41,919 nucleotides of DNA from a virus: positions 1-41,919 of the IMG/VR virus record IMGVR_UViG_3300047332_000051. The stretch is one strand, 5' to 3'. The notes under the pieces are model-generated. The model was not told the DNA's origin. It did not search any database and saw only the letters and a list, made by a program, of their open reading frames with translations. Below, piece by piece: positions 1 to 41,919 of this stretch. How positions within the stretch are numbered: position 1 is the first letter of the stretch; every line of letters begins with the position of its first letter. The translations under genes and the position numbers were made by a program.

Positions 1-59
1 CGATCACGGAAGCTCAAAAGCAGTTACGCGCCGCCCTCCGCAGCCAGGGGGATGCGTGA
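1..59 (+). CDS. C-terminal fragment of a gene entering from the left
   Basis: Frame 3 is open from the window edge to TGA at 57-59 and encodes the last 18 residues of a protein (ITEAQKQLRAALRSQGDA), which looks like an amphipathic helix. The stop overlaps the next gene's GTG (GTGA), the junction style used throughout this genome, which is the main support for it being coding. No function can be read. It is not in frame with the gene cut at the right edge if the two window ends are joined directly. Confidence 0.5.
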   Translation, partial: ITEAQKQLRAALRSQGDA

Positions 60-337
60 TGGGGAGGCCCAAACCATGGCCGATCTGGTCCGTCACCGTC
101 GACGGCTTTGCCCCCGTCTCTGGAGGCGGTGGAGCTTCTGCCGTGCCCGTCATGAGCCCGATTCCGCGAGGAGAAATCCTGTCCCCAGCTGAGGCCCAGG
201 TTGTGCGCTTGGCTAGACGGTACGCCTTGACTCAACGCCAGATCGCCAAGGCGGCCGGACCCAATAGGCGATTAGCCATAGCTAACGCTGCACTTCTATC
301 GCAAGCGCTGCTCAATGCGGCGCGTGACATAGCGTGA
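56..337 (+). CDS. small hypothetical protein with possible helix-turn-helix
   Basis: A 93-residue protein starting at GTG 56 (coupled GTGA to the previous stop) or at ATG 59 directly after it; AGGGG lies just upstream. The first 40 residues are Gly/Pro-rich. Residues about 43-70 (LSPAEAQVVRLARRYALTQR followed by QIAKAAGPN) have the spacing of a helix-turn-helix of the kind found in small phage DNA-binding proteins. It stands first in a run leading to the large terminase, but a small terminase candidate exists elsewhere (37788-38312), so that role is not assigned. Function unknown. Confidence 0.5.
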   Translation: MMGRPKPWPIWSVTVDGFAPVSGGGGASAVPVMSPIPRGEILSPAEAQVVRLARRYALTQRQIAKAAGPNRRLAIANAALLSQALLNAARDIA

Positions 338-344
338 TTGTCAC

Positions 345-836
345 GTGACTGCGATCGATCCTGACATGGCGTTTTATGCGCGCAGCGAGGCCGCGGCCGG
401 ACGGAACTGGGATGACGTGGGCGCAGAGATCGGCCTTGAGCCTGGAAAGTTCCCCCGCGTCCTGCATCTGCGCAAGCCGCTAAGCCCTTCCGAGCGGGTC
501 GTATGCACAATGATAGCCGATGGTTTGAACCTTCAGGAAATCGGCGCAAGGATCGGAAAGAAACCGCATACGGTAGGTTGTTTGGCGACGGCGGCCAGGC
601 GAAAGGGATATCCGGTTCCAAAGTTCAGCTCTCGCCCGCACGCGCCAAATCCGCACGGGCCAAATCCGAGCGAGATTACCCTAAAGGCCCGAGCTATGTT
701 TAGATCGGGATGCTCGCCGGCCGAAGTTCGGGCGGCGTTGAAATTGAACCGCAATCAAACTTCAGGAATCGCATTCCGCATGAGGCGGGACGATAAAAGG
801 AAATTGCAAAATGCCGAAAACCGAAACCCCGCTTGA
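345..836 (+). CDS. two-segment helix-turn-helix DNA-binding protein
   Basis: A 163-residue protein starting at GTG 345, seven bases after the previous stop. Two helix-turn-helix-like segments are visible: one around residues 45-80 (LSPSERVVCTMIADGLNLQE, then IGARIGKKPHTVG) and one around residues 108-150 (ITLKARAMFRSGCSPAEVRA, then ALKLNRNQTSGIAFRMRR). The second, with a long first helix, a G[CY]S turn and a basic recognition helix, resembles the architecture of GcrA-type regulators and homing-endonuclease DNA-binding domains. A Pro/His-rich linker separates them. Transcriptional regulation is inferred. It overlaps the next gene by 26 bases. Confidence 0.6.
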   Translation: MTAIDPDMAFYARSEAAAGRNWDDVGAEIGLEPGKFPRVLHLRKPLSPSERVVCTMIADGLNLQEIGARIGKKPHTVGCLATAARRKGYPVPKFSSRPHAPNPHGPNPSEITLKARAMFRSGCSPAEVRAALKLNRNQTSGIAFRMRRDDKRKLQNAENRNPA

Positions 837-1047
837 ACCTGAGGCTTATTCCATGGGCATGGACGCCAAGGAACGCGCCCTGGCTTCTATCGCTATCAGC
901 CTTCGTCGGCTGGCTGACAGCGCCGACTATCTGATCCAGTTTGGCGAGGATCTGCGCGGCCCCGATGGGGCGAAGCGCGTGGCCGCCTATGGCCTGCTGA
1001 TCAAGGAGGCGCTCGACGCCGACGAAATTACTGCTGAACAAGCCTGA
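811..1047 (+). CDS. small hypothetical protein upstream of large terminase
   Basis: A 78-residue acidic, mainly helical protein; ATG at 811 is preceded by AAAGGA at good spacing. The central part (about residues 20-70) reads as two amphipathic helices. It overlaps the helix-turn-helix gene and lies 37 bases before the large terminase. This is where a small terminase might be expected, but no DNA-binding motif is visible and a convincing small terminase is encoded at 37788. Function unknown. Confidence 0.55.
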   Translation: MPKTETPLEPEAYSMGMDAKERALASIAISLRRLADSADYLIQFGEDLRGPDGAKRVAAYGLLIKEALDADEITAEQA

Positions 1048-1084
1048 CAGCAGCGAGGATCAAGGACAAAAACATTATGGTGAA

Positions 1085-2731
1085 ATGTCCTTGATCCCCA
1101 CATCCACGCCCAATCTGGATAAGTTGTCGCCAACTGAGGTCGAGCGCCTGCGCCGCCTAAAGAACAAGCTCCGTTACTTCGCCGAAAATACACTGAAGAT
1201 CGGGACCAAGGCTGGGAAGCTGGTCGCGTTCGAATTTAATTCCAGCCAGAAAATCCTTGATGAGCGCCTAGACGCGCAGCTTATCAAGACCGGCAAGGTC
1301 CGCGTCCTGATCGTCAAGGGCAGAAAAATGGGGTGCTCGACCTACGTCCAGGGCCGGTACTATCACAAGCTCTGGCGCACTAAGCACCCGCTGCGAGCAT
1401 TCATCTTCACCCACGAGCAGGCCGCAACCGAAGCGCTGTTTAACATGGCGCACCGGTTTCAGGACGGGTTCCCGACCGAGATGGGCCGTCCCGATATGGA
1501 CCGAGCCAGCGCCAAGGAGCTGGTGTTTTCCGATTCGGGTGCGAGCTACCGGGTAGCGACGGCAGGCACTAAGGCAGTGGGTCGGGGGGATACGCTGCAT
1601 CTTTTCCATGGCTCCGAGGTCGCGCACTGGCCCAATGCAGACACCCACGTAGAGGGCGTGCTCACCGCGGTGGGTAACGTAACGGGGACGGAAATCATCC
1701 TCGAATCCACCGCGAACGGGATCGGCAACGTTTTCCACTCCATGTGCATGGCCGCGATGCGCGGGCAGTCTGAATATGAGCTGATCTTCCTGCCCTGGTA
1801 TATCGACGACACATTGCAGCTTCCGTGTCCCAATGGCTGGGACCCTGGCGAGGGCTGGTGGAAATACGCCGACGCCATCTCGCGCGCTGGGTTTGATCTG
1901 ACCTGGGAGCAGCTCTATTGGGCGTTTGTCACCAATCGGACCCTGGCTAGCTCGATAAACGCGAGTCACGGCGAGCCCTGCTGGAAGTTCAAGCAAGAAT
2001 ACCCCTCCACTGTCGAGGAGGCGTTTCAGACATCCGGCAACAGCTTCATTCCGTCTGAGAACGTGTTCAGGGCGCGCCATCCGACTAATCGCATTATAGG
2101 GACCGGACCCGTTATCCTGGGCGTAGACCCGTCGCGATCCGATAAAGGCGATAAAGTCGGGATTATTGACCGCTGCGGTCGGCGCGCGGGTGAGCGCATA
2201 TGCGAGCGCATGGAGCCAGAAGGCTCGATTACTAACGTTGCGCGGAAGATCGCCCGTATAATTGATCGCATTCAGCCGGATGCTGTAAATATCGATGTGG
2301 GCGGCGTAGGGGCTGGATGCTACGACACGCTTGTTGACATGGGCTATGGCGCGATCTGCAACCCGGTCAACTTCGGCTCGAACCCTGTGGGCAGGGGGCC
2401 TACCGGCGAGGACCTTTACTTTAACCGCCGGGCTGAAATGTACGATGAGGCCAGGCAATGGTTTAATGGCGACATGCCGGTTCAGATCGCCGACGATGAC
2501 GGCTTGCAAGGCGATATCTGCGCTGCTGAGTGGGGCGAGGGTAAAACCCGCCACAACTCGAACAATGAACTGATCATTGAAGAAAAGGACAGCATCAAGA
2601 AACGCCTAGGCGCGTCCCCTGACCTGGGGGACGCCTTCGTGTTAACCTTCGCCGTCAAGTTCGCCGCCAACCGCAACGCCCAGAATCAGCCGATGCAGAA
2701 GCGGCGCAAGAAACGATCAACGGGGTACTGA
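1085..2731 (+). CDS. terL: terminase large subunit
   Basis: A 548-residue packaging motor and nuclease that cuts and translocates phage DNA into the prohead through the portal. The N-terminal ATPase shows a deviant Walker A (KGRKMGCST, residues 78-86), a hydrophobic Walker B strand ending in Glu (LHLFHGSE, 171-178) and a coupling-type ILESTANG (205-212). The C-terminal RNase H-like nuclease shows D348 (GVDPSRS), D404 (NIDVGG) and the pair D513/D516 (SPDLGDAF). Length is usual for the family. ATG 1085 is the only reasonable start; an AAGGA lies somewhat far upstream. Portal follows after two tiny genes. The missing Lys of a classical GKS/T is common in phage terminases. Confidence 0.93.
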   Translation: MSLIPTSTPNLDKLSPTEVERLRRLKNKLRYFAENTLKIGTKAGKLVAFEFNSSQKILDERLDAQLIKTGKVRVLIVKGRKMGCSTYVQGRYYHKLWRTKHPLRAFIFTHEQAATEALFNMAHRFQDGFPTEMGRPDMDRASAKELVFSDSGASYRVATAGTKAVGRGDTLHLFHGSEVAHWPNADTHVEGVLTAVGNVTGTEIILESTANGIGNVFHSMCMAAMRGQSEYELIFLPWYIDDTLQLPCPNGWDPGEGWWKYADAISRAGFDLTWEQLYWAFVTNRTLASSINASHGEPCWKFKQEYPSTVEEAFQTSGNSFIPSENVFRARHPTNRIIGTGPVILGVDPSRSDKGDKVGIIDRCGRRAGERICERMEPEGSITNVARKIARIIDRIQPDAVNIDVGGVGAGCYDTLVDMGYGAICNPVNFGSNPVGRGPTGEDLYFNRRAEMYDEARQWFNGDMPVQIADDDGLQGDICAAEWGEGKTRHNSNNELIIEEKDSIKKRLGASPDLGDAFVLTFAVKFAANRNAQNQPMQKRRKKRSTGY

Positions 2732-2732
2732 C

Positions 2733-2888
2733 ATGCGATATGAGATCGAGTTTCTGCGCCGGATGATGGCCATCCCGCCGCGGCCCAGCCGCAAGGCCCT
2801 GCGCATGGCTCATGCGTCCAGTTCGGTTATGGTGTTCCACGCTGGCCGCAAGGCCCTGGAGTTGGTCCGGTCAGATGTCAGACGATAA
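2733..2888 (+). CDS. 51-residue basic protein between terminase and portal
   Basis: A very short open frame starting one base after the terminase stop (TGACATG) and ending inside the next gene with a 14-base overlap. The product (starting MRYEIEFLRRMMAIPPRPSR) is strongly basic with two predicted helices and no recognisable domain. Support comes from tight packing between genes and high GC at third positions. It may be a small virion or packaging accessory protein; function unknown. Confidence 0.5.
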   Translation: MRYEIEFLRRMMAIPPRPSRKALRMAHASSSVMVFHAGRKALELVRSDVRR

Positions 2889-3138
2889 AATCGCTGTCAT
2901 GCCGTGGGTTTCCCGCAACTTGGTGGGATACGGAAAGCCTGATGACAACTTGGTGGGGGCGCTCGAAAGCCTGCTGTCGCGGGCAAAGACGGGCGAGATT
3001 CGCGCCATGGGATGGGCCGCCGTCACTTCGGAGCGGGCGGTAATCTCTTGTTGGGACGGCGATTGCAATGCTCTCGACATGGCGGCGGCTATATCCATCC
3101 TGCAATTTCGCTTCATGGCGGCTCGGGAAGAAAACTGA
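2875..3138 (+). CDS. small hypothetical protein before portal
   Basis: An 87-residue protein. ATG 2875 (MSDDKIAVMPWV) is preferred over the upstream in-frame GTG/ATG codons, which lie within the preceding tiny gene. Residues about 40-85 contain MGWAAVTSERAVISCWDGD and a C-terminal helix ending FRFMAAREEN. Proteins of this size and position are common in phage and prophage packaging regions, where they are often annotated as hypothetical. The stop and the portal start share a base (TGATG), implying translational coupling. Confidence 0.6.
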   Translation: MSDDKIAVMPWVSRNLVGYGKPDDNLVGALESLLSRAKTGEIRAMGWAAVTSERAVISCWDGDCNALDMAAAISILQFRFMAAREEN

Positions 3139-5411
3139 TGGCCCCTCGCAACACCACCCGCCACCCGACCGAGGTTCAGCGCAAGCGCGTGCCGCATCCG
3201 ATCGCCAGAATTGGCCCTGGCGAATCGCGTCGGCGTCAGGTGCGAGAGTTTGAGGCCCCGGAGGACCCAGGTGAGGCCGTGGCCAAAGAGCCGCTGGAAG
3301 ATCCGCACGCGCCCGACGCCAATGGGATCACGCCGACAATGCGACGGCTTGAGGCGTTCATCAACGCCAAGGGCGATATCTCGCACATGCTGGACGACGG
3401 AGAGCTGACGCGAATCGGGTCGGCGGCCATCCAAGAATTCCGCATGGATGAGGGATCGAACGCTTCCTGGCGCGAGATGGCTGAGCGGGCCATGCTCAAG
3501 GCTGCTCAAGAACGTGAAGACGAAGGCGGCGAGGAAAAGGACTATCCGTTTGAGGACGCCGCGGACATCAACTATCCGATGCTCACGGTCGCCTCGCAAA
3601 GCTGGGTCGCTCGCGCCGCGCCCGAGCTGATCAAGGGTGACAAGGTGGTGGGGGTAAAGACCTTCAATCCGCCGATGATGAGCCCGACGCCCCAAGAGAT
3701 CGCCAAGGCCGCGCCGCCGCCCCAGAGTCCACAGGAGCAACAGCAGGACCAAGCTGAGATCCAACAGGACCAGCAACAGCTTGCCCAGGCCGGGCTCAAG
3801 CGCAGGGCCAGGGACGCGCGAGCTGAGCGGGTCAAGCACTTTCTGAACTGGTTGATATTCTACAAGATGGACGGTTGGGAAGATGACACCGACCAGCTCC
3901 TAACCGATCTGCCGACGTTGGGGTGCGGTTTCAAGAAGGTTTACATGACGCCAGAGGGGCTTTGCTCCGAGTATGTCAACGCGCTTAATTTGTATGTCCA
4001 TAAGGATACCAAGTCGCTCTACAAGTCCCCCCGCATAACCCAAAAATATCCGATTTACCCCTATGAGTTCGAGCAGGGGCAGAGGTCGGGACGGTTCCGC
4101 GATGATATCGATCTCGCCCGCATTGGCCAGGATGAGGAGCAGGAAAGGGAGTTCATCGAGCAGTATCGCTATGAAGATCTCGATGGAGATGGCCTGAAGG
4201 AACCTTATATCGTAACGGTGGATCTCGAATCGTCCCAGCTGGTCCGTATTGAGCCGGCCTTCAACATGGACGACGTGGAAGTTCAGGCGTGGGACGCGGA
4301 AAATCCCCGCCCAAAGCGCAAGATCATGCGCATCAAGCGATGGCTCCCGTTCCCGGACTATAAGTTCATGCGAGACCCCAAGGGAGGGTTCTATTGCATC
4401 GGTTTCGGCAAGTTGCTGGAATCGATCATGGACACGGTGGATACCTCCATTAACCAGCTTCTCGACGCCGGCAACGCCCAAGTGGCGGGGGGCGGGTTCA
4501 TCGCCTCGGGCGTGCGGCTTCAGGGTTCGGGAACTGGCGGTTCGCTGTATTGGCGTCCAGGCGAGTACGTGACGGTCGATTCCAACGCGCCCGACCTGCG
4601 CAACGCGGTCTGGGAGCGCACGTTACCCGAGCCTTCCTCGGTCCTGTTGCAGATGCTGGAAATGCTGATCGGAGCGGCCAAGGACATCGCCAGCATCAAG
4701 GATGTCATCACGGGCGAGAGCCCGGCCACGGCCCCAGTTGGAACCACGCTGGCGGTACAAAACCAAGCGCTCCAGGGCTTTACCTCGGTCTATCGCCGAG
4801 TGTGGCGCGGGTTCGCCGCTGAGTTCCAGATGATGTTCCATTGCTTGCGGCGCTGGGCCACCGACGAAATCCGCGCGTGGTATCAAGAACAGACCGGCGG
4901 CGATTTCGATCAGGACTTTCAGGGGGATGGGACAGACATCATTCCCGTGGCAGATCCTGCCGTGGTCACCAAGATGCAGAAGATCGCCCGGCTTCAGTCG
5001 CTGACGCAATTCGCGGAGGGGCCGCTTGGGCAGGCCGCTGGCATGACGCAGAGCGCGCCAGCCCAGGAAATCGCGCGCGAGCTGCTGGATGTGTTGGAGT
5101 ACGATAACCCGGATCGCTTCTTCGCCCCGGTGCAGCCGAACCCGGAACTTGTCGCCAAGGTTCAGGACATCGCCGCTTCTACCCAGGTCAAGAAGACCCA
5201 GGCGGCCAAGAACGAAGCCGACGTCAACCTGATCGGCGCGAAGGCTGTGCGTGAGGCGGCCCTGGCGGCTGACGATGCGCACGGACTGAACAAGGAGGCC
5301 TCGCGCATCGCCTCGGGCGGCCAGATCCACGATGTAGTCCCGCCCGTCCTTCCCGGAGAACAGCCAAATGCGCCAGCCCCGAACGCCGCCCCATCCCAGC
5401 AAGGCTCATGA
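3138..5411 (+). CDS. portal protein, P22 type
   Basis: A 757-residue protein forming the dodecameric portal vertex through which DNA enters and leaves the head. ATG 3138 has GGGAAG upstream and overlaps the previous stop. Length is close to P22 gp1 (725 residues) and well above lambda/HK97 portals. Typical features include DINYPMLTVASQSWVARAAP (about 137-156), a Gln-rich acidic stretch (about 195-220), a long central part with tyrosine-rich strands, and helical segments around GESPATAPVGTTLAVQNQAL. The C-terminal 100 residues are Ala/Lys-rich and helical, like the P22 barrel, and end in a Pro/Ala tail. Function is inferred from these features and gene order. Confidence 0.88.
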   Translation: MAPRNTTRHPTEVQRKRVPHPIARIGPGESRRRQVREFEAPEDPGEAVAKEPLEDPHAPDANGITPTMRRLEAFINAKGDISHMLDDGELTRIGSAAIQEFRMDEGSNASWREMAERAMLKAAQEREDEGGEEKDYPFEDAADINYPMLTVASQSWVARAAPELIKGDKVVGVKTFNPPMMSPTPQEIAKAAPPPQSPQEQQQDQAEIQQDQQQLAQAGLKRRARDARAERVKHFLNWLIFYKMDGWEDDTDQLLTDLPTLGCGFKKVYMTPEGLCSEYVNALNLYVHKDTKSLYKSPRITQKYPIYPYEFEQGQRSGRFRDDIDLARIGQDEEQEREFIEQYRYEDLDGDGLKEPYIVTVDLESSQLVRIEPAFNMDDVEVQAWDAENPRPKRKIMRIKRWLPFPDYKFMRDPKGGFYCIGFGKLLESIMDTVDTSINQLLDAGNAQVAGGGFIASGVRLQGSGTGGSLYWRPGEYVTVDSNAPDLRNAVWERTLPEPSSVLLQMLEMLIGAAKDIASIKDVITGESPATAPVGTTLAVQNQALQGFTSVYRRVWRGFAAEFQMMFHCLRRWATDEIRAWYQEQTGGDFDQDFQGDGTDIIPVADPAVVTKMQKIARLQSLTQFAEGPLGQAAGMTQSAPAQEIARELLDVLEYDNPDRFFAPVQPNPELVAKVQDIAASTQVKKTQAAKNEADVNLIGAKAVREAALAADDAHGLNKEASRIASGGQIHDVVPPVLPGEQPNAPAPNAAPSQQGS

Positions 5412-5694
5412 TCCGGTCCCGCGGCCGGACTTCAAGGCCGCGCCGCCCACCGATGAAGAGTTCGCCGCGTGGTGCGAACACCCTGTAACCCAATTTGTCG
5501 CAACAGCTTATTACAAAGCCACGGACAAACAGCGTGAGGAATGGGTAAGATCCACTTGGAACACCAGCAAGGCTGATGGCCAAGCTTTGGCGGAAAAACG
5601 GCTCGAGCTGACGACCAGGGCTGATGCATACCGGGCTTTTCTGGAAACCAATCACGCGGCTTACATGAAGATGGTGACAAATGACCAAGGATAG
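5368..5694 (+). CDS. hypothetical protein overlapping the portal 3' end
   Basis: A 108-residue protein starting at ATG 5368, 44 bases inside the portal gene, with GGAGA just upstream. The N-terminus is Pro/Arg-rich; the rest is acidic-helical with tryptophans (EEFAAWCEHPVTQFVATAYY, then EEWVRSTWNTS). It matches no domain I know. The stop overlaps the next gene's start by 14 bases, so the portal, this gene and the GroES-like gene form one translational unit. Possibly a head-assembly accessory. Confidence 0.65.
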   Translation: MRQPRTPPHPSKAHDPVPRPDFKAAPPTDEEFAAWCEHPVTQFVATAYYKATDKQREEWVRSTWNTSKADGQALAEKRLELTTRADAYRAFLETNHAAYMKMVTNDQG

Positions 5695-6133
5695 ACGCCA
5701 AGCGATCGATAACCTGGGCAAGATCGGCGACGCCCGACTTGATCTGGTACCTGAGGTGGATGGGCTTAATCCAGGACTGGAGCCCCTTGAATACAACGTG
5801 ATCATCGCTCCGGTGGTCATGCCTGAAAAGGTGGGGAGCGTGTTCATCTCGGACGTGACCCGCGAGAACATGGAGCTGGCCATGCAGGTCGGCCGCGTCG
5901 TTGCGGTGTCTCCCTTGGCGTTCAACTACGACAAGTGGCCCTCTCAACACCTGATCCCGAAGCGAGGCGATATCGTCTGGTTCGCGCGCTATGCCGGTGG
6001 CGAATTCGAGGGCCGTGATGGGCGGAACTACCGCATCATAAAAGACAAGGACATTGGCGCGCGAATCAAAGCCGAGCCCAAGGCCACGTATGAAAAGCCA
6101 GAGCTTAAAAAGCTCGACGTAATCGAGGGTTGA
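5681..6133 (+). CDS. GroES-like co-chaperonin (Cpn10 fold)
   Basis: A 150-residue protein. Residues about 32-128 follow the GroES pattern: an opening strand (LEPLEYNVIIAPV), a mobile-loop segment (MPEKVGSVFISDVT, about 48-61), the V-G-x-V-V-A-V strand (QVGRVVAVSP), then the K-x-GD-x-V-x-F strand (PKRGDIVWFARYAGGEFEG) and a final IIKDKDIGA resembling the GroES EDILA end. Inserted residues after FNYDKWP and a Lys-rich C-terminal tail lengthen it. The family caps the host GroEL; T4 gp31 is a phage example used for capsid folding. Sitting between portal and scaffold suggests it helps fold the capsid protein encoded 2 kb downstream. GSVFI replaces the usual GGIVL GroEL-contact motif. Confidence 0.8.
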   Translation: MTKDRRQAIDNLGKIGDARLDLVPEVDGLNPGLEPLEYNVIIAPVVMPEKVGSVFISDVTRENMELAMQVGRVVAVSPLAFNYDKWPSQHLIPKRGDIVWFARYAGGEFEGRDGRNYRIIKDKDIGARIKAEPKATYEKPELKKLDVIEG

Positions 6134-6135
6134 CC

Positions 6136-7086
6136 ATGCCCCATCCCCGAAGAGCCCAGGCCAACGCTAAAGCGCTGGCTGGTCTAAAAACTGACACGGA
6201 AGCCAAGTCCGAAGACGTCACGATAGAATCACGTGACGCCAAGACCATTGACGGCGCGCGTAAAGTTTATCAGTCTCCCGATCACAGCCAAGCCGCCGAA
6301 GGCGATGACGCTGTGGAGCGTTATGCGGAGCCGATTGCCAAGAAGATCGGGTGGCGCTCCAAAGAGGAATGGACCGGAGATCCCGAAAGGTGGACTCCCG
6401 CGTCGAAGTTTCTCGAACGCACCCCTGACGTCGTGGAAACCTACCGCGAGCGCATGGTCAGATCGTCCCAAGCGGCGGTTGATCTGCTGGCGGAAAACCG
6501 GGGAACCAAACGTCGGGAAGCGGAGGCGGAGCTGCGCGAGGCCGTGGCCGCCGGGAAGGCCGATGAAGCGATCAGAGCTGCCGATAAGGTAGCCCAGGTT
6601 GCAGGACCCCCGAGCGACGCGGAATTGTGGGCCGCCCAACGACCTTGGTTCTCCACGAACCGTGGCGCGCACTACGCAGCGATTGACGCCGCGGAAGCCG
6701 CCGCCAGAGAGGGGAAGTCGGTCGCTGAGCAGCTTCAGGCCGCCGACGATGAGGTTAAACGCCGATTTCCCGAGCTGTTCAAGGGCGAAGCCCGCTCCGA
6801 ACGCCGCACAGATCCTGAGGTGGATACCCGAGGGATTGAGCGCCGGGCAGGCGATGGGGGACGTGAAAGCCTCCGTCAGGCCACCCGCGATGATCCGTCT
6901 CCGCCTGACGTAGCTGGGGGCAGGCGAGCGCCGGCAGGAGGGGTGGGGACTAAACCCAAGGAGAAGGGCTTTGCTGATCTGCCTGCTGACGTGAGGGCGA
7001 CGTTTGACGCTTCTTTCCGCCGCAGGGGGATCGATCAAGAAAGGTACGCCAAGGGATATTGGCGCGACCACGAAAACAGACGGTAA
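6136..7086 (+). CDS. scaffolding protein
   Basis: A 316-residue, highly charged, mainly helical protein; ATG 6136 with GAGG upstream is preferred to an in-frame TTG at 6130. Residues about 60-120 carry EPIAKKIGWRSKEEWTGDPE followed by RWTPASKFLERTPD, a block common in phage scaffolds. Residues about 100-215 are Ala/Glu/Arg-rich with coiled-coil character; the last 100 are disordered, with a basic C-terminus (RRRGIDQERYAKGYWRDHEN), as expected for coat-binding scaffolds. Position between portal and coat supports the role: it would direct procapsid assembly and then leave the shell. Confidence 0.75.
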   Translation: MPHPRRAQANAKALAGLKTDTEAKSEDVTIESRDAKTIDGARKVYQSPDHSQAAEGDDAVERYAEPIAKKIGWRSKEEWTGDPERWTPASKFLERTPDVVETYRERMVRSSQAAVDLLAENRGTKRREAEAELREAVAAGKADEAIRAADKVAQVAGPPSDAELWAAQRPWFSTNRGAHYAAIDAAEAAAREGKSVAEQLQAADDEVKRRFPELFKGEARSERRTDPEVDTRGIERRAGDGGRESLRQATRDDPSPPDVAGGRRAPAGGVGTKPKEKGFADLPADVRATFDASFRRRGIDQERYAKGYWRDHENRR

Positions 7087-7094
7087 GCGCCTGA

Positions 7095-7122
7095 GGGGCG
7101 GCTTGCCCAAAGGAGCCGCCCC
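7095..7122 (+). promoter_or_regulatory. hairpin overlapping the ribosome site of the next gene
   Basis: GGGGCGGCT (7095-7103) and AGCCGCCCC (7114-7122) form a perfect 9-base-pair stem with a 10-base loop. The AAAGGAG ribosome site (7109-7115) lies in the loop and first stem bases, three bases short of ATG 7125. There is no T-run, so it is not a standard terminator. It could limit translation of the downstream gene relative to scaffold, or stabilise a processed 3' end. Confidence 0.55.
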
Positions 7123-7124
7123 AG

Positions 7125-7691
7125 ATGTCTGAGGACGAAACGAACACCGAATTCAACCCCGCCCGCGGTTGCCGGGACCGGGCGAGCGAGATAGCCGGTC
7201 GCCGTCGCCGTCGCCGCGACGGATCGCTGAACCGGATGATGCAGAACAAACTAAACATCATCGACGACAGCGTGCTTGACCATGACCGGTACAAGTACCG
7301 CTGGGTCAACGACACGCCCGGCCGCGTTCGTGCTCTGACGTGCAGGGACGATTGGGATCATGTCGAGCTGTCAGAGGTCGAGCGGGGGCTTGATAAGGTC
7401 ATGCTCGACAGCGAGTCCGACAACCGCATTCGTGTGCTGGTTGGCAAGGACAAGAACAGCCACCCCGAATATTCGTATCTGATGCGCAAGCGCCGCGAGT
7501 TCGTGGGGCAGGACTATGACGAAGTTGTCCAGGCCCGCGAGCAAATGATGGAAGGCCGTGTCAGGAACGCCGAGCTGACGGAGGACGGCGACGAAGGCGT
7601 CGCGACCGTCGCCTATGTCCCCAAGGGGGATATCAAAATCGGACATGCCGCCGCCCGGCGTCGTGGCCCACTGCCCCGCAAGAAGCCGTAA
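7125..7691 (+). CDS. hypothetical virion-region protein
   Basis: A 188-residue, strongly charged protein. The N-terminus carries an Arg cluster (GRRRRRRDG, about residues 25-33); the centre has DRYKYRWVNDTPGRVRALTC and a Glu/Asp-rich helical segment; the C-terminus is basic (AARRRGPLPRKKP). Proteins with an early YKYRWVND motif occur between scaffold and capsid genes of related podoviruses, so a head-associated or assembly role is likely. No enzymatic motif is visible. Its ribosome site lies in a hairpin. Confidence 0.65.
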   Translation: MSEDETNTEFNPARGCRDRASEIAGRRRRRRDGSLNRMMQNKLNIIDDSVLDHDRYKYRWVNDTPGRVRALTCRDDWDHVELSEVERGLDKVMLDSESDNRIRVLVGKDKNSHPEYSYLMRKRREFVGQDYDEVVQAREQMMEGRVRNAELTEDGDEGVATVAYVPKGDIKIGHAAARRRGPLPRKKP

Positions 7692-7703
7692 GGAGCGCCC
7701 TAG

Positions 7704-8324
7704 ATGGCCCGTGCCAACCCCAATACGCCGTATGGCCTGCGGCGCGTTCAGCGCCAGGGCTCCGCGGACTACCGCGACAGCCTGCAAATGTTCTACATCC
7801 CTCCAGCCACGGCCGCGGCGATGTATGAAGGCGATCCTGTGGTGCGCGTCACGGGTTCAACCGACGATAATGGCGTTCAGGCCATTGCCCTCGCTACCGC
7901 GGGATCTGGCAACGCCATTACCGGCGTGATCCAGGGTTTCGTTCCGCAGTTCAGCACCTCGGGATCTCCGGGTCCGATGTACAAGCCTGCAAACGCCGCC
8001 ATCGCCTACTACGCCCTGGTTTCCGTAGATCCGGCGGACGAATACGACATTCAGGAAAACGACGATTTCGGTGGCGTGGCCAACACTCCGCTTCCGGTGA
8101 CGGCGGTGGGCAAGAACATCAGCCTAGTCGCTGGGGCTGGCTCGCCCTACACCGGATGGTCCGGCTGGATGGCCGACGCTAACACCGTAGCTGATGCGGC
8201 GGCGGGTCAGCTTACCATCCTTGGGTTCCCGCAGGACCCCGACAACACGGCCGGCGCGCTCTACGCCAAGATCCGTGTGCGCATCAACAACTCGACTGAG
8301 ACCCCGCATACCTCGGGCGTCTAA
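7704..8324 (+). CDS. head decoration-type structural protein
   Basis: A 206-residue protein with TAAGGAG upstream of ATG 7704. It opens NPNTPYGLRRVQRQG, then MFYIPPATAAAMYEGDPVVR and GVIQGFVP, a pattern seen in small beta-rich proteins encoded immediately before the major capsid gene in many tailed phages. The sequence is mostly beta-prone with Gly/Ala/Thr turns and no cysteine. A capsid decoration or stabilisation role is inferred from position and sequence style. Confidence 0.65.
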   Translation: MARANPNTPYGLRRVQRQGSADYRDSLQMFYIPPATAAAMYEGDPVVRVTGSTDDNGVQAIALATAGSGNAITGVIQGFVPQFSTSGSPGPMYKPANAAIAYYALVSVDPADEYDIQENDDFGGVANTPLPVTAVGKNISLVAGAGSPYTGWSGWMADANTVADAAAGQLTILGFPQDPDNTAGALYAKIRVRINNSTETPHTSGV

Positions 8325-8337
8325 GTTTTAACCTCAT

Positions 8338-8355
8338 CCGGCGACTAGACGCCGG
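8338..8355 (+). other. short hairpin upstream of major capsid gene
   Basis: CCGGCG (8338-8343) and CGCCGG (8350-8355) form a 6-base-pair stem with a 6-base loop in the gap before the coat gene. No T-run follows. A strong AGGAGG ribosome site (8361-8366) lies just downstream. It may protect a processed coat mRNA 5' end; this is inference. Confidence 0.4.
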
Positions 8356-8373
8356 GAAACAGGAGGGCCGGGA

Positions 8374-9297
8374 ATGGCCGCCGTTATTACTCGCTCATCG
8401 CACCCCGACGCCCTCTGGCCCGGCGTGCTGGAATGGTTCGGGATGTCCTACGACGAACATCCCGAAATTTGGAACCAGATTTTCGACGAAGTAGATGGCG
8501 AGCTTGCCACCGAACGCCTGATCGAAGCCACCGGCTTCGGCTTGGCGCGCACCAAGTCGGAATCCGCGCCGATCACCTACGACACCGATGGTGAAGGCTA
8601 CGCCACCCTGGCGACCCCGACTGTCATCGGCCTGGGTTATCAGGTGACGCGGGAGGAACTGGAAGACAATCTGTACGCGGAAGTGTCCATGCCGCGGGCC
8701 GAATCTCTGGCCTTCAGCATGCACACAACCATCGAGCTGATTCACGCTAACGTGCTGCTGAACGCCTTCTCTGGATCATATGTGTACGGCGACGGGCAAC
8801 CGCTCATCTCCACCGCGCACCCCACCAAGTCGGGAAATCAGGCGAACGAGCCTTCGATCGCCGCCGACTTCTCGGAAGCGGCGCTGGAGGCGCTGATCCA
8901 GCAAGCCTATCTGGCGACGAACTCCCGTGGCCTTCAAATCAGCCTGCGCCCGCGCAAGCTGATCGTGTCGGCCGCGGACATGTTCAACGCCGAGCGCGTG
9001 CTTTCGACCCAGCTGCGCACGAACACCAACAACAACGATATCAACGCGATCAAAAACATGGGATTGATCCCGGAGGGTGCGATCGTGAACCCGTACCTGG
9101 GCATCGAAAGCCCGCAGTCCTGGTTCATGCTCACCAGCATCCAGAAGCGCAGAGGGCTGGTCTCGATCTGGCGGCGTTGGCCCGAGTTGGAGAAGGACAA
9201 CGACTTCGACACGGAGAACCTGAAGGCCAAGACGACGGCGCGTTTCGTCGCCTCGGTCGGCGACTGGCGCTGCATCTACGGCAACCCCGGAACCTAA
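8374..9297 (+). CDS. major capsid protein
   Basis: A 307-residue coat protein with a strong AGGAGG site before ATG 8374. Diagnostic stretches include GYQVTREELEDNLYAEVS, a DGQPLISTAHPTKSG segment (about 148-163), LSTQLRTNTNNNDINAIKNM and EGAIVNPYLG, then WFMLTSIQKRRGL. The AHP...G-N motif followed by an Ala/Leu-rich helix and a RPRKLIVSA strand is typical of Mu gpT-like capsid proteins with the HK97 fold, not the P22 gp5 family. So a P22-type portal is paired with a different coat lineage. It forms the icosahedral shell, probably folded with host GroEL. Confidence 0.88.
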   Translation: MAAVITRSSHPDALWPGVLEWFGMSYDEHPEIWNQIFDEVDGELATERLIEATGFGLARTKSESAPITYDTDGEGYATLATPTVIGLGYQVTREELEDNLYAEVSMPRAESLAFSMHTTIELIHANVLLNAFSGSYVYGDGQPLISTAHPTKSGNQANEPSIAADFSEAALEALIQQAYLATNSRGLQISLRPRKLIVSAADMFNAERVLSTQLRTNTNNNDINAIKNMGLIPEGAIVNPYLGIESPQSWFMLTSIQKRRGLVSIWRRWPELEKDNDFDTENLKAKTTARFVASVGDWRCIYGNPGT

Positions 9298-9313
9298 GCC
9301 GGGAGTCTAGCCT

Positions 9314-9769
9314 ATGCCCCGTCACGCCCGCCTATCGGCCGACGAATACCGGGGCGGAAACGCCTGGTTCATCTGCGATAGGTGTGGCCAGCGTTGGCGG
9401 CGGTCGAGAATGCAGGTGGAATGGGACAACTTTCGAGTCTGCCCCGTTTGCCTGGACCCTCGGCCGCCGCAGATGACTCCGCCGGACGTATATCCCGAAG
9501 GCCTACCGTTCCTTGATCCGCGCGCTCCGCAGGACAACCCGGATCTGCTGATGGATGAATCCACCATCCGGCCAGCACTGGGTGTGGGCGCGGTGGATAT
9601 CGGGGGCAGATATATTTTGCCCAATGGCCAGGCGCAGCCAGTGGGGGCTACAGCTCCGCTGACAGTGGTGGAGAGCCCGCTCCCGCCGCCCTCCATAGAC
9701 GTAATCCTTGAGGATGTGGCCATTCGCACCGGACCCGTCTTCCCGCCAGACGCTTCAGGGAGCACGTGA
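9314..9769 (+). CDS. zinc-ribbon virion-region protein
   Basis: A 151-residue protein. Residues about 20-50 carry two CxxC pairs (ICDRCGQRW and VCPVCLDP) spaced as a zinc ribbon. The rest is Pro/Asp-rich without domain signature: a segment of proline-containing repeats (PEGLPFLDPRAPQDNPD) and a beta-prone C-terminus. Similar zinc-ribbon proteins follow capsid genes in related phages; the role is unknown, possibly connector assembly. The next gene begins at GTG 9771, one base after the stop. Confidence 0.65.
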   Translation: MPRHARLSADEYRGGNAWFICDRCGQRWRRSRMQVEWDNFRVCPVCLDPRPPQMTPPDVYPEGLPFLDPRAPQDNPDLLMDESTIRPALGVGAVDIGGRYILPNGQAQPVGATAPLTVVESPLPPPSIDVILEDVAIRTGPVFPPDASGST

Positions 9770-9770
9770 C

Positions 9771-10241
9771 GTGCCCAGCATTCGCGATTATCCGCAGGCT
9801 TCCGAGGTCAACCTGACCGATGCCTTCATGATCGATCAACTCGGGATCGGCACGCGCTGGTGCACGGCTCAGCAGATTTTGGACCTGATTGGTCCGGGGC
9901 CTTATAACATCGCCATGGGCTACAGCTCGGCCCCGCCGCCCAACACGACGTTCCTGGCCTTTATCGCCAACTCGGAGTTTGGCATGCCGATCAATCTGGA
10001 GGGATCGGTGGCGGAGTTTATCACCGCGCCATCCTCGCCTGTGGTGCTCAGTGTGCAAAAAAACGGGACGCAGTTCGGGACAATCAGTTTCCCTTCAGGT
10101 TCTAATGGCGGTTCCGTTGGTGTTTTCGCGGGAAGCGCTGAGACTTTCGCCGAAGGAGATCTCCTGGAGATTATGTCGCCTGGTTCGCTCTACGGAGCGG
10201 CAAACTTGGCCGTCACGTTCGCGGGGACCTTAACGTCATGA
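9771..10241 (+). CDS. tail-associated structural protein
   Basis: A 156-residue protein. GTG 9771 is chosen over an in-frame ATG at 9708 because AGGGA precedes it and the N-terminus then reads PSIRDYPQASEVNLTDAFMI. This resembles the YPQ-T-L-TDAF-opening found at N-termini of many podovirus tail and fibre proteins. The rest is beta-prone (repeated Ser/Pro turns, EFITAPSSPVVLSVQKNG), consistent with a fibre or decoration domain. It overlaps the next gene by four bases. Confidence 0.6.
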   Translation: MPSIRDYPQASEVNLTDAFMIDQLGIGTRWCTAQQILDLIGPGPYNIAMGYSSAPPPNTTFLAFIANSEFGMPINLEGSVAEFITAPSSPVVLSVQKNGTQFGTISFPSGSNGGSVGVFAGSAETFAEGDLLEIMSPGSLYGAANLAVTFAGTLTS

Positions 10242-11284
10242 GTCTGATCCTGATCGAAGGTTTCGACGTTTATCCCAACGTTGCTGCGACGTCTTACGGA
10301 ATCAATGCGCGTTGGGTCAGCGCCGCGAGATTCGAGGGGGGGAACTATCAAAACCTGAGCCTTGTGGCCGGCCGATTTGGCGGCCAAGCCGTATCTATGA
10401 TCGTTCAGAATGATGGCGGTCCAAGTATGGGGTTTCCCGTCGCGGCGGCTGGTGCTGGGCCAACGGCTATGGTCGTCGGATTTGCATTGCGTGTTGACGG
10501 TACGGCGAACGGCGACTTTTTGCACCTACGCAACAACACAATTTTGGGTAATACGCAGTTTGGCCTGGGAATTAACGCCAACCAGCAACTTTATTTATTC
10601 GAAGGAGGTGCATTAACGACGGCTCTAGCTGCGTCTGAGCAAATCATGAGTCAGTCATCATGGCAGTATGTCGAATTGGTGTGTAACTTTTCCACAGGAT
10701 CGGCAACGGCTTATTTAAACGGTGTAGAGGTTTTTAGTTATACAGGAAGCGCATTGTTAAGCGTAGATACTGTTGAATTCGGAAATTACACCTATGCGCT
10801 TACGGGAGGCGGCATCCCATTTTGCTCGGTTGACGATGTCTATGCGACTAACACGGCCGTTCGCCTGGGTGAGCGCCGAGTTGAAACGCTTTACCCATCG
10901 GTAAATGGTTCGGTCGCGTGGACGCCATTGACTGGGGCGAACTGGCAAGAGGTCAGCGAGGCCCTTTGCGATGGAGACGCCAGTTATGTATCTACCTCTA
11001 CGGCGGGCGTGCAAGATCTGTATGGGATCACGTCTCTATCCAGCACGCCTCTCACGATAGATGCGGTGCAGACCCGAATCGCTAACCGCAAGAATGACGC
11101 GTCCTCCCATGTGTTAAATGGTGTCATCAGCTCGGGCGGCGTGGCCGCTTATGGTGCGGCATTCGCTGTGACGGGCAGCTATCTTTACGACTGCGATATC
11201 TGGCCAACAAATCCAAATGGCGGCGGAGTCTGGACAGCGACCACGGTTAATGGCGCGCAGATCGGTCAGAAGCTGGTAAGCTAG
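10238..11284 (+). CDS. lectin-like (LamG/concanavalin fold) structural protein
   Basis: A 348-residue beta-rich protein. The N-terminal 210 residues read like a concanavalin A/LamG jelly roll: FDVYPN at the start, strands ending GFALRVDG and FGLGINANQQLYLFEGG, then SSWQYVELVCNFSTGSATAY and LNGVEVFSYTGS, and a metal-site-like SVDDVYA. Such domains bind sugars on virion surfaces. The C-terminal 140 residues (ERRVETLYPSVNGSVAWTP...) recur in phage structural proteins. Base composition falls around 10540-10800, suggesting the jelly-roll part was acquired from another source. A role in adhesion or decoration is inferred. Confidence 0.65.
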   Translation: MSLILIEGFDVYPNVAATSYGINARWVSAARFEGGNYQNLSLVAGRFGGQAVSMIVQNDGGPSMGFPVAAAGAGPTAMVVGFALRVDGTANGDFLHLRNNTILGNTQFGLGINANQQLYLFEGGALTTALAASEQIMSQSSWQYVELVCNFSTGSATAYLNGVEVFSYTGSALLSVDTVEFGNYTYALTGGGIPFCSVDDVYATNTAVRLGERRVETLYPSVNGSVAWTPLTGANWQEVSEALCDGDASYVSTSTAGVQDLYGITSLSSTPLTIDAVQTRIANRKNDASSHVLNGVISSGGVAAYGAAFAVTGSYLYDCDIWPTNPNGGGVWTATTVNGAQIGQKLVS

Positions 11285-11287
11285 ACT

Positions 11288-11488
11288 ATGGCCGTCCTCG
11301 TATCTCAGTCCACGCTTGAGACGCTTCGCGACGGCGAGGGTCAGGTTCGCACGTCGCAAACCACTATGGAGGTGCTCCACAACGCGGCGGTGTTCGAGGT
11401 GTATGCGTCTCAGACCGTGCTTGAGGTGCTGTGCAGCCTGGATCAGTTTTCCGGGTATGTATCGATCGTAGGGACGTCATCGCCATGA
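11288..11488 (+). CDS. small repeat protein (SQxxxEVL repeats)
   Basis: A 66-residue protein made of three imperfect repeats: SQSTLETLR (residues 6-14), SQTTMEVLH (23-31) and SQTVLEVLC (41-49), spaced 17-18 residues. Proteins of this type, with repeats ending EVL, recur next to tail genes in phages of Gram-negative bacteria; their function is not known to me. The stop overlaps the next start (ATGA), so it is probably co-translated with the connector gene. Confidence 0.65.
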   Translation: MAVLVSQSTLETLRDGEGQVRTSQTTMEVLHNAAVFEVYASQTVLEVLCSLDQFSGYVSIVGTSSP

Positions 11489-12198
11489 GTCAGTCCTATC
11501 AGCTCAACGTCGGCCAGATGATCACCAAGGCCTATCGCCTGATGGGCGTCGTCCCCGAGGGCGGCGTCCCGAACGCGGCGCAATATGCGGAGGGTATCGA
11601 CGCGATCAACCAAATCCTCAAGGGCATCCAGACTGAGGGCGCGAACGTCTTTCGTCAGACTCAGGTATCGCTTGCGATCAGCGCCGGGGCGCAAAGCGTA
11701 GAGACGCCCAATCAGGTGATGGGAGTGGAAAACTGCCGTTGGCTGGAAGGCGCGGGTCAAGTAAGTCAGCGCGAAATACCCATGGGCCAGTTCACTTACG
11801 ATCAGTATTTCACCCTGCCAAACCGGTTGCAAACCACGGTGCAGCCAAGCGTCTGGATGTTCGATAAACAGACCAGCGAGACCACGATATGGGTGTGGCC
11901 CTGTCCGACCTATGCGGGGACTATCAACGCCACCGTGATTCGTATGGCCAACGATGTGACCAGCCAGACTGACGACTTGGACTTTCCCCAGGAATGGGAT
12001 CAGGGGCTAAAGTGGATCTTGGCCGATGAGCTTCAGGACAATCACGCCTTAGCCTTGAGTGCGCCCGCCATTTCCGCGCGGATCGAGCGAAGGGCTACTC
12101 AGTGGCGCGAGAAGCTCAAGAATTTCGACCGGCCCACCTCGATCTTTTTCAAGCCGTGGGGAAAGCGCGGTCAATCCAGGCTTTGGCGCGGCGCTTAA
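11485..12198 (+). CDS. gp4-like head-tail connector (packaged DNA stabilisation)
   Basis: A 237-residue protein; ATG 11485 (ATGA overlap) is favoured over an upstream TTG. It opens VGQMITKAYRLMGVVPEGG and continues as a four-helix pattern with AAQYAEGIDAINQILKGIQT, then a beta domain, ending with FDRPTSIFFKPWGKRG. This pattern is typical of the P22 gp4 family (tail accessory factor), which binds under the portal after packaging and retains the DNA. Here it is longer than P22 gp4 (166 residues), in line with other podovirus relatives. Upstream of gp10-like gene, as in P22. Confidence 0.75.
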   Translation: MSQSYQLNVGQMITKAYRLMGVVPEGGVPNAAQYAEGIDAINQILKGIQTEGANVFRQTQVSLAISAGAQSVETPNQVMGVENCRWLEGAGQVSQREIPMGQFTYDQYFTLPNRLQTTVQPSVWMFDKQTSETTIWVWPCPTYAGTINATVIRMANDVTSQTDDLDFPQEWDQGLKWILADELQDNHALALSAPAISARIERRATQWREKLKNFDRPTSIFFKPWGKRGQSRLWRGA

Positions 12199-12210
12199 GG
12201 AGATTTGACC

Positions 12211-12711
12211 ATGCCCGATACGTTCGAACAGACGATGAGCACGCTGTATTTCGCCGTCGTGCCTGTGCCTGCATCTTCAACCTTCGCGCCGGGCCGAAAC
12301 AAGGCCGACGCAGACCGGACCGCTGGTCTGCTGGGGACGATCTTGGCCGACGCTACGGGTACCCCCTTGGGGACCGCGGGTAATCCGCTGGTCACGGAAG
12401 CATCCGGTGCGGCTCCGCAGGTTACGTCTTCAACAGCTACAATCACAGAGGTTGCGGCGAGCGCCTCCAGCGTTTTGGCACATGCCGCCGATGCGAACCG
12501 ACTCGGGGCGATTTTCAGCAATAGTGGAGCCGCCGGAAATATCTTTCTCGCTTACGGCGCGGGTGCGGCCAGCCCTACGAATTTTACGGTAAAGCTCGCC
12601 CCTGGCGCGACTTGGAACTTTCCGCAACCGATTTACACAGGGGCCGTTCAAGCCATTTGGGACACGGTCACAGGCGCTGGTCCCTTGCTTGTAACGGAGC
12701 TTACCCCATGA
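12211..12711 (+). CDS. hypothetical beta-rich virion protein
   Basis: A 166-residue protein; ATG 12211 with TAAGGAG upstream is preferred to an in-frame TTG at 12205. N-terminal region is low-complexity Ala/Gly/Thr; the C-terminal 80 residues (RLGAIFSNSGAAGNIFLAYG, then KLAPGATWNFPQPIYTGAVQ) form a small beta domain common in phage structural proteins. It shares style with the 108-residue protein at 17667. Overlaps the next gene by ATGA. Confidence 0.6.
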   Translation: MPDTFEQTMSTLYFAVVPVPASSTFAPGRNKADADRTAGLLGTILADATGTPLGTAGNPLVTEASGAAPQVTSSTATITEVAASASSVLAHAADANRLGAIFSNSGAAGNIFLAYGAGAASPTNFTVKLAPGATWNFPQPIYTGAVQAIWDTVTGAGPLLVTELTP

Positions 12712-13295
12712 CATCCCGTCACAGGTGGAGCGCGCGAGCGGGATGGCTGTTGTACGCCATCCCGATCTTGTTGCTTTTCCTGGCGATCCTGGCCGCTCAA
12801 ACGCGCGCTCACGCCCAAATGTATCAGCCAGGAATTACTTCGCTATACGGCGACTGCACCGCGAGCGGAAATGGACCGACTCAGATCACGTGCACCAAAT
12901 CCAATGGCGTTCCAAACGGTTCCATGGCGAGCCAGAGCGCTGCAAATGTCGCGATAAGCGGCGGGTCAATCAGTGGTGCGGGGATTGTTGCGCCGACATT
13001 ATCGCTTTCAGGTCATTTTCTGAATACATCGGCCCTTACGCCAACGGTGTCTGGGTGTGGATCTGGCGCAAGCATCGCCGGAAACGACAATCGTTGGGTG
13101 CTGACGACGGGCGCTGGGCTTGGAACGTGCACGATCACTTTCGCCACGGCTTTTTCGGCCGCTCCCGTCTGTGTCGTAACCAGCAATACCACGGGTGAGA
13201 TCGCGGTGGTGACAGCGGTTTCCGCCACTAGCATTAGCGTCACGCTTACATCGTTGCTTTCTTCGGCGGTGATACGCGGGGTTTGCGTGGGCTAG
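12708..13295 (+). CDS. virion-region protein with N-terminal signal or anchor
   Basis: A 195-residue protein starting at ATG 12708 (ATGA overlap). Residues 1-34 look like a Sec signal peptide or membrane anchor: basic n-region (RHRWSARAG), hydrophobic core WLLYAIPILLLFLAILAA and an Ala-x-Ala site near AHAQ. The rest is Ser/Gly/Thr-rich with four cysteines in two pairs and beta-like character. A signal sequence inside a tail gene cluster is unusual; it may be a membrane or periplasmic protein rather than virion component. Function unknown. Confidence 0.6.
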   Translation: MTSRHRWSARAGWLLYAIPILLLFLAILAAQTRAHAQMYQPGITSLYGDCTASGNGPTQITCTKSNGVPNGSMASQSAANVAISGGSISGAGIVAPTLSLSGHFLNTSALTPTVSGCGSGASIAGNDNRWVLTTGAGLGTCTITFATAFSAAPVCVVTSNTTGEIAVVTAVSATSISVTLTSLLSSAVIRGVCVG

Positions 13296-13365
13296 GACTT
13301 GTCCTGAAATGGATTTGGCCATAGCTTGGCTGCGCCCGAAGGGCTCCCCGCATCGAGAGTGAGCC

Positions 13366-13554
13366 ATGGCTGAACGCGAAAAGCACTGGATTAAAAACGC
13401 CACCAAGAACAAGGGCGCGCTGCATAAGCGCCTCGGCGTTCCAAAGGGTGAGAAGATTCCCGCCAAGAAGCTGAAGAAGGCTGAAAAGGCGGGTGGCAAG
13501 CTAGGTAAAGAAGCTCGACTTGCCGAGACCCTCAAGGGCCTTCGCAAGAAGTAG
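13366..13554 (+). CDS. small, highly basic protein
   Basis: A 62-residue Lys-rich protein (starting MAEREKHWIKNATKNKGALH, then KRLGVPKGEKIPAKK) resembling short basic proteins found in tail regions of many phages; they are usually uncharacterised. The charge suggests nucleic-acid binding. GAGTGAGCC before ATG 13366 is a weak ribosome site. First of three small, very basic genes in a row. Confidence 0.65.
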   Translation: MAEREKHWIKNATKNKGALHKRLGVPKGEKIPAKKLKKAEKAGGKLGKEARLAETLKGLRKK

Positions 13555-13581
13555 TCCGAGAGTGCGGGGCTTGGCCCTGCG

Positions 13582-13597
13582 TCCCGGTCCACCGGGA
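13582..13597 (+). other. short perfect hairpin between two small basic genes
   Basis: TCCCGGT (13582-13588), two bases CC, then ACCGGGA (13591-13597): a GC-rich inverted repeat in the 97-base gap. No T-run follows, so it is not a standard terminator; possibly an RNA processing or stability element. Confidence 0.35.
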
Positions 13598-13651
13598 TAC
13601 GCCCGAAGCGAGCCCATGACCGGGTAAGCGGGCTTATAGAAGGGTTCCGAG

Positions 13652-13978
13652 ATGGAATCGAAGCGCGAACATGAGCGCGCCGGCCGCAAGGGTGGCCGGG
13701 CCGAATCGCACAAGGAGCACGTGCGGGCCGGCAAGGACGCGCACCGCGGCGGTGCGAAGTCTGGCGCGCATCATCTTAAGGAGGGGCGCAAGCACTTCGA
13801 TGAGATGCGCGGCCACAAGTCTGGAGAGCACCGCGCCCGCAAAGAACCTCACGCCAAGGTCGCCAGCGCCGAGCATCGCAAGATGAAAGGCCACCTGGGC
13901 GGCAAGGGCGAGATGACCCACGCCGCGCGCCGTGTGGAAATCCATCACTACCACCACAGAGCGAGCGAGAAGAAGTAA
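13652..13978 (+). CDS. His/Lys/Arg-rich basic protein
   Basis: A 108-residue protein dominated by Lys, Arg, His and Glu (for example KREHERAGRKGGRAESHKEH). Local repeats of the form R-K-G-G-R, H-R-G-G and a histidine-rich end (VEIHHYHHR) are visible. No fold can be assigned. The composition suggests a DNA-associated, perhaps virion-packaged, or metal-binding protein. Neighbours on both sides are also small and basic. Confidence 0.6.
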   Translation: MESKREHERAGRKGGRAESHKEHVRAGKDAHRGGAKSGAHHLKEGRKHFDEMRGHKSGEHRARKEPHAKVASAEHRKMKGHLGGKGEMTHAARRVEIHHYHHRASEKK

Positions 13979-13987
13979 GGAGCCGCT

Positions 13988-14164
13988 ATGCGCAGCGTTT
14001 TCGACACGCCCGGCACGAAGCCGGGGACCGACAAGGCCGTCAAGCTGCACCAGGCCGCGGCCCAGGGCTACACAGTCGGTGCAGACCCTTCCCGCGTCAA
14101 GGACGGCCCTCGCGGGTCGAAGACGGGCCGCACCCATGTTCCGGGTTGGACGCACCGGAAATAA
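13988..14164 (+). CDS. 58-residue basic protein
   Basis: A short gene starting at ATG 13988 with AAGGAG upstream, ending TAA 14162-14164. The product (MRSVFDTPGTKPGTDKAVKL..., ending VPGWTHRK) is basic and Gly/Pro-rich. Its conserved-looking coding bias and strong ribosome site support it. Third of three tandem small basic genes just before the gp10-like gene. Function unknown. Confidence 0.6.
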   Translation: MRSVFDTPGTKPGTDKAVKLHQAAAQGYTVGADPSRVKDGPRGSKTGRTHVPGWTHRK

Positions 14165-14170
14165 GAGGTT

Positions 14171-14204
14171 GAGGGGCGCGAGGCTGGACTACTTCGCGCC
14201 TCTC
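14171..14204 (+). promoter_or_regulatory. long hairpin in the leader of the gp10-like gene
   Basis: Bases 14171-14183 pair with 14192-14204 to form a 13-base-pair stem (with two G-U pairs) and an 8-base loop, ending 8 bases before the GGAGAG ribosome site (14213-14218) of the AUU-start gene. It is not followed by T's. It may insulate that ribosome site or act as an RNA processing site. Function is inferred. Confidence 0.5.
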
Positions 14205-14224
14205 AGCACCATGGAGAGACGCTT

Positions 14225-15631
14225 ATTCCCGATCTACCGCTCACGACGGGCAATTATGGCCGCCCCCGCGTAGGACTGCCGCCCGTCCGGCTGGTCAACG
14301 CCATTGTAGAGGCGTCTCAGGGCGGACCCTCCAAGGCCATACGCATTCCCAGGGCTGGAATGGATCTGGCCTACACGATCGGGACTGGGCCGATCTATCG
14401 CGAATTCCAGATCCAGGGCCTGTTTAACTCAGACCCATTTCACGTCTCGGGTGGGGAGCTGTATCGCGGCCAAACCGCGCTGGGTGGCGTGGCTTTCGGG
14501 ACTACGCCCCGCATGGCGGCGGCGAATGGATATTTGGCCATTGTCAATGGTGGAGGCCTGTTCGTCTATGACGGCACGACGCTTTCCCAGGTGCAATTTT
14601 TCGATGATGGCGTATCGCGCCTGCCAGCTTTCAGCTCGGTGGCGGTGCTCTACGATATCTTCATTTTTACGGTGCAGGGCTCGACGCAGTTTTTCTTCTC
14701 CGAGGTGGGAAACCCGACCGTCATCAACGCAGCCAATTTCTCCAATGCCCAAACCTCACCCGACCCGATCGTGGAAGTTGCGGTCCTGGCCGAAGAGCTG
14801 TATTTTTTCAAGGCCGCCAGGGCGGTAGAAATCTGGGACTACACCGGCCAGCTTACGGCCCCATTCGCCCTGTCGCAGGGACGCACCTATGCGCGCGGAT
14901 GTGGGGCGCAGAACTCGGTCCAGCTGCTGGACAATGGACTGTTCTGGGTCGGGGAGGACGCGACTGTCTATCGTTCTGGCTCCGTGCCCACCAGCATTAC
15001 CACGCCCTACATCGCCGATCGCCTGAAGGCGTGCGGCACGGCCCTGAGCCAGATCACGGCGCTGAACTACAATCTGGAAAACCACGTCCTGTACGTGCTG
15101 AACCTCACGCCGATTAACGAGAGCTATGCCTACGACTGCCAGACTAAGGAGTGGTCGGCCTGGGGGAGTCAGAATACCATCCAGGCGGAGCCGGCGGCCT
15201 ATCTGGCGGCATCGTCATGCGGCCAGGGGTCCACGATCTATTTCGGCTCGGCGCAGGATGGGCGGGTATGGACCGCAAACCCGTCTAGTCGCTTCGATGG
15301 AGATACGCCTATCCGCACGGTGGTGTCTGGAGCGATCTGGCTTGATGGAAACCGCATGCTTTGCGCCAACGTCATGCTGCAATGCTCGCGCGGCGTGGGC
15401 AATCCTGAGACGCCTAATCCGCTGATCCTGATGCGCTATAGCGACGATGAGGGCGACACGTGGTCATCCTGGCTTGAGCATAGCCTCGGGTCGCGCGGGC
15501 GCACCACGTACAAGGCGGTTTGGCGCGGCTTGGGCACGATGCAAAGTCCGGGTCGCCTGTTCGAGTTTGCCATCACTGATCCCGTGTCGTTCCGGGTGGA
15601 AAAGGCGACTTTCAACACGGCCTATCCATGA
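14225..15631 (+). CDS. gp10-like packaged-DNA stabilisation / tail hub protein, probable AUU start
   Basis: From AUU 14225 this is 468 residues, very close to P22 gp10 (472 residues), the tail hub that closes the portal after packaging. The first in-frame ATG is 14360 and would lose 45 residues, including a clearly coding stretch (PDLPLTTGNYGRPRVGLPP). No ATG, GTG or TTG lies in frame between TAA 14162 and 14360. GGAGAG at 14213-14218 sits six bases before AUU 14225. The body shows FNSDPFHVSGGELYRG, beta-propeller-like strands, and ATVYRSG/VLYVLNL segments typical of the family. Overlaps the tail fibre start (ATGA). The AUU start is inferred, not proven; CTG codons are possible alternatives. 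Confidence 0.75.
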   Translation: MPDLPLTTGNYGRPRVGLPPVRLVNAIVEASQGGPSKAIRIPRAGMDLAYTIGTGPIYREFQIQGLFNSDPFHVSGGELYRGQTALGGVAFGTTPRMAAANGYLAIVNGGGLFVYDGTTLSQVQFFDDGVSRLPAFSSVAVLYDIFIFTVQGSTQFFFSEVGNPTVINAANFSNAQTSPDPIVEVAVLAEELYFFKAARAVEIWDYTGQLTAPFALSQGRTYARGCGAQNSVQLLDNGLFWVGEDATVYRSGSVPTSITTPYIADRLKACGTALSQITALNYNLENHVLYVLNLTPINESYAYDCQTKEWSAWGSQNTIQAEPAAYLAASSCGQGSTIYFGSAQDGRVWTANPSSRFDGDTPIRTVVSGAIWLDGNRMLCANVMLQCSRGVGNPETPNPLILMRYSDDEGDTWSSWLEHSLGSRGRTTYKAVWRGLGTMQSPGRLFEFAITDPVSFRVEKATFNTAYP

Positions 15632-17667
15632 GCGATGCGCCTTCAGAGTTGACGCCGGTTCCGGCAACCCTTCCGCCAACTTCCGTTCCGGTGATGCAGG
15701 CGGACAACTCATTCTCGCTTCCCTGGCGTCGGTTTTTCCAACAGCTATGGAATCGCACGGGCGGACAGACTGACCAGATCGCCACCGGCCAGAATGAACT
15801 CGCCGCGGAGGTTGCCGAGGCGCTGGCCACGGCGAACCAAGCGGAAGCGGACGCGAAGGCGGCGCTTACAGCGGCGGAAATTGGCGCACTGTTCGGCCCG
15901 GTGGGCATAAGCAAGTCGCAAGAATCGGGCGATTCGCTTTCGATCGGCGATGTTATGGCGTTCAATCGCCCAACTGTGCCGGACAATGGCGGTGATGTTT
16001 TGGCGCTTGTAGCTCTGGGAAGGGCTGCGGAGGCCATGTCTTCGGGCGGATCAAACCTAGCCGTCGAAAACCACGGAACCCAGGTCACCGCCGCAGCAAC
16101 TCAGATTGATTTTACCGGTGGAGGGGTCATTACGACCGCCAGCGGATCGAATGTGACTGTTACGGTAACTGGTGGGGCCGGAAGTCTGCCCACGCCTTAT
16201 GGGCCACCGAATCCGTCGATATTCACTACCAACGTTGGGGGTGGAACGCTATCGGTTGACCCCAATACGGGCGGCGCAACGCTGAATGCGGGCGCACCTA
16301 CCGGTGGGGATAGCTGGAAATATGTCGCTGTTGCAGCCCCAGCCACTCCATGGACGTTATGTGTTCGTCTTCAAGGGTCCTTCTGGATAAGTAGTGGTGT
16401 TCCAGACATAGGTATTGTGCTGTCGGACAGCAGCGGAAAGCTAGTTACCCTAGCTATGACGACCCGTAATAACTACGGGGACGTGCAGATAGACTATTGG
16501 AACAGTCCAACATCATTCTACCAGGAACCACTGCAAGCGCAATTCCAGCGTGTTGAGCACCTTCGAGTAACCAACGACGGCACAAATCTTAATTTTTACA
16601 TCTCCGCAGATGGAACCAACTGGATCGAAGTCGGATCGTTATCGCAGACGGCTTGGCTTGCCGCTGGTCCCACCCTGATTGGGTTTGGTTACGACACATC
16701 GACGACGGGCGCGCCCGCAAACTGGCAATGCATCGTCAACTGTCTTTATTGGAGCCTGGTTGCCGGAACAACGCCAGCGCAATGGGCTAACGGTGGGCCG
16801 GGCGGACCCGGAACGGTTACTAGTGTTGGGTTAACGGTTCCATCTGAGTTCGTCGTCAGCGGTTCCCCAATTACGTCTTCAGGCACGCTGGCGATCTCCA
16901 AGGCCAACCAGAGCGCCAACTCTGTCTATGCGGGTCCGGCCTCTGGGGCTGCGGCGACTCCCACATTCCGCGCTATGGTCGCGGCAGATTTCCCCGCTCT
17001 GCCTTACGTGTCGAATGCGGCGCAGGCTGCGAACCTTGTGCTGGCTGGACCGGCTTCAGGGTCTGCGGCGACGCCGACGTATCGGGCGCTTGTGGCGAAA
17101 GATTTTCCGGTTCCTTTGGTGCTAAACGCAAATACCGGAACGCCCCCGTCTGGCGCATCTGGTTATGTGTTACAAGTTGTTGGACCAACGGGCACATTTG
17201 GAAATATTGATTTTGTTGGAGTTGCGGATGGTGCAGGACTAATAACAAGAAAATGTAATGGTAACTTGTCTGCACCAACTGCTGTTGCATCTGGTGATGC
17301 AATTGGTTTTTTGACGGCACGAGGATATAACGGTTCAGCTTGGACAACTCCAAATGCAGCGGGAATTATATTTACAGCTAGGCAGAACTGGACAACTTCA
17401 GCCAACGGATGCAGCACTGATATTTACGCTTGTCCTAATGGTGGAACAGTTGCGGCGTTAGTAGCTAGGTTTGATCAGGACGGAACTTTTGAACAAACCA
17501 CGATGACTGTATCGCAACTACCATCTTCTTCAGGTAACGTCGGAAAAAGAGCATTCGTTACAGATTCTTCTGTGGGGTCTGTAGGCAATTTTGGCGCTTT
17601 GGTCAGTGGCGGTGGATCGAATGCGGTTCCCGTATGGTGCGATGGATCTAATTGGAGAATTGGCTAA
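15628..17667 (+). CDS. tail fibre protein
   Basis: A 679-residue adhesin, co-translated with the gp10-like protein. The N-terminus (LPWRRFFQQLWNRTGGQT) matches the virion-anchoring region common to podovirus tail fibres, followed by a short Ala-rich helix (about 55-90). The shaft includes GTVTSVGLTVPSEFVVSGSP and two copies of a 34-residue unit (GPASG-AATPT-R-V-A-DFP) encoded at 16903-17118. The last 190 residues (receptor-binding tip) are encoded by visibly AT-richer DNA (about 17160-17620) with different codon use, ending in a beta domain (GSNAVPVWCDGSNWRIG). This implies recent tip exchange to change host receptor. Confidence 0.8.
   Translation: MSDAPSELTPVPATLPPTSVPVMQADNSFSLPWRRFFQQLWNRTGGQTDQIATGQNELAAEVAEALATANQAEADAKAALTAAEIGALFGPVGISKSQESGDSLSIGDVMAFNRPTVPDNGGDVLALVALGRAAEAMSSGGSNLAVENHGTQVTAAATQIDFTGGGVITTASGSNVTVTVTGGAGSLPTPYGPPNPSIFTTNVGGGTLSVDPNTGGATLNAGAPTGGDSWKYVAVAAPATPWTLCVRLQGSFWISSGVPDIGIVLSDSSGKLVTLAMTTRNNYGDVQIDYWNSPTSFYQEPLQAQFQRVEHLRVTNDGTNLNFYISADGTNWIEVGSLSQTAWLAAGPTLIGFGYDTSTTGAPANWQCIVNCLYWSLVAGTTPAQWANGGPGGPGTVTSVGLTVPSEFVVSGSPITSSGTLAISKANQSANSVYAGPASGAAATPTFRAMVAADFPALPYVSNAAQAANLVLAGPASGSAATPTYRALVAKDFPVPLVLNANTGTPPSGASGYVLQVVGPTGTFGNIDFVGVADGAGLITRKCNGNLSAPTAVASGDAIGFLTARGYNGSAWTTPNAAGIIFTARQNWTTSANGCSTDIYACPNGGTVAALVARFDQDGTFEQTTMTVSQLPSSSGNVGKRAFVTDSSVGSVGNFGALVSGGGSNAVPVWCDGSNWRIG
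16903..17118 (+). repeat. two tandem 34-residue repeats in the tail fibre shaft
   Basis: Unit 1 (16903-17004) and unit 2 (17017-17118) encode the same pattern: AGPASG[AS]AATPT[FY]RA[ML]VA-DFP, separated by four residues. The DNA has diverged but remains recognisable. Such units are common fibre-shaft elements; the number of copies can change by recombination. Confidence 0.65.
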
Positions 17668-17993
17668 TGGCCCTGAACGTCTCAAATAGCGATATCGTTC
17701 TGACTACGGCGGCGCAGCAAGTCGCCGTCGCCGTATCGCCAGAGCAATTCGCCATGCTCAGCGTCACCGCGACCAATACGGGAGCGTCGGCGGCTTCCAT
17801 CACGGTTTACCGGGTCGCTTCGGGCGGAAGCGCTGGAGCGGGCAATGAGATCGCCCTGGAGAGCATCGCCGCCGGGAGCACGATTACCCTTCCCCTGGCG
17901 GGCATGACTCTGACGAATGGCCAGTCGCTTCAGGCGCTGGCCTCGGTCGCCGCACAGGTGAATTTGAATGCATCGTGGGCGCAGACCCCATAA
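17667..17993 (+). CDS. hypothetical beta-rich virion protein
   Basis: A 108-residue protein. ATG 17667 overlaps the fibre stop (TAATG) with GGAGA upstream; an in-frame TTG at 17652 is less likely. Reads as one small beta-sandwich (VVLTTAAQQVAVAVSPEQFA style strands, then LSVTATNTGASAASITVYRV). Similar small proteins follow tail fibres in related phages. Function unknown; perhaps a fibre chaperone or accessory. Confidence 0.55.
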   Translation: MALNVSNSDIVLTTAAQQVAVAVSPEQFAMLSVTATNTGASAASITVYRVASGGSAGAGNEIALESIAAGSTITLPLAGMTLTNGQSLQALASVAAQVNLNASWAQTP

Positions 17994-18066
17994 TGGGGAA
18001 GCGGGCCGGGTAAACGAAACGCGACCCCGACCCGCAACGCCTTTCCCAAAGCAAGGAGCATTTACC

Positions 18067-18891
18067 ATGCTGCGAACCATCAATCCAACCCCGTTTAACC
18101 AGATCGCCAACGACCCGGAAGTGCGGCCGTGGCTGGGCGCGGAGGACCCGACAGCGGAAATCGATCTGGCCAATGTCGTTGGAAACACGAACAATATCTG
18201 TGCAACCACGGCTGATGGGCGCGGCGGCTATTTGCTCGTTAAGGCGTCGGATGGCGTCTATATGGCGCACTCCATGGCTATTCCCGATGAACGCGGCAAG
18301 CACATGGTCGGGCTCATGCGTGAGGTGTTGAGCACGATGTTTATGGCCACCGATGCAGTGGAGATTTGGACCCAGGTCCCAGATGGGAACGAACGGGCAG
18401 ATGCTCTGGCGCGCTTGGCTGGGTTTCGCGAGGTTTACCGGCGCGAAGGTCTGTTTCCCCTCTTCGGCGAGCGGGTGGGGATCAGTTTCCGCAAGCTGGA
18501 GTTTGGCGATTGGGTTGTGCGTGAAAGCAACAACAAGGCCCTGGGCCGGCTGGTGCACGGGCGAATCGAACAGGCCCTTGGCGGTTTAGATCATGACGAA
18601 GATCACGTGCATGACGCCTGGGTGGGCGCAGCGGCGGGGTGCGCCATCGAATCCAATCTGCACAAGGGCGTAATCCTGTATAACCGCTGGGCTGACATCG
18701 CCGGATATCAGCGCGTGCAAATCCTGAGCGCCCAGCCCGCCCTTGTTGACATGGGCTCAGCCGTAATACAGTTTTTGAGTGGGCGTTTCGACGTCCTCGT
18801 TAAGCGGGCCGAAGGCGGGGTGATCCCAACCGCTCCAGCATCTGGAAACGAATCATGCCCGCCGCCTTCGGAGCCGCAGCATCCGGCATAA
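18067..18891 (+). CDS. GNAT-like acyltransferase in the virion cluster
   Basis: A 274-residue protein with AAGGAG before ATG 18067; the upstream in-frame codon at 17968 would extend into untranslated-looking sequence. Residues 1-120 match a pattern seen in phage GNAT-like proteins: DPEVRPWLGAEDP, then GGYLLVKASDGVYMAHSMAI, GKHMVGLMREVLSTMFMATD and VPDGNERADALARLAGFREV (a GNAT end motif). The C-terminal half is helical with an HDEDHVHDAW segment. Such proteins lie next to ejection-protein genes in podoviruses. Whether it is catalytic is unknown; the canonical acetyl-CoA Q/RxxGxG/A loop is only weakly present (ERGKHM). Confidence 0.65.
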   Translation: MLRTINPTPFNQIANDPEVRPWLGAEDPTAEIDLANVVGNTNNICATTADGRGGYLLVKASDGVYMAHSMAIPDERGKHMVGLMREVLSTMFMATDAVEIWTQVPDGNERADALARLAGFREVYRREGLFPLFGERVGISFRKLEFGDWVVRESNNKALGRLVHGRIEQALGGLDHDEDHVHDAWVGAAAGCAIESNLHKGVILYNRWADIAGYQRVQILSAQPALVDMGSAVIQFLSGRFDVLVKRAEGGVIPTAPASGNESCPPPSEPQHPA

Positions 18892-19523
18892 GCTCGCTCG
18901 TTGGAGCGTCGAATTCGTCATCTGCTGCATCGGCGGCCACTCAGGCTGCGCAGCAGGCGACTACGGCGAACAATCAGGTCGCCACGAATGTTTACAACAC
19001 CAATACCTCGAACCTTCAGCCGTTTGTGAACACCGGCCAGAGCGCCAACAGCGCCCTGGCTGGCTTGCTGGGTATCGGGGGAAATTCTGCCCAGGCAAAC
19101 TCGGCGTTTCAAAATTATCTGGGCTCGACCAACTACCAATTCCAACTCAACCAGGGCCTCCAGGGAACCGAGTACGCCAACGCCACTGATTTCGACAGCG
19201 GGGCCACGGCCAAGGCGCTCAACAACTACGCTCAGGGTCAGGCCGCCAGCGCCCTTTCGGGATATGAGGGCGAGCTTTCTGGCCTGTCGGGAACCGGGGT
19301 TTCGGCTGCGTCCAGCCTGGGAAGCCTGGGGACGCAATATGCCAGTCAGACCGCCTCGAACAACAACAACCTCGCGAACGTCACCGGAGGTTCGGCGATC
19401 TACAACGCCAACGCTCAGAATAACGCGCTCAGCGGCCTAAGCGGCGCGATCGGCCAGGGCCTGGGGTCGTCCAGCTTCAACAATGCCGGATCGGGGCTTT
19501 CCAGCCTCGCCGGCCTGATCTAG
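18855..19523 (+). CDS. ejection protein, DNA transfer type
   Basis: A 222-residue Ala/Ser/Asn-rich protein. It shows the pattern of podovirus DNA transfer proteins: a helical Ala/Gln-rich N-terminus, LQPFVNTGQSANSALAGLLG (about 54-73), SAFQNYLGSTNYQFQLNQGL, then ALNNYAQGQAASALSGYEGE and LSGLSG. Occupies the place of P22 gp7. In the family these proteins leave the head with the DNA and form part of the envelope-crossing conduit. It overlaps the GNAT-like gene by 37 bases. Confidence 0.72.
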   Translation: MPAAFGAAASGISSLVGASNSSSAASAATQAAQQATTANNQVATNVYNTNTSNLQPFVNTGQSANSALAGLLGIGGNSAQANSAFQNYLGSTNYQFQLNQGLQGTEYANATDFDSGATAKALNNYAQGQAASALSGYEGELSGLSGTGVSAASSLGSLGTQYASQTASNNNNLANVTGGSAIYNANAQNNALSGLSGAIGQGLGSSSFNNAGSGLSSLAGLI

Positions 19524-19532
19524 GGGCCGATC

Positions 19533-21401
19533 GTGGGTGATAACATCAGCGTCGATTGGTCGGCCGCGCCGACGCCGCAGAACTACGCCGCGGCGGAAAA
19601 TGCGGGCTACGACCAAGCGTTTTCGCAGGACCAGAAGGCGGCCACCATGTCGGCCCTGTCCGGCGTGAACGTGAGCGATCCGAACTCGGTGAGCCGGGCC
19701 GTCAATGGCTTGGTGCGCGCGGGCGCGGGCGATGCGGCGAACGCGCTCTCGAACCTGTCGTGGCAAAGGCAGCTTCGGTCGCAGGTTCCGGCGGCGTTAT
19801 CGCGCCTGTCTCAGCTCGGACAGGGGGGCGCGCCGTCTTCTGATGCGCAGCCTGCGGCGGTCGCTGCTGCGGCTCCGCAATCGTCGGCCGATGAGGTGGC
19901 GGCGGACGCAAGCCAGGGGGCCAATCTCGATCAGGCACACGCTACCGAATCCATGAACATGGCGCGCCAAGCCATCGGCGATCTTCAGCAGCTCGCGCCA
20001 GCGCAGCGGCCCGCGGCGTTCAGTGAGATCAAGAACAATTTCGTCGCGCGCGGCGTCCCTGAAGCGGCGATTGATCAGGTGGGCGCAGACCTGTCCGACT
20101 CCGGCTTGCAAAAATGGGGCGCGCTGTTTGGCTACCATGCGCAGAACACGCCATTGTTCGGCGGCCAAGCGCCTCAGCCGGGGGCGGATGGGCAAGCGTC
20201 TGCTGCGCCTGTCGCGCCGCCGCATCCCACCGATAATGCCTGGGCCAGGCAATTTGTCGGAAATCCAATGTACTCGATCCTGGCGGGCCAACTGAAAGCG
20301 GCCGGTCTGGACACGGGAATTGAGCAGACGGCGCGCGCCCTGGTTGAGCCGGAAGTTCAGCAGGAAGCGCAGGACCTGCACGCGCCTGGCCGCGCGGCGG
20401 CGACGGAGGCGGCGACCAATCCGTTGGAAACGACCACGATCGATATTGGGGGGCGCAAGGTCACGCTCACCAAAGAGCAGGCCGTGGATATGGCTCAGCG
20501 CTATCCAGGGCTGCTTGCCGGCCTGACGCCGGGGGAAACGGCTTCCCAGGAAGCGGGTGGGCGTTTGTCGCAGGAGCTGGCTTATCGGCCGCAAATCGCT
20601 GGCCAGGAAGCATCGGCCACCGAAGCGGCCAAGGCCCCCTATGAGGTGCAGACCATCATGGTCAATGGCCGACCGGTTCAGGTCGCGGGCGATGTTGCCA
20701 AGGCAGTTTTGCACAATGCGGGGGCGATCGCCTCGGGCGTGGGGTCTGATCTGACGCCGGGAAGCAAGGCCTATCAACAGGCCGACGCTAAGGCGCTTCA
20801 GGACACCGTGACCGCCGCCTCCAGCCCCGATCGCCAAGCCTCGCTGAAGACCGCGGAGGACCTGGGCGCAAAGATCGGCGGCTTCGCGAACGCAGTGGGA
20901 ACGGGGGCATATACCCAGCAGCTCTCCGATATCGCTGCGCGCTTGCCCGTCAATCATTCGGTGCAGCAATACGCTACCAACGCCAGTTTGCTCGGGCAGG
21001 ATCTGGCGGCGTCGTTCAAAGCTTCGCTTGGCGGTATGGGTGTGCCCCGGCTGCAATCGGAGGCGGCGGCGATCATGGGGGCCATTCCCCACAACACCGC
21101 CCAACCGGACCAGCTTCGGCTTTACGGGGCCGGACTTCAGGCGGCGTCGCGCTATGCGCAGGCGCACGATCAGTTCATGGTCAACTACGCCGCCCAGCAC
21201 GCCGACAATCCCAGCCAAGCGGCGGCGCAGGCGGCGTGGAACAATGGTCCTGGCCGCGTGAGCCTGCTGGCCGATCCCGCCTATCGCAACCTGACGCTCT
21301 CCAATGGTCAGCCGGCCGTCAAGACGGCTAAGGTCGGGGCGCACACGTGGGGGGTGTTCATGCCGGGGACCAAGCAGCAGTTCAAGTTCTTGGTGCAGTA
21401 G
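19533..21401 (+). CDS. internal virion / ejection protein
   Basis: A 622-residue protein starting at GTG 19533 with AGGGG upstream. Ala/Gln-rich helical throughout with some coiled coil; no catalytic motif until the end. Its C-terminal part (ASRYAQAHDQFMVNYAAQHA...) has an AWNNGPGRV segment recalling lysozyme/transglycosylase accessory domains. Sits between the gp7-like and SLT-domain genes, corresponding to P22 gp20/gp16 in position. Its stop abuts the next GTG with no gap. A large reading frame on the other strand (19797-22136) is a composition shadow. Confidence 0.7.
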   Translation: MGDNISVDWSAAPTPQNYAAAENAGYDQAFSQDQKAATMSALSGVNVSDPNSVSRAVNGLVRAGAGDAANALSNLSWQRQLRSQVPAALSRLSQLGQGGAPSSDAQPAAVAAAAPQSSADEVAADASQGANLDQAHATESMNMARQAIGDLQQLAPAQRPAAFSEIKNNFVARGVPEAAIDQVGADLSDSGLQKWGALFGYHAQNTPLFGGQAPQPGADGQASAAPVAPPHPTDNAWARQFVGNPMYSILAGQLKAAGLDTGIEQTARALVEPEVQQEAQDLHAPGRAAATEAATNPLETTTIDIGGRKVTLTKEQAVDMAQRYPGLLAGLTPGETASQEAGGRLSQELAYRPQIAGQEASATEAAKAPYEVQTIMVNGRPVQVAGDVAKAVLHNAGAIASGVGSDLTPGSKAYQQADAKALQDTVTAASSPDRQASLKTAEDLGAKIGGFANAVGTGAYTQQLSDIAARLPVNHSVQQYATNASLLGQDLAASFKASLGGMGVPRLQSEAAAIMGAIPHNTAQPDQLRLYGAGLQAASRYAQAHDQFMVNYAAQHADNPSQAAAQAAWNNGPGRVSLLADPAYRNLTLSNGQPAVKTAKVGAHTWGVFMPGTKQQFKFLVQ

Positions 21402-24104
21402 GTGGCCGATCCTCTCGACATTCCGGGAATGATCGTCTCCGAGGCGACGAGTCAGGGAGTCGACCCCTCGCTTGCGCTGTCGATCGGTCATGCCGAGAGC
21501 GGGTTCAATCCCAGCGCCCTCTCCCCCAAGGGGGGCATGGGCGTGATGCAGCTCATGCCAGGGACAGCCAAGGCGCTTGGGGTCGACCCCAGCGACGTGG
21601 CGCAGAACATCCATGGGGGAGTGAAGTACCTCAAGCAGCTGTCCGACCAGTTCGGGGGCGATCCGCAGCTGACCGCAGCGGCCTATAACGCCGGTCCTGG
21701 GGCCGTGCTGAAGCATGGCGGAGTTCCGCCCTACAAGGAGACGCAGAACTACGTCCAACGGGTGACGGGGCGTCCGGTCGTGTCGGGGGGTTACGATGCG
21801 TCCAATCAGGACGTGGGGCCTTCTGTTGACGCTATCTTGAAGATCGCTAACCAGACATCGGCCCCGGCCGCCACGCCCGCTCCGACCGCTGCATCGGCCG
21901 CACAGGAGCCAAGCGTAGACGATATCCTGAAGGCCGCGAACTTCACACCGCCAGCTCAAGCCGCCCAAGCTAAGCCGGACACGCCAGACATGGCGGCGGC
22001 GCGCAAGATGGTGTCCGGTGGTGGAAACTTCATCGAGGGGCTGAACACCGCGGCGAATGGCGCGCTCTTCGGTGCGGTTCCTGCGATCCAAGGTGGGCTG
22101 GCTGCGACCGCGACAGCGGGGCGTGGCGCGCTGCACGCCCTTGGACTAGCCCCTGCCGGTCCGTTCGCCAATCCGGGACAGGCCTATCAGGATGTGACCC
22201 GCGCCGCTCAGGAGCAGAGCCAAGCCTATGCCCAGGCACATCCCAATGCCTCGCTCGCCCTATCCGGCCTGGGGGCATTGACCGGGGCCTTTGCGGGGCC
22301 GGGCAAGATCGCGTTGGATGCAGCTGAGCAGGGTGTGGCGCATGTTTTGCCCTCAGCCATTCCGGCCGTGGCCGCCAAGGTGGTTCCCCGCATCGCGGCG
22401 CAAGCGGGACTCGGAGCGCTGTACGGCGTCGGCGAGGGAGTTTCGAACCAAGACACCCTAGGGAACGTCGCAAAGCGCGCGGCGACGGGTGCGGTGGTGC
22501 AGGGTGGCCTTGGGGCGGCGGGAGAGGCTGCGGCCCCGCTCCTTAGGACGGTTCCAACGACCGCCGGCCGCACGCTGGTCGGGGCTGGCGTCGGAGGTGC
22601 TCTTGGGAGCTTGGTCGGCTATCCTGTCGCCGGGGCGCTTGCGTTGGCCGGCGTTGGGGCTGGGACGGAGGGGCTGTCTCCCCTTACCGACGCTGCCCGT
22701 GTCAAGGCGGCCCCGGAGGCCCTATCGACCCTTCCCGATGCTGACATCGCCAAGATGCAGAACGCCCCCGAAGGGGCGCTTGCCGGGGAGGCGCTAGACG
22801 CGAAGGGCGAGAAGATCGTTGCTCGGGCGGCGACAGAAAACCCAGGTCTCGCGGATCGTATCCAGGCCGCGGTCGACACGCGCGATATCCAGGCTCCTGA
22901 GCGCATCAGTGGTCAGATTGCTCAGGCGACGGGGATTGCCCCCGAGACGGCCACTGCCGACGTTCAGTCCCAGGTGGACGCTCTGCGTAATGGTCCCGCG
23001 GCGTCGGCCTACGCCAAGGCGCTGACGGGAAAGGGAGTGTGGTCGGACGATATCGCCGAACAGTTCAAGAGCCCGGCAGTCCAAAAGGCCTACGGGAATG
23101 CGAAATATGAGCTTAGTACTCTGGGAAAGGACGCGGAGGTTCCGAACCCCAACTATACGCCCCAGCAAACCCAGACGGGCGCGCTGAAAGTCGACCCCGA
23201 AGTGTATCGCCAATGGCAGGCCGAAGGGTCGAATGATCCCGCGCGCTTGGCGGAAATGCAGAACGCAACCGTGAACGCCGGCCAGCCGCGCATGGTCCCG
23301 ACCGACGAGGCCTTGGATCTGACCCACCGCTATCTCCGAGACGGCTTCAACATGATGGAGCCGGCCTCGCGGCGCGTGGCGACCATCGCTTCGAACGCGT
23401 TCAAGGGCGCGATTGACGACGCCATTCCGGGGCTGGCGGACGCGCGGGCCAAGGCGGGTGACTACCTGTCCTATCAGGATGCCTACGAAAAAGGATCGTC
23501 GCTGATGGGGAATGGAAAAACCGCCGAGACGGAGCAGGCGTTCTCCAAGCGATTCGATGGCTTGACCCCCGCCGAGCAGCAAGCGACGAAATACGGGTTC
23601 ATGGCCGATCTCTACCGGCAGATCAACGGCGCGAACTTCAATCCCAACACCATCCTGAAGTCACCCAAGATTCATGGCGTCATGAGCAAGATGTTGACGC
23701 CGGATCAGATGGCCGCCGTCAACCGCGCCCTTCGGCAGCACGCCGCCCTTAAAGCGGCGTCAGGCCGCCTTGTGAAGGCGGCCACGCCCAAGTCTGGAGG
23801 CGAAGGGATCATGGAGGGGGCAATCATCGGTGGGGCGGATCATCCCAGCATTACGGGTGTGGTCGGCGGCGCGTTGTCGGGCCTGGGAACCAAGGCCGCA
23901 AAGAGCGCTTTCGCAAAGGGCCTTACCACGAAGGTTGGGCGGTCGGCCCTGGCGCATCTGATGGCTGAAGACGCTCGAACCGTGGGGCAGGCTGCGGCCT
24001 CAGCCAAGTCGGCCAAGGCCGCGCGGGCGGCGACGAAATCTCTTTCGCAGGTGACGCTCAGATCCGCTCTAGCTGGCGCAAACGGGCTCGGCGTCGGGCG
24101 CTGA
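21402..24104 (+). CDS. ejection protein with lytic transglycosylase (SLT) domain
   Basis: A 900-residue protein starting at GTG 21402. Residues 1-125 form a soluble lytic transglycosylase: SIGHAESGFNP with catalytic E32, KGGMGVMQLMPGTAKALG, and AAAYNAGPGAV, then ETQNYVQRV. This would open peptidoglycan during infection. After a Pro/Ala linker (about 140-200) follow repeated SVDAILKIAN/SVDDILKAAN motifs, hydrophobic Ala/Gly segments (about 280-300 and 395-430) that could insert in membrane, and a long helical region. Architecture matches T7 gp16-like/P22-like injection proteins. The 3' end overlaps a leftward gene by 47 bases. Confidence 0.82.
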   Translation: MADPLDIPGMIVSEATSQGVDPSLALSIGHAESGFNPSALSPKGGMGVMQLMPGTAKALGVDPSDVAQNIHGGVKYLKQLSDQFGGDPQLTAAAYNAGPGAVLKHGGVPPYKETQNYVQRVTGRPVVSGGYDASNQDVGPSVDAILKIANQTSAPAATPAPTAASAAQEPSVDDILKAANFTPPAQAAQAKPDTPDMAAARKMVSGGGNFIEGLNTAANGALFGAVPAIQGGLAATATAGRGALHALGLAPAGPFANPGQAYQDVTRAAQEQSQAYAQAHPNASLALSGLGALTGAFAGPGKIALDAAEQGVAHVLPSAIPAVAAKVVPRIAAQAGLGALYGVGEGVSNQDTLGNVAKRAATGAVVQGGLGAAGEAAAPLLRTVPTTAGRTLVGAGVGGALGSLVGYPVAGALALAGVGAGTEGLSPLTDAARVKAAPEALSTLPDADIAKMQNAPEGALAGEALDAKGEKIVARAATENPGLADRIQAAVDTRDIQAPERISGQIAQATGIAPETATADVQSQVDALRNGPAASAYAKALTGKGVWSDDIAEQFKSPAVQKAYGNAKYELSTLGKDAEVPNPNYTPQQTQTGALKVDPEVYRQWQAEGSNDPARLAEMQNATVNAGQPRMVPTDEALDLTHRYLRDGFNMMEPASRRVATIASNAFKGAIDDAIPGLADARAKAGDYLSYQDAYEKGSSLMGNGKTAETEQAFSKRFDGLTPAEQQATKYGFMADLYRQINGANFNPNTILKSPKIHGVMSKMLTPDQMAAVNRALRQHAALKAASGRLVKAATPKSGGEGIMEGAIIGGADHPSITGVVGGALSGLGTKAAKSAFAKGLTTKVGRSALAHLMAEDARTVGQAAASAKSAKAARAATKSLSQVTLRSALAGANGLGVGR

Positions 24105-24456
24105 CGATAAGCCCCCAGGCGGCGATCATGATCCCATAGACCACGGCGGGGATGTCGCCGAAAAGAACCAGCAGTGCGAGGGCCGGGGCGGAAAGGGTAA
24201 TGAAAATAAGCCACCACCGAATGTGGCCCCACAACCAGTCGCGAAAGTCCAGCATCCAATCCACAGGGTTGCGATACCACCTGTCGGGGCGAAGCAAGCC
24301 GAACAGAAACAGGGCGATGCACAGGGCGGCGGCGACGCCGAACAGGTGCTGAAAAGTGAAGAGGCTCACCCACCACGGCGGGTCGGGCGGAAGGGGGTGA
24401 TAGTCCCCCGCCGCTTGCGCCGCAGCCAGGATATCCTGGATGCTGGGATCGCTCAT
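24058..24456 (-). CDS. membrane protein, leftward pair (second gene)
   Basis: A 132-residue protein with three likely transmembrane segments (FGVAAALCIALFLFGLL, RWWLIFITLSAPALALLVLF and VVYGIMIAAWGLIVSA) and Trp-rich linkers (DPPWWVSLF). Starts with ATG overlapping the previous stop (ATGA). N-terminus has a SVDDILKAAN-like start (SIQDILAAAQAAG) similar to repeats in the SLT ejection protein next door. Transcribed against its neighbours, so probably an independently expressed accessory (moron) gene, for example affecting the host envelope or superinfection. Function unknown. Confidence 0.65.
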   Translation of the reverse strand: MSDPSIQDILAAAQAAGDYHPLPPDPPWWVSLFTFQHLFGVAAALCIALFLFGLLRPDRWYRNPVDWMLDFRDWLWGHIRWWLIFITLSAPALALLVLFGDIPAVVYGIMIAAWGLIVSARRRARLRQLERI

Positions 24457-24704
24457 TTCGGGCGATCCGCCTTCTTGACGTACGGGACGCCGTGTTCCGC
24501 CAGATAGGCGGCTTCGAATTCCTGCTCCTTCCGCTCGGCGACCAAATCGATGTGATCGGCCAGCTCGGCGGAATGGCTGGGATGTGCCGAGCCTTCTTCG
24601 AGCTGACGGCGCATCTTCTTGGCCACGGCGCGCAGATGAAAGGGCTTCTGGCCCTCGATCTCCACTGGACCGCCCTGGGATTCACTGTGGTAATGCGTGT
24701 GCAT
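24453..24704 (-). CDS. small hydrophilic protein, leftward pair (first gene)
   Basis: An 83-residue protein; AGGAGG five bases before ATG 24704. Starts with a His-rich MHTHYHSES, followed by a Lys/Arg-rich helix (FHLRAVAKKMRRQLEEG) and an acidic helix with HSAELADHIDLVAERKEQEF. No domain recognised. First in a two-gene leftward unit with its own promoter. Could be regulator or partner of the membrane protein encoded next. Confidence 0.6.
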   Translation of the reverse strand: MHTHYHSESQGGPVEIEGQKPFHLRAVAKKMRRQLEEGSAHPSHSAELADHIDLVAERKEQEFEAAYLAEHGVPYVKKADRPK

Positions 24705-24724
24705 GTCGTCCTCCTGATGTCTGA

Positions 24725-24753
24725 TATCTACCCCACGGTGTAATTCATGTCAA
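24725..24753 (-). promoter_or_regulatory. sigma70-type promoter for the leftward pair
   Basis: On the minus strand TTGACA (24753-24748), a 17-base spacer and TAGATA (24730-24725). Perfect -35 and correct spacing; the -10 matches the consensus in part. The predicted start of transcription (around 24718) lies just before the AGGAGG site and ATG 24704. Confidence 0.65.
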
Positions 24754-24769
24754 CATACTTCGCATTACA
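24739..24769. promoter_or_regulatory. operator-like element A, TGTAAT-N19-ATTACA
   Basis: TGTAAT (24739-24744) and ATTACA (24764-24769) form a 6-base inverted repeat separated by 19 bases and bracketing the -35 box of the leftward promoter. Within 29 bases, 23 positions are identical to element B (32684-32712), including an 11-base core TGTCAACATAC. Likely operator for a phage regulator; the regulator is not identified. Confidence 0.55.
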
Positions 24770-24871
24770 TAGCGCGGACCTTTCCAGGGACGCGGTTTTC
24801 CGTCAAATTGCGCCCTGACCGGGGGCCACCGAAGGTGCGCCACGTCCTCCGCAAGCTCATGGATCGCCCCG

Positions 24872-25723
24872 ATGACCGCCGGTCGCCTGATTATTCCCCT
24901 GTCCGAGCCGATTTTCGACCAGAACGGCGACCTTAATCCAGGGGCGACGCTGACGGTTTATCTTACCGGCACAACCACCCTGGCGGAGCTGTACGGGAAT
25001 CAGGCGCTCACCAGCGCCATCGCCAATCCGCAGGTCGCCAACCAAGCCGGACGGTTCTACGAGCAATCGACGCTGATATTCGCCGACGCGAGCCAGGGCT
25101 ACGACGTCACTTTGACCCTGACCGATGGGGAGACCTTCACCTATACCAATGTCGCCCTGCTGGCGCTTGAATCGGGTAGTGGCGGCTATATGCCGATCTC
25201 AGGCGGAATCTTCACCGGCCCCATCTATGGACCGACCGCGTCCCTCAACGACAACTCCAGCCAATACGCCACCACGGCCTATGTGCAGGGCAACCTTGAG
25301 GCCTATGCGCCTTTGGTTTCACCTGTGTTTAGCGGGGAGCCTGAGGTGCCCACTGCGGCCCCCGGAACCAACACCACCCAGGCCGCCAGCACTGCCTTCG
25401 TAGAGGCGGCGGTTGCGGGCGGAGCGTCCACCGACAAATACTGCACCGTAATCGTCGCTGGAGGCGTGGTAACGGTGGAAAACAACGTCGGATTCGCGAG
25501 CGTGATCCGAAGCGGGGTCGGGGCCTACAACTTTGAGCTTACCACAGCGGAAGCGGATGCGAATTATGCCATCCTCACCAGCATTGCTTTTGGCACCTCT
25601 CTGGTGGCCATGGTCAACTCAAGCTTGAAAACCACGACTGCCTTTGCGATTCAGGTGCTTGAGCCGTCCAACAACGATCAGCAAGACCCATTGCAATTGT
25701 ACGTGCTCATTAAGGGTAGCTAA
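24872..25723 (+). CDS. second tail fibre / appendage protein
   Basis: A 283-residue beta-rich protein. The N-terminus (RLIIPLSEPIFDQNGDLNPG, then LTVYLTGTTTLAELYG and AGRFYEQS) is the recurring N-domain of podovirus appendage proteins. The middle (YMPISGGIFTGPIYGPTAS, SSQYATTAYVQG, and later TNTTQAASTAFVEAAV) is a typical fibre shaft. The C-terminal beta domain may bind receptor. ATG 24872 has no strong ribosome site (only GGATCG). It lies just past the leftward insertion, so probably belonged originally to the same unit as the ejection proteins. Confidence 0.72.
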   Translation: MTAGRLIIPLSEPIFDQNGDLNPGATLTVYLTGTTTLAELYGNQALTSAIANPQVANQAGRFYEQSTLIFADASQGYDVTLTLTDGETFTYTNVALLALESGSGGYMPISGGIFTGPIYGPTASLNDNSSQYATTAYVQGNLEAYAPLVSPVFSGEPEVPTAAPGTNTTQAASTAFVEAAVAGGASTDKYCTVIVAGGVVTVENNVGFASVIRSGVGAYNFELTTAEADANYAILTSIAFGTSLVAMVNSSLKTTTAFAIQVLEPSNNDQQDPLQLYVLIKGS

Positions 25724-25724
25724 A

Positions 25725-25961
25725 ATGAACCTCGCACAAGCCCAAACCATCGCCCGAAGCGTCGCCGCGACGCACGCGGCTCTAAAGGCCAAGATTGACG
25801 TCCTAGGCGACCCTGAGCTTTCTGAGCTTGAGCAAGCCCACCACGACGCCCTAAGCGCCGCTGACGTCGCCGCGCACAAGCTGGCGCAAGAGGCTGGGTT
25901 GATCGCCGACGATGTAGACCCGGTTCCGCTGTCGGGTGGAACTGGAAAGCCGTCATCGTGA
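25725..25961 (+). CDS. small helical protein
   Basis: A 78-residue protein; ATG 25725 follows the fibre stop directly (TAAAATG) with AAGGG upstream. Reads as two amphipathic helices (LAQAQTIARSVAATHAALKA and ELEQAHHDALSAADVAAHKL), with acidic linker. No recognised domain; could be a fibre assembly or regulatory protein. The stop overlaps the next GTG. Confidence 0.55.
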   Translation: MNLAQAQTIARSVAATHAALKAKIDVLGDPELSELEQAHHDALSAADVAAHKLAQEAGLIADDVDPVPLSGGTGKPSS

Positions 25962-26452
25962 CTTTGGCTTCTGCGACAGGCCTGATTTACGGGGGTGCGA
26001 CGCTTGCGATTTGCGGCGTCGCGCTCGCCTCCATGCGCTACCGGGCTGGAAAATCCGAAGGCATGGGGACGGTGTGCACGGTGTTCGTGCTGTCATGGAT
26101 CTTCAGCAATATCGCCGTCGCCGGCCTGGGCTGGGACGCGGCTCCGCACCTTCTGCCCTATCTGGATGCGGTGAGTTGCATCATCGTGTCGCTGTGCTTC
26201 CTGTACCGGGCCAGGGCGTGGAAAATAAACGTCATGTCTTTATTCATGATCGCGCTGCTGGTTCATATTATGTATCAAACCGGATCGGTGTTTTCGAAGC
26301 ACGATTATTATCTGACATTGAACATAATTTATATCCTACAGCTTTCGTGCCTTGGAATTCAGGGGCTTATCAATGTCGGAGCTGTTGCAGGCATTGGGAT
26401 GCTTTTGCATCGCCTTTGCGGTCTTCGCGTTTTGCACACGCGGGGGCCATAA
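25958..26452 (+). CDS. multi-pass membrane protein
   Basis: A 164-residue protein starting at GTG 25958 (GTGA overlap). About five transmembrane segments are seen, for instance TGLIYGGATLAICGVALASM, VCTVFVLSWIFSNIAVAGL, CIIVSLCFLY and SLFMIALLVHIMY, the last encoded by AT-rich DNA (26220-26350). Position before the lysis genes suggests a role in lysis, membrane modification or superinfection exclusion; there is no specific motif. A longer frame on the same strand (25936-26706) runs over it in a different reading frame and is not used. Confidence 0.6.
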   Translation: MTLASATGLIYGGATLAICGVALASMRYRAGKSEGMGTVCTVFVLSWIFSNIAVAGLGWDAAPHLLPYLDAVSCIIVSLCFLYRARAWKINVMSLFMIALLVHIMYQTGSVFSKHDYYLTLNIIYILQLSCLGIQGLINVGAVAGIGMLLHRLCGLRVLHTRGP

Positions 26453-26454
26453 GG

Positions 26455-26706
26455 ATGGATCGAGAGATGTTCCGACTGCTCGCCCGAGAGGCCATATTAG
26501 CCATGATCATCGGCGGAGCCGTGATCGTCAGCGCCCTTTATAGCAATGATGTGTCCGCCTATCGCAGCGCTGTCGGTCGGCAAGAACGCGCAGCTCAGGC
26601 GGCCCAGATCAAGGACCTTGCGGGACAAGTCGCCGCCTTGGTCCAGTCGCAAAATCGGCTAATTTCACAATTGCAACTGAGCCGGGTTTCCGGCCGGCGT
26701 AGATGA
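26455..26706 (+). CDS. small membrane protein, possible spanin or holin accessory
   Basis: An 83-residue protein starting at ATG 26455. One N-terminal transmembrane segment (REAILAMIIGGAVIVSALYS, about 11-30) is followed by a Gln/Ala coiled-coil-like helix (RQERAAQAAQIKDLAGQVAA). One TM plus a coiled-coil tail fits an inner-membrane spanin topology (i-spanin), but no overlapping lipoprotein partner is evident. The ribosome site is poor (GGGGGCC at some distance). Confidence 0.5.
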   Translation: MDREMFRLLAREAILAMIIGGAVIVSALYSNDVSAYRSAVGRQERAAQAAQIKDLAGQVAALVQSQNRLISQLQLSRVSGRRR

Positions 26707-26778
26707 TCCATGAGGATTGTGCAGCCCCAGCCGCGAGAATCGCGAGCCCGCCACGTCCCGTATAGTGCGAGGCGAGCT

Positions 26779-27210
26779 ATGACCACCAGGCGACCTTCGC
26801 CCCCTGACAACTCGCGAGCTTTCGGCGAGATCCGCAAGCTTCTGGAGGTTCGTCTCGACAGCTTTTCGGATCGGCTGGACGACATGCGCCAGACGGTCAA
26901 CGACGTGCGCCAGGACTCGCGTCGCGGCATCGACCGGCAGGACAACTTCGAGAGCCGCCTGAACGAGTTTCAGATGCACCTTTCCGAGTTGCGCGAGGCG
27001 ATCCGTCTGCAACGCGGGGATGACATCCACGAAACTGCCGAGGCCATGTCGGATCTGGCCGCCGGGAAGGTGCGTCCCGGCGTGCGCGAACAGCTCACCC
27101 TCGCCGGAATTCTGATCGCGGTGGCGGGCGGAGTGGCGGGTGCGGTCGCCTTTGCGGCGAAGGTGCTTCCGCTGGTGGCGGCTGCGGCCAAGATGACGGT
27201 TGGGGGTTGA
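26779..27210 (+). CDS. coiled-coil protein with C-terminal transmembrane segment
   Basis: A 143-residue protein. ATG 26779 has GAGG six bases upstream; an ATG at 26710 without a ribosome site would add 23 residues. Residues about 20-80 form a heptad-like Arg/Asp/Leu coiled coil (EIRKLLEVRLDSFSDRLDDM...). The C-terminal end has one transmembrane stretch (LAGILIAVAGGVAGAVAFAA). This topology is typical of phage lysis accessory or antiholin-like proteins. Encoded between membrane genes and holin-like gene. Confidence 0.55.
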   Translation: MTTRRPSPPDNSRAFGEIRKLLEVRLDSFSDRLDDMRQTVNDVRQDSRRGIDRQDNFESRLNEFQMHLSELREAIRLQRGDDIHETAEAMSDLAAGKVRPGVREQLTLAGILIAVAGGVAGAVAFAAKVLPLVAAAAKMTVGG

Positions 27211-27212
27211 TC

Positions 27213-27467
27213 ATGGCCATTGAGGTTCCACAAACTGCGGCGAGTGCGATTGTCGCCACCTCGATCGGCCAGGCCGTTCAGGCGCTTGGTGGGATCGCTA
27301 TCGCCTATGGCGTGCTCACGCCGCAGCATGAGATCGCCATCGTGGCTGCCGTGCCCATGCTGGTGACGGCGTGTTGGCGGATCTACCGTGCGATCCGCGA
27401 CCATTTAAAATCCGTCGTCATGGCCGACGCTGCGCCGGATGACGTCGCAAAGGTGATCCGCAAATGA
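27213..27467 (+). CDS. holin-like protein
   Basis: An 84-residue protein; ATG 27213 with GGGGG upstream is preferred to TTG 27207. Two predicted transmembrane helices: SIGQAVQALGGIAIAYGVL and IAIVAAVPMLVTACWRIY, with a basic tail (RAIRDHLKS). Small size, two TMs, charged C-terminus and ATGA coupling to the endolysin gene support a class II-type holin that opens the inner membrane to release or activate lysozyme. Confidence 0.65.
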   Translation: MAIEVPQTAASAIVATSIGQAVQALGGIAIAYGVLTPQHEIAIVAAVPMLVTACWRIYRAIRDHLKSVVMADAAPDDVAKVIRK

Positions 27468-27955
27468 CCCGACCCGTTCCCGCCCAGGCTATCGCGTTCA
27501 TCAAGCGCGAGGAGCAGTTCGAGCCTAACACCTATCTTGACCAGGGCGGCGTTCCAACCAACGGCTGGGGCCACACCCAGGGCGTCAAGATGGGCGATAC
27601 CGTCACCCTGGCGCAGGGAACAGTAAACCTGACTGCGGACCTGCTTGAGGCCGGCGAGCGGCTGGGGAACGCCATTGGCGACGCGGCGCTCAATGGGCTG
27701 ACCGATAACCAGTATTCCGCTCTGCTGTCGTTCGTGTTCAACGATGGGGCGGAACCGACGTGGCAGATCTTCCAGGACATCAAGGCCGGTAACCTGGCCG
27801 ATGTGCCAAACCAGCTCGCCAGGTTCGTGCACGTGCGCATCAAGGGCGTCGAGACGGTTGACCGTGGCCTGGTGAATCGCCGGGCGCGCGAAATCGCGCT
27901 GTGGAAAGGCGTGTCCGCAGTATGTAATGCTGCGCCCGCGTCACAGAGCGCTTAG
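27464..27955 (+). CDS. endolysin, GH24 (T4-type) lysozyme
   Basis: A 163-residue muramidase cleaving peptidoglycan at lysis. The GH24 triad is intact: E17 (KREEQFEPN), D26 (TYLDQGG) and T32 (VPTNGWGHT), with the E-x8-D-x5-T spacing of T4 lysozyme. LTDNQYSALLSFVFNDGA and the NRRAREIALWKG end are also characteristic. No signal-arrest segment is seen, so a holin should be required. Overlaps the holin gene by ATGA. Confidence 0.9.
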   Translation: MTRPVPAQAIAFIKREEQFEPNTYLDQGGVPTNGWGHTQGVKMGDTVTLAQGTVNLTADLLEAGERLGNAIGDAALNGLTDNQYSALLSFVFNDGAEPTWQIFQDIKAGNLADVPNQLARFVHVRIKGVETVDRGLVNRRAREIALWKGVSAVCNAAPASQSA

Positions 27956-27965
27956 GAGGATTTCA

Positions 27966-28337
27966 ATGAGCTGGTTTTCGAATCTGGTGCACGACGTTGT
28001 GAACGGCGTGGAGGGCATGTCCAATGGCCCGATCGTCAAGAATCCCACGACCCCGGTCGGTTCGGCCGTCAACGCGCTGGGGGCTGCTGTGAACACCGCG
28101 TCGCAGGCGATTTCCGCCACCGGCCAAACCGCGATCACCAGCGTACTCGCGAGCGAGGGCGTCACCGAGGGCGAGACTCTGGCGGATACCCTGATCATGA
28201 GCGTGATCGAAGCCGGCGTGGCCAAGCTGTCGCCAGCCCTGCAAACGCCCCTCAAGGCCGCGCTCTCGACGGTCGGGACGGCGCTGGAGCAGGTAGGCAA
28301 ATCGGCCGCCGCCCAGCCAACCACGACCACCGAATAG
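27966..28337 (+). CDS. hypothetical protein after endolysin
   Basis: A 123-residue protein; excellent AGGAGGA site before ATG 27966. Sequence is Ala/Thr/Ser-rich with amphipathic helices: MSWFSNLVHDVVNGVEG, then AVNTASQAISATGQTAITSV. No domain known. Last gene before the terminator, so it may be a late accessory or lysis-associated protein. Confidence 0.55.
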   Translation: MSWFSNLVHDVVNGVEGMSNGPIVKNPTTPVGSAVNALGAAVNTASQAISATGQTAITSVLASEGVTEGETLADTLIMSVIEAGVAKLSPALQTPLKAALSTVGTALEQVGKSAAAQPTTTTE

Positions 28338-28360
28338 TTTAGGCGCTTGAAGTTGAGTCT

Positions 28361-28391
28361 AGGCCCCCAGGAGCGATTCTGGGGGCCTTTT
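28361..28391 (+). terminator. rho-independent terminator ending the rightward late unit
   Basis: AGGCCCCCAG (28361-28370), 8-base loop, CTGGGGGCCT (28379-28388): a perfect 10-base-pair GC-rich stem with TTTT at its 3' side (28388-28391). It lies 24 bases after the last rightward stop and 21 bases before the end of the leftward gene block. It may block transcripts from both sides, but the T-run serves the rightward direction. Confidence 0.85.
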
Positions 28392-28411
28392 GCGTCTTGG
28401 GCTACCCACAC

Positions 28412-28744
28412 CTAGCCCGCAGGTTGAGAGATGGGCTTCTTTTCGTGCGGTGCGGCGCTGGTGGCCATGTTCAGGGTTAGAACGTGGTTGGAGAGCGCGA
28501 GCATACCCTTCGGGGTGATGGCGTAGAGTTTCGACTCTCGCAATTGGTCCTGGCCGCCGCGAGGCTGGATTTCGACCCAGCCTTTGGCTGGCTTGGCCAT
28601 GCGTCGAAGGGTTATGGAGTGATGGCTACCGTCCATGGCCCCGATGTCCATTGGGCGGACGAATCGGCTCTCCCGCTCCTCGCGCTCGGCGGCGAAGTGC
28701 ATGTAGCGCAGAGCGCGCAGGATGTCGTATTCACGCGGCGTCAT
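28412..28744 (-). CDS. winged-helix-like small protein
   Basis: A 110-residue protein. ATG 28744 with GGAGGA upstream is used; the upstream extension lacks a ribosome site. TPREYDILRALRYMHFAAE and the later LYAITPKGMLALSNHVL look like the first helix and wing/end helix of a MarR/PadR-like winged helix (the K-LYAIT-KG-ALS motif is typical). Also MDIGAMDGSHHSITLRRMAK. Likely DNA-binding regulator; last gene of the leftward block. Confidence 0.6.
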   Translation of the reverse strand: MTPREYDILRALRYMHFAAEREERESRFVRPMDIGAMDGSHHSITLRRMAKPAKGWVEIQPRGGQDQLRESKLYAITPKGMLALSNHVLTLNMATSAAPHEKKPISQPAG

Positions 28745-29075
28745 CGGACTTCCTCCTTGGGGGCTGGACCTCGATCGCGGAGAAGCGGGCGTAGCGCTGG
28801 CGAATGGCCCACGGGCTGAGCCAGGACTTTCGGGACTCGCGTTGCTGGATATCTTCCTGCCGAAACTCGCGAGCCATCCGGCACATGAGCGTCCAGGCAT
28901 GCAATAGCGTGGCGGCCGAACGGTCGTAGCGGATGGCCATGAACATATCGTAGATCATGGTCCCGCGCGTCGCGCGCCGGTTGTTGAAGTTTTTGCGGCA
29001 GGGCGTGCCGCAGAATTCGTCCATGTTGCTGCGGGGCTTAAAGGAGCGTCCGCACTCCCTGCACGAACGGTTCAT
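28731..29075 (-). CDS. zinc-finger protein, phage type
   Basis: A 114-residue protein. The N-terminus has CRECGRSF and FCGTPCRKNFNNRRATRG, a C2C2 zinc finger followed by a conserved F-N-N-RR and MIYDMFMAIRYDR block. Proteins with this exact architecture are common in phages of alphaproteobacteria, with unknown role. GGAG before ATG. Overlaps the adjacent genes on both sides by 4-14 bases. Confidence 0.65.
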   Translation of the reverse strand: MNRSCRECGRSFKPRSNMDEFCGTPCRKNFNNRRATRGTMIYDMFMAIRYDRSAATLLHAWTLMCRMAREFRQEDIQQRESRKSWLSPWAIRQRYARFSAIEVQPPRRKSDDAA

Positions 29076-29452
29076 TTGCGGCGCTCCACGGTTCCATCCA
29101 TCTTCTTGCGCAGGCTGCGGTCAAAGCCCCGAGTCTTAAGCTTCCGCTTAGGCTCCGGGCGATCGGAATCGTGCTTTTTCCAGATGCGCTTGACCTTGGC
29201 GCGCGCGGTGGCGTCGGCGGCCGTCTTCAGCTTGTTGCAGGGGTCGGCGTGGATCGGGGCTATCGCCTCGTTGGCGTCGGAACCCTTCATCCAGAGTTGC
29301 GTCACGTGGTCGTAGATCACGCTTGGGCCATCCACCGCCACCGGCTGGCGGCAGAAGTAGCAGACGCCTTTCCAGGAATCCCAGATCCTGCGCTTGCGGG
29401 CGGGCGTCATGGCTCGGCGCGGATCGGCTTGGAAGTCGCCCGGCTCGCTCAC
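29072..29452 (-). CDS. HNH endonuclease-like protein
   Basis: A 126-residue protein starting GTG 29452 (GTGA overlap). It shows a CYFCRQP zinc pair, YDHVTQLWMKGSD with the HNH histidine and APIHADPCNKLKTAAD with the second Asn/His. It resembles the short HNH endonucleases located in recombination regions of phages. Possible DNA nicking or cleavage; the C-terminal tail is basic (KRKLKTRGFDRSLRKKMDG) and would bind DNA. Confidence 0.7.
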   Translation of the reverse strand: MSEPGDFQADPRRAMTPARKRRIWDSWKGVCYFCRQPVAVDGPSVIYDHVTQLWMKGSDANEAIAPIHADPCNKLKTAADATARAKVKRIWKKHDSDRPEPKRKLKTRGFDRSLRKKMDGTVERRK

Positions 29453-29703
29453 AGCAATCCATCCACAAGGTCTCGCGCCCGCTCCATCAGGGCGGATATC
29501 CGACCCAGTTCGTCGCGAACCTGGGGCGTCGTCTGCCCGGCGAGCACTTCATGGGTGGTGAACTTGGTTTTGCAGCCCAGGCACAGCCGGCGTCGGCGAA
29601 TGCGGTCCTGAGCCTCGACGCCGCGCGAGTCCTTCACGTCGGAGAAGGGGTGGCTGCAATTGGGGCATTTGATGGCGTTGGGGAATATGCGGCTATCGCT
29701 CAT
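29449..29703 (-). CDS. NrdR-type zinc-ribbon protein without ATP cone
   Basis: An 84-residue protein. It carries CPNC (13-16), VKDSRGVE, IRRRRLCLGC (Cys 41 and 44) and KFTTHEV. That order is the zinc-ribbon DNA-binding domain of NrdR, the repressor of ribonucleotide reductase genes: CP-C, DSR, RRRR-C-C, RFTT-E. The nucleotide-sensing ATP-cone domain that follows in full-length NrdR (about 150 residues) is replaced by a short helix (RDELGRISALMERARDLVDG). It may bind NrdR boxes without dATP control. AAGGAG before ATG 29703. Confidence 0.72.
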   Translation of the reverse strand: MSDSRIFPNAIKCPNCSHPFSDVKDSRGVEAQDRIRRRRLCLGCKTKFTTHEVLAGQTTPQVRDELGRISALMERARDLVDGLL

Positions 29704-30158
29704 CGCGAGGGCTCCTTCATCTCGCCGGCTAAGATGCGGTCAAGTTCCTTGCGGGCCGCGTTAGCCAGGGCGGGGCCGAACTTGTTTCCGGCCACGGTCA
29801 GGGCCTTGTCCATGAAGTCGTTGAAATCGGGCTGCGACAGCTTGTTGATGGCGATCGACATGGGAGAATACTGATAGCTTCCGTCCGCCAGCAAAATGAT
29901 GCGGCGGTGACCCGCGCCGACCTTGAGCACGCGATCCACATCCTCCTTGGTCAACTCGGCGTGCTCGGACTCGAAGTTGTCGGCGATGATCCCGCACACC
30001 ACCCAATACAGGGCGAGTTGGCTCATGGAGCGTTTACGACCGCCTTGGGTCATGCGCACCGTGAAGCTCTCGCCTTCCTGGGCGGCCAGGGTCTCGGCGT
30101 CCAGCGCGCTCGCGCCCACCAGATGGCCGTTCTCCACCTTGCAAATGATCTCGATCAT
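29700..30158 (-). CDS. DUF1367-like / NinB-like phage protein
   Basis: A 152-residue protein. GRKRSMSQLALYWVVCGIIA, then TKEDVDRVLKVGAGH, and later YSPMSIAINKLSQPDFNDFM followed by DKALTVAGNKFG, resemble the layout of DUF1367-type proteins encoded beside recombination genes. The K-S-I-S-F-x-M-x-Q-D-E-F motif of that group is partly matched. Possible recombination accessory; catalysis not evident. GAGG before ATG 30158. Confidence 0.5.
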   Translation of the reverse strand: MIEIICKVENGHLVGASALDAETLAAQEGESFTVRMTQGGRKRSMSQLALYWVVCGIIADNFESEHAELTKEDVDRVLKVGAGHRRIILLADGSYQYSPMSIAINKLSQPDFNDFMDKALTVAGNKFGPALANAARKELDRILAGEMKEPSR

Positions 30159-30169
30159 CGCCGCCGACC

Positions 30170-31054
30170 TCAGAAGGGAACGTCAGGGCCGGGCGCGCCG
30201 TTTGCGCCGCCTTTTTCCATTTCCTCCCACTCCCATTTTCGCACCTGATCGAGGTGCTTGGCATATTCCTCGCGTAGGGAATTTTGCCAATTGCGGGTCA
30301 GGGTTGCGATCTTGGACTTGTGCGCGTGCGCCCATGCTTCCAGGGACTCTTCCGTGCGCTGCGCCCGCATGGAGCCGGTCAGATACTCCCAATCGCCGTC
30401 CTTCTTGGACTGGGAGCTCGACTTGCGCCCGCCATAGGCCTGATCCGTGCGGGCTTGTTGCTGGGGGCGGTTCTGACCCGACCGCTGGTTGTAGTGGTCA
30501 TCCGCCTGTTGGTTCGAGGCCTGGACGGAGCTGTATTGCGCCGTGGGATAGTCGGCGTCCCCTTCGGCGCTCAGACCTTCGGTCGGGATGCAGAAGGTTT
30601 GAATCGCCATATATTTGTAGGCGTTGGACATGGCCTTGGCGGTGGCCTTGTCGCTGTAGTCCGCTCCCTCGCTGACAACAGTGGCGACGTGAACCGATCC
30701 GTCGAGCGCGGACTTGAACTCGTAGTCCATCTCGATCACCACCGAGAACATCAGCCCGCCCTTGGTGGTCTGGTGGACGGAACGCTCGATCACCTTCCTG
30801 AACCGGGGTGTGATGATCAGCTTTGCGTCGGCGATCTCCGACGACAGGGCGTTGAGCACGTCGTCGATACCGCGGAAATTATACTTCTGCTGCTCGTTGC
30901 GGTGCGCCTTGGCGATTCCGTCCTCGCTGAACTGCGTGGTGATCGCGTGCATCGCCCAAATGACATGGGGGACCTCACCGCTCGCATGCGGAGCTTCATA
31001 GGGGCCGGTGACCTCGCCGGTCTCGGCGTCGATCGTTTCGTTCTCGGTGTTCAT
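30170..31054 (-). CDS. erf: ERF-family single-strand annealing recombinase
   Basis: A 294-residue protein; ATG 31054 with AAGG upstream. Residues 25-150 follow the ERF core: HVIWAMHAITTQFSEDGIAK, NFRGIDDVLNALSSEIAD, LIITPRFRKV, then GADYSDKATAKAMSNAYKYM. The variable C-terminal part is Gln/Ser-rich linker then Trp-rich helices (WEYLTGSMRAQ...). ERF of P22 anneals homologous DNA and circularises the genome. Acting with the coiled-coil protein upstream, it would support recombination-dependent replication or repair of packaged genomes. Overlaps the HNH gene start (ATGA). Confidence 0.82.
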   Translation of the reverse strand: MNTENETIDAETGEVTGPYEAPHASGEVPHVIWAMHAITTQFSEDGIAKAHRNEQQKYNFRGIDDVLNALSSEIADAKLIITPRFRKVIERSVHQTTKGGLMFSVVIEMDYEFKSALDGSVHVATVVSEGADYSDKATAKAMSNAYKYMAIQTFCIPTEGLSAEGDADYPTAQYSSVQASNQQADDHYNQRSGQNRPQQQARTDQAYGGRKSSSQSKKDGDWEYLTGSMRAQRTEESLEAWAHAHKSKIATLTRNWQNSLREEYAKHLDQVRKWEWEEMEKGGANGAPGPDVPF

Positions 31055-31422
31055 TTTCGGGACCTTTTGAAGTGAATGGGGTGAGTGATGCAAGCGTGAG
31101 TCCCAGCGGCGATCTGATGGGCGACGTTCTCGCGCTGGGTGACGAAATCGATGTGGTCGGGGTGAACGCACCAACTGATGTTGCAGCGATGCGCCCCAAC
31201 TTCGCTGTAGGATCGAGACTTGAGCGGCGCGCCCTTGAACAGGGCCGGGGAAACGTGGTGCGCCTTGCGCATCTTGCCGACGATCCAGAACTTGCCGTAG
31301 GGACGTCCTGGACCGCCATCAGATCCAGACCATAACCAGCACCCGCCGAACGGATCGAACTGAACCCTGGCCATGAACCTGGGTAGGGCCTCAGCGATCT
31401 GTTCGGGGGTGAGGAAGGTCAC
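31051..31422 (-). CDS. HNH endonuclease (homing-type)
   Basis: A 123-residue protein. Pattern of HNH_3-type enzymes: GCWLWSGSDG, YGKFWIVGKMRKAHHVSPA, AHRCNISWCVHPDHIDFV, then TQRENV. HR-C...W-C-HP-H contains the HNH ligands. Starts at GTG 31422 with weak ribosome site. It lies between the coiled-coil gene and erf, overlapping erf by ATGA, so it may be an inserted homing-type gene that became part of the operon. Confidence 0.72.
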   Translation of the reverse strand: MTFLTPEQIAEALPRFMARVQFDPFGGCWLWSGSDGGPGRPYGKFWIVGKMRKAHHVSPALFKGAPLKSRSYSEVGAHRCNISWCVHPDHIDFVTQRENVAHQIAAGTHACITHPIHFKRSRK

Positions 31423-31426
31423 GCGA

Positions 31427-32197
31427 CTAGACGGCTTGCTGCTTGCTGACGGCCTCCGCCCCAGGGATGACGGCTTGACCCTTGGTGGCGCGCATCTCGG
31501 CGGAGGCCAGCTTAAGGGCCGCCTCGATCATCTCGGCGCGCTTGGCGTAGTGGCGGACCAGCTTGGGGCCGTCGATCGCCTTGGCGCTCCAGGTGACCCG
31601 TAGGCTTGCGGCCCTGCCAAAGCCGGTCAGGCTACCGATCGAGGGGCGAGCGGCGGCCATTTGCTGGGCATGGTGGGCGGTGATTTCCGCAACCTCGGCG
31701 GCGTGCTCCGCGTCTTCCGCGTCCATGGCGTCGAAGACGTGGCCGGACTGCGCCGCCGCCTGCTTGGTGGCGAGCGCTTCATCCTCCAACGCCTTGGCCT
31801 TGCGGATGGCTTCGGCCGCTTCCAGTTCGCGCTTGCGCTGCTGGGCCGACAGGTAAGCCGTGAGGATGGACCTGCACTTCACCTTCACGCTCTCAGCGCG
31901 CGAGGACAGGGGGCGGAACAGCCCCTTGATGCGGGCAATTTCGTCCTCGAACTCTTTGCGCTCGGCGCGCTCGGCGAGGTCTAATTCGCCCACCTTTTCA
32001 TGCGCTTTCTGGCCTAGATCCTTGATCTGGGCCGCCTGGAGTTCGGTCAATTCAGTCGCCCAATCGACCATCTCAACGCCATCGGGGATTTTGGCCAGCT
32101 TGAGCAACTCACGCTCAAGCGTGGCGGCTCCGTCCTCATGCATGGCCATGGAGTTGGAGCCAATGCGCAGCAGCGGGGGAAGGGTGGTTTCGGTCAT
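31427..32197 (-). CDS. coiled-coil phage recombination-region protein
   Basis: A 256-residue protein; AAGGAG before ATG 32197. Residues about 50-180 are a long charged coiled coil (ELDLAERAERKEFEDEIARI..., RKRELEAAEAIRKAKALEDE). The C-terminal domain (SLRVTWSAKAIDGPKLVRHY, LKLASAEMRA, IPGAEA) recurs in proteins encoded beside ERF or Bet recombinases in prophages. Probably an accessory of the annealing protein, though its activity is not known. Confidence 0.65.
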   Translation of the reverse strand: MTETTLPPLLRIGSNSMAMHEDGAATLERELLKLAKIPDGVEMVDWATELTELQAAQIKDLGQKAHEKVGELDLAERAERKEFEDEIARIKGLFRPLSSRAESVKVKCRSILTAYLSAQQRKRELEAAEAIRKAKALEDEALATKQAAAQSGHVFDAMDAEDAEHAAEVAEITAHHAQQMAAARPSIGSLTGFGRAASLRVTWSAKAIDGPKLVRHYAKRAEMIEAALKLASAEMRATKGQAVIPGAEAVSKQQAV

Positions 32198-32230
32198 AGT
32201 CAGGTCTCCTTGGGAAAGGCGGGTTTAAGA

Positions 32231-32479
32231 TCAACGCTTGTGCGCCAGGGCGAGGTGATAGGCCTCCATCCGCTCCTTGCGGACCTGACGGGCCAGCTCG
32301 GATTCGGAGCTCATGGAAATGTCATGATCAATTCCAGCCAAGCGATAGCTTTCAATCGCATAGTCCAGACGCCTTTCGGCTTCCTTGCGCGAAAGAACCT
32401 CGGCCACGCCGCCGGAAATGACGACGACACCGTAATCCTGCGTCGGATAGATCTGATGCTTTTCGTTGAGGTCAATCAC
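32231..32479 (-). CDS. small hypothetical protein
   Basis: An 82-residue protein starting at GTG 32479 (GTGA with the upstream stop); a longer in-frame start at 32530 would overlap the upstream gene more. Sequence: IDLNEKHQIYPTQDYGVVVI, then GGVAEVLSRKEAERRLDYA with an acidic helix, and REKRMEAYHLA-type end. No domain recognised. Second gene of the leftward block. Confidence 0.5.
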   Translation of the reverse strand: MIDLNEKHQIYPTQDYGVVVISGGVAEVLSRKEAERRLDYAIESYRLAGIDHDISMSSESELARQVRKERMEAYHLALAHKR

Positions 32480-32643
32480 AGCTTCAGCCCCATTTCCTTG
32501 TAAATCGGCTCCAGTTGAGCACGTAGCCACGCCATGTTCTCATGATAGAGCGACCGCTTTGGACCGGACAGACGCGACAGTAAGCCTTGTACTTCCGCCT
32601 TACCGGCGGGGGTGTTGTCGAAAACGATAGCCTTGTTGGCCAT
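32476..32643 (-). CDS. first gene of the leftward block, 55 residues
   Basis: A small protein (MANKAIVFDNTPAGKAEVQG..., ending AQLEPIYKEMGLKL). CAGGAG eight bases before ATG 32643. No recognised domain. Start is directly downstream of the minus-strand promoter in the shared 32.67-32.70 kb region, so it should be the earliest translated of the leftward genes. Confidence 0.5.
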   Translation of the reverse strand: MANKAIVFDNTPAGKAEVQGLLSRLSGPKRSLYHENMAWLRAQLEPIYKEMGLKL

Positions 32644-32668
32644 GTGGGCAGCTCCTGAAAACAAGGAC

Positions 32669-32700
32669 AAATTGACAGGTGTGGTAATTGGTGTCAACAT
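32669..32700. promoter_or_regulatory. face-to-face divergent promoters
   Basis: Rightward: TTGACA (32672-32677), 17-base spacer, CAACAT (32695-32700). Leftward: TTGACA (32697-32692), 17-base spacer, CAATTT (32674-32669). The two perfect -35 boxes are an inverted repeat with 14 bases between them, so each promoter's -10 overlaps the other's -35. They should compete for RNA polymerase, acting as a switch between leftward recombination genes and rightward regulator/replication genes. The -10 boxes are weak, suggesting dependence on an activator. Confidence 0.6.
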
Positions 32701-32713
32701 ACATTCTATTACT
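32683..32713. promoter_or_regulatory. operator-like element B, GGTAAT-N19-ATTACT
   Basis: GGTAAT (32683-32688) and ATTACT (32708-32713) with 19 bases between, including the same 11-base core TGTCAACATAC as element A at identical spacing. It overlaps the leftward -35, so a bound protein could control both directions. Confidence 0.55.
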
Positions 32714-32726
32714 CAGGAGAAGGAAT

Positions 32727-32912
32727 TTGACCTACGAAAAGAGCCTGCCGGACTGGCGAAACTACCTCACGCCCGAAGAGGGCGAACAGGTGGATGAGAT
32801 TGAGAGCGCCATAGCCTTGGCGTCCACCGAGATTCAGCAGCGGCGCGGCAGGCTGTTGCGGATCAGAAACCGCGCCGGGCTGCGCAAGTATCGCGCCTCC
32901 AGGGGGGAATGA
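32727..32912 (+). CDS. first rightward early gene, TTG start
   Basis: A 61-residue protein. TTG 32727 has AGGAG with ideal spacing; the upstream in-frame GTG at 32688 lies in the promoter. Reads TYEKSLPDWRNYLTPEEGEQ, then a long helix (VDEIESAIALASTEIQQRRG). No known domain, perhaps a small regulator. The stop overlaps the next start (ATGA). Confidence 0.6.
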   Translation: MTYEKSLPDWRNYLTPEEGEQVDEIESAIALASTEIQQRRGRLLRIRNRAGLRKYRASRGE

Positions 32913-33370
32913 GCATGAAAAAGGGATCGCACACGCCGGCCCTCTGGGCTGAAATTTCCGAGGCGGATTTCCGCCAGCTTGTGACCGCGCATTTTTCGGC
33001 TGTGGAGTTATCGCGCGCTACGGGCCTATCAGAGGCTCAGTTGATTCGCCGCCTGAAGGTAATAGGTTTGGGATCAACTGGTGAGCGGGTGAAATTCGAG
33101 CGCGCGTGGCTGATCTCTGGCGGAGTTGTCAGGCGAGAGAATTTTTTAGGAACAATGATTTGGCGCGACGCTGGCCATAATCATCTGCACGATTTCGATG
33201 TCGATTACATGGAGGCCATGTTGAACGAGGGATTTCTGCAACGCCATCCATCCCAGATCGAGGAATTATACGTACATGTCAAAAACGACGAAAAACCGAA
33301 GCCGATCCGCCGTAGTGGTCAAGACGATGAAGGTGGGCGGGGGCGGCTATCTGGTGTTGTGCAAGCTTGA
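32909..33370 (+). CDS. helix-turn-helix regulator
   Basis: A 153-residue protein. An early HTH is visible at about residues 20-50 (DFRQLVTAHFSAVELSRATG followed by LSEAQLIRRLKVIGL). The rest has no clear domain. Its last 30 codons overlap the next gene in another frame over 95 bases; third-position GC falls in this part and codon quality favours the other frame, so the C-terminus may be a recent extension. Probably transcription regulator. Confidence 0.6.
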   Translation: MSMKKGSHTPALWAEISEADFRQLVTAHFSAVELSRATGLSEAQLIRRLKVIGLGSTGERVKFERAWLISGGVVRRENFLGTMIWRDAGHNHLHDFDVDYMEAMLNEGFLQRHPSQIEELYVHVKNDEKPKPIRRSGQDDEGGRGRLSGVVQA

Positions 33371-33476
33371 GGGTAGTCCCAAAGGCATGGCCTCAATCAT
33401 TATCGATCACGAACCGGAAAACGGCGAGCGCCTGATTATCTCCGAGATTGGACCCAATGCGTGGAGGCTGGCTTGA
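33276..33476 (+). CDS. small hypothetical protein with large overlap
   Basis: A 66-residue protein from ATG 33276 (GAGG upstream, somewhat distant). Lys-rich N-terminus, then KVGGGGYLVLCKLEGSPKGM and DHEPENGERLIISEIG, mainly beta. It overlaps the end of the helix-turn-helix gene by 95 bases and is coupled to the next gene by TTGA overlap. Function unknown. Confidence 0.5.
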   Translation: MSKTTKNRSRSAVVVKTMKVGGGGYLVLCKLEGSPKGMASIIIDHEPENGERLIISEIGPNAWRLA

Positions 33477-33838
33477 CCCCGTTGCCGCAGGACCTGAAAT
33501 CGGCGCATCAGGAAATCATCAAGCTTCGGCGTCAGCTTGAGCCCAGCGATCCCGAGCGCGCGCGCCGGATCGCCGCCAGGTTCCGCATCTCCCCGCAAGC
33601 TGGAATGGTGTTGCTTGTGATCGCCGAGCGCGGGGCTGGGCGGCCCATCGATTCGGTGAAGCTGAGAGGTCGAGTGCTAAGGGTGAACGGCGACGGCGGG
33701 ATTTCCAAGGTGCACCTGAAGGTGCTGATCTGCCATATCCGAGCCGCCTGTGGCGCGAACATGATCGTCAGCTCGGGCCGCGGCTATTGGATGGATGCGA
33801 AGTCGAGCGAACGCATCCTGAAGATCGCCAATGGCTGA
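33473..33838 (+). CDS. orphan OmpR/PhoB-type winged-helix DNA-binding domain
   Basis: A 121-residue protein. TTG 33473 is chosen because GGAGG precedes it by five bases and it overlaps the previous stop; GTG 33461 is less likely. Residues 36-110 resemble the effector domain of response regulators: FRISPQAGMVLLVIAERGAG, RPIDSVKLRGRVLR, KVHLKVLICHIRAACGANMI and VSSGRGYWMD (compare I-x-T-V-R-G-x-GY). There is no receiver domain and the N-terminus is a short helix. Likely transcription activator in the early region. Confidence 0.65.
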   Translation: MTPLPQDLKSAHQEIIKLRRQLEPSDPERARRIAARFRISPQAGMVLLVIAERGAGRPIDSVKLRGRVLRVNGDGGISKVHLKVLICHIRAACGANMIVSSGRGYWMDAKSSERILKIANG

Positions 33839-34223
33839 GCCGGACCCTATCGACTCCAACATCGGCCGCCTGATCCGTGTGCGCAGGCTGCAAATCAATA
33901 TGAGCATGTCCGAGCTTGGCCGGCGCATCGGCGTGACCGCGGCCCAGATGCACAAGTATGAGATGGCCCAGGATCGCGTTTGGGCGGCCGGGCTCTACAA
34001 GATCGCCCGTATCCTTAACGTGGAGGTGGCCTACTTCTATGGAGGGTATAAGCGCTTCGCCCTCTCGGGCGACGCCAGCGTCATGGAGGACTATGCCGCG
34101 GCGGCTGAGGCCATGTTTCTGGCCCCGGAGCTTGAGGCGCTCCCCAGGTTCACGGAGCCGCAAATCCAGGCTGTGCGGGCGATGCTGAGGGCTATGGACC
34201 CTGGCTTGCCAAGCGTTGCCTGA
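33831..34223 (+). CDS. XRE-family transcription regulator
   Basis: A 130-residue protein overlapping the previous gene by eight bases. The HTH (about residues 11-65) is classic: GRLIRVRRLQINMSMSELGR, RIGVTAAQMHKYEMAQDRVW, KIARILNVEVAYFYGG. The C-terminal part is acidic helical. No self-cleavage (S24) domain, so it is not a lambda CI-type repressor; more like Cro or host-regulator type. Candidate binder of the palindromic elements at 24.74, 32.68 and 36.82 kb. Confidence 0.8.
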   Translation: MAEPDPIDSNIGRLIRVRRLQINMSMSELGRRIGVTAAQMHKYEMAQDRVWAAGLYKIARILNVEVAYFYGGYKRFALSGDASVMEDYAAAAEAMFLAPELEALPRFTEPQIQAVRAMLRAMDPGLPSVA

Positions 34224-34284
34224 TCATGAAAAGTAATGACCCCGCCGCGGGGCTGAATCGCGACGGGGCCAGGAAATGCAACCA

Positions 34285-34344
34285 ATGAACCTGAACACCA
34301 TATCCAGGGACATCAGCGCTATCAACCCCAAACCCTGGGGTTGA
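34285..34344 (+). CDS. possible 19-residue leader peptide
   Basis: ATG 34285 to TGA 34342 encodes MNLNTISRDISAINPKPWG, ending five bases before the replication gene GTG. Ribosome signal GGAAATG lies upstream but weak. The gap 34224-34348 otherwise holds only another 20-codon frame. It could couple translation to the replication gene; evidence is slight. Confidence 0.3.
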   Translation: MNLNTISRDISAINPKPWG

Positions 34345-34348
34345 GGGC

Positions 34349-34987
34349 GTGAGGCTGTCTGACATCGTGGACGCCCTTTTTGAACAGGGGCTTGGGCGCG
34401 AGGTGATCGTGGCGACGATCCGTGCCGCCGAGCTGTCCGGTGCTACCGAGATTGAGGCCAGAAGGTCCAACGACGCCGCGCGGCAGGCACGGCGCAGGGA
34501 GCGTATGAAGGCGGATTTATCACGTGATAGTCACGTGACATCACGTGAGTCACGCGACCCCCTTCCCCCTGAAAAGAAAGGTCTCCCCCAAACCCCCTCT
34601 AAAGAAAACAAACCCCTATCCCCAAGCCCCCTATCGTCCCCCGATCTGTTCGGCGGTGAGACTTCACCCGCCAAGCCTAGGACCGACTACCCGCCTAACG
34701 CCTTTGACCGGTGGTATGCGGGGTATCCCCACAAGGTCGGCCGAGGGGCTGCGCTGGCGTCTTTCGAGCGAGTTCGCAGGTCGGGGCGGGTGACCTTCGC
34801 GGAACTAGTGGCCGGGCGGGATCTGTACGTTTCGACCAAACCGGCGGACCGGCCGTGGTGCAATCCGGCGACGTGGATAAACCAACAGCGTTGGAACGAC
34901 CAGCCGGCCGCCTTGACGGTGGTGGCCGATAACGATCGAGACCAGTGGATAAAAGACAGGCTGAACAGGAAATTCAGAGATGGCTGA
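34349..34987 (+). CDS. phage replication protein (lambda O-like arrangement)
   Basis: A 212-residue protein, GTG 34349 with GAGGG upstream. N-terminal winged-helix-like start (LSDIVDALFEQGLGREVIVA), then a basic region (SNDAARQARRRERMKA), a Pro/Ser-rich linker (about 70-110) and a C-terminal domain NAFDRWYAGYPHKVGRGAAL, then CNPATWINQQRWND that is typical of phage replication initiators. The linker region is encoded by DNA with four near-tandem palindromes and polypurine/polypyrimidine tracts. Origin-within-gene is like lambda O. No ATPase motif seen. Confidence 0.7.
   Translation: MRLSDIVDALFEQGLGREVIVATIRAAELSGATEIEARRSNDAARQARRRERMKADLSRDSHVTSRESRDPLPPEKKGLPQTPSKENKPLSPSPLSSPDLFGGETSPAKPRTDYPPNAFDRWYAGYPHKVGRGAALASFERVRRSGRVTFAELVAGRDLYVSTKPADRPWCNPATWINQQRWNDQPAALTVVADNDRDQWIKDRLNRKFRDG
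34520..34557 (+). repeat. four near-tandem TCACGTGA palindromes, candidate origin iterons
   Basis: TCACGTGA at 34520-34527, 34531-34538, 34541-34548 and TCACGCGA at 34550-34557, start-to-start 11, 10 and 9 bases, near one helical turn. They lie within the replication gene and are followed by a polypurine/polypyrimidine, A-rich stretch (34570-34625). Interpretation: iterons bound by the gene product, with the adjacent strand-asymmetric tract as unwinding element. Confidence 0.6.
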
Positions 34988-35480
34988 AGCTGCTGAAATA
35001 TTCGACGAACTTAAATCGCTAAGAAATCACTATCCGCACAAGAAACTAAGCGACGATGAGGAACTTAGGTGGGCTGAGGACTATATCCTTGAGCTGAGGG
35101 GATATCTCATCAGCTCGATCAAGGAGGGTTTCCGAAAGTATCGCCTGATAGATGACACGCGGAAATTTCCAACCGTTGGTCAGGCTGTGGCCATGGTGAA
35201 GGCCGCCGCAGCGGCGCGTACCGTGATCGGCGAAAGGGCCGCGACCCGCAACGATGTGTGGACGCCGTCCTGCATCGGTCCAGGCGAATATGCGGACATG
35301 AGCCTAAGGGACAAGGCCAGGGAGCAGAGGCTCCAGGCCATGCACGCCACGGTGCAGGCATCGCGGTTCATGGATCGGTCCTTGCCTCTCAGCAAGCAGC
35401 CCGAGCGCGTGCAGCATTTTCTTCGCCGGGCGGAAGGTCATCGCGCGGAGGCGATGCGTTTGATTTCCTGTATGCACTAG
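34980..35480 (+). CDS. possible helicase loader
   Basis: A 166-residue protein starting within the replication gene (8-base overlap). Acidic N-terminus (AEAAEIFDELKSLRNHYPHK), then RWAEDYILELRGYLISSIKE, FRKYRLIDDTRKFPTVGQAV, and a basic helical C-terminus. The W-...-F-P-T-x-G-Q-F motif is reminiscent of lambda P-type proteins, and the O-P gene order supports this. No direct motif proves helicase loading. Confidence 0.5.
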   Translation: MAEAAEIFDELKSLRNHYPHKKLSDDEELRWAEDYILELRGYLISSIKEGFRKYRLIDDTRKFPTVGQAVAMVKAAAAARTVIGERAATRNDVWTPSCIGPGEYADMSLRDKAREQRLQAMHATVQASRFMDRSLPLSKQPERVQHFLRRAEGHRAEAMRLISCMH

Positions 35481-35512
35481 GCAAAGAAAAACGGAATTAT
35501 ACGCTTTGGGGG

Positions 35513-35541
35513 TTGACCCGGATTAGGTGCCGTGGTTGTAT
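35513..35541 (+). promoter_or_regulatory. possible rightward promoter
   Basis: TTGACC (35513-35518), 17-base spacer, TTGTAT (35536-35541), within the 109-base gap after the possible helicase loader gene. Good -35 and spacing, mediocre -10. It would drive the 35590 gene and the transposase-like gene. The gap also has an AT-rich start (35481-35505). Confidence 0.4.
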
Positions 35542-35589
35542 CGGTCATCGGCTGAAGCCGAAGCGGGCGCCTCGCCGGGACAGGGGCGG

Positions 35590-35820
35590 ATGACGAAGAT
35601 GACCAACCACCCGAACCGCAGCCAGTCCGTCCGCAAGCAGGCTCAGGCCCTGGGCTACTATATCCGCGAGGGGTCCTACCAAGGTACGACGGATGATCGG
35701 CTGGGCCGCTGGTACTACGGCCATGAAAGCGATGAGTTTTTCCGCCCCTATGGAGCTGGCTATCGTACCCAGCGGGAAGCGTGGACTGCTGCGCTGGAAG
35801 ATGCCGCGCTGCACGCGTGA
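35590..35820 (+). CDS. small hypothetical protein
   Basis: A 76-residue protein; ATG 35590 follows AGGGG at close spacing; an alternative ATG is three codons later, and an in-frame GTG at 35527 lies in the putative promoter. Sequence: RSQSVRKQAQALGYYIREGS, then LGRWYYGHESDEFFRPYGAG and YRTQREAWTAALEDAA. Tyr/Gly-rich middle. Overlaps the transposase-like gene by GTGA. Function unknown. Confidence 0.55.
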   Translation: MTKMTNHPNRSQSVRKQAQALGYYIREGSYQGTTDDRLGRWYYGHESDEFFRPYGAGYRTQREAWTAALEDAALHA

Positions 35821-36320
35821 TTATAACCTCGCTGGTCTCAATCTATCGCCGCTTTCCGAATCGGGAGGCGGCGACTGTGCATTTGGAAACCGTCCGTTGG
35901 CCGGGCGGCCCGATCTGCCCTTACTGCGCCAGTCCCAAGGCCTCCGCCAATCGGGACGCCTCGCGCAACCTGACCGACCGCCGCTGGCAATGTCAGGCGT
36001 GTAGTCGATCCTACAGCGTCACGGTTGGGACGATTTTCCACAAATCGCACGTCGATCTACAGCGTTGGTTCCTGCTGATCGCCCTCATGCTCAACGCCAA
36101 GAAGGGGCTTTCCAGTCTCCAGGCGGCTCGCGATCTTGAGATGCGCCAACCGACTGTTTGGTCTATGATGCAGCGCGTTCGGGACGCCATGGGCCGCGAC
36201 GAAAAAGAAATTCTCCGCGGCCTGGTCGAGATGGATGAGGCCTATGTTGGCGGCAAGCCGCGTAAGCCGAATGAGCGCGACGACGACACTCCACCAGCTC
36301 CGCGTGGGCGCGCGACGTAA
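35817..36320 (+). pseudogene. truncated IS1595-type transposase (N-terminal part)
   Basis: A 167-residue reading frame from GTG 35817. It contains an IS1595/ISXO2 N-terminus: RRFPNREAATVHLETVRWPG, zinc ribbon C34/C37/C59/C62 (CPYC and CQAC), SVTVGTIFHKSHVDLQRWFL, the HTH (LQAARDLEMRQPTVWSMMQR) and the first catalytic Asp, D140 (VEMDEAYVGGKPRKPN). It then stops after about 26 more residues, so the remaining DDE core is missing. No terminal inverted repeats are visible. Instead the start is coupled to the preceding gene and coding quality is maintained, so it may have been kept as a DNA-binding protein rather than a dead relic. A leftward gene ends nine bases further on. Confidence 0.72.
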
Positions 36321-36328
36321 TGTGAAGC

Positions 36329-36481
36329 TCAACACATTTCGGCGTTTTCGTCAATCGCGTCCGCCATCCATTCGATGCCCCAGATGCTCAGGAGTCTGCA
36401 CAGGTTGTCGGCCTGGGTCTCATTGGGAAAGTATCGGGCGAAAATGCCCTTAGGCGTGATCCACCACACGACGAATTTCAT
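36329..36481 (-). CDS. 50-residue protein, third gene of the leftward trio
   Basis: ATG 36481 with GGGAG upstream; start overlaps the previous stop (ATGA). Product MKFVVWWITPKGIFARYFPN..., ending WMADAIDENAEMC; Trp-rich, soluble-looking. No known domain. Ends nine bases from the truncated transposase. Confidence 0.55.
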   Translation of the reverse strand: MKFVVWWITPKGIFARYFPNETQADNLCRLLSIWGIEWMADAIDENAEMC

Positions 36482-36606
36482 AGCGGAACTCCCAGGTAGG
36501 CGATCACTCCGAGGGCGACCAGAGCTGCGGCGGACCAGATCCAGAGCGCGTAGCGCGGGTGCCGAGGCGGCTCCGGGGTCCAGTTGAGATTCAGTGGCGT
36601 GGACAT
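36478..36606 (-). CDS. 42-residue single-pass membrane protein, second gene of the trio
   Basis: ATG 36606 overlaps the previous stop (ATGA). A Pro-rich N-terminus (MSTPLNLNWTPEPPRHPRYA) precedes one clear transmembrane segment (LWIWSAAALVALGVIAYLGV, about 21-40). Too short for automatic gene finders. Could anchor a partner at the inner membrane or act as a small toxin; no direct evidence. Confidence 0.55.
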   Translation of the reverse strand: MSTPLNLNWTPEPPRHPRYALWIWSAAALVALGVIAYLGVPL

Positions 36607-36803
36607 CATCCCCAAGCCCCGGCGGCTTCGGCGTGACCCATGTACCATCCGGCATATTTCAGGCGGTCTTCCTGGCTCTCAGCCGCATCATAGGCTAGCT
36701 CATACACCTTTATCCATTCCGATTGGGGGAGCTGCCGAACATGAAAGCCACAGGCGATGCGAACGTTCACATCGTGATGGCGGGAAAGGTGGTGATCAAA
36801 CAT
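36606..36803 (-). CDS. 65-residue protein, first gene of the leftward trio
   Basis: ATG 36803 with ACGGAGG upstream; upstream in-frame start codons lie in the operator. Product opens MFDHHLSRHHDVNVRIACGF, His-rich, followed by WIKVYELAYDAAESQEDRLK and YAGWYMGHAEAAGAWG. Might bind metal; no known family. It is coupled to the membrane protein gene, and the three should be co-expressed. Confidence 0.55.
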   Translation of the reverse strand: MFDHHLSRHHDVNVRIACGFHVRQLPQSEWIKVYELAYDAAESQEDRLKYAGWYMGHAEAAGAWG

Positions 36804-36818
36804 GGGTTGGCCTCCGTC

Positions 36819-36839
36819 TGTAATCATAAACGTATTACA
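36819..36839. promoter_or_regulatory. operator-like element C, TGTAAT-N9-ATTACA
   Basis: A perfect 6-base inverted repeat: TGTAAT (36819-36824) and ATTACA (36834-36839) with nine bases between, covering the -10 and start-of-transcription region of the leftward trio. It has the same half-sites as element A, with spacing ten bases (one helical turn) shorter. Confidence 0.55.
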
Positions 36840-36857
36840 TTGACCTCGCCGCGTCAA
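36829..36857 (-). promoter_or_regulatory. promoter for the leftward trio
   Basis: Minus-strand TTGACG (36857-36852), 17-base spacer, TACGTT (36834-36829). The -35 lies 54 bases before ATG 36803, the same distance as the leftward promoter at element B to its gene. TTGAC/GTCAA (36840-36857) also forms a face-to-face inverted repeat. The -10 is weak and covered by element C. Confidence 0.5.
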
Positions 36858-36898
36858 TAGGACATGCGGAAAATATACGCTCGCTACGTTTTATCGGC

Positions 36899-36935
36899 TT
36901 TTCAGCCGGTGCGATTCGGGTATCAATAGCGCCCA
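36899..36935 (+). promoter_or_regulatory. candidate promoter giving a leaderless message
   Basis: TTTTCA (36899-36904), 16-base spacer, TATCAAT (36921-36927), ATG at 36935. The predicted transcription start lies within two or three bases of the ATG, and no ribosome site is visible. Leaderless messages are known in Caulobacter and other alphaproteobacteria. Confidence 0.4.
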
Positions 36936-37210
36936 TGGTTACAGGTGCGGAACAGGCGGTGGCGCTCAAGAGCGCCTTGGTGCAGCTCGGAGCGCTTTAC
37001 GGGCTCAATCGGCCGCTGCGTCCATCCGAGTTGGGCCGGGCGTTGCGACTGTCGGAAACCGATCCGGGTAAGTCGGTCCGCGACTGGCTGGCGGGACACG
37101 GTATTCCAGGCCCGGCGGCCGTGGCGGTGGACATGATGCTTTATGGCGTCGTGCCTCCAGACGGTCTTGACAACATACTGACTCGGAAGAGGAAGACGCG
37201 AAATGCTTAG
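36935..37210 (+). CDS. helix-turn-helix-like regulator, possibly leaderless
   Basis: A 91-residue protein. ALYGLNRPLRPSELGRALRL, then SETDPGKSVRDWLAGHGIPG and VDMMLYGVVPPDG, looks like a small HTH protein in which the recognition helix is near SVRDWLAGHG, like plasmid/phage Cro-like regulators. Divergently transcribed from the leftward trio, it may be its regulator. Ends with a basic tail (TRKRKTRNA). Overlaps the next gene by eight bases. Confidence 0.6.
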   Translation: MVTGAEQAVALKSALVQLGALYGLNRPLRPSELGRALRLSETDPGKSVRDWLAGHGIPGPAAVAVDMMLYGVVPPDGLDNILTRKRKTRNA

Positions 37211-37451
37211 CCCCATTGTTCCGAAGTATCTGCGCTATTCGGGTTCTCAGCATTGGTATGACGTCGCTAAGCCCGAGGGGATCTGCGAGCGCATTTACCG
37301 ATTTTTAATCGGCAAGCGGGGCGATTATATCGAGCTTCGGTTTGATAATGACCAGCTCGTTCGGGTCCGATTGCTGTCGCTAGTGCGCCACGCTGAGCGC
37401 CGCCGCATGGCTAGGGAGATTGAATTGCTCCGAGCGGCGAGGGCGCGTTGA
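37203..37451 (+). CDS. hypothetical protein
   Basis: An 82-residue basic protein (SPIVPKYLRYSGSQHWYDVA..., then GDYIELRFDNDQLVRVRLLS) ending in an Arg-rich helix. ATG 37203 overlaps the upstream gene. No domain recognised. Confidence 0.55.
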   Translation: MLSPIVPKYLRYSGSQHWYDVAKPEGICERIYRFLIGKRGDYIELRFDNDQLVRVRLLSLVRHAERRRMAREIELLRAARAR

Positions 37452-37630
37452 TGGCGATCAATGCTGTCCTGATCGGTATGCTAGGTGGATCGATGCTGTT
37501 CGCCGGCCCGGTGATCCATGAGCGGTTGCAGCGCCTGGCCGGCCTGCGCCGCTTAGCTTGGTCTGGTGTATGGGCCGCATCAATCGTAGTCGTCGCTTTT
37601 GGTGGCGTGCTGATCCTGTCGAGGGCCTGA
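37451..37630 (+). CDS. small two-pass membrane protein
   Basis: A 59-residue protein, start ATG 37451 sharing a base with the previous stop. Two hydrophobic stretches: AINAVLIGMLGGSMLFAGPV and VWAASIVVVAFGGVLIL, with a basic loop between. Could be a second holin-like or membrane accessory protein; position away from the lysis genes argues against a primary holin. Confidence 0.5.
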   Translation: MAINAVLIGMLGGSMLFAGPVIHERLQRLAGLRRLAWSGVWAASIVVVAFGGVLILSRA

Positions 37631-37633
37631 GCT

Positions 37634-37795
37634 ATGGATGAGGACGTCGAGATTCAGGTCCGAGACGCCTGGGATCTCCTGCGCCAGATGATCGAGAATG
37701 GCCAGTATCGCGACCGCCTGACCGGCGAGCGCCTGGAGCTGTCCAGGGAGTTCCGCGAATTCAACGATCTGGTGCGCGAGGTGTGCGGTGGCTAA
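37634..37795 (+). CDS. 53-residue acidic helical protein
   Basis: ATG 37634 to TAA 37795; product MDEDVEIQVRDAWDLLRQMI..., ending FNDLVREVCGG, is one long charged helix pattern. It overlaps the small terminase start by eight bases, which suggests co-translation and possibly a packaging-related role. Confidence 0.5.
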   Translation: MDEDVEIQVRDAWDLLRQMIENGQYRDRLTGERLELSREFREFNDLVREVCGG

Positions 37796-38312
37796 GCCAC
37801 CCCTCAAGCGCAAGGCTCTGCGCCCCGAGCGCAAGGCCCAGGCTGTGGTTCCGGCCAAGCCCAAGGAGCCCACCTTCCACACCAAGTTCATTGGGATCTG
37901 CGAGCGGCTCAGCTTCCTTGGCCAGACCAACCAGGAAATGCATGAGGCGCTAGGTGTAAGCCACACCACCTTTTACGAGTGGTTGAAATTACACCCTCAA
38001 TTGGCTGAGGCTGTCGAGAAGGGTCGCGAACCGGCTACTGGAGAGGTGGCTAGATCCCTCTACCAAAGGGCTGTCGGCTACGTCGCCAAGGACCAGCAGT
38101 TGGTCATGAAGCAGGTGCGAAACGAGGCGGGCAAGATCGTTGACGTTCAGCCTGTCGTCATCACCCTGGAGAAGGAATATCCGCCTGACACGACAGCGGC
38201 GATGGCCTGGCTCACCAACCGCCAACCCCAGCGCTGGCGCAACAAGCAGGACCACGACATCAATTTGAACGTGGTAGTGCGCCGTGCGCTGCTCGAACTT
38301 CCTGAGGACTGA
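37788..38312 (+). CDS. terS: terminase small subunit
   Basis: A 174-residue protein starting at GTG 37788. After a basic, Pro/Lys-rich N-terminus comes a helix-turn-helix typical of small terminases: ICERLSFLGQTNQEMHEALG and VSHTTFYEWLKLHPQLAEAV, then SLYQRAVGY and a C-terminal DTTAAMAWLTNRQPQRWRNK motif, strongly diagnostic. It selects phage DNA (pac/cos site) and activates the large subunit. The large subunit gene lies at the other end of the window. Confidence 0.85.
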   Translation: MAKPPLKRKALRPERKAQAVVPAKPKEPTFHTKFIGICERLSFLGQTNQEMHEALGVSHTTFYEWLKLHPQLAEAVEKGREPATGEVARSLYQRAVGYVAKDQQLVMKQVRNEAGKIVDVQPVVITLEKEYPPDTTAAMAWLTNRQPQRWRNKQDHDINLNVVVRRALLELPED

Positions 38313-38317
38313 GAATA

Positions 38318-38539
38318 ATGAGCCCCGCCGCTGATAAGAGCCTGACCGACCTGTATCTGCATGGCGAACTGCATCCCTCATCCGTGTGCGGCGTGAAGGA
38401 GCTTCGGGCCTTTGGCTTGATCACAGGCAGCATGAACGGGCTGGTGCTTACGTCCCTGGGAAAGCTCAAAGCGCGGGAGCTGTCGGTCATGCGCCGGAAG
38501 GCCCACCAGGATTTGTATCCCTCATGGTGGTCGCGGTGA
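38318..38539 (+). CDS. small winged-helix-like protein
   Basis: A 73-residue protein; ATG 38318 with GAGGA upstream. HPSSVCGVKELRAFGLITGS and LVLTSLGKLKARELSVMRRK look like helix and wing elements (V-K-L...GL-I...L-T-LGK). Likely DNA-binding, but short. The stop overlaps the next small gene. Confidence 0.5.
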   Translation: MSPAADKSLTDLYLHGELHPSSVCGVKELRAFGLITGSMNGLVLTSLGKLKARELSVMRRKAHQDLYPSWWSR

Positions 38540-38637
38540 GTGGGGCGGCAGTGGCCCGACTATTGCTGGGCTGGATCGCTCTTAGCTTTCTGGTCGCGCC
38601 CCTCATCGGCCGCGTTATCGGTGGAGAAGACGAATAA
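38536..38637 (+). CDS. 33-residue single-pass membrane protein
   Basis: From GTG 38536 (GTGA overlap; alternative ATG 38524) to TAA 38637. Product: MSGAAVARLLLGWIALSFLV then APLIGRVIGGEDE. One transmembrane segment with an acidic tail. Too short for many gene finders; support is from coupling and composition. Confidence 0.4.
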   Translation: MSGAAVARLLLGWIALSFLVAPLIGRVIGGEDE

Positions 38638-38674
38638 TTACGTCCCCTATCCGCACACTGGTCGCCGTCCCGAA

Positions 38675-38920
38675 ATGAAACCGTCTCTTGCCCACCGCCA
38701 GCGTGATGCGGTCCTGACGGCCGCGCTCGACTACGCCCGCGCCTGCGCCGATCAGGAAGAGCATCGGCGTAGCCTGCCGGTGGATGATGAGGTGATAGCC
38801 GCGGCTTGGTGGAATCGCTGGCGCGCTCTTTGCAGAGACACCGCCATCAAGGGTCAGGCGCTATTGGCTGAGGCCAAGCGCCTGGAGGATCGCCCTACAG
38901 GACCGGAGGTGTTAAAATGA
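38675..38920 (+). CDS. hypothetical helical protein
   Basis: An 81-residue protein. ATG 38675 is used; an in-frame GTG at 38621 would add 18 residues but lacks a ribosome site. Sequence: SLAHRQRDAVLTAALDYARA, Trp-rich AAAWWNRWRALCRD, then a helix. No domain recognised. Overlaps the next gene by ATGA. Confidence 0.5.
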   Translation: MKPSLAHRQRDAVLTAALDYARACADQEEHRRSLPVDDEVIAAAWWNRWRALCRDTAIKGQALLAEAKRLEDRPTGPEVLK

Positions 38921-39270
38921 GCGATTACATCCAGAAGACGCTCGCGGAAATGGCTTTCGCAGAGTCTGATGTTCTCGGAAAGGCCATCACCGCCGCCAAC
39001 ACGCGGATAGCTGAGCAGAATCGCTGGGCTGCTTTGCAGCACAAAGAGTCGGAATATCTGCATGCGAGGATAATTGGGTTGGAGGCATGTATTAGCGACG
39101 CATTGATTGAGTTGCGAGAACTCAATGATCTTTTGAAGATGTATGAGGTCGACGCAAATTCCGACCAAGACTTCCACGGAGATGTGTATGTCTACGTTCG
39201 CGTGAACGGATTGAAAGAGCGGGTAGCGCGGATTAGATCCGCCCTCGCTTCGGATGGAGAGAAGATGTGA
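38917..39270 (+). CDS. coiled-coil hypothetical protein
   Basis: A 117-residue protein; ATG 38917 overlaps the previous stop. Helical with a central heptad pattern (LHARIIGLEACISDALIELR, ELNDLLKMY), followed by a short acidic linker and basic helix (NGLKERVARIRSALASDGEK). Function unknown. Confidence 0.55.
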   Translation: MSDYIQKTLAEMAFAESDVLGKAITAANTRIAEQNRWAALQHKESEYLHARIIGLEACISDALIELRELNDLLKMYEVDANSDQDFHGDVYVYVRVNGLKERVARIRSALASDGEKM

Positions 39271-39467
39271 TCAGGTTCATTGTTAGGCGAGACAACGCCA
39301 ACATGGCCGCAAATGTCGGTGGCGCAGTCCTTACTACAATGCACACCGTTGACGCTGATGTTCCCGAGTTAGAGCGCATCCTTGTTAGTGGGGGCGTGAG
39401 CGAGATTTCCTTCGAGCACACTCAGCTCATCGGCGCTGAAATCCTCATCAAGGACCCCACCCAATGA
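39267..39467 (+). CDS. small hypothetical protein
   Basis: A 66-residue protein, GTG 39267 (GTGA overlap). Alternates strands and helices: MIRFIVRRDNANMAANVGGA, DVPELERILVSGGVSE, FEHTQLIGAEILI. Size and pattern recall small phage proteins of ferredoxin-like fold. Function unknown. Confidence 0.5.
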   Translation: MIRFIVRRDNANMAANVGGAVLTTMHTVDADVPELERILVSGGVSEISFEHTQLIGAEILIKDPTQ

Positions 39468-40174
39468 CCACCCCCATGCTTTCTTTTCACAACGACGCCG
39501 CTCTCAAGGCCAAATACATCACTCGCGTCGAGCGCCACATGGCGGCCGATGCGCTGATCCGCGGTACTGGCTGGGACGGGTCAAAAGGATGCGCCGTGGG
39601 CTGCACCCTGGAGGCCTATGAGCATGATCGATATCCGATCGAGCTCGGCTTGCCAGAGTGGCTGGCGCATCTGCAAGATACTCTGTTCGAAGGCATGTCG
39701 GAGACGAAATCTCGCACCTGGCCGCGTGACTTCCTTGCGGCCATCCCGACCGGGATTATCGAGGACAGGTTTACCGGGGAGGTGCAGGGACCATTTCTAA
39801 TTTTCGCGCTGGAAAGCGTGAAGTCCACCTTCGACACCCAGAAATTCCCGGACGTGACGACGGCTATCGACGCATCTATCGCGCTTTGGCGACGCGATGA
39901 TGCTGGCTTGGGAGAGTTGGCGGCGGCGGAAGCGAGGGCGGCGGAAGCGAGGGCGGCGGAAGCGTGGGCGGCGAGGGCGGCGTGGGCGGCGGGGGCGGCG
40001 GCGAGGGCGGCGTGGGCGGCGGGGGCGGCGGCGAGGGCGGCGGCGTGGGCGGCGGCGTGGGCGGCGGCGTGGGCGGCGGGGGCGGCGGCGTGGGCGGCGG
40101 GGGATACGGCGGAAGCGGCGTATGATCGCTATGCCGATAAACTGCTGCAACTCCTGGAAGGACTCGGTCAATGA
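39464..40174 (+). CDS. protein with long Ala/Trp/Arg repeat
   Basis: A 236-residue protein. Residues 1-150 are a globular domain (YITRVERHMAADALIRGTGW, KGCAVGCTLEAYEHDRYPIE, LGLPEWLAHLQDTLFEGM, FLAAIPTGI). Residues about 153-213 are built of degenerate repeats of 3-5 residues (AEARA, AWAA, AARAAWAAG). Then a short helix, AEAAYDRYADKLLQLLEG. Similar Trp/Ala-repeat ends occur in phage proteins next to a CAVGC-type domain, function unknown. The repeat would give a continuous helix with Trp/Arg faces. Copy number at DNA level can change by slippage. Confidence 0.65.
   Translation: MTTPMLSFHNDAALKAKYITRVERHMAADALIRGTGWDGSKGCAVGCTLEAYEHDRYPIELGLPEWLAHLQDTLFEGMSETKSRTWPRDFLAAIPTGIIEDRFTGEVQGPFLIFALESVKSTFDTQKFPDVTTAIDASIALWRRDDAGLGELAAAEARAAEARAAEAWAARAAWAAGAAARAAWAAGAAARAAAWAAAWAAAWAAGAAAWAAGDTAEAAYDRYADKLLQLLEGLGQ
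39920..40102 (+). repeat. GC-rich tandem repeat, G-quadruplex-prone
   Basis: The 183-base stretch consists almost only of GCG, GGG, TGG, AGG and GAA codons in repeating groups of GCGGCG-TGGGCG or GCGGCG-AGGGCG units. The + strand has many GGG runs separated by 4-9 bases. It encodes the Ala/Trp/Arg repeat. Likely expands and contracts by slippage; may form four-stranded G structures. Confidence 0.75.
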
Positions 40175-40548
40175 CCGACACCAACAAGCCGCTGTCGGCT
40201 GGGGAATGGGCGGCGATTGACCGCCGGTATCTCAGCAACAGCTTGGACGACGCGGACATCGTGCGCCTGATCGCAGCTGCTCGACCCGTCCCTCCCCCGA
40301 CAGCCAAGGGGCTGGCTGACCTGTCCGAGCTGTGCGACGCGGCTGAGTCCGACATGGCCGACGATATCGCGCAGCAGCATGACAGCGCCGGCAACACGCA
40401 CGAGTGGGTGGCCGAGGTCGAGATCGCCGTCCCGACCCTTCGCCGCCTGATAGCCGCCGCCCTCCGCCAGCAGGACCAAGGACCCGCACAAGAAGGGGTG
40501 ACGAGCCGTCCTGGGACGGCACCGCAGATGGATGGGGGTGGGGCGTGA
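40171..40548 (+). CDS. hypothetical protein
   Basis: A 125-residue protein, ATG 40171 with ATGA overlap. Helical N-terminus (SAGEWAAIDRRYLSNSLDDA then DIVRLIAAARPVPPPTAKGL), middle acidic (DAAESDMADDIAQQHDSAGN), C-terminus low complexity. It overlaps the methyltransferase gene by GTGA. Function unknown. Confidence 0.55.
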   Translation: MTDTNKPLSAGEWAAIDRRYLSNSLDDADIVRLIAAARPVPPPTAKGLADLSELCDAAESDMADDIAQQHDSAGNTHEWVAEVEIAVPTLRRLIAAALRQQDQGPAQEGVTSRPGTAPQMDGGGA

Positions 40549-41279
40549 TCCCTGTTCTCGACCTCTTTTCCTGCCTAGGAAATCACGCCATCGGCTTGGC
40601 GCGCGTCGGTGGGTTCAAGACCGTATCGTTCTGCGAGAGCAATCCATTCCGGCGCGCGTGGCTGGCTCGCCACTTCTCAGGTACACCCATCCATGAAGAC
40701 GTCCGAACAATGCGACCCGGAGCTGCCCTTGTGGTCTTCGGCGGGCCGCCCTGTCAGGCCACCAGCGTCGCCTCTGCAATTCACGGATACCGCAGTGGGG
40801 ATAGCCTGTGGCCCGACATGCTGCGCGTTGGGCTCCACGCCGGAGCAGAATGGTTTGTCGTGGAGCAGCCCGCGGGCAATGCCAAATGGGAGACCGACGT
40901 GTCTTCGAACCTCGCTGATCTTGGACGCCATGTCGCCAAGCTGGAATTCGAAGGTCGCGACATTGGCGCGCCTTATGAGCGTCGGCGCGTGTTCCTTGTT
41001 TCCTGCACCAGCCTGCCGAGACTGGAGATCGCCTGGAAGGCGGGACCATCCGCGATTGAGCGCGTCGCGCGGGCAGCAGATGCCCGAGGTTCTTGGGACC
41101 CGGATATCCTCGAAGCTCTACCTGTGGATGCTCGATCTTCCGGTGAATTCGACCGAGGCCCCAAAAGCCGCGAGCGAAAAGAGCTGATCGAGGCGCTTGG
41201 CGACAGCAACCCACCTGGCATGGCGGAGGTCATCGGCCATTGTTTGCGTGCCGGTATCGAAGCGGAGATCGCATCATGA
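40545..41279 (+). CDS. compact DNA cytosine-5 methyltransferase
   Basis: A 244-residue enzyme, GTG 40545 coupled to the previous gene. C5-methyltransferase motifs are in order: I, VLDLFSCLGNHAIGLARVGG (SAM binding, with SCLGN in place of SGIGG); IV, FGGPPCQATSVA with catalytic C70; VI, FVVEQPAG (E107); VIII, RDIGAPYERRRVFLVS; X, SNPPGMAEVIG. The target-recognition region (about 155-215) is short. It would transfer methyl from S-adenosylmethionine to cytosine, likely protecting phage DNA from host restriction; no restriction enzyme gene is present nearby. ENV of motif VI is changed to EQP, found in other phage enzymes. Confidence 0.82.
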   Translation: MIPVLDLFSCLGNHAIGLARVGGFKTVSFCESNPFRRAWLARHFSGTPIHEDVRTMRPGAALVVFGGPPCQATSVASAIHGYRSGDSLWPDMLRVGLHAGAEWFVVEQPAGNAKWETDVSSNLADLGRHVAKLEFEGRDIGAPYERRRVFLVSCTSLPRLEIAWKAGPSAIERVARAADARGSWDPDILEALPVDARSSGEFDRGPKSRERKELIEALGDSNPPGMAEVIGHCLRAGIEAEIAS

Positions 41280-41919
41280 CCCTCTCAGACCAACCCCGCG
41301 CCGGGGAGGCGGTGGAGCTACTTACAGAGGATGAATTGAATCGCGTTCTGTGGCAGGCAAATTGGTGCCCGCCAAAGCTATCAGATTGGCTAGTAAGACT
41401 CGTGGAAGAAGTCGTTTCGATGCGTGAGGAAATGTCTCGGCGCATCTCATCCGCCCCACCTGATGAAGGGGTGCGGGAGAAGCAGGAGGCCATCATCCGC
41501 GCGCTTCGGCGCCAGGAGCAGACCCACATTGATCATGGGCAGTTGATCATGGCTGCTGGATGGGCGCTTCACGCTGAAGACGCCGAGGCCGCAGCCGCCG
41601 AGTACGCGAACGAGCGCGACGCCTTTGAGGCCCGCGCCCTGGGGCTACGTGAGCTGGTCCGAGAGGCCGCTGAGCAGTTCCGCTTCTACGAGCGCCAGCA
41701 CCGGGCGAAGGGCACCTCCGACGCCGACGCGAAGGCGGAGGTCAATCGCAAGCTGGCCGAGAAGCTGGAAGCCGCCCTGGCTCAGGTTGCCCCCGCCGTA
41801 CAGGACCAAGGGGAGCTGCGGGAGGCGGCGATAGCGCTCAACGCGGCAGTGGACACATTCTGGCACGACGACAGTCAACGGGCCATGATCGCTCGGGGCA
41901 ACATACCTTCGATCCACGG
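41276..41919 (+). CDS. coiled-coil protein, truncated by window edge
   Basis: ATG 41276 (ATGA overlap) runs open to the edge: at least 214 residues. Sequence opens MTLSDQPRAGEAVELLTEDE, then WLVRLVEEVVSMREEMSRRI and long Ala/Glu/Arg coiled-coil stretches (about 75-195). Phage early regions often carry such proteins with unknown function. The C-terminus is missing. Confidence 0.55.
   Translation, partial: MTLSDQPRAGEAVELLTEDELNRVLWQANWCPPKLSDWLVRLVEEVVSMREEMSRRISSAPPDEGVREKQEAIIRALRRQEQTHIDHGQLIMAAGWALHAEDAEAAAAEYANERDAFEARALGLRELVREAAEQFRFYERQHRAKGTSDADAKAEVNRKLAEKLEAALAQVAPAVQDQGELREAAIALNAAVDTFWHDDSQRAMIARGNIPSIH

Follow-up and report, generated by a model that had tools for sequence, protein, structure and literature searches.

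The stretch of DNA analysed here (the window) is a virus record 41.9 kb long. Genes for a terminase, portal, head protein, tail hub and ejection protein are among those it contains; a search of the window for tRNA genes found none. At the locus of interest, all of whose features lie on the plus strand, an upstream ORF of 58 codons (13988..14164) is followed by an RNA hairpin, a Shine-Dalgarno (SD) sequence and the hub gene (14225..15631), which encodes 468 residues plus a stop when read from an AUU codon at 14225..14227. The sequence-only reading of this DNA had proposed this AUU as the start codon, pointing to GGAGAG six bases before it and to a product length near that of P22 gp10 (472 residues), and both particulars are borne out.

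By full-length sequence match and by predicted fold, the encoded protein is a gp10-like tail hub (Hc3), also termed a packaged DNA stabilisation protein. It matches PHROG 578 (head closure Hc3) over residues 3-463 (E 1.8e-64) and, with the best E-value of the structure matches, the Pam1 needle head 7eeq over residues 4-465 (E 1.5e-57). It also matches Pan3 9vyg, and the solved Pam1 and Pan3 hubs are covered over residues 3/4-465. The score against Pfam PF11134, 24.8, is marginally under the 25-bit cut-off. An AlphaFold model of the protein (pLDDT 88) superposes on Pan3, Pam1 and P22 gp10 with TM scores of 0.84-0.88, including 0.88 for Pan3 9vyg and 0.86 for P22 8eap. Solved relatives of the hub are present in six copies per virion.

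The start of the hub gene

As the sequence-only reading had noted, the hub frame contains no ATG, GTG or TTG between the TAA at 14162-14164 and the ATG at 14360..14362; this first standard in-frame start corresponds to Met46 and is internal to the conserved protein. The same reading held that a family N-terminal pattern continues upstream of this ATG, and the pattern is indeed real, running in frame down to codon 2. We compared the hub with 20 distinct related hub genes, 48-58% identical to it, and carried out an N-terminal codon comparison with the 11 that align there without gaps. In this alignment, which had been suggested as a check for a conserved AUU or a variant ATG, the codon matching AUU 14225 is ATG or GTG in 10 of the 11 relatives and ATT in one, here called L033. 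Proline at codon 2 is invariant in all 11, as are G12, R13, R15, P19, R22, N25, E29, G34, P35, R43 and G45, all of them upstream of Met46, and the codons ahead of AUU look random. Across the same 11 relatives, mismatch by codon position is 0.36/0.22/0.64 in codons 2-45 and 0.71/0.73/0.78 in the 60 nucleotides ahead of AUU; because the pattern changes at 14225, coding constraint begins there. Three marks of an AUU start thus coincide in the window: the lack of a usable standard start, a homologous start position and a suitably spaced SD. We consider it very probable that AUU 14225 is the real start of the hub gene.

The leader and its counterpart in a second AUU hub

L033, the relative with ATT at the homologous codon, is a phage-like contig assigned to a Mucilaginibacter MAG, and it came to light by homology alone. 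Its hub is 56% identical to that of the window, and its G+C content is 41% as against 61%. The L033 hub start reads AAAGGGGAGTATTTAAA-ATT-CCA-CCT-ATC, with AAGGGGAG 8 nt ahead of the AUU, and the first standard in-frame start is a TTG 17 codons into the gene. No ATG is found in any frame of the L033 leader near the start. The SD of this hub is the strongest among the 24 genes of the contig, and a UCCCCUU early in the coding sequence offers it an alternative pairing partner. Used as a single query, the L033 protein matched just one distant hub. The tree of hub genes is star-like and does not place the two AUU genes as sisters; a single origin of their AUU codons is not rejected (AU test p 0.44).

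The two leaders share a layout. In the window, the stop codon of the upstream ORF, which is in the same frame as the hub, is followed by 3 nt, a 16-bp hairpin, 5 nt, the SD, 6 nt and AUU; in L033 the order is stop, 1 nt, a 12-bp hairpin, 5 nt, SD, 8 nt and AUU. By eye, comparable small upstream ORFs are present in three of the relatives (L001, L002 and L033). The window hairpin (14168..14207) has a continuous 16-bp stem with three G-U pairs and an 8-nt loop, a folding energy of -28.9 kcal/mol, and is the longest perfect stem of the whole window. A hairpin here had been predicted earlier and is present, but its dimensions differ from those first given: 13 bp at 14171-14204, eight bases before the SD, becomes 16 bp ending 5 nt before it. 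The folding z of the leader is -6.5 in the window (against dinucleotide shuffles) and -6.4 in L033, and the two hairpins have no sequence in common. A reading of the window hairpin as a terminator was rejected, as it has no T run and a terminator scan reported none.

The SD itself (GGAGAG, 14213..14218; anti-SD energy -6.4 kcal/mol, 6-nt spacer) is strong by the standards of this family. Including a pair of records with a candidate AUC start (L024 and L025, described below), the SD energies of AUU and AUC hubs are -6.4, -8.2 and -11.7 kcal/mol, whereas those of standard-start hubs are mostly weak, with a median of -1.7; the difference has an exact p of 0.005 with the AUC case and 0.03 for the two AUU hubs alone, both post hoc. 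Perfect stems of at least 11 bp at -60..-5 occur in 3 of 386 genes when the first start is taken and in 7 of 375 when any plausible start is allowed. Both AUU hubs are among the genes with such stems (P 3e-4 by the generous count). Since L033 was found through homology alone, we take the chance of its also having such a stem as ~0.5-1.6%. All of these SD and hairpin statistics were computed after the pattern had been noticed, and most relatives of the hub do without the combination of AUU and hairpin.

The leader also contains an out-of-frame ORF of 20 codons (14211..14273) that begins at ATG 14211 and overlaps the SD and AUU. It is not supported as functional, and no counterpart of its ATG was found in L033. 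Overlapping the hub SD, this ORF might compete with the hub gene for ribosomes binding at that site.

Noncanonical starts in related phages and alternative explanations

To place the hub among other genes of these phages, we used as a control 18 related records with 371 genes that have a homologue in another record. Homology extends well beyond the first standard start in 16 of the 371, and by inspection four of these look like noncanonical starts: the two AUU hubs, a CUG gene in record G002 and an AUC gene in record G013. The remaining flagged genes appear to be cases of overlap with the gene before them, frames on the antisense strand or isolated weak matches. The CUG gene (L104:15447, IMGVR 3300035696_000126) has ~155 codons and a CTG start with AGGAGG 5 nt before it (SD -10.2), and its homologues carry TTG or ATG at that codon. 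The AUC gene (L127:4616, IMGVR 3300047576_000013) encodes an ejection protein and has ATC-CCA where homologues have ATG/GTG-CCN; there is no standard start within the first 146 codons of its frame, and its SD energy is -5.3.

These genes bear on the strongest alternative, that AUU is the real start but is merely tolerated under a strong SD through drift, with no regulatory role and an incidental hairpin. Noncanonical starts backed by an SD do arise in other genes of these phages, at ~0.5% of non-hub genes (2 of 354). Against this reading, 2 of the 17 hubs have them (Fisher p 0.011; excluding the window, whose AUU was the reason for selecting it, gives 0.12), and the hairpins are associated with the AUU hubs, whereas neither the CUG nor the AUC gene has an upstream stem of at least 11 bp. 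We regard drift as a possible account, if a somewhat doubtful one.

A second alternative is that the true codon at 14225 is ATG, altered by one substitution in the assembly of one metagenome. Metagenome assemblies do have single-base errors, and in most relatives this codon is ATG. No relative of the hub more than 58% identical was found, so that the window AUU rests on one assembly; phage records searched with the region by megablast gave no match, and a 17-mer taken from around the SD and AUU had one exact match, in an unrelated contig. Yet AUU stands at the same codon in the independent L033, together with a matching leader layout, which makes a single sequencing error unlikely. In addition, the related records L024 and L025, identical to each other over 6416 nt, have AUC at this position (L024/L025:2501) where their relative L036 has ATG. 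In these two records AGGGAGG lies 5 nt before the ATC and 14 nt before the next ATG, three codons on, which leaves AUC as a candidate start; a pattern search for ATH at the hub start among viral contigs matched these two records alone. The sequence-only reading had itself named a frameshift or sequencing error as the alternative to an AUU start. With relatives starting exactly here and L033 carrying AUU at this codon, such explanations are unlikely, and we judge an error at 14225 improbable.

Production of the hub by stop readthrough, bypass or frameshifting from the upstream gene, or by initiation at ATG 14211 and a -1 shift, is more improbable still. The upstream ORF is in the hub frame, the hairpin comes right after its stop, and ATG 14211 lies slightly upstream of AUU, but nothing ahead of AUU is conserved, and L033 has a different upstream gene, a leader without ATG, and a second in-frame stop (TAA 2483) ahead of the hub, which excludes readthrough for the L033 hub; frameshift schemes are likewise excluded in that contig. 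Equally remote is a start at ATG 14360, which as the first standard in-frame start would leave the hub short of 45 residues: conservation over residues 2-45 equals that of the remainder (22-28 of 44 identical), this segment matches the solved hubs of Pam1 and Pan3, and the model has its first two strands there.

A possible role for the leader and comparison with known AUU starts

Returning to AUU 14225 as the start, we propose that the hub would be translated from this codon by the fMet initiator tRNA, with a good SD at 6 nt making a weak AUU usable. Since the third base of AUU would pair poorly with the initiator anticodon and IF3 would discriminate against AUU, hub output is expected to lie well below the AUG level. 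The hairpin ends 17-19 nt before AUU, close to where a start-bound 30S subunit is expected to reach on the upstream side. In this position it should not block initiation and should hinder reinitiation from the upstream gene, and it would uncouple hub initiation from ribosomes finishing that gene. The outcome would be a low, steady hub output, fitting the copy number of solved relatives. We think it likely that AUU is the hub start and that it reduces output; that low output is the purpose of the AUU start, a suggestion in agreement with published AUU starts, may or may not hold with about equal plausibility, and insulation by the hairpin is put forward tentatively. We infer the use of AUU in vivo, and any sensitivity to IF3.

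AUU starts are known from several systems. In E. coli, infC (IF3 autoregulation) and pcnB (low expression) likewise retain AUU on an important gene, although these are host genes, and the control of infC by its own product is inapplicable to a virion hub protein. In S. aureus, cvfC1 starts with AUU and ccpN with AUA, and AUU gave ~10% of AUG output in reporters (PMC13009471). As in the hub, these noncanonical starts are paired with a strong SD, which in cvfC1 and ccpN is extended; they differ in being bacterial genes, and the part of that source consulted reports no hairpin. P22 gp10, the Pam1 needle head and the Pan3 stabilisation protein share the family and fold of the hub, but the Pam1 and Pan3 genes align with an ATG start, and no AUU was seen in them.

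The closest parallel is terS of Streptococcus phage TP-J34, which has an AUU start, AAGGAGGTggatgtATT, that was resequenced by its authors (PMC3952083). Like the hub, terS is a phage morphogenesis gene with a strong SD (AAGGAGGT, 6 nt) and a hairpin, of 12 bp, upstream. The AUU, the SD and this hairpin are kept in six Brussowvirus records (TP-J34, O1205, Sfi11, CHPC1084, SW15 and P7951), and the start region is conserved even where the coding sequence afterwards diverges. However, terS is a different gene in a different phage group, and the hairpin upstream of it, which carries a T-rich tail and an annotation as terminator, is more distant from the start codon. With AUU starts already known in E. 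coli, S. aureus and TP-J34 terS, the class is a known one and the hub is a further member of it; what is new is the link of a hairpin with the AUU start. It is a more speculative idea, and in our estimate an unlikely one, that a hairpin after the upstream stop, a good SD and AUU constitute a recurring phage leader dedicated to the control of low-number virion assembly genes, one that has arisen more than once (in two hubs and in Brussowvirus terS) and responds to IF3 or initiation capacity during infection.

Gene finders as a rule accept only ATG, GTG and TTG, so genes with AUU starts will be truncated or lost in viral metagenomes. The hub AUU, backed by homology, by another, independent instance and by a hairpin common to both, offers a concrete leader in which to study how phages set the levels of low-copy virion parts. 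Some of the Brussowvirus records (L137:678, L138-L142) annotate terS as shorter or with an incomplete start. Elsewhere in the window, a G+C-rich 12-bp hairpin followed by TTTGCGTCTT (28361-28388) is terminator-like.

Follow-up and report, generated by a model that had tools for sequence, protein, structure and literature searches.

Do short inverted repeats scattered over a phage genome mark a single regulon? The question is raised by three elements in the 41,919-nucleotide virus record IMGVR_UViG_3300047332_000051 (analysed here over its full length and referred to as the window), noticed in a first-pass annotation as a shared element at all three leftward operons. We found the elements to be present as described: element A (24739–24769, TGTAATTCATGTCAACATACTTCGCATTACA) and element B (32683–32713, GGTAATTGGTGTCAACATACATTCTATTACT), each of 31 bp, and element C (36819–36839, TGTAATCATAAACGTATTACA), a 21-bp dyad, all assigned to the leftward (−) strand. 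Comparison of their sequences and positions across related phages suggests that A, B and C are probably operators of one phage-encoded dimeric DNA-binding protein, which would repress by promoter occlusion.

Each element lies in a divergent gap between a leftward and a rightward gene, at 24705–24871 (A), 32644–32726 (B) and 36804–36934 (C). Leftward units start at exactly these three gaps, so that the description as all three leftward operons was correct; the frame at 13008–13592, considered as a fourth leftward unit, was discarded, being the shadow of a rightward frame that is better conserved. Downstream of A is an accessory pair on the (−) strand, the first gene encoding an 83-aa protein (24453–24704), matched by a similar small protein at this slot in two related phages (G021 and G028), and the second a 132-aa protein with about three hydrophobic segments (24058–24456). 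Element B stands between the leftward early/recombination operon (28412–32643, −), which encodes an ERF-type annealing protein, an NrdR-type zinc ribbon and an endonuclease VII-like protein, among others, and a rightward operon of which the first gene (32727–32912, +) has a 33%-identical counterpart beside the corresponding G021 site. The NrdR-type zinc-ribbon protein (29449–29703) is a stand-alone protein of 84 aa, with a similar small protein in G028. Element C precedes a leftward group of tiny genes (36329–36803, −), beside which is a truncated IS1595/ISXO2-type transposase (35781–36320) comprising only the zinc ribbon and the start of the DDE domain. Elsewhere in the window, the head gene cluster includes a GroES-like co-chaperonin (5681–6133; Pfam Cpn10, PHROG 3188) that is conserved in relatives, and the protein encoded at 39464–40174 contains a long Ala/Trp/Arg-rich repeat tract (AAWAAGAAARAA...).

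Elements A and B have the form GTAAT-N19-ATTAC and C the form GTAAT-N9-ATTAC. The window contains three dyads of the general form GTAAT-N(0–30)-ATTAC, compared with 0.16 expected, and all three are A, B and C; for gaps of 9 and 19 alone, 0.005 dyads would be expected. In shuffles of the individual gaps, such a dyad arose with P = 0.003 (A), 0.002 (B) and 0.014 (C). A motif search of the whole window, which bears on whether the motif occurs as often at random positions as at promoters, returned matches only at the three divergent gaps, and allowing one arm mismatch added none. The agreement of A with B at 23 positions was likewise recovered, counted in the 31-bp frame, and an unsupervised dyad-pair search given no motif placed A/B first among the pairs in the window. 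Taken alone, the best-dyad-pair statistic is ordinary (13 extra matches, versus a mean of 10.1 and a maximum of 14 in simulated genomes), and the motifs of A and B show modest symmetry, with 8 and 7 of 15 pairs, respectively, matching over the 31-bp frame and 5 and 4 of 11 within the core. The strength of the case is in the position of the sites and in the relative G021 rather than in the size of the pair match: chance could account for the latter, but fails to explain why both G021 members sit in two equivalent gaps.

Read on the leftward strand, A is TGTAATGCGAAGTATGTTGACATGAATTACA and B is AGTAATAGAATGTATGTTGACACCAATTACC. Alignment of all sites reveals a recurring core, a dyad of approximately 22 bp with the pattern TGTMA-N11/12-TKACA (written after the sites had been seen), which spans 22 bp in A (24748–24769, TGTAATGCGAAGTATGTTGACA) and B (32692–32713, AGTAATAGAATGTATGTTGACA; one outer base off the strict pattern) and 21 bp in C (leftward strand, TGTAATACGTTTATGATTACA). 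The outer N19 dyad consists of the first half-site paired with a third half-site (ATTAC; 24739–24744 in A and 32683–32688 in B) just downstream of the −35 hexamer. The helical-turn spacing proposed at first pass stands in part: C is ten bases shorter if the outer half-sites are paired, but relative to the inner A/B half-site it is only one base shorter (21 versus 22 bp). A and B may each hold two bound dimers, or one dimer with a flanking contact; the sequence fits either.

A consensus reading places predicted leftward promoters at all three elements. TTGACA, a perfect −35 hexamer, occurs inside both A (24748–24753, −) and B (32692–32697, −), 49 and 54 nt upstream of the respective leftward start codons. 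At A, the predicted −35 is followed after N17 by TAGATA (24730–24725), a Shine–Dalgarno-like AGGAGG and the ATG at 24704. At B, the candidate −10 at N17 (CAATTT) is weak and the leftward start is, for this reason, uncertain; B is also directly upstream of, and abuts, the Shine–Dalgarno-like site of the rightward operon. At C, the predicted promoter (36829–36857, −) comprises TTGACG (36857–36852), N17 and TACGTT (36834–36829), and the dyad overlaps the predicted −10/start region. The promoters predicted at A, B and C were absent from the list of an automatic sigma-70 scan that required a near-consensus −10. Judged by sequence, a dyad is repeated at several phage promoters and overlaps their core elements, as is characteristic of early-promoter operators. 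A translational operator at C was also considered and dropped, the RNA hairpin there being no more stable than those of shuffled sequences.

An arrangement of this kind could also serve activation. Lambda CII is an activator that straddles the −35 hexamer, and a protein acting as CII does, turning the leftward promoters on, would account for the half-sites that flank the hexamer and for the poor −10 hexamers at B in both the window and G021, as in activator-dependent promoters. The −35 hexamers, however, are perfect, which is unusual for promoters of that class, A has a better −10, and at C the dyad lies over the −10/start region, a position from which an activator would block. We therefore regard activation as unlikely, although it is the alternative that fares best; repression, like the promoter assignments themselves, is our inference.

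Searches with the terminase and capsid proteins identified many relatives, of which G021 and G028 have the early region in common with the window. In G021 (IMGVR_UViG_3300049617_000033; 82% capsid identity to the window), TGTCAACATAAAAATGATGACA stands in the gap that precedes the leftward recombination operon, and TGTMA-N11/12-TKACA has exactly two matches in 39.6 kb. One (14812–14833), at the leftward recombination operon, is the equivalent of B; the other (9278–9299), the equivalent of A, is located between the tail-fibre gene (a homologue of window gene 24872) and a leftward accessory operon that occupies the same tail-module slot as the pair at 24058–24704. The A-equivalent was found by a half-site-plus-core scan run before the tail region was inspected, where it first emerged, scoring at the threshold. 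For TGTCA-N12-TGACA with up to one mismatch, 0.26 matches would be expected in the 20-kb G021 piece, and the two exact sites are the sole matches; an unsupervised dyad-pair search in G021 returned only the 9278/14812 pair. Among the other 25 relatives, TGTMA-N11/12-TKACA gave two isolated matches in all, in two genomes. Within the rightward early operon of G021, a SocA/Panacea antitoxin-domain gene (L161:15833–16417) runs leftward.

The two G021 cores (TGTCACCATTTGTCTATTGACA at the A-equivalent and TGTCATCATTTTTATGTTGACA at the B-equivalent) resemble one another more than they resemble their counterparts. Within a phage, core identity is 17/22 for window A and B and 18/22 for the G021 pair, whereas between counterparts it is lower, at 13/22 (A–A) and 15/22 (B–B); at the offset of the third half-site, ATTAC in window A and B, the G021 A-equivalent has AGACA. 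On this comparison, the sites of each phage have changed in concert, as would be expected if they follow a changing regulator. Element C has no counterpart in G021, and among the relatives G021 alone has this type of site. Conservation in related phages, one of the checks to which the first-pass reading was open, is borne out in this one relative by the matched sites at equivalent promoters. The matched pair at two equivalent leftward operons of G021 supports the proposal that a single phage regulon spans the leftward units; the regulators named with it are candidates.

The likeness of A and B might alternatively reflect promoter ancestry, the accessory cassette having recently gained a copy of the B promoter that does not act as an operator. 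Their longest common substring (TATGTTGACA) does take in the −35 hexamer, and its length alone is within the range of shuffles. But the half-sites are preserved exactly on both flanks of the −35, and at C the dyad occurs without the −35. The pair at the two equivalent loci of G021, matched yet different in sequence, would need independent copying in each phage; we consider such an origin improbable.

Accessory control seems to persist in a different guise in G028 (IMGVR_UViG_3300049215_000323), which has no A/B/C-type operator. There, a different leader, TTGTCTTTTGAAGGAGGAC, recurs in three exact copies (L163: 4779–4797, 11092–11110 and 11977–11995; 0.00 expected), shared by the two equivalent leftward units and a further leftward one, and the first two units also have TGTCCATNATCGG in common around their −10. 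Because part of this leader is a ribosome-binding site, its function may differ. The small accessory protein of G028 is related to that of G021 (E = 4e-11) and weakly to that of the window, and the accessory operon has the same slot and orientation in all three phages. It thus seems that this operon has been retained, along with the control it shares with the early leftward operon, while the regulatory sequence was replaced. Beside the tail-fibre gene, each of the three phages encodes, leftward, a small soluble protein and then small membrane proteins (window 24058–24704; L161:8649–9225; L163:11681–12753).

Beyond these two relatives, the signal is sparse. The A/B DNA pattern had one match among all viral contigs, in a coding region of an unrelated AT-rich phage, and blastn of the A region against phages gave none. 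Searches of viral contigs with the 24453, 36935 and 31427 proteins singly returned no close relatives. In 20 terminase-relative records, the motif at gaps of 9–19 was absent save for one AT-rich chance match, and no counterpart of the 31427 protein was found; further alignment-based searches returned G021 and G028 again and no others. A search of papers for TGTAAT/ATTACA palindromes found none. Other relatives have repeated dyads of their own, at 12361 and 13029 in G019 (AGTCGGAAATTTCCGACT-type) and at 2487 and 2765 in G036 (L180; CGCGGGANCCCATATCCCGCG), possibly operators of different regulators.

Which protein might bind the sites? The rightward operon that starts at B encodes the foremost candidates. 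One is an XRE/Cro-CI helix-turn-helix (HTH) protein (33831–34223, +; Pfam HTH_3) of the alphaproteobacterial PraR/TgrL type, with relatives in the window, G021 and G028; its best phage relatives are in Agrobacterium, Caulobacter, Brevundimonas and Sinorhizobium phages, a group that includes TgrL of phage phiCbK, an XRE early phage regulator that mostly represses (PMC10688885). A search of genome contigs with it returned no match. Its recognition helix is very different in the window and in G021, although their sites are alike, and the PraR consensus TTGCAA (PMC4149787) is absent from all three gaps. The second gene of the same operon encodes an HTH-like candidate (32909–33370, +) with an N-terminal tri-helical segment in a low-confidence model (pLDDT 50). 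Its counterpart is in the same place in G021 (27%) and none was detected in G028, a distribution that fits that of this type of site. A winged-helix candidate (33461–33838, +), assigned to the OmpR/CtrA C-terminal type because it resembles its counterpart in G028, gave no meaningful match in a PDB sequence search.

The first-pass annotation had named both the XRE protein and the gene at 36935 as possible regulators. The latter, a small all-helical protein encoded upstream of terS (36935–37210, +) and conserved in G021 and G028, is now the least supported: it stands beside terS in phages without element C, with no site upstream in G021 and no such operator in G028, and its low-confidence model matched neither a PDB entry nor a DNA-binding protein. 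The XRE protein, with relatives in all three phages, keeps its place. We infer that the XRE protein or the HTH-like product of 32909, both from the operon starting at B, should be considered first. The proteins scanned, which represent part of the ORFs of a contig that may be incomplete, included neither an integrase nor a cleavable CI-type repressor, and so gave no support for a lysogenic switch.

Relatives occur in Phenylobacterium and Sphingomonas contigs, which, together with the PraR/TgrL-type XRE protein, points to a host that is probably an alphaproteobacterium. That a host regulator exploited by the phage, instead of a phage protein, binds the sites is very improbable: phage and host XRE proteins of the PraR/TgrL type do bind overlapping sites (PMC10688885), but the sites here differ between related phages yet match within each, which a fast-changing phage regulator fits better, and the gaps lack TTGCAA.

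In the mechanism that we propose, a dimer of the phage regulator would recognize the core dyad TGTMA-N11/12-TKACA. At A and B, the inner half-site would coincide with the leftward −35 hexamer, the third half-site following just downstream; at C, the bound dyad would cover the −10/start region. RNA polymerase would in each case be kept off the leftward promoter, and three units would thereby be switched jointly: the recombination operon, the tail-module operon with the accessory membrane protein, and the group of tiny genes. The rightward operon at B would probably be switched too, as B abuts its leader.

More tentatively, and with the balance somewhat against it, this phage family may use a co-evolving operator to tie a tail-module accessory pair (a small soluble protein and a membrane protein) to the early leftward promoter, the three phages having kept the linkage and replaced the regulatory sequence while regulator and sites turn over together. 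If these proposals are true, they define a small regulon of a phage that is uncultivated and probably infects an alphaproteobacterium, and link a conserved accessory pair to early gene control. Shared control would suggest that the pair acts early and not in virion assembly; exclusion and membrane modification are examples of such a role. The match within phages and divergence between them would provide a natural data set for the co-evolution of regulator and operator.

Compared with known systems, the sites resemble the CI/Cro operators of lambdoid phages: symmetric sites at divergent early promoters overlap the −35 or −10, HTH genes are in the adjacent operon, and sites that match one another within a phage shift in sequence from that phage to its relatives. 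Unlike those operators, the dyads here are single rather than triple, are found also at a tail-module accessory operon and a tiny-gene unit, and are accompanied by no integrase or CI-type repressor among the proteins scanned. The stoperators of cluster A mycobacteriophages are asymmetric sites of about 13 bp, present in 20–30 copies, that stop transcription. As with stoperators, sites for one regulator would be dispersed over the genome and co-vary with the phage group; here, in contrast, there are three symmetric dyads, all at promoters, rather than many dispersed asymmetric sites. The Caulobacter RtrC motif lies over the −10/−35 in repressed promoters (PMC9648850), and is similar as a promoter-occluding dyad, but the protein and motif are unrelated. 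With PraR/CdxA/RtrA and phiCbK TgrL, the link is that the best phage matches of the XRE protein are in phages of that group's hosts; its recognition helix differs, as does the site (TTGCAA; PMC4149787). Collectively, the set adds a good new example to a known kind of control rather than founding a new kind, and its less usual feature is the tie of the early promoter to a conserved accessory pair within the tail module.
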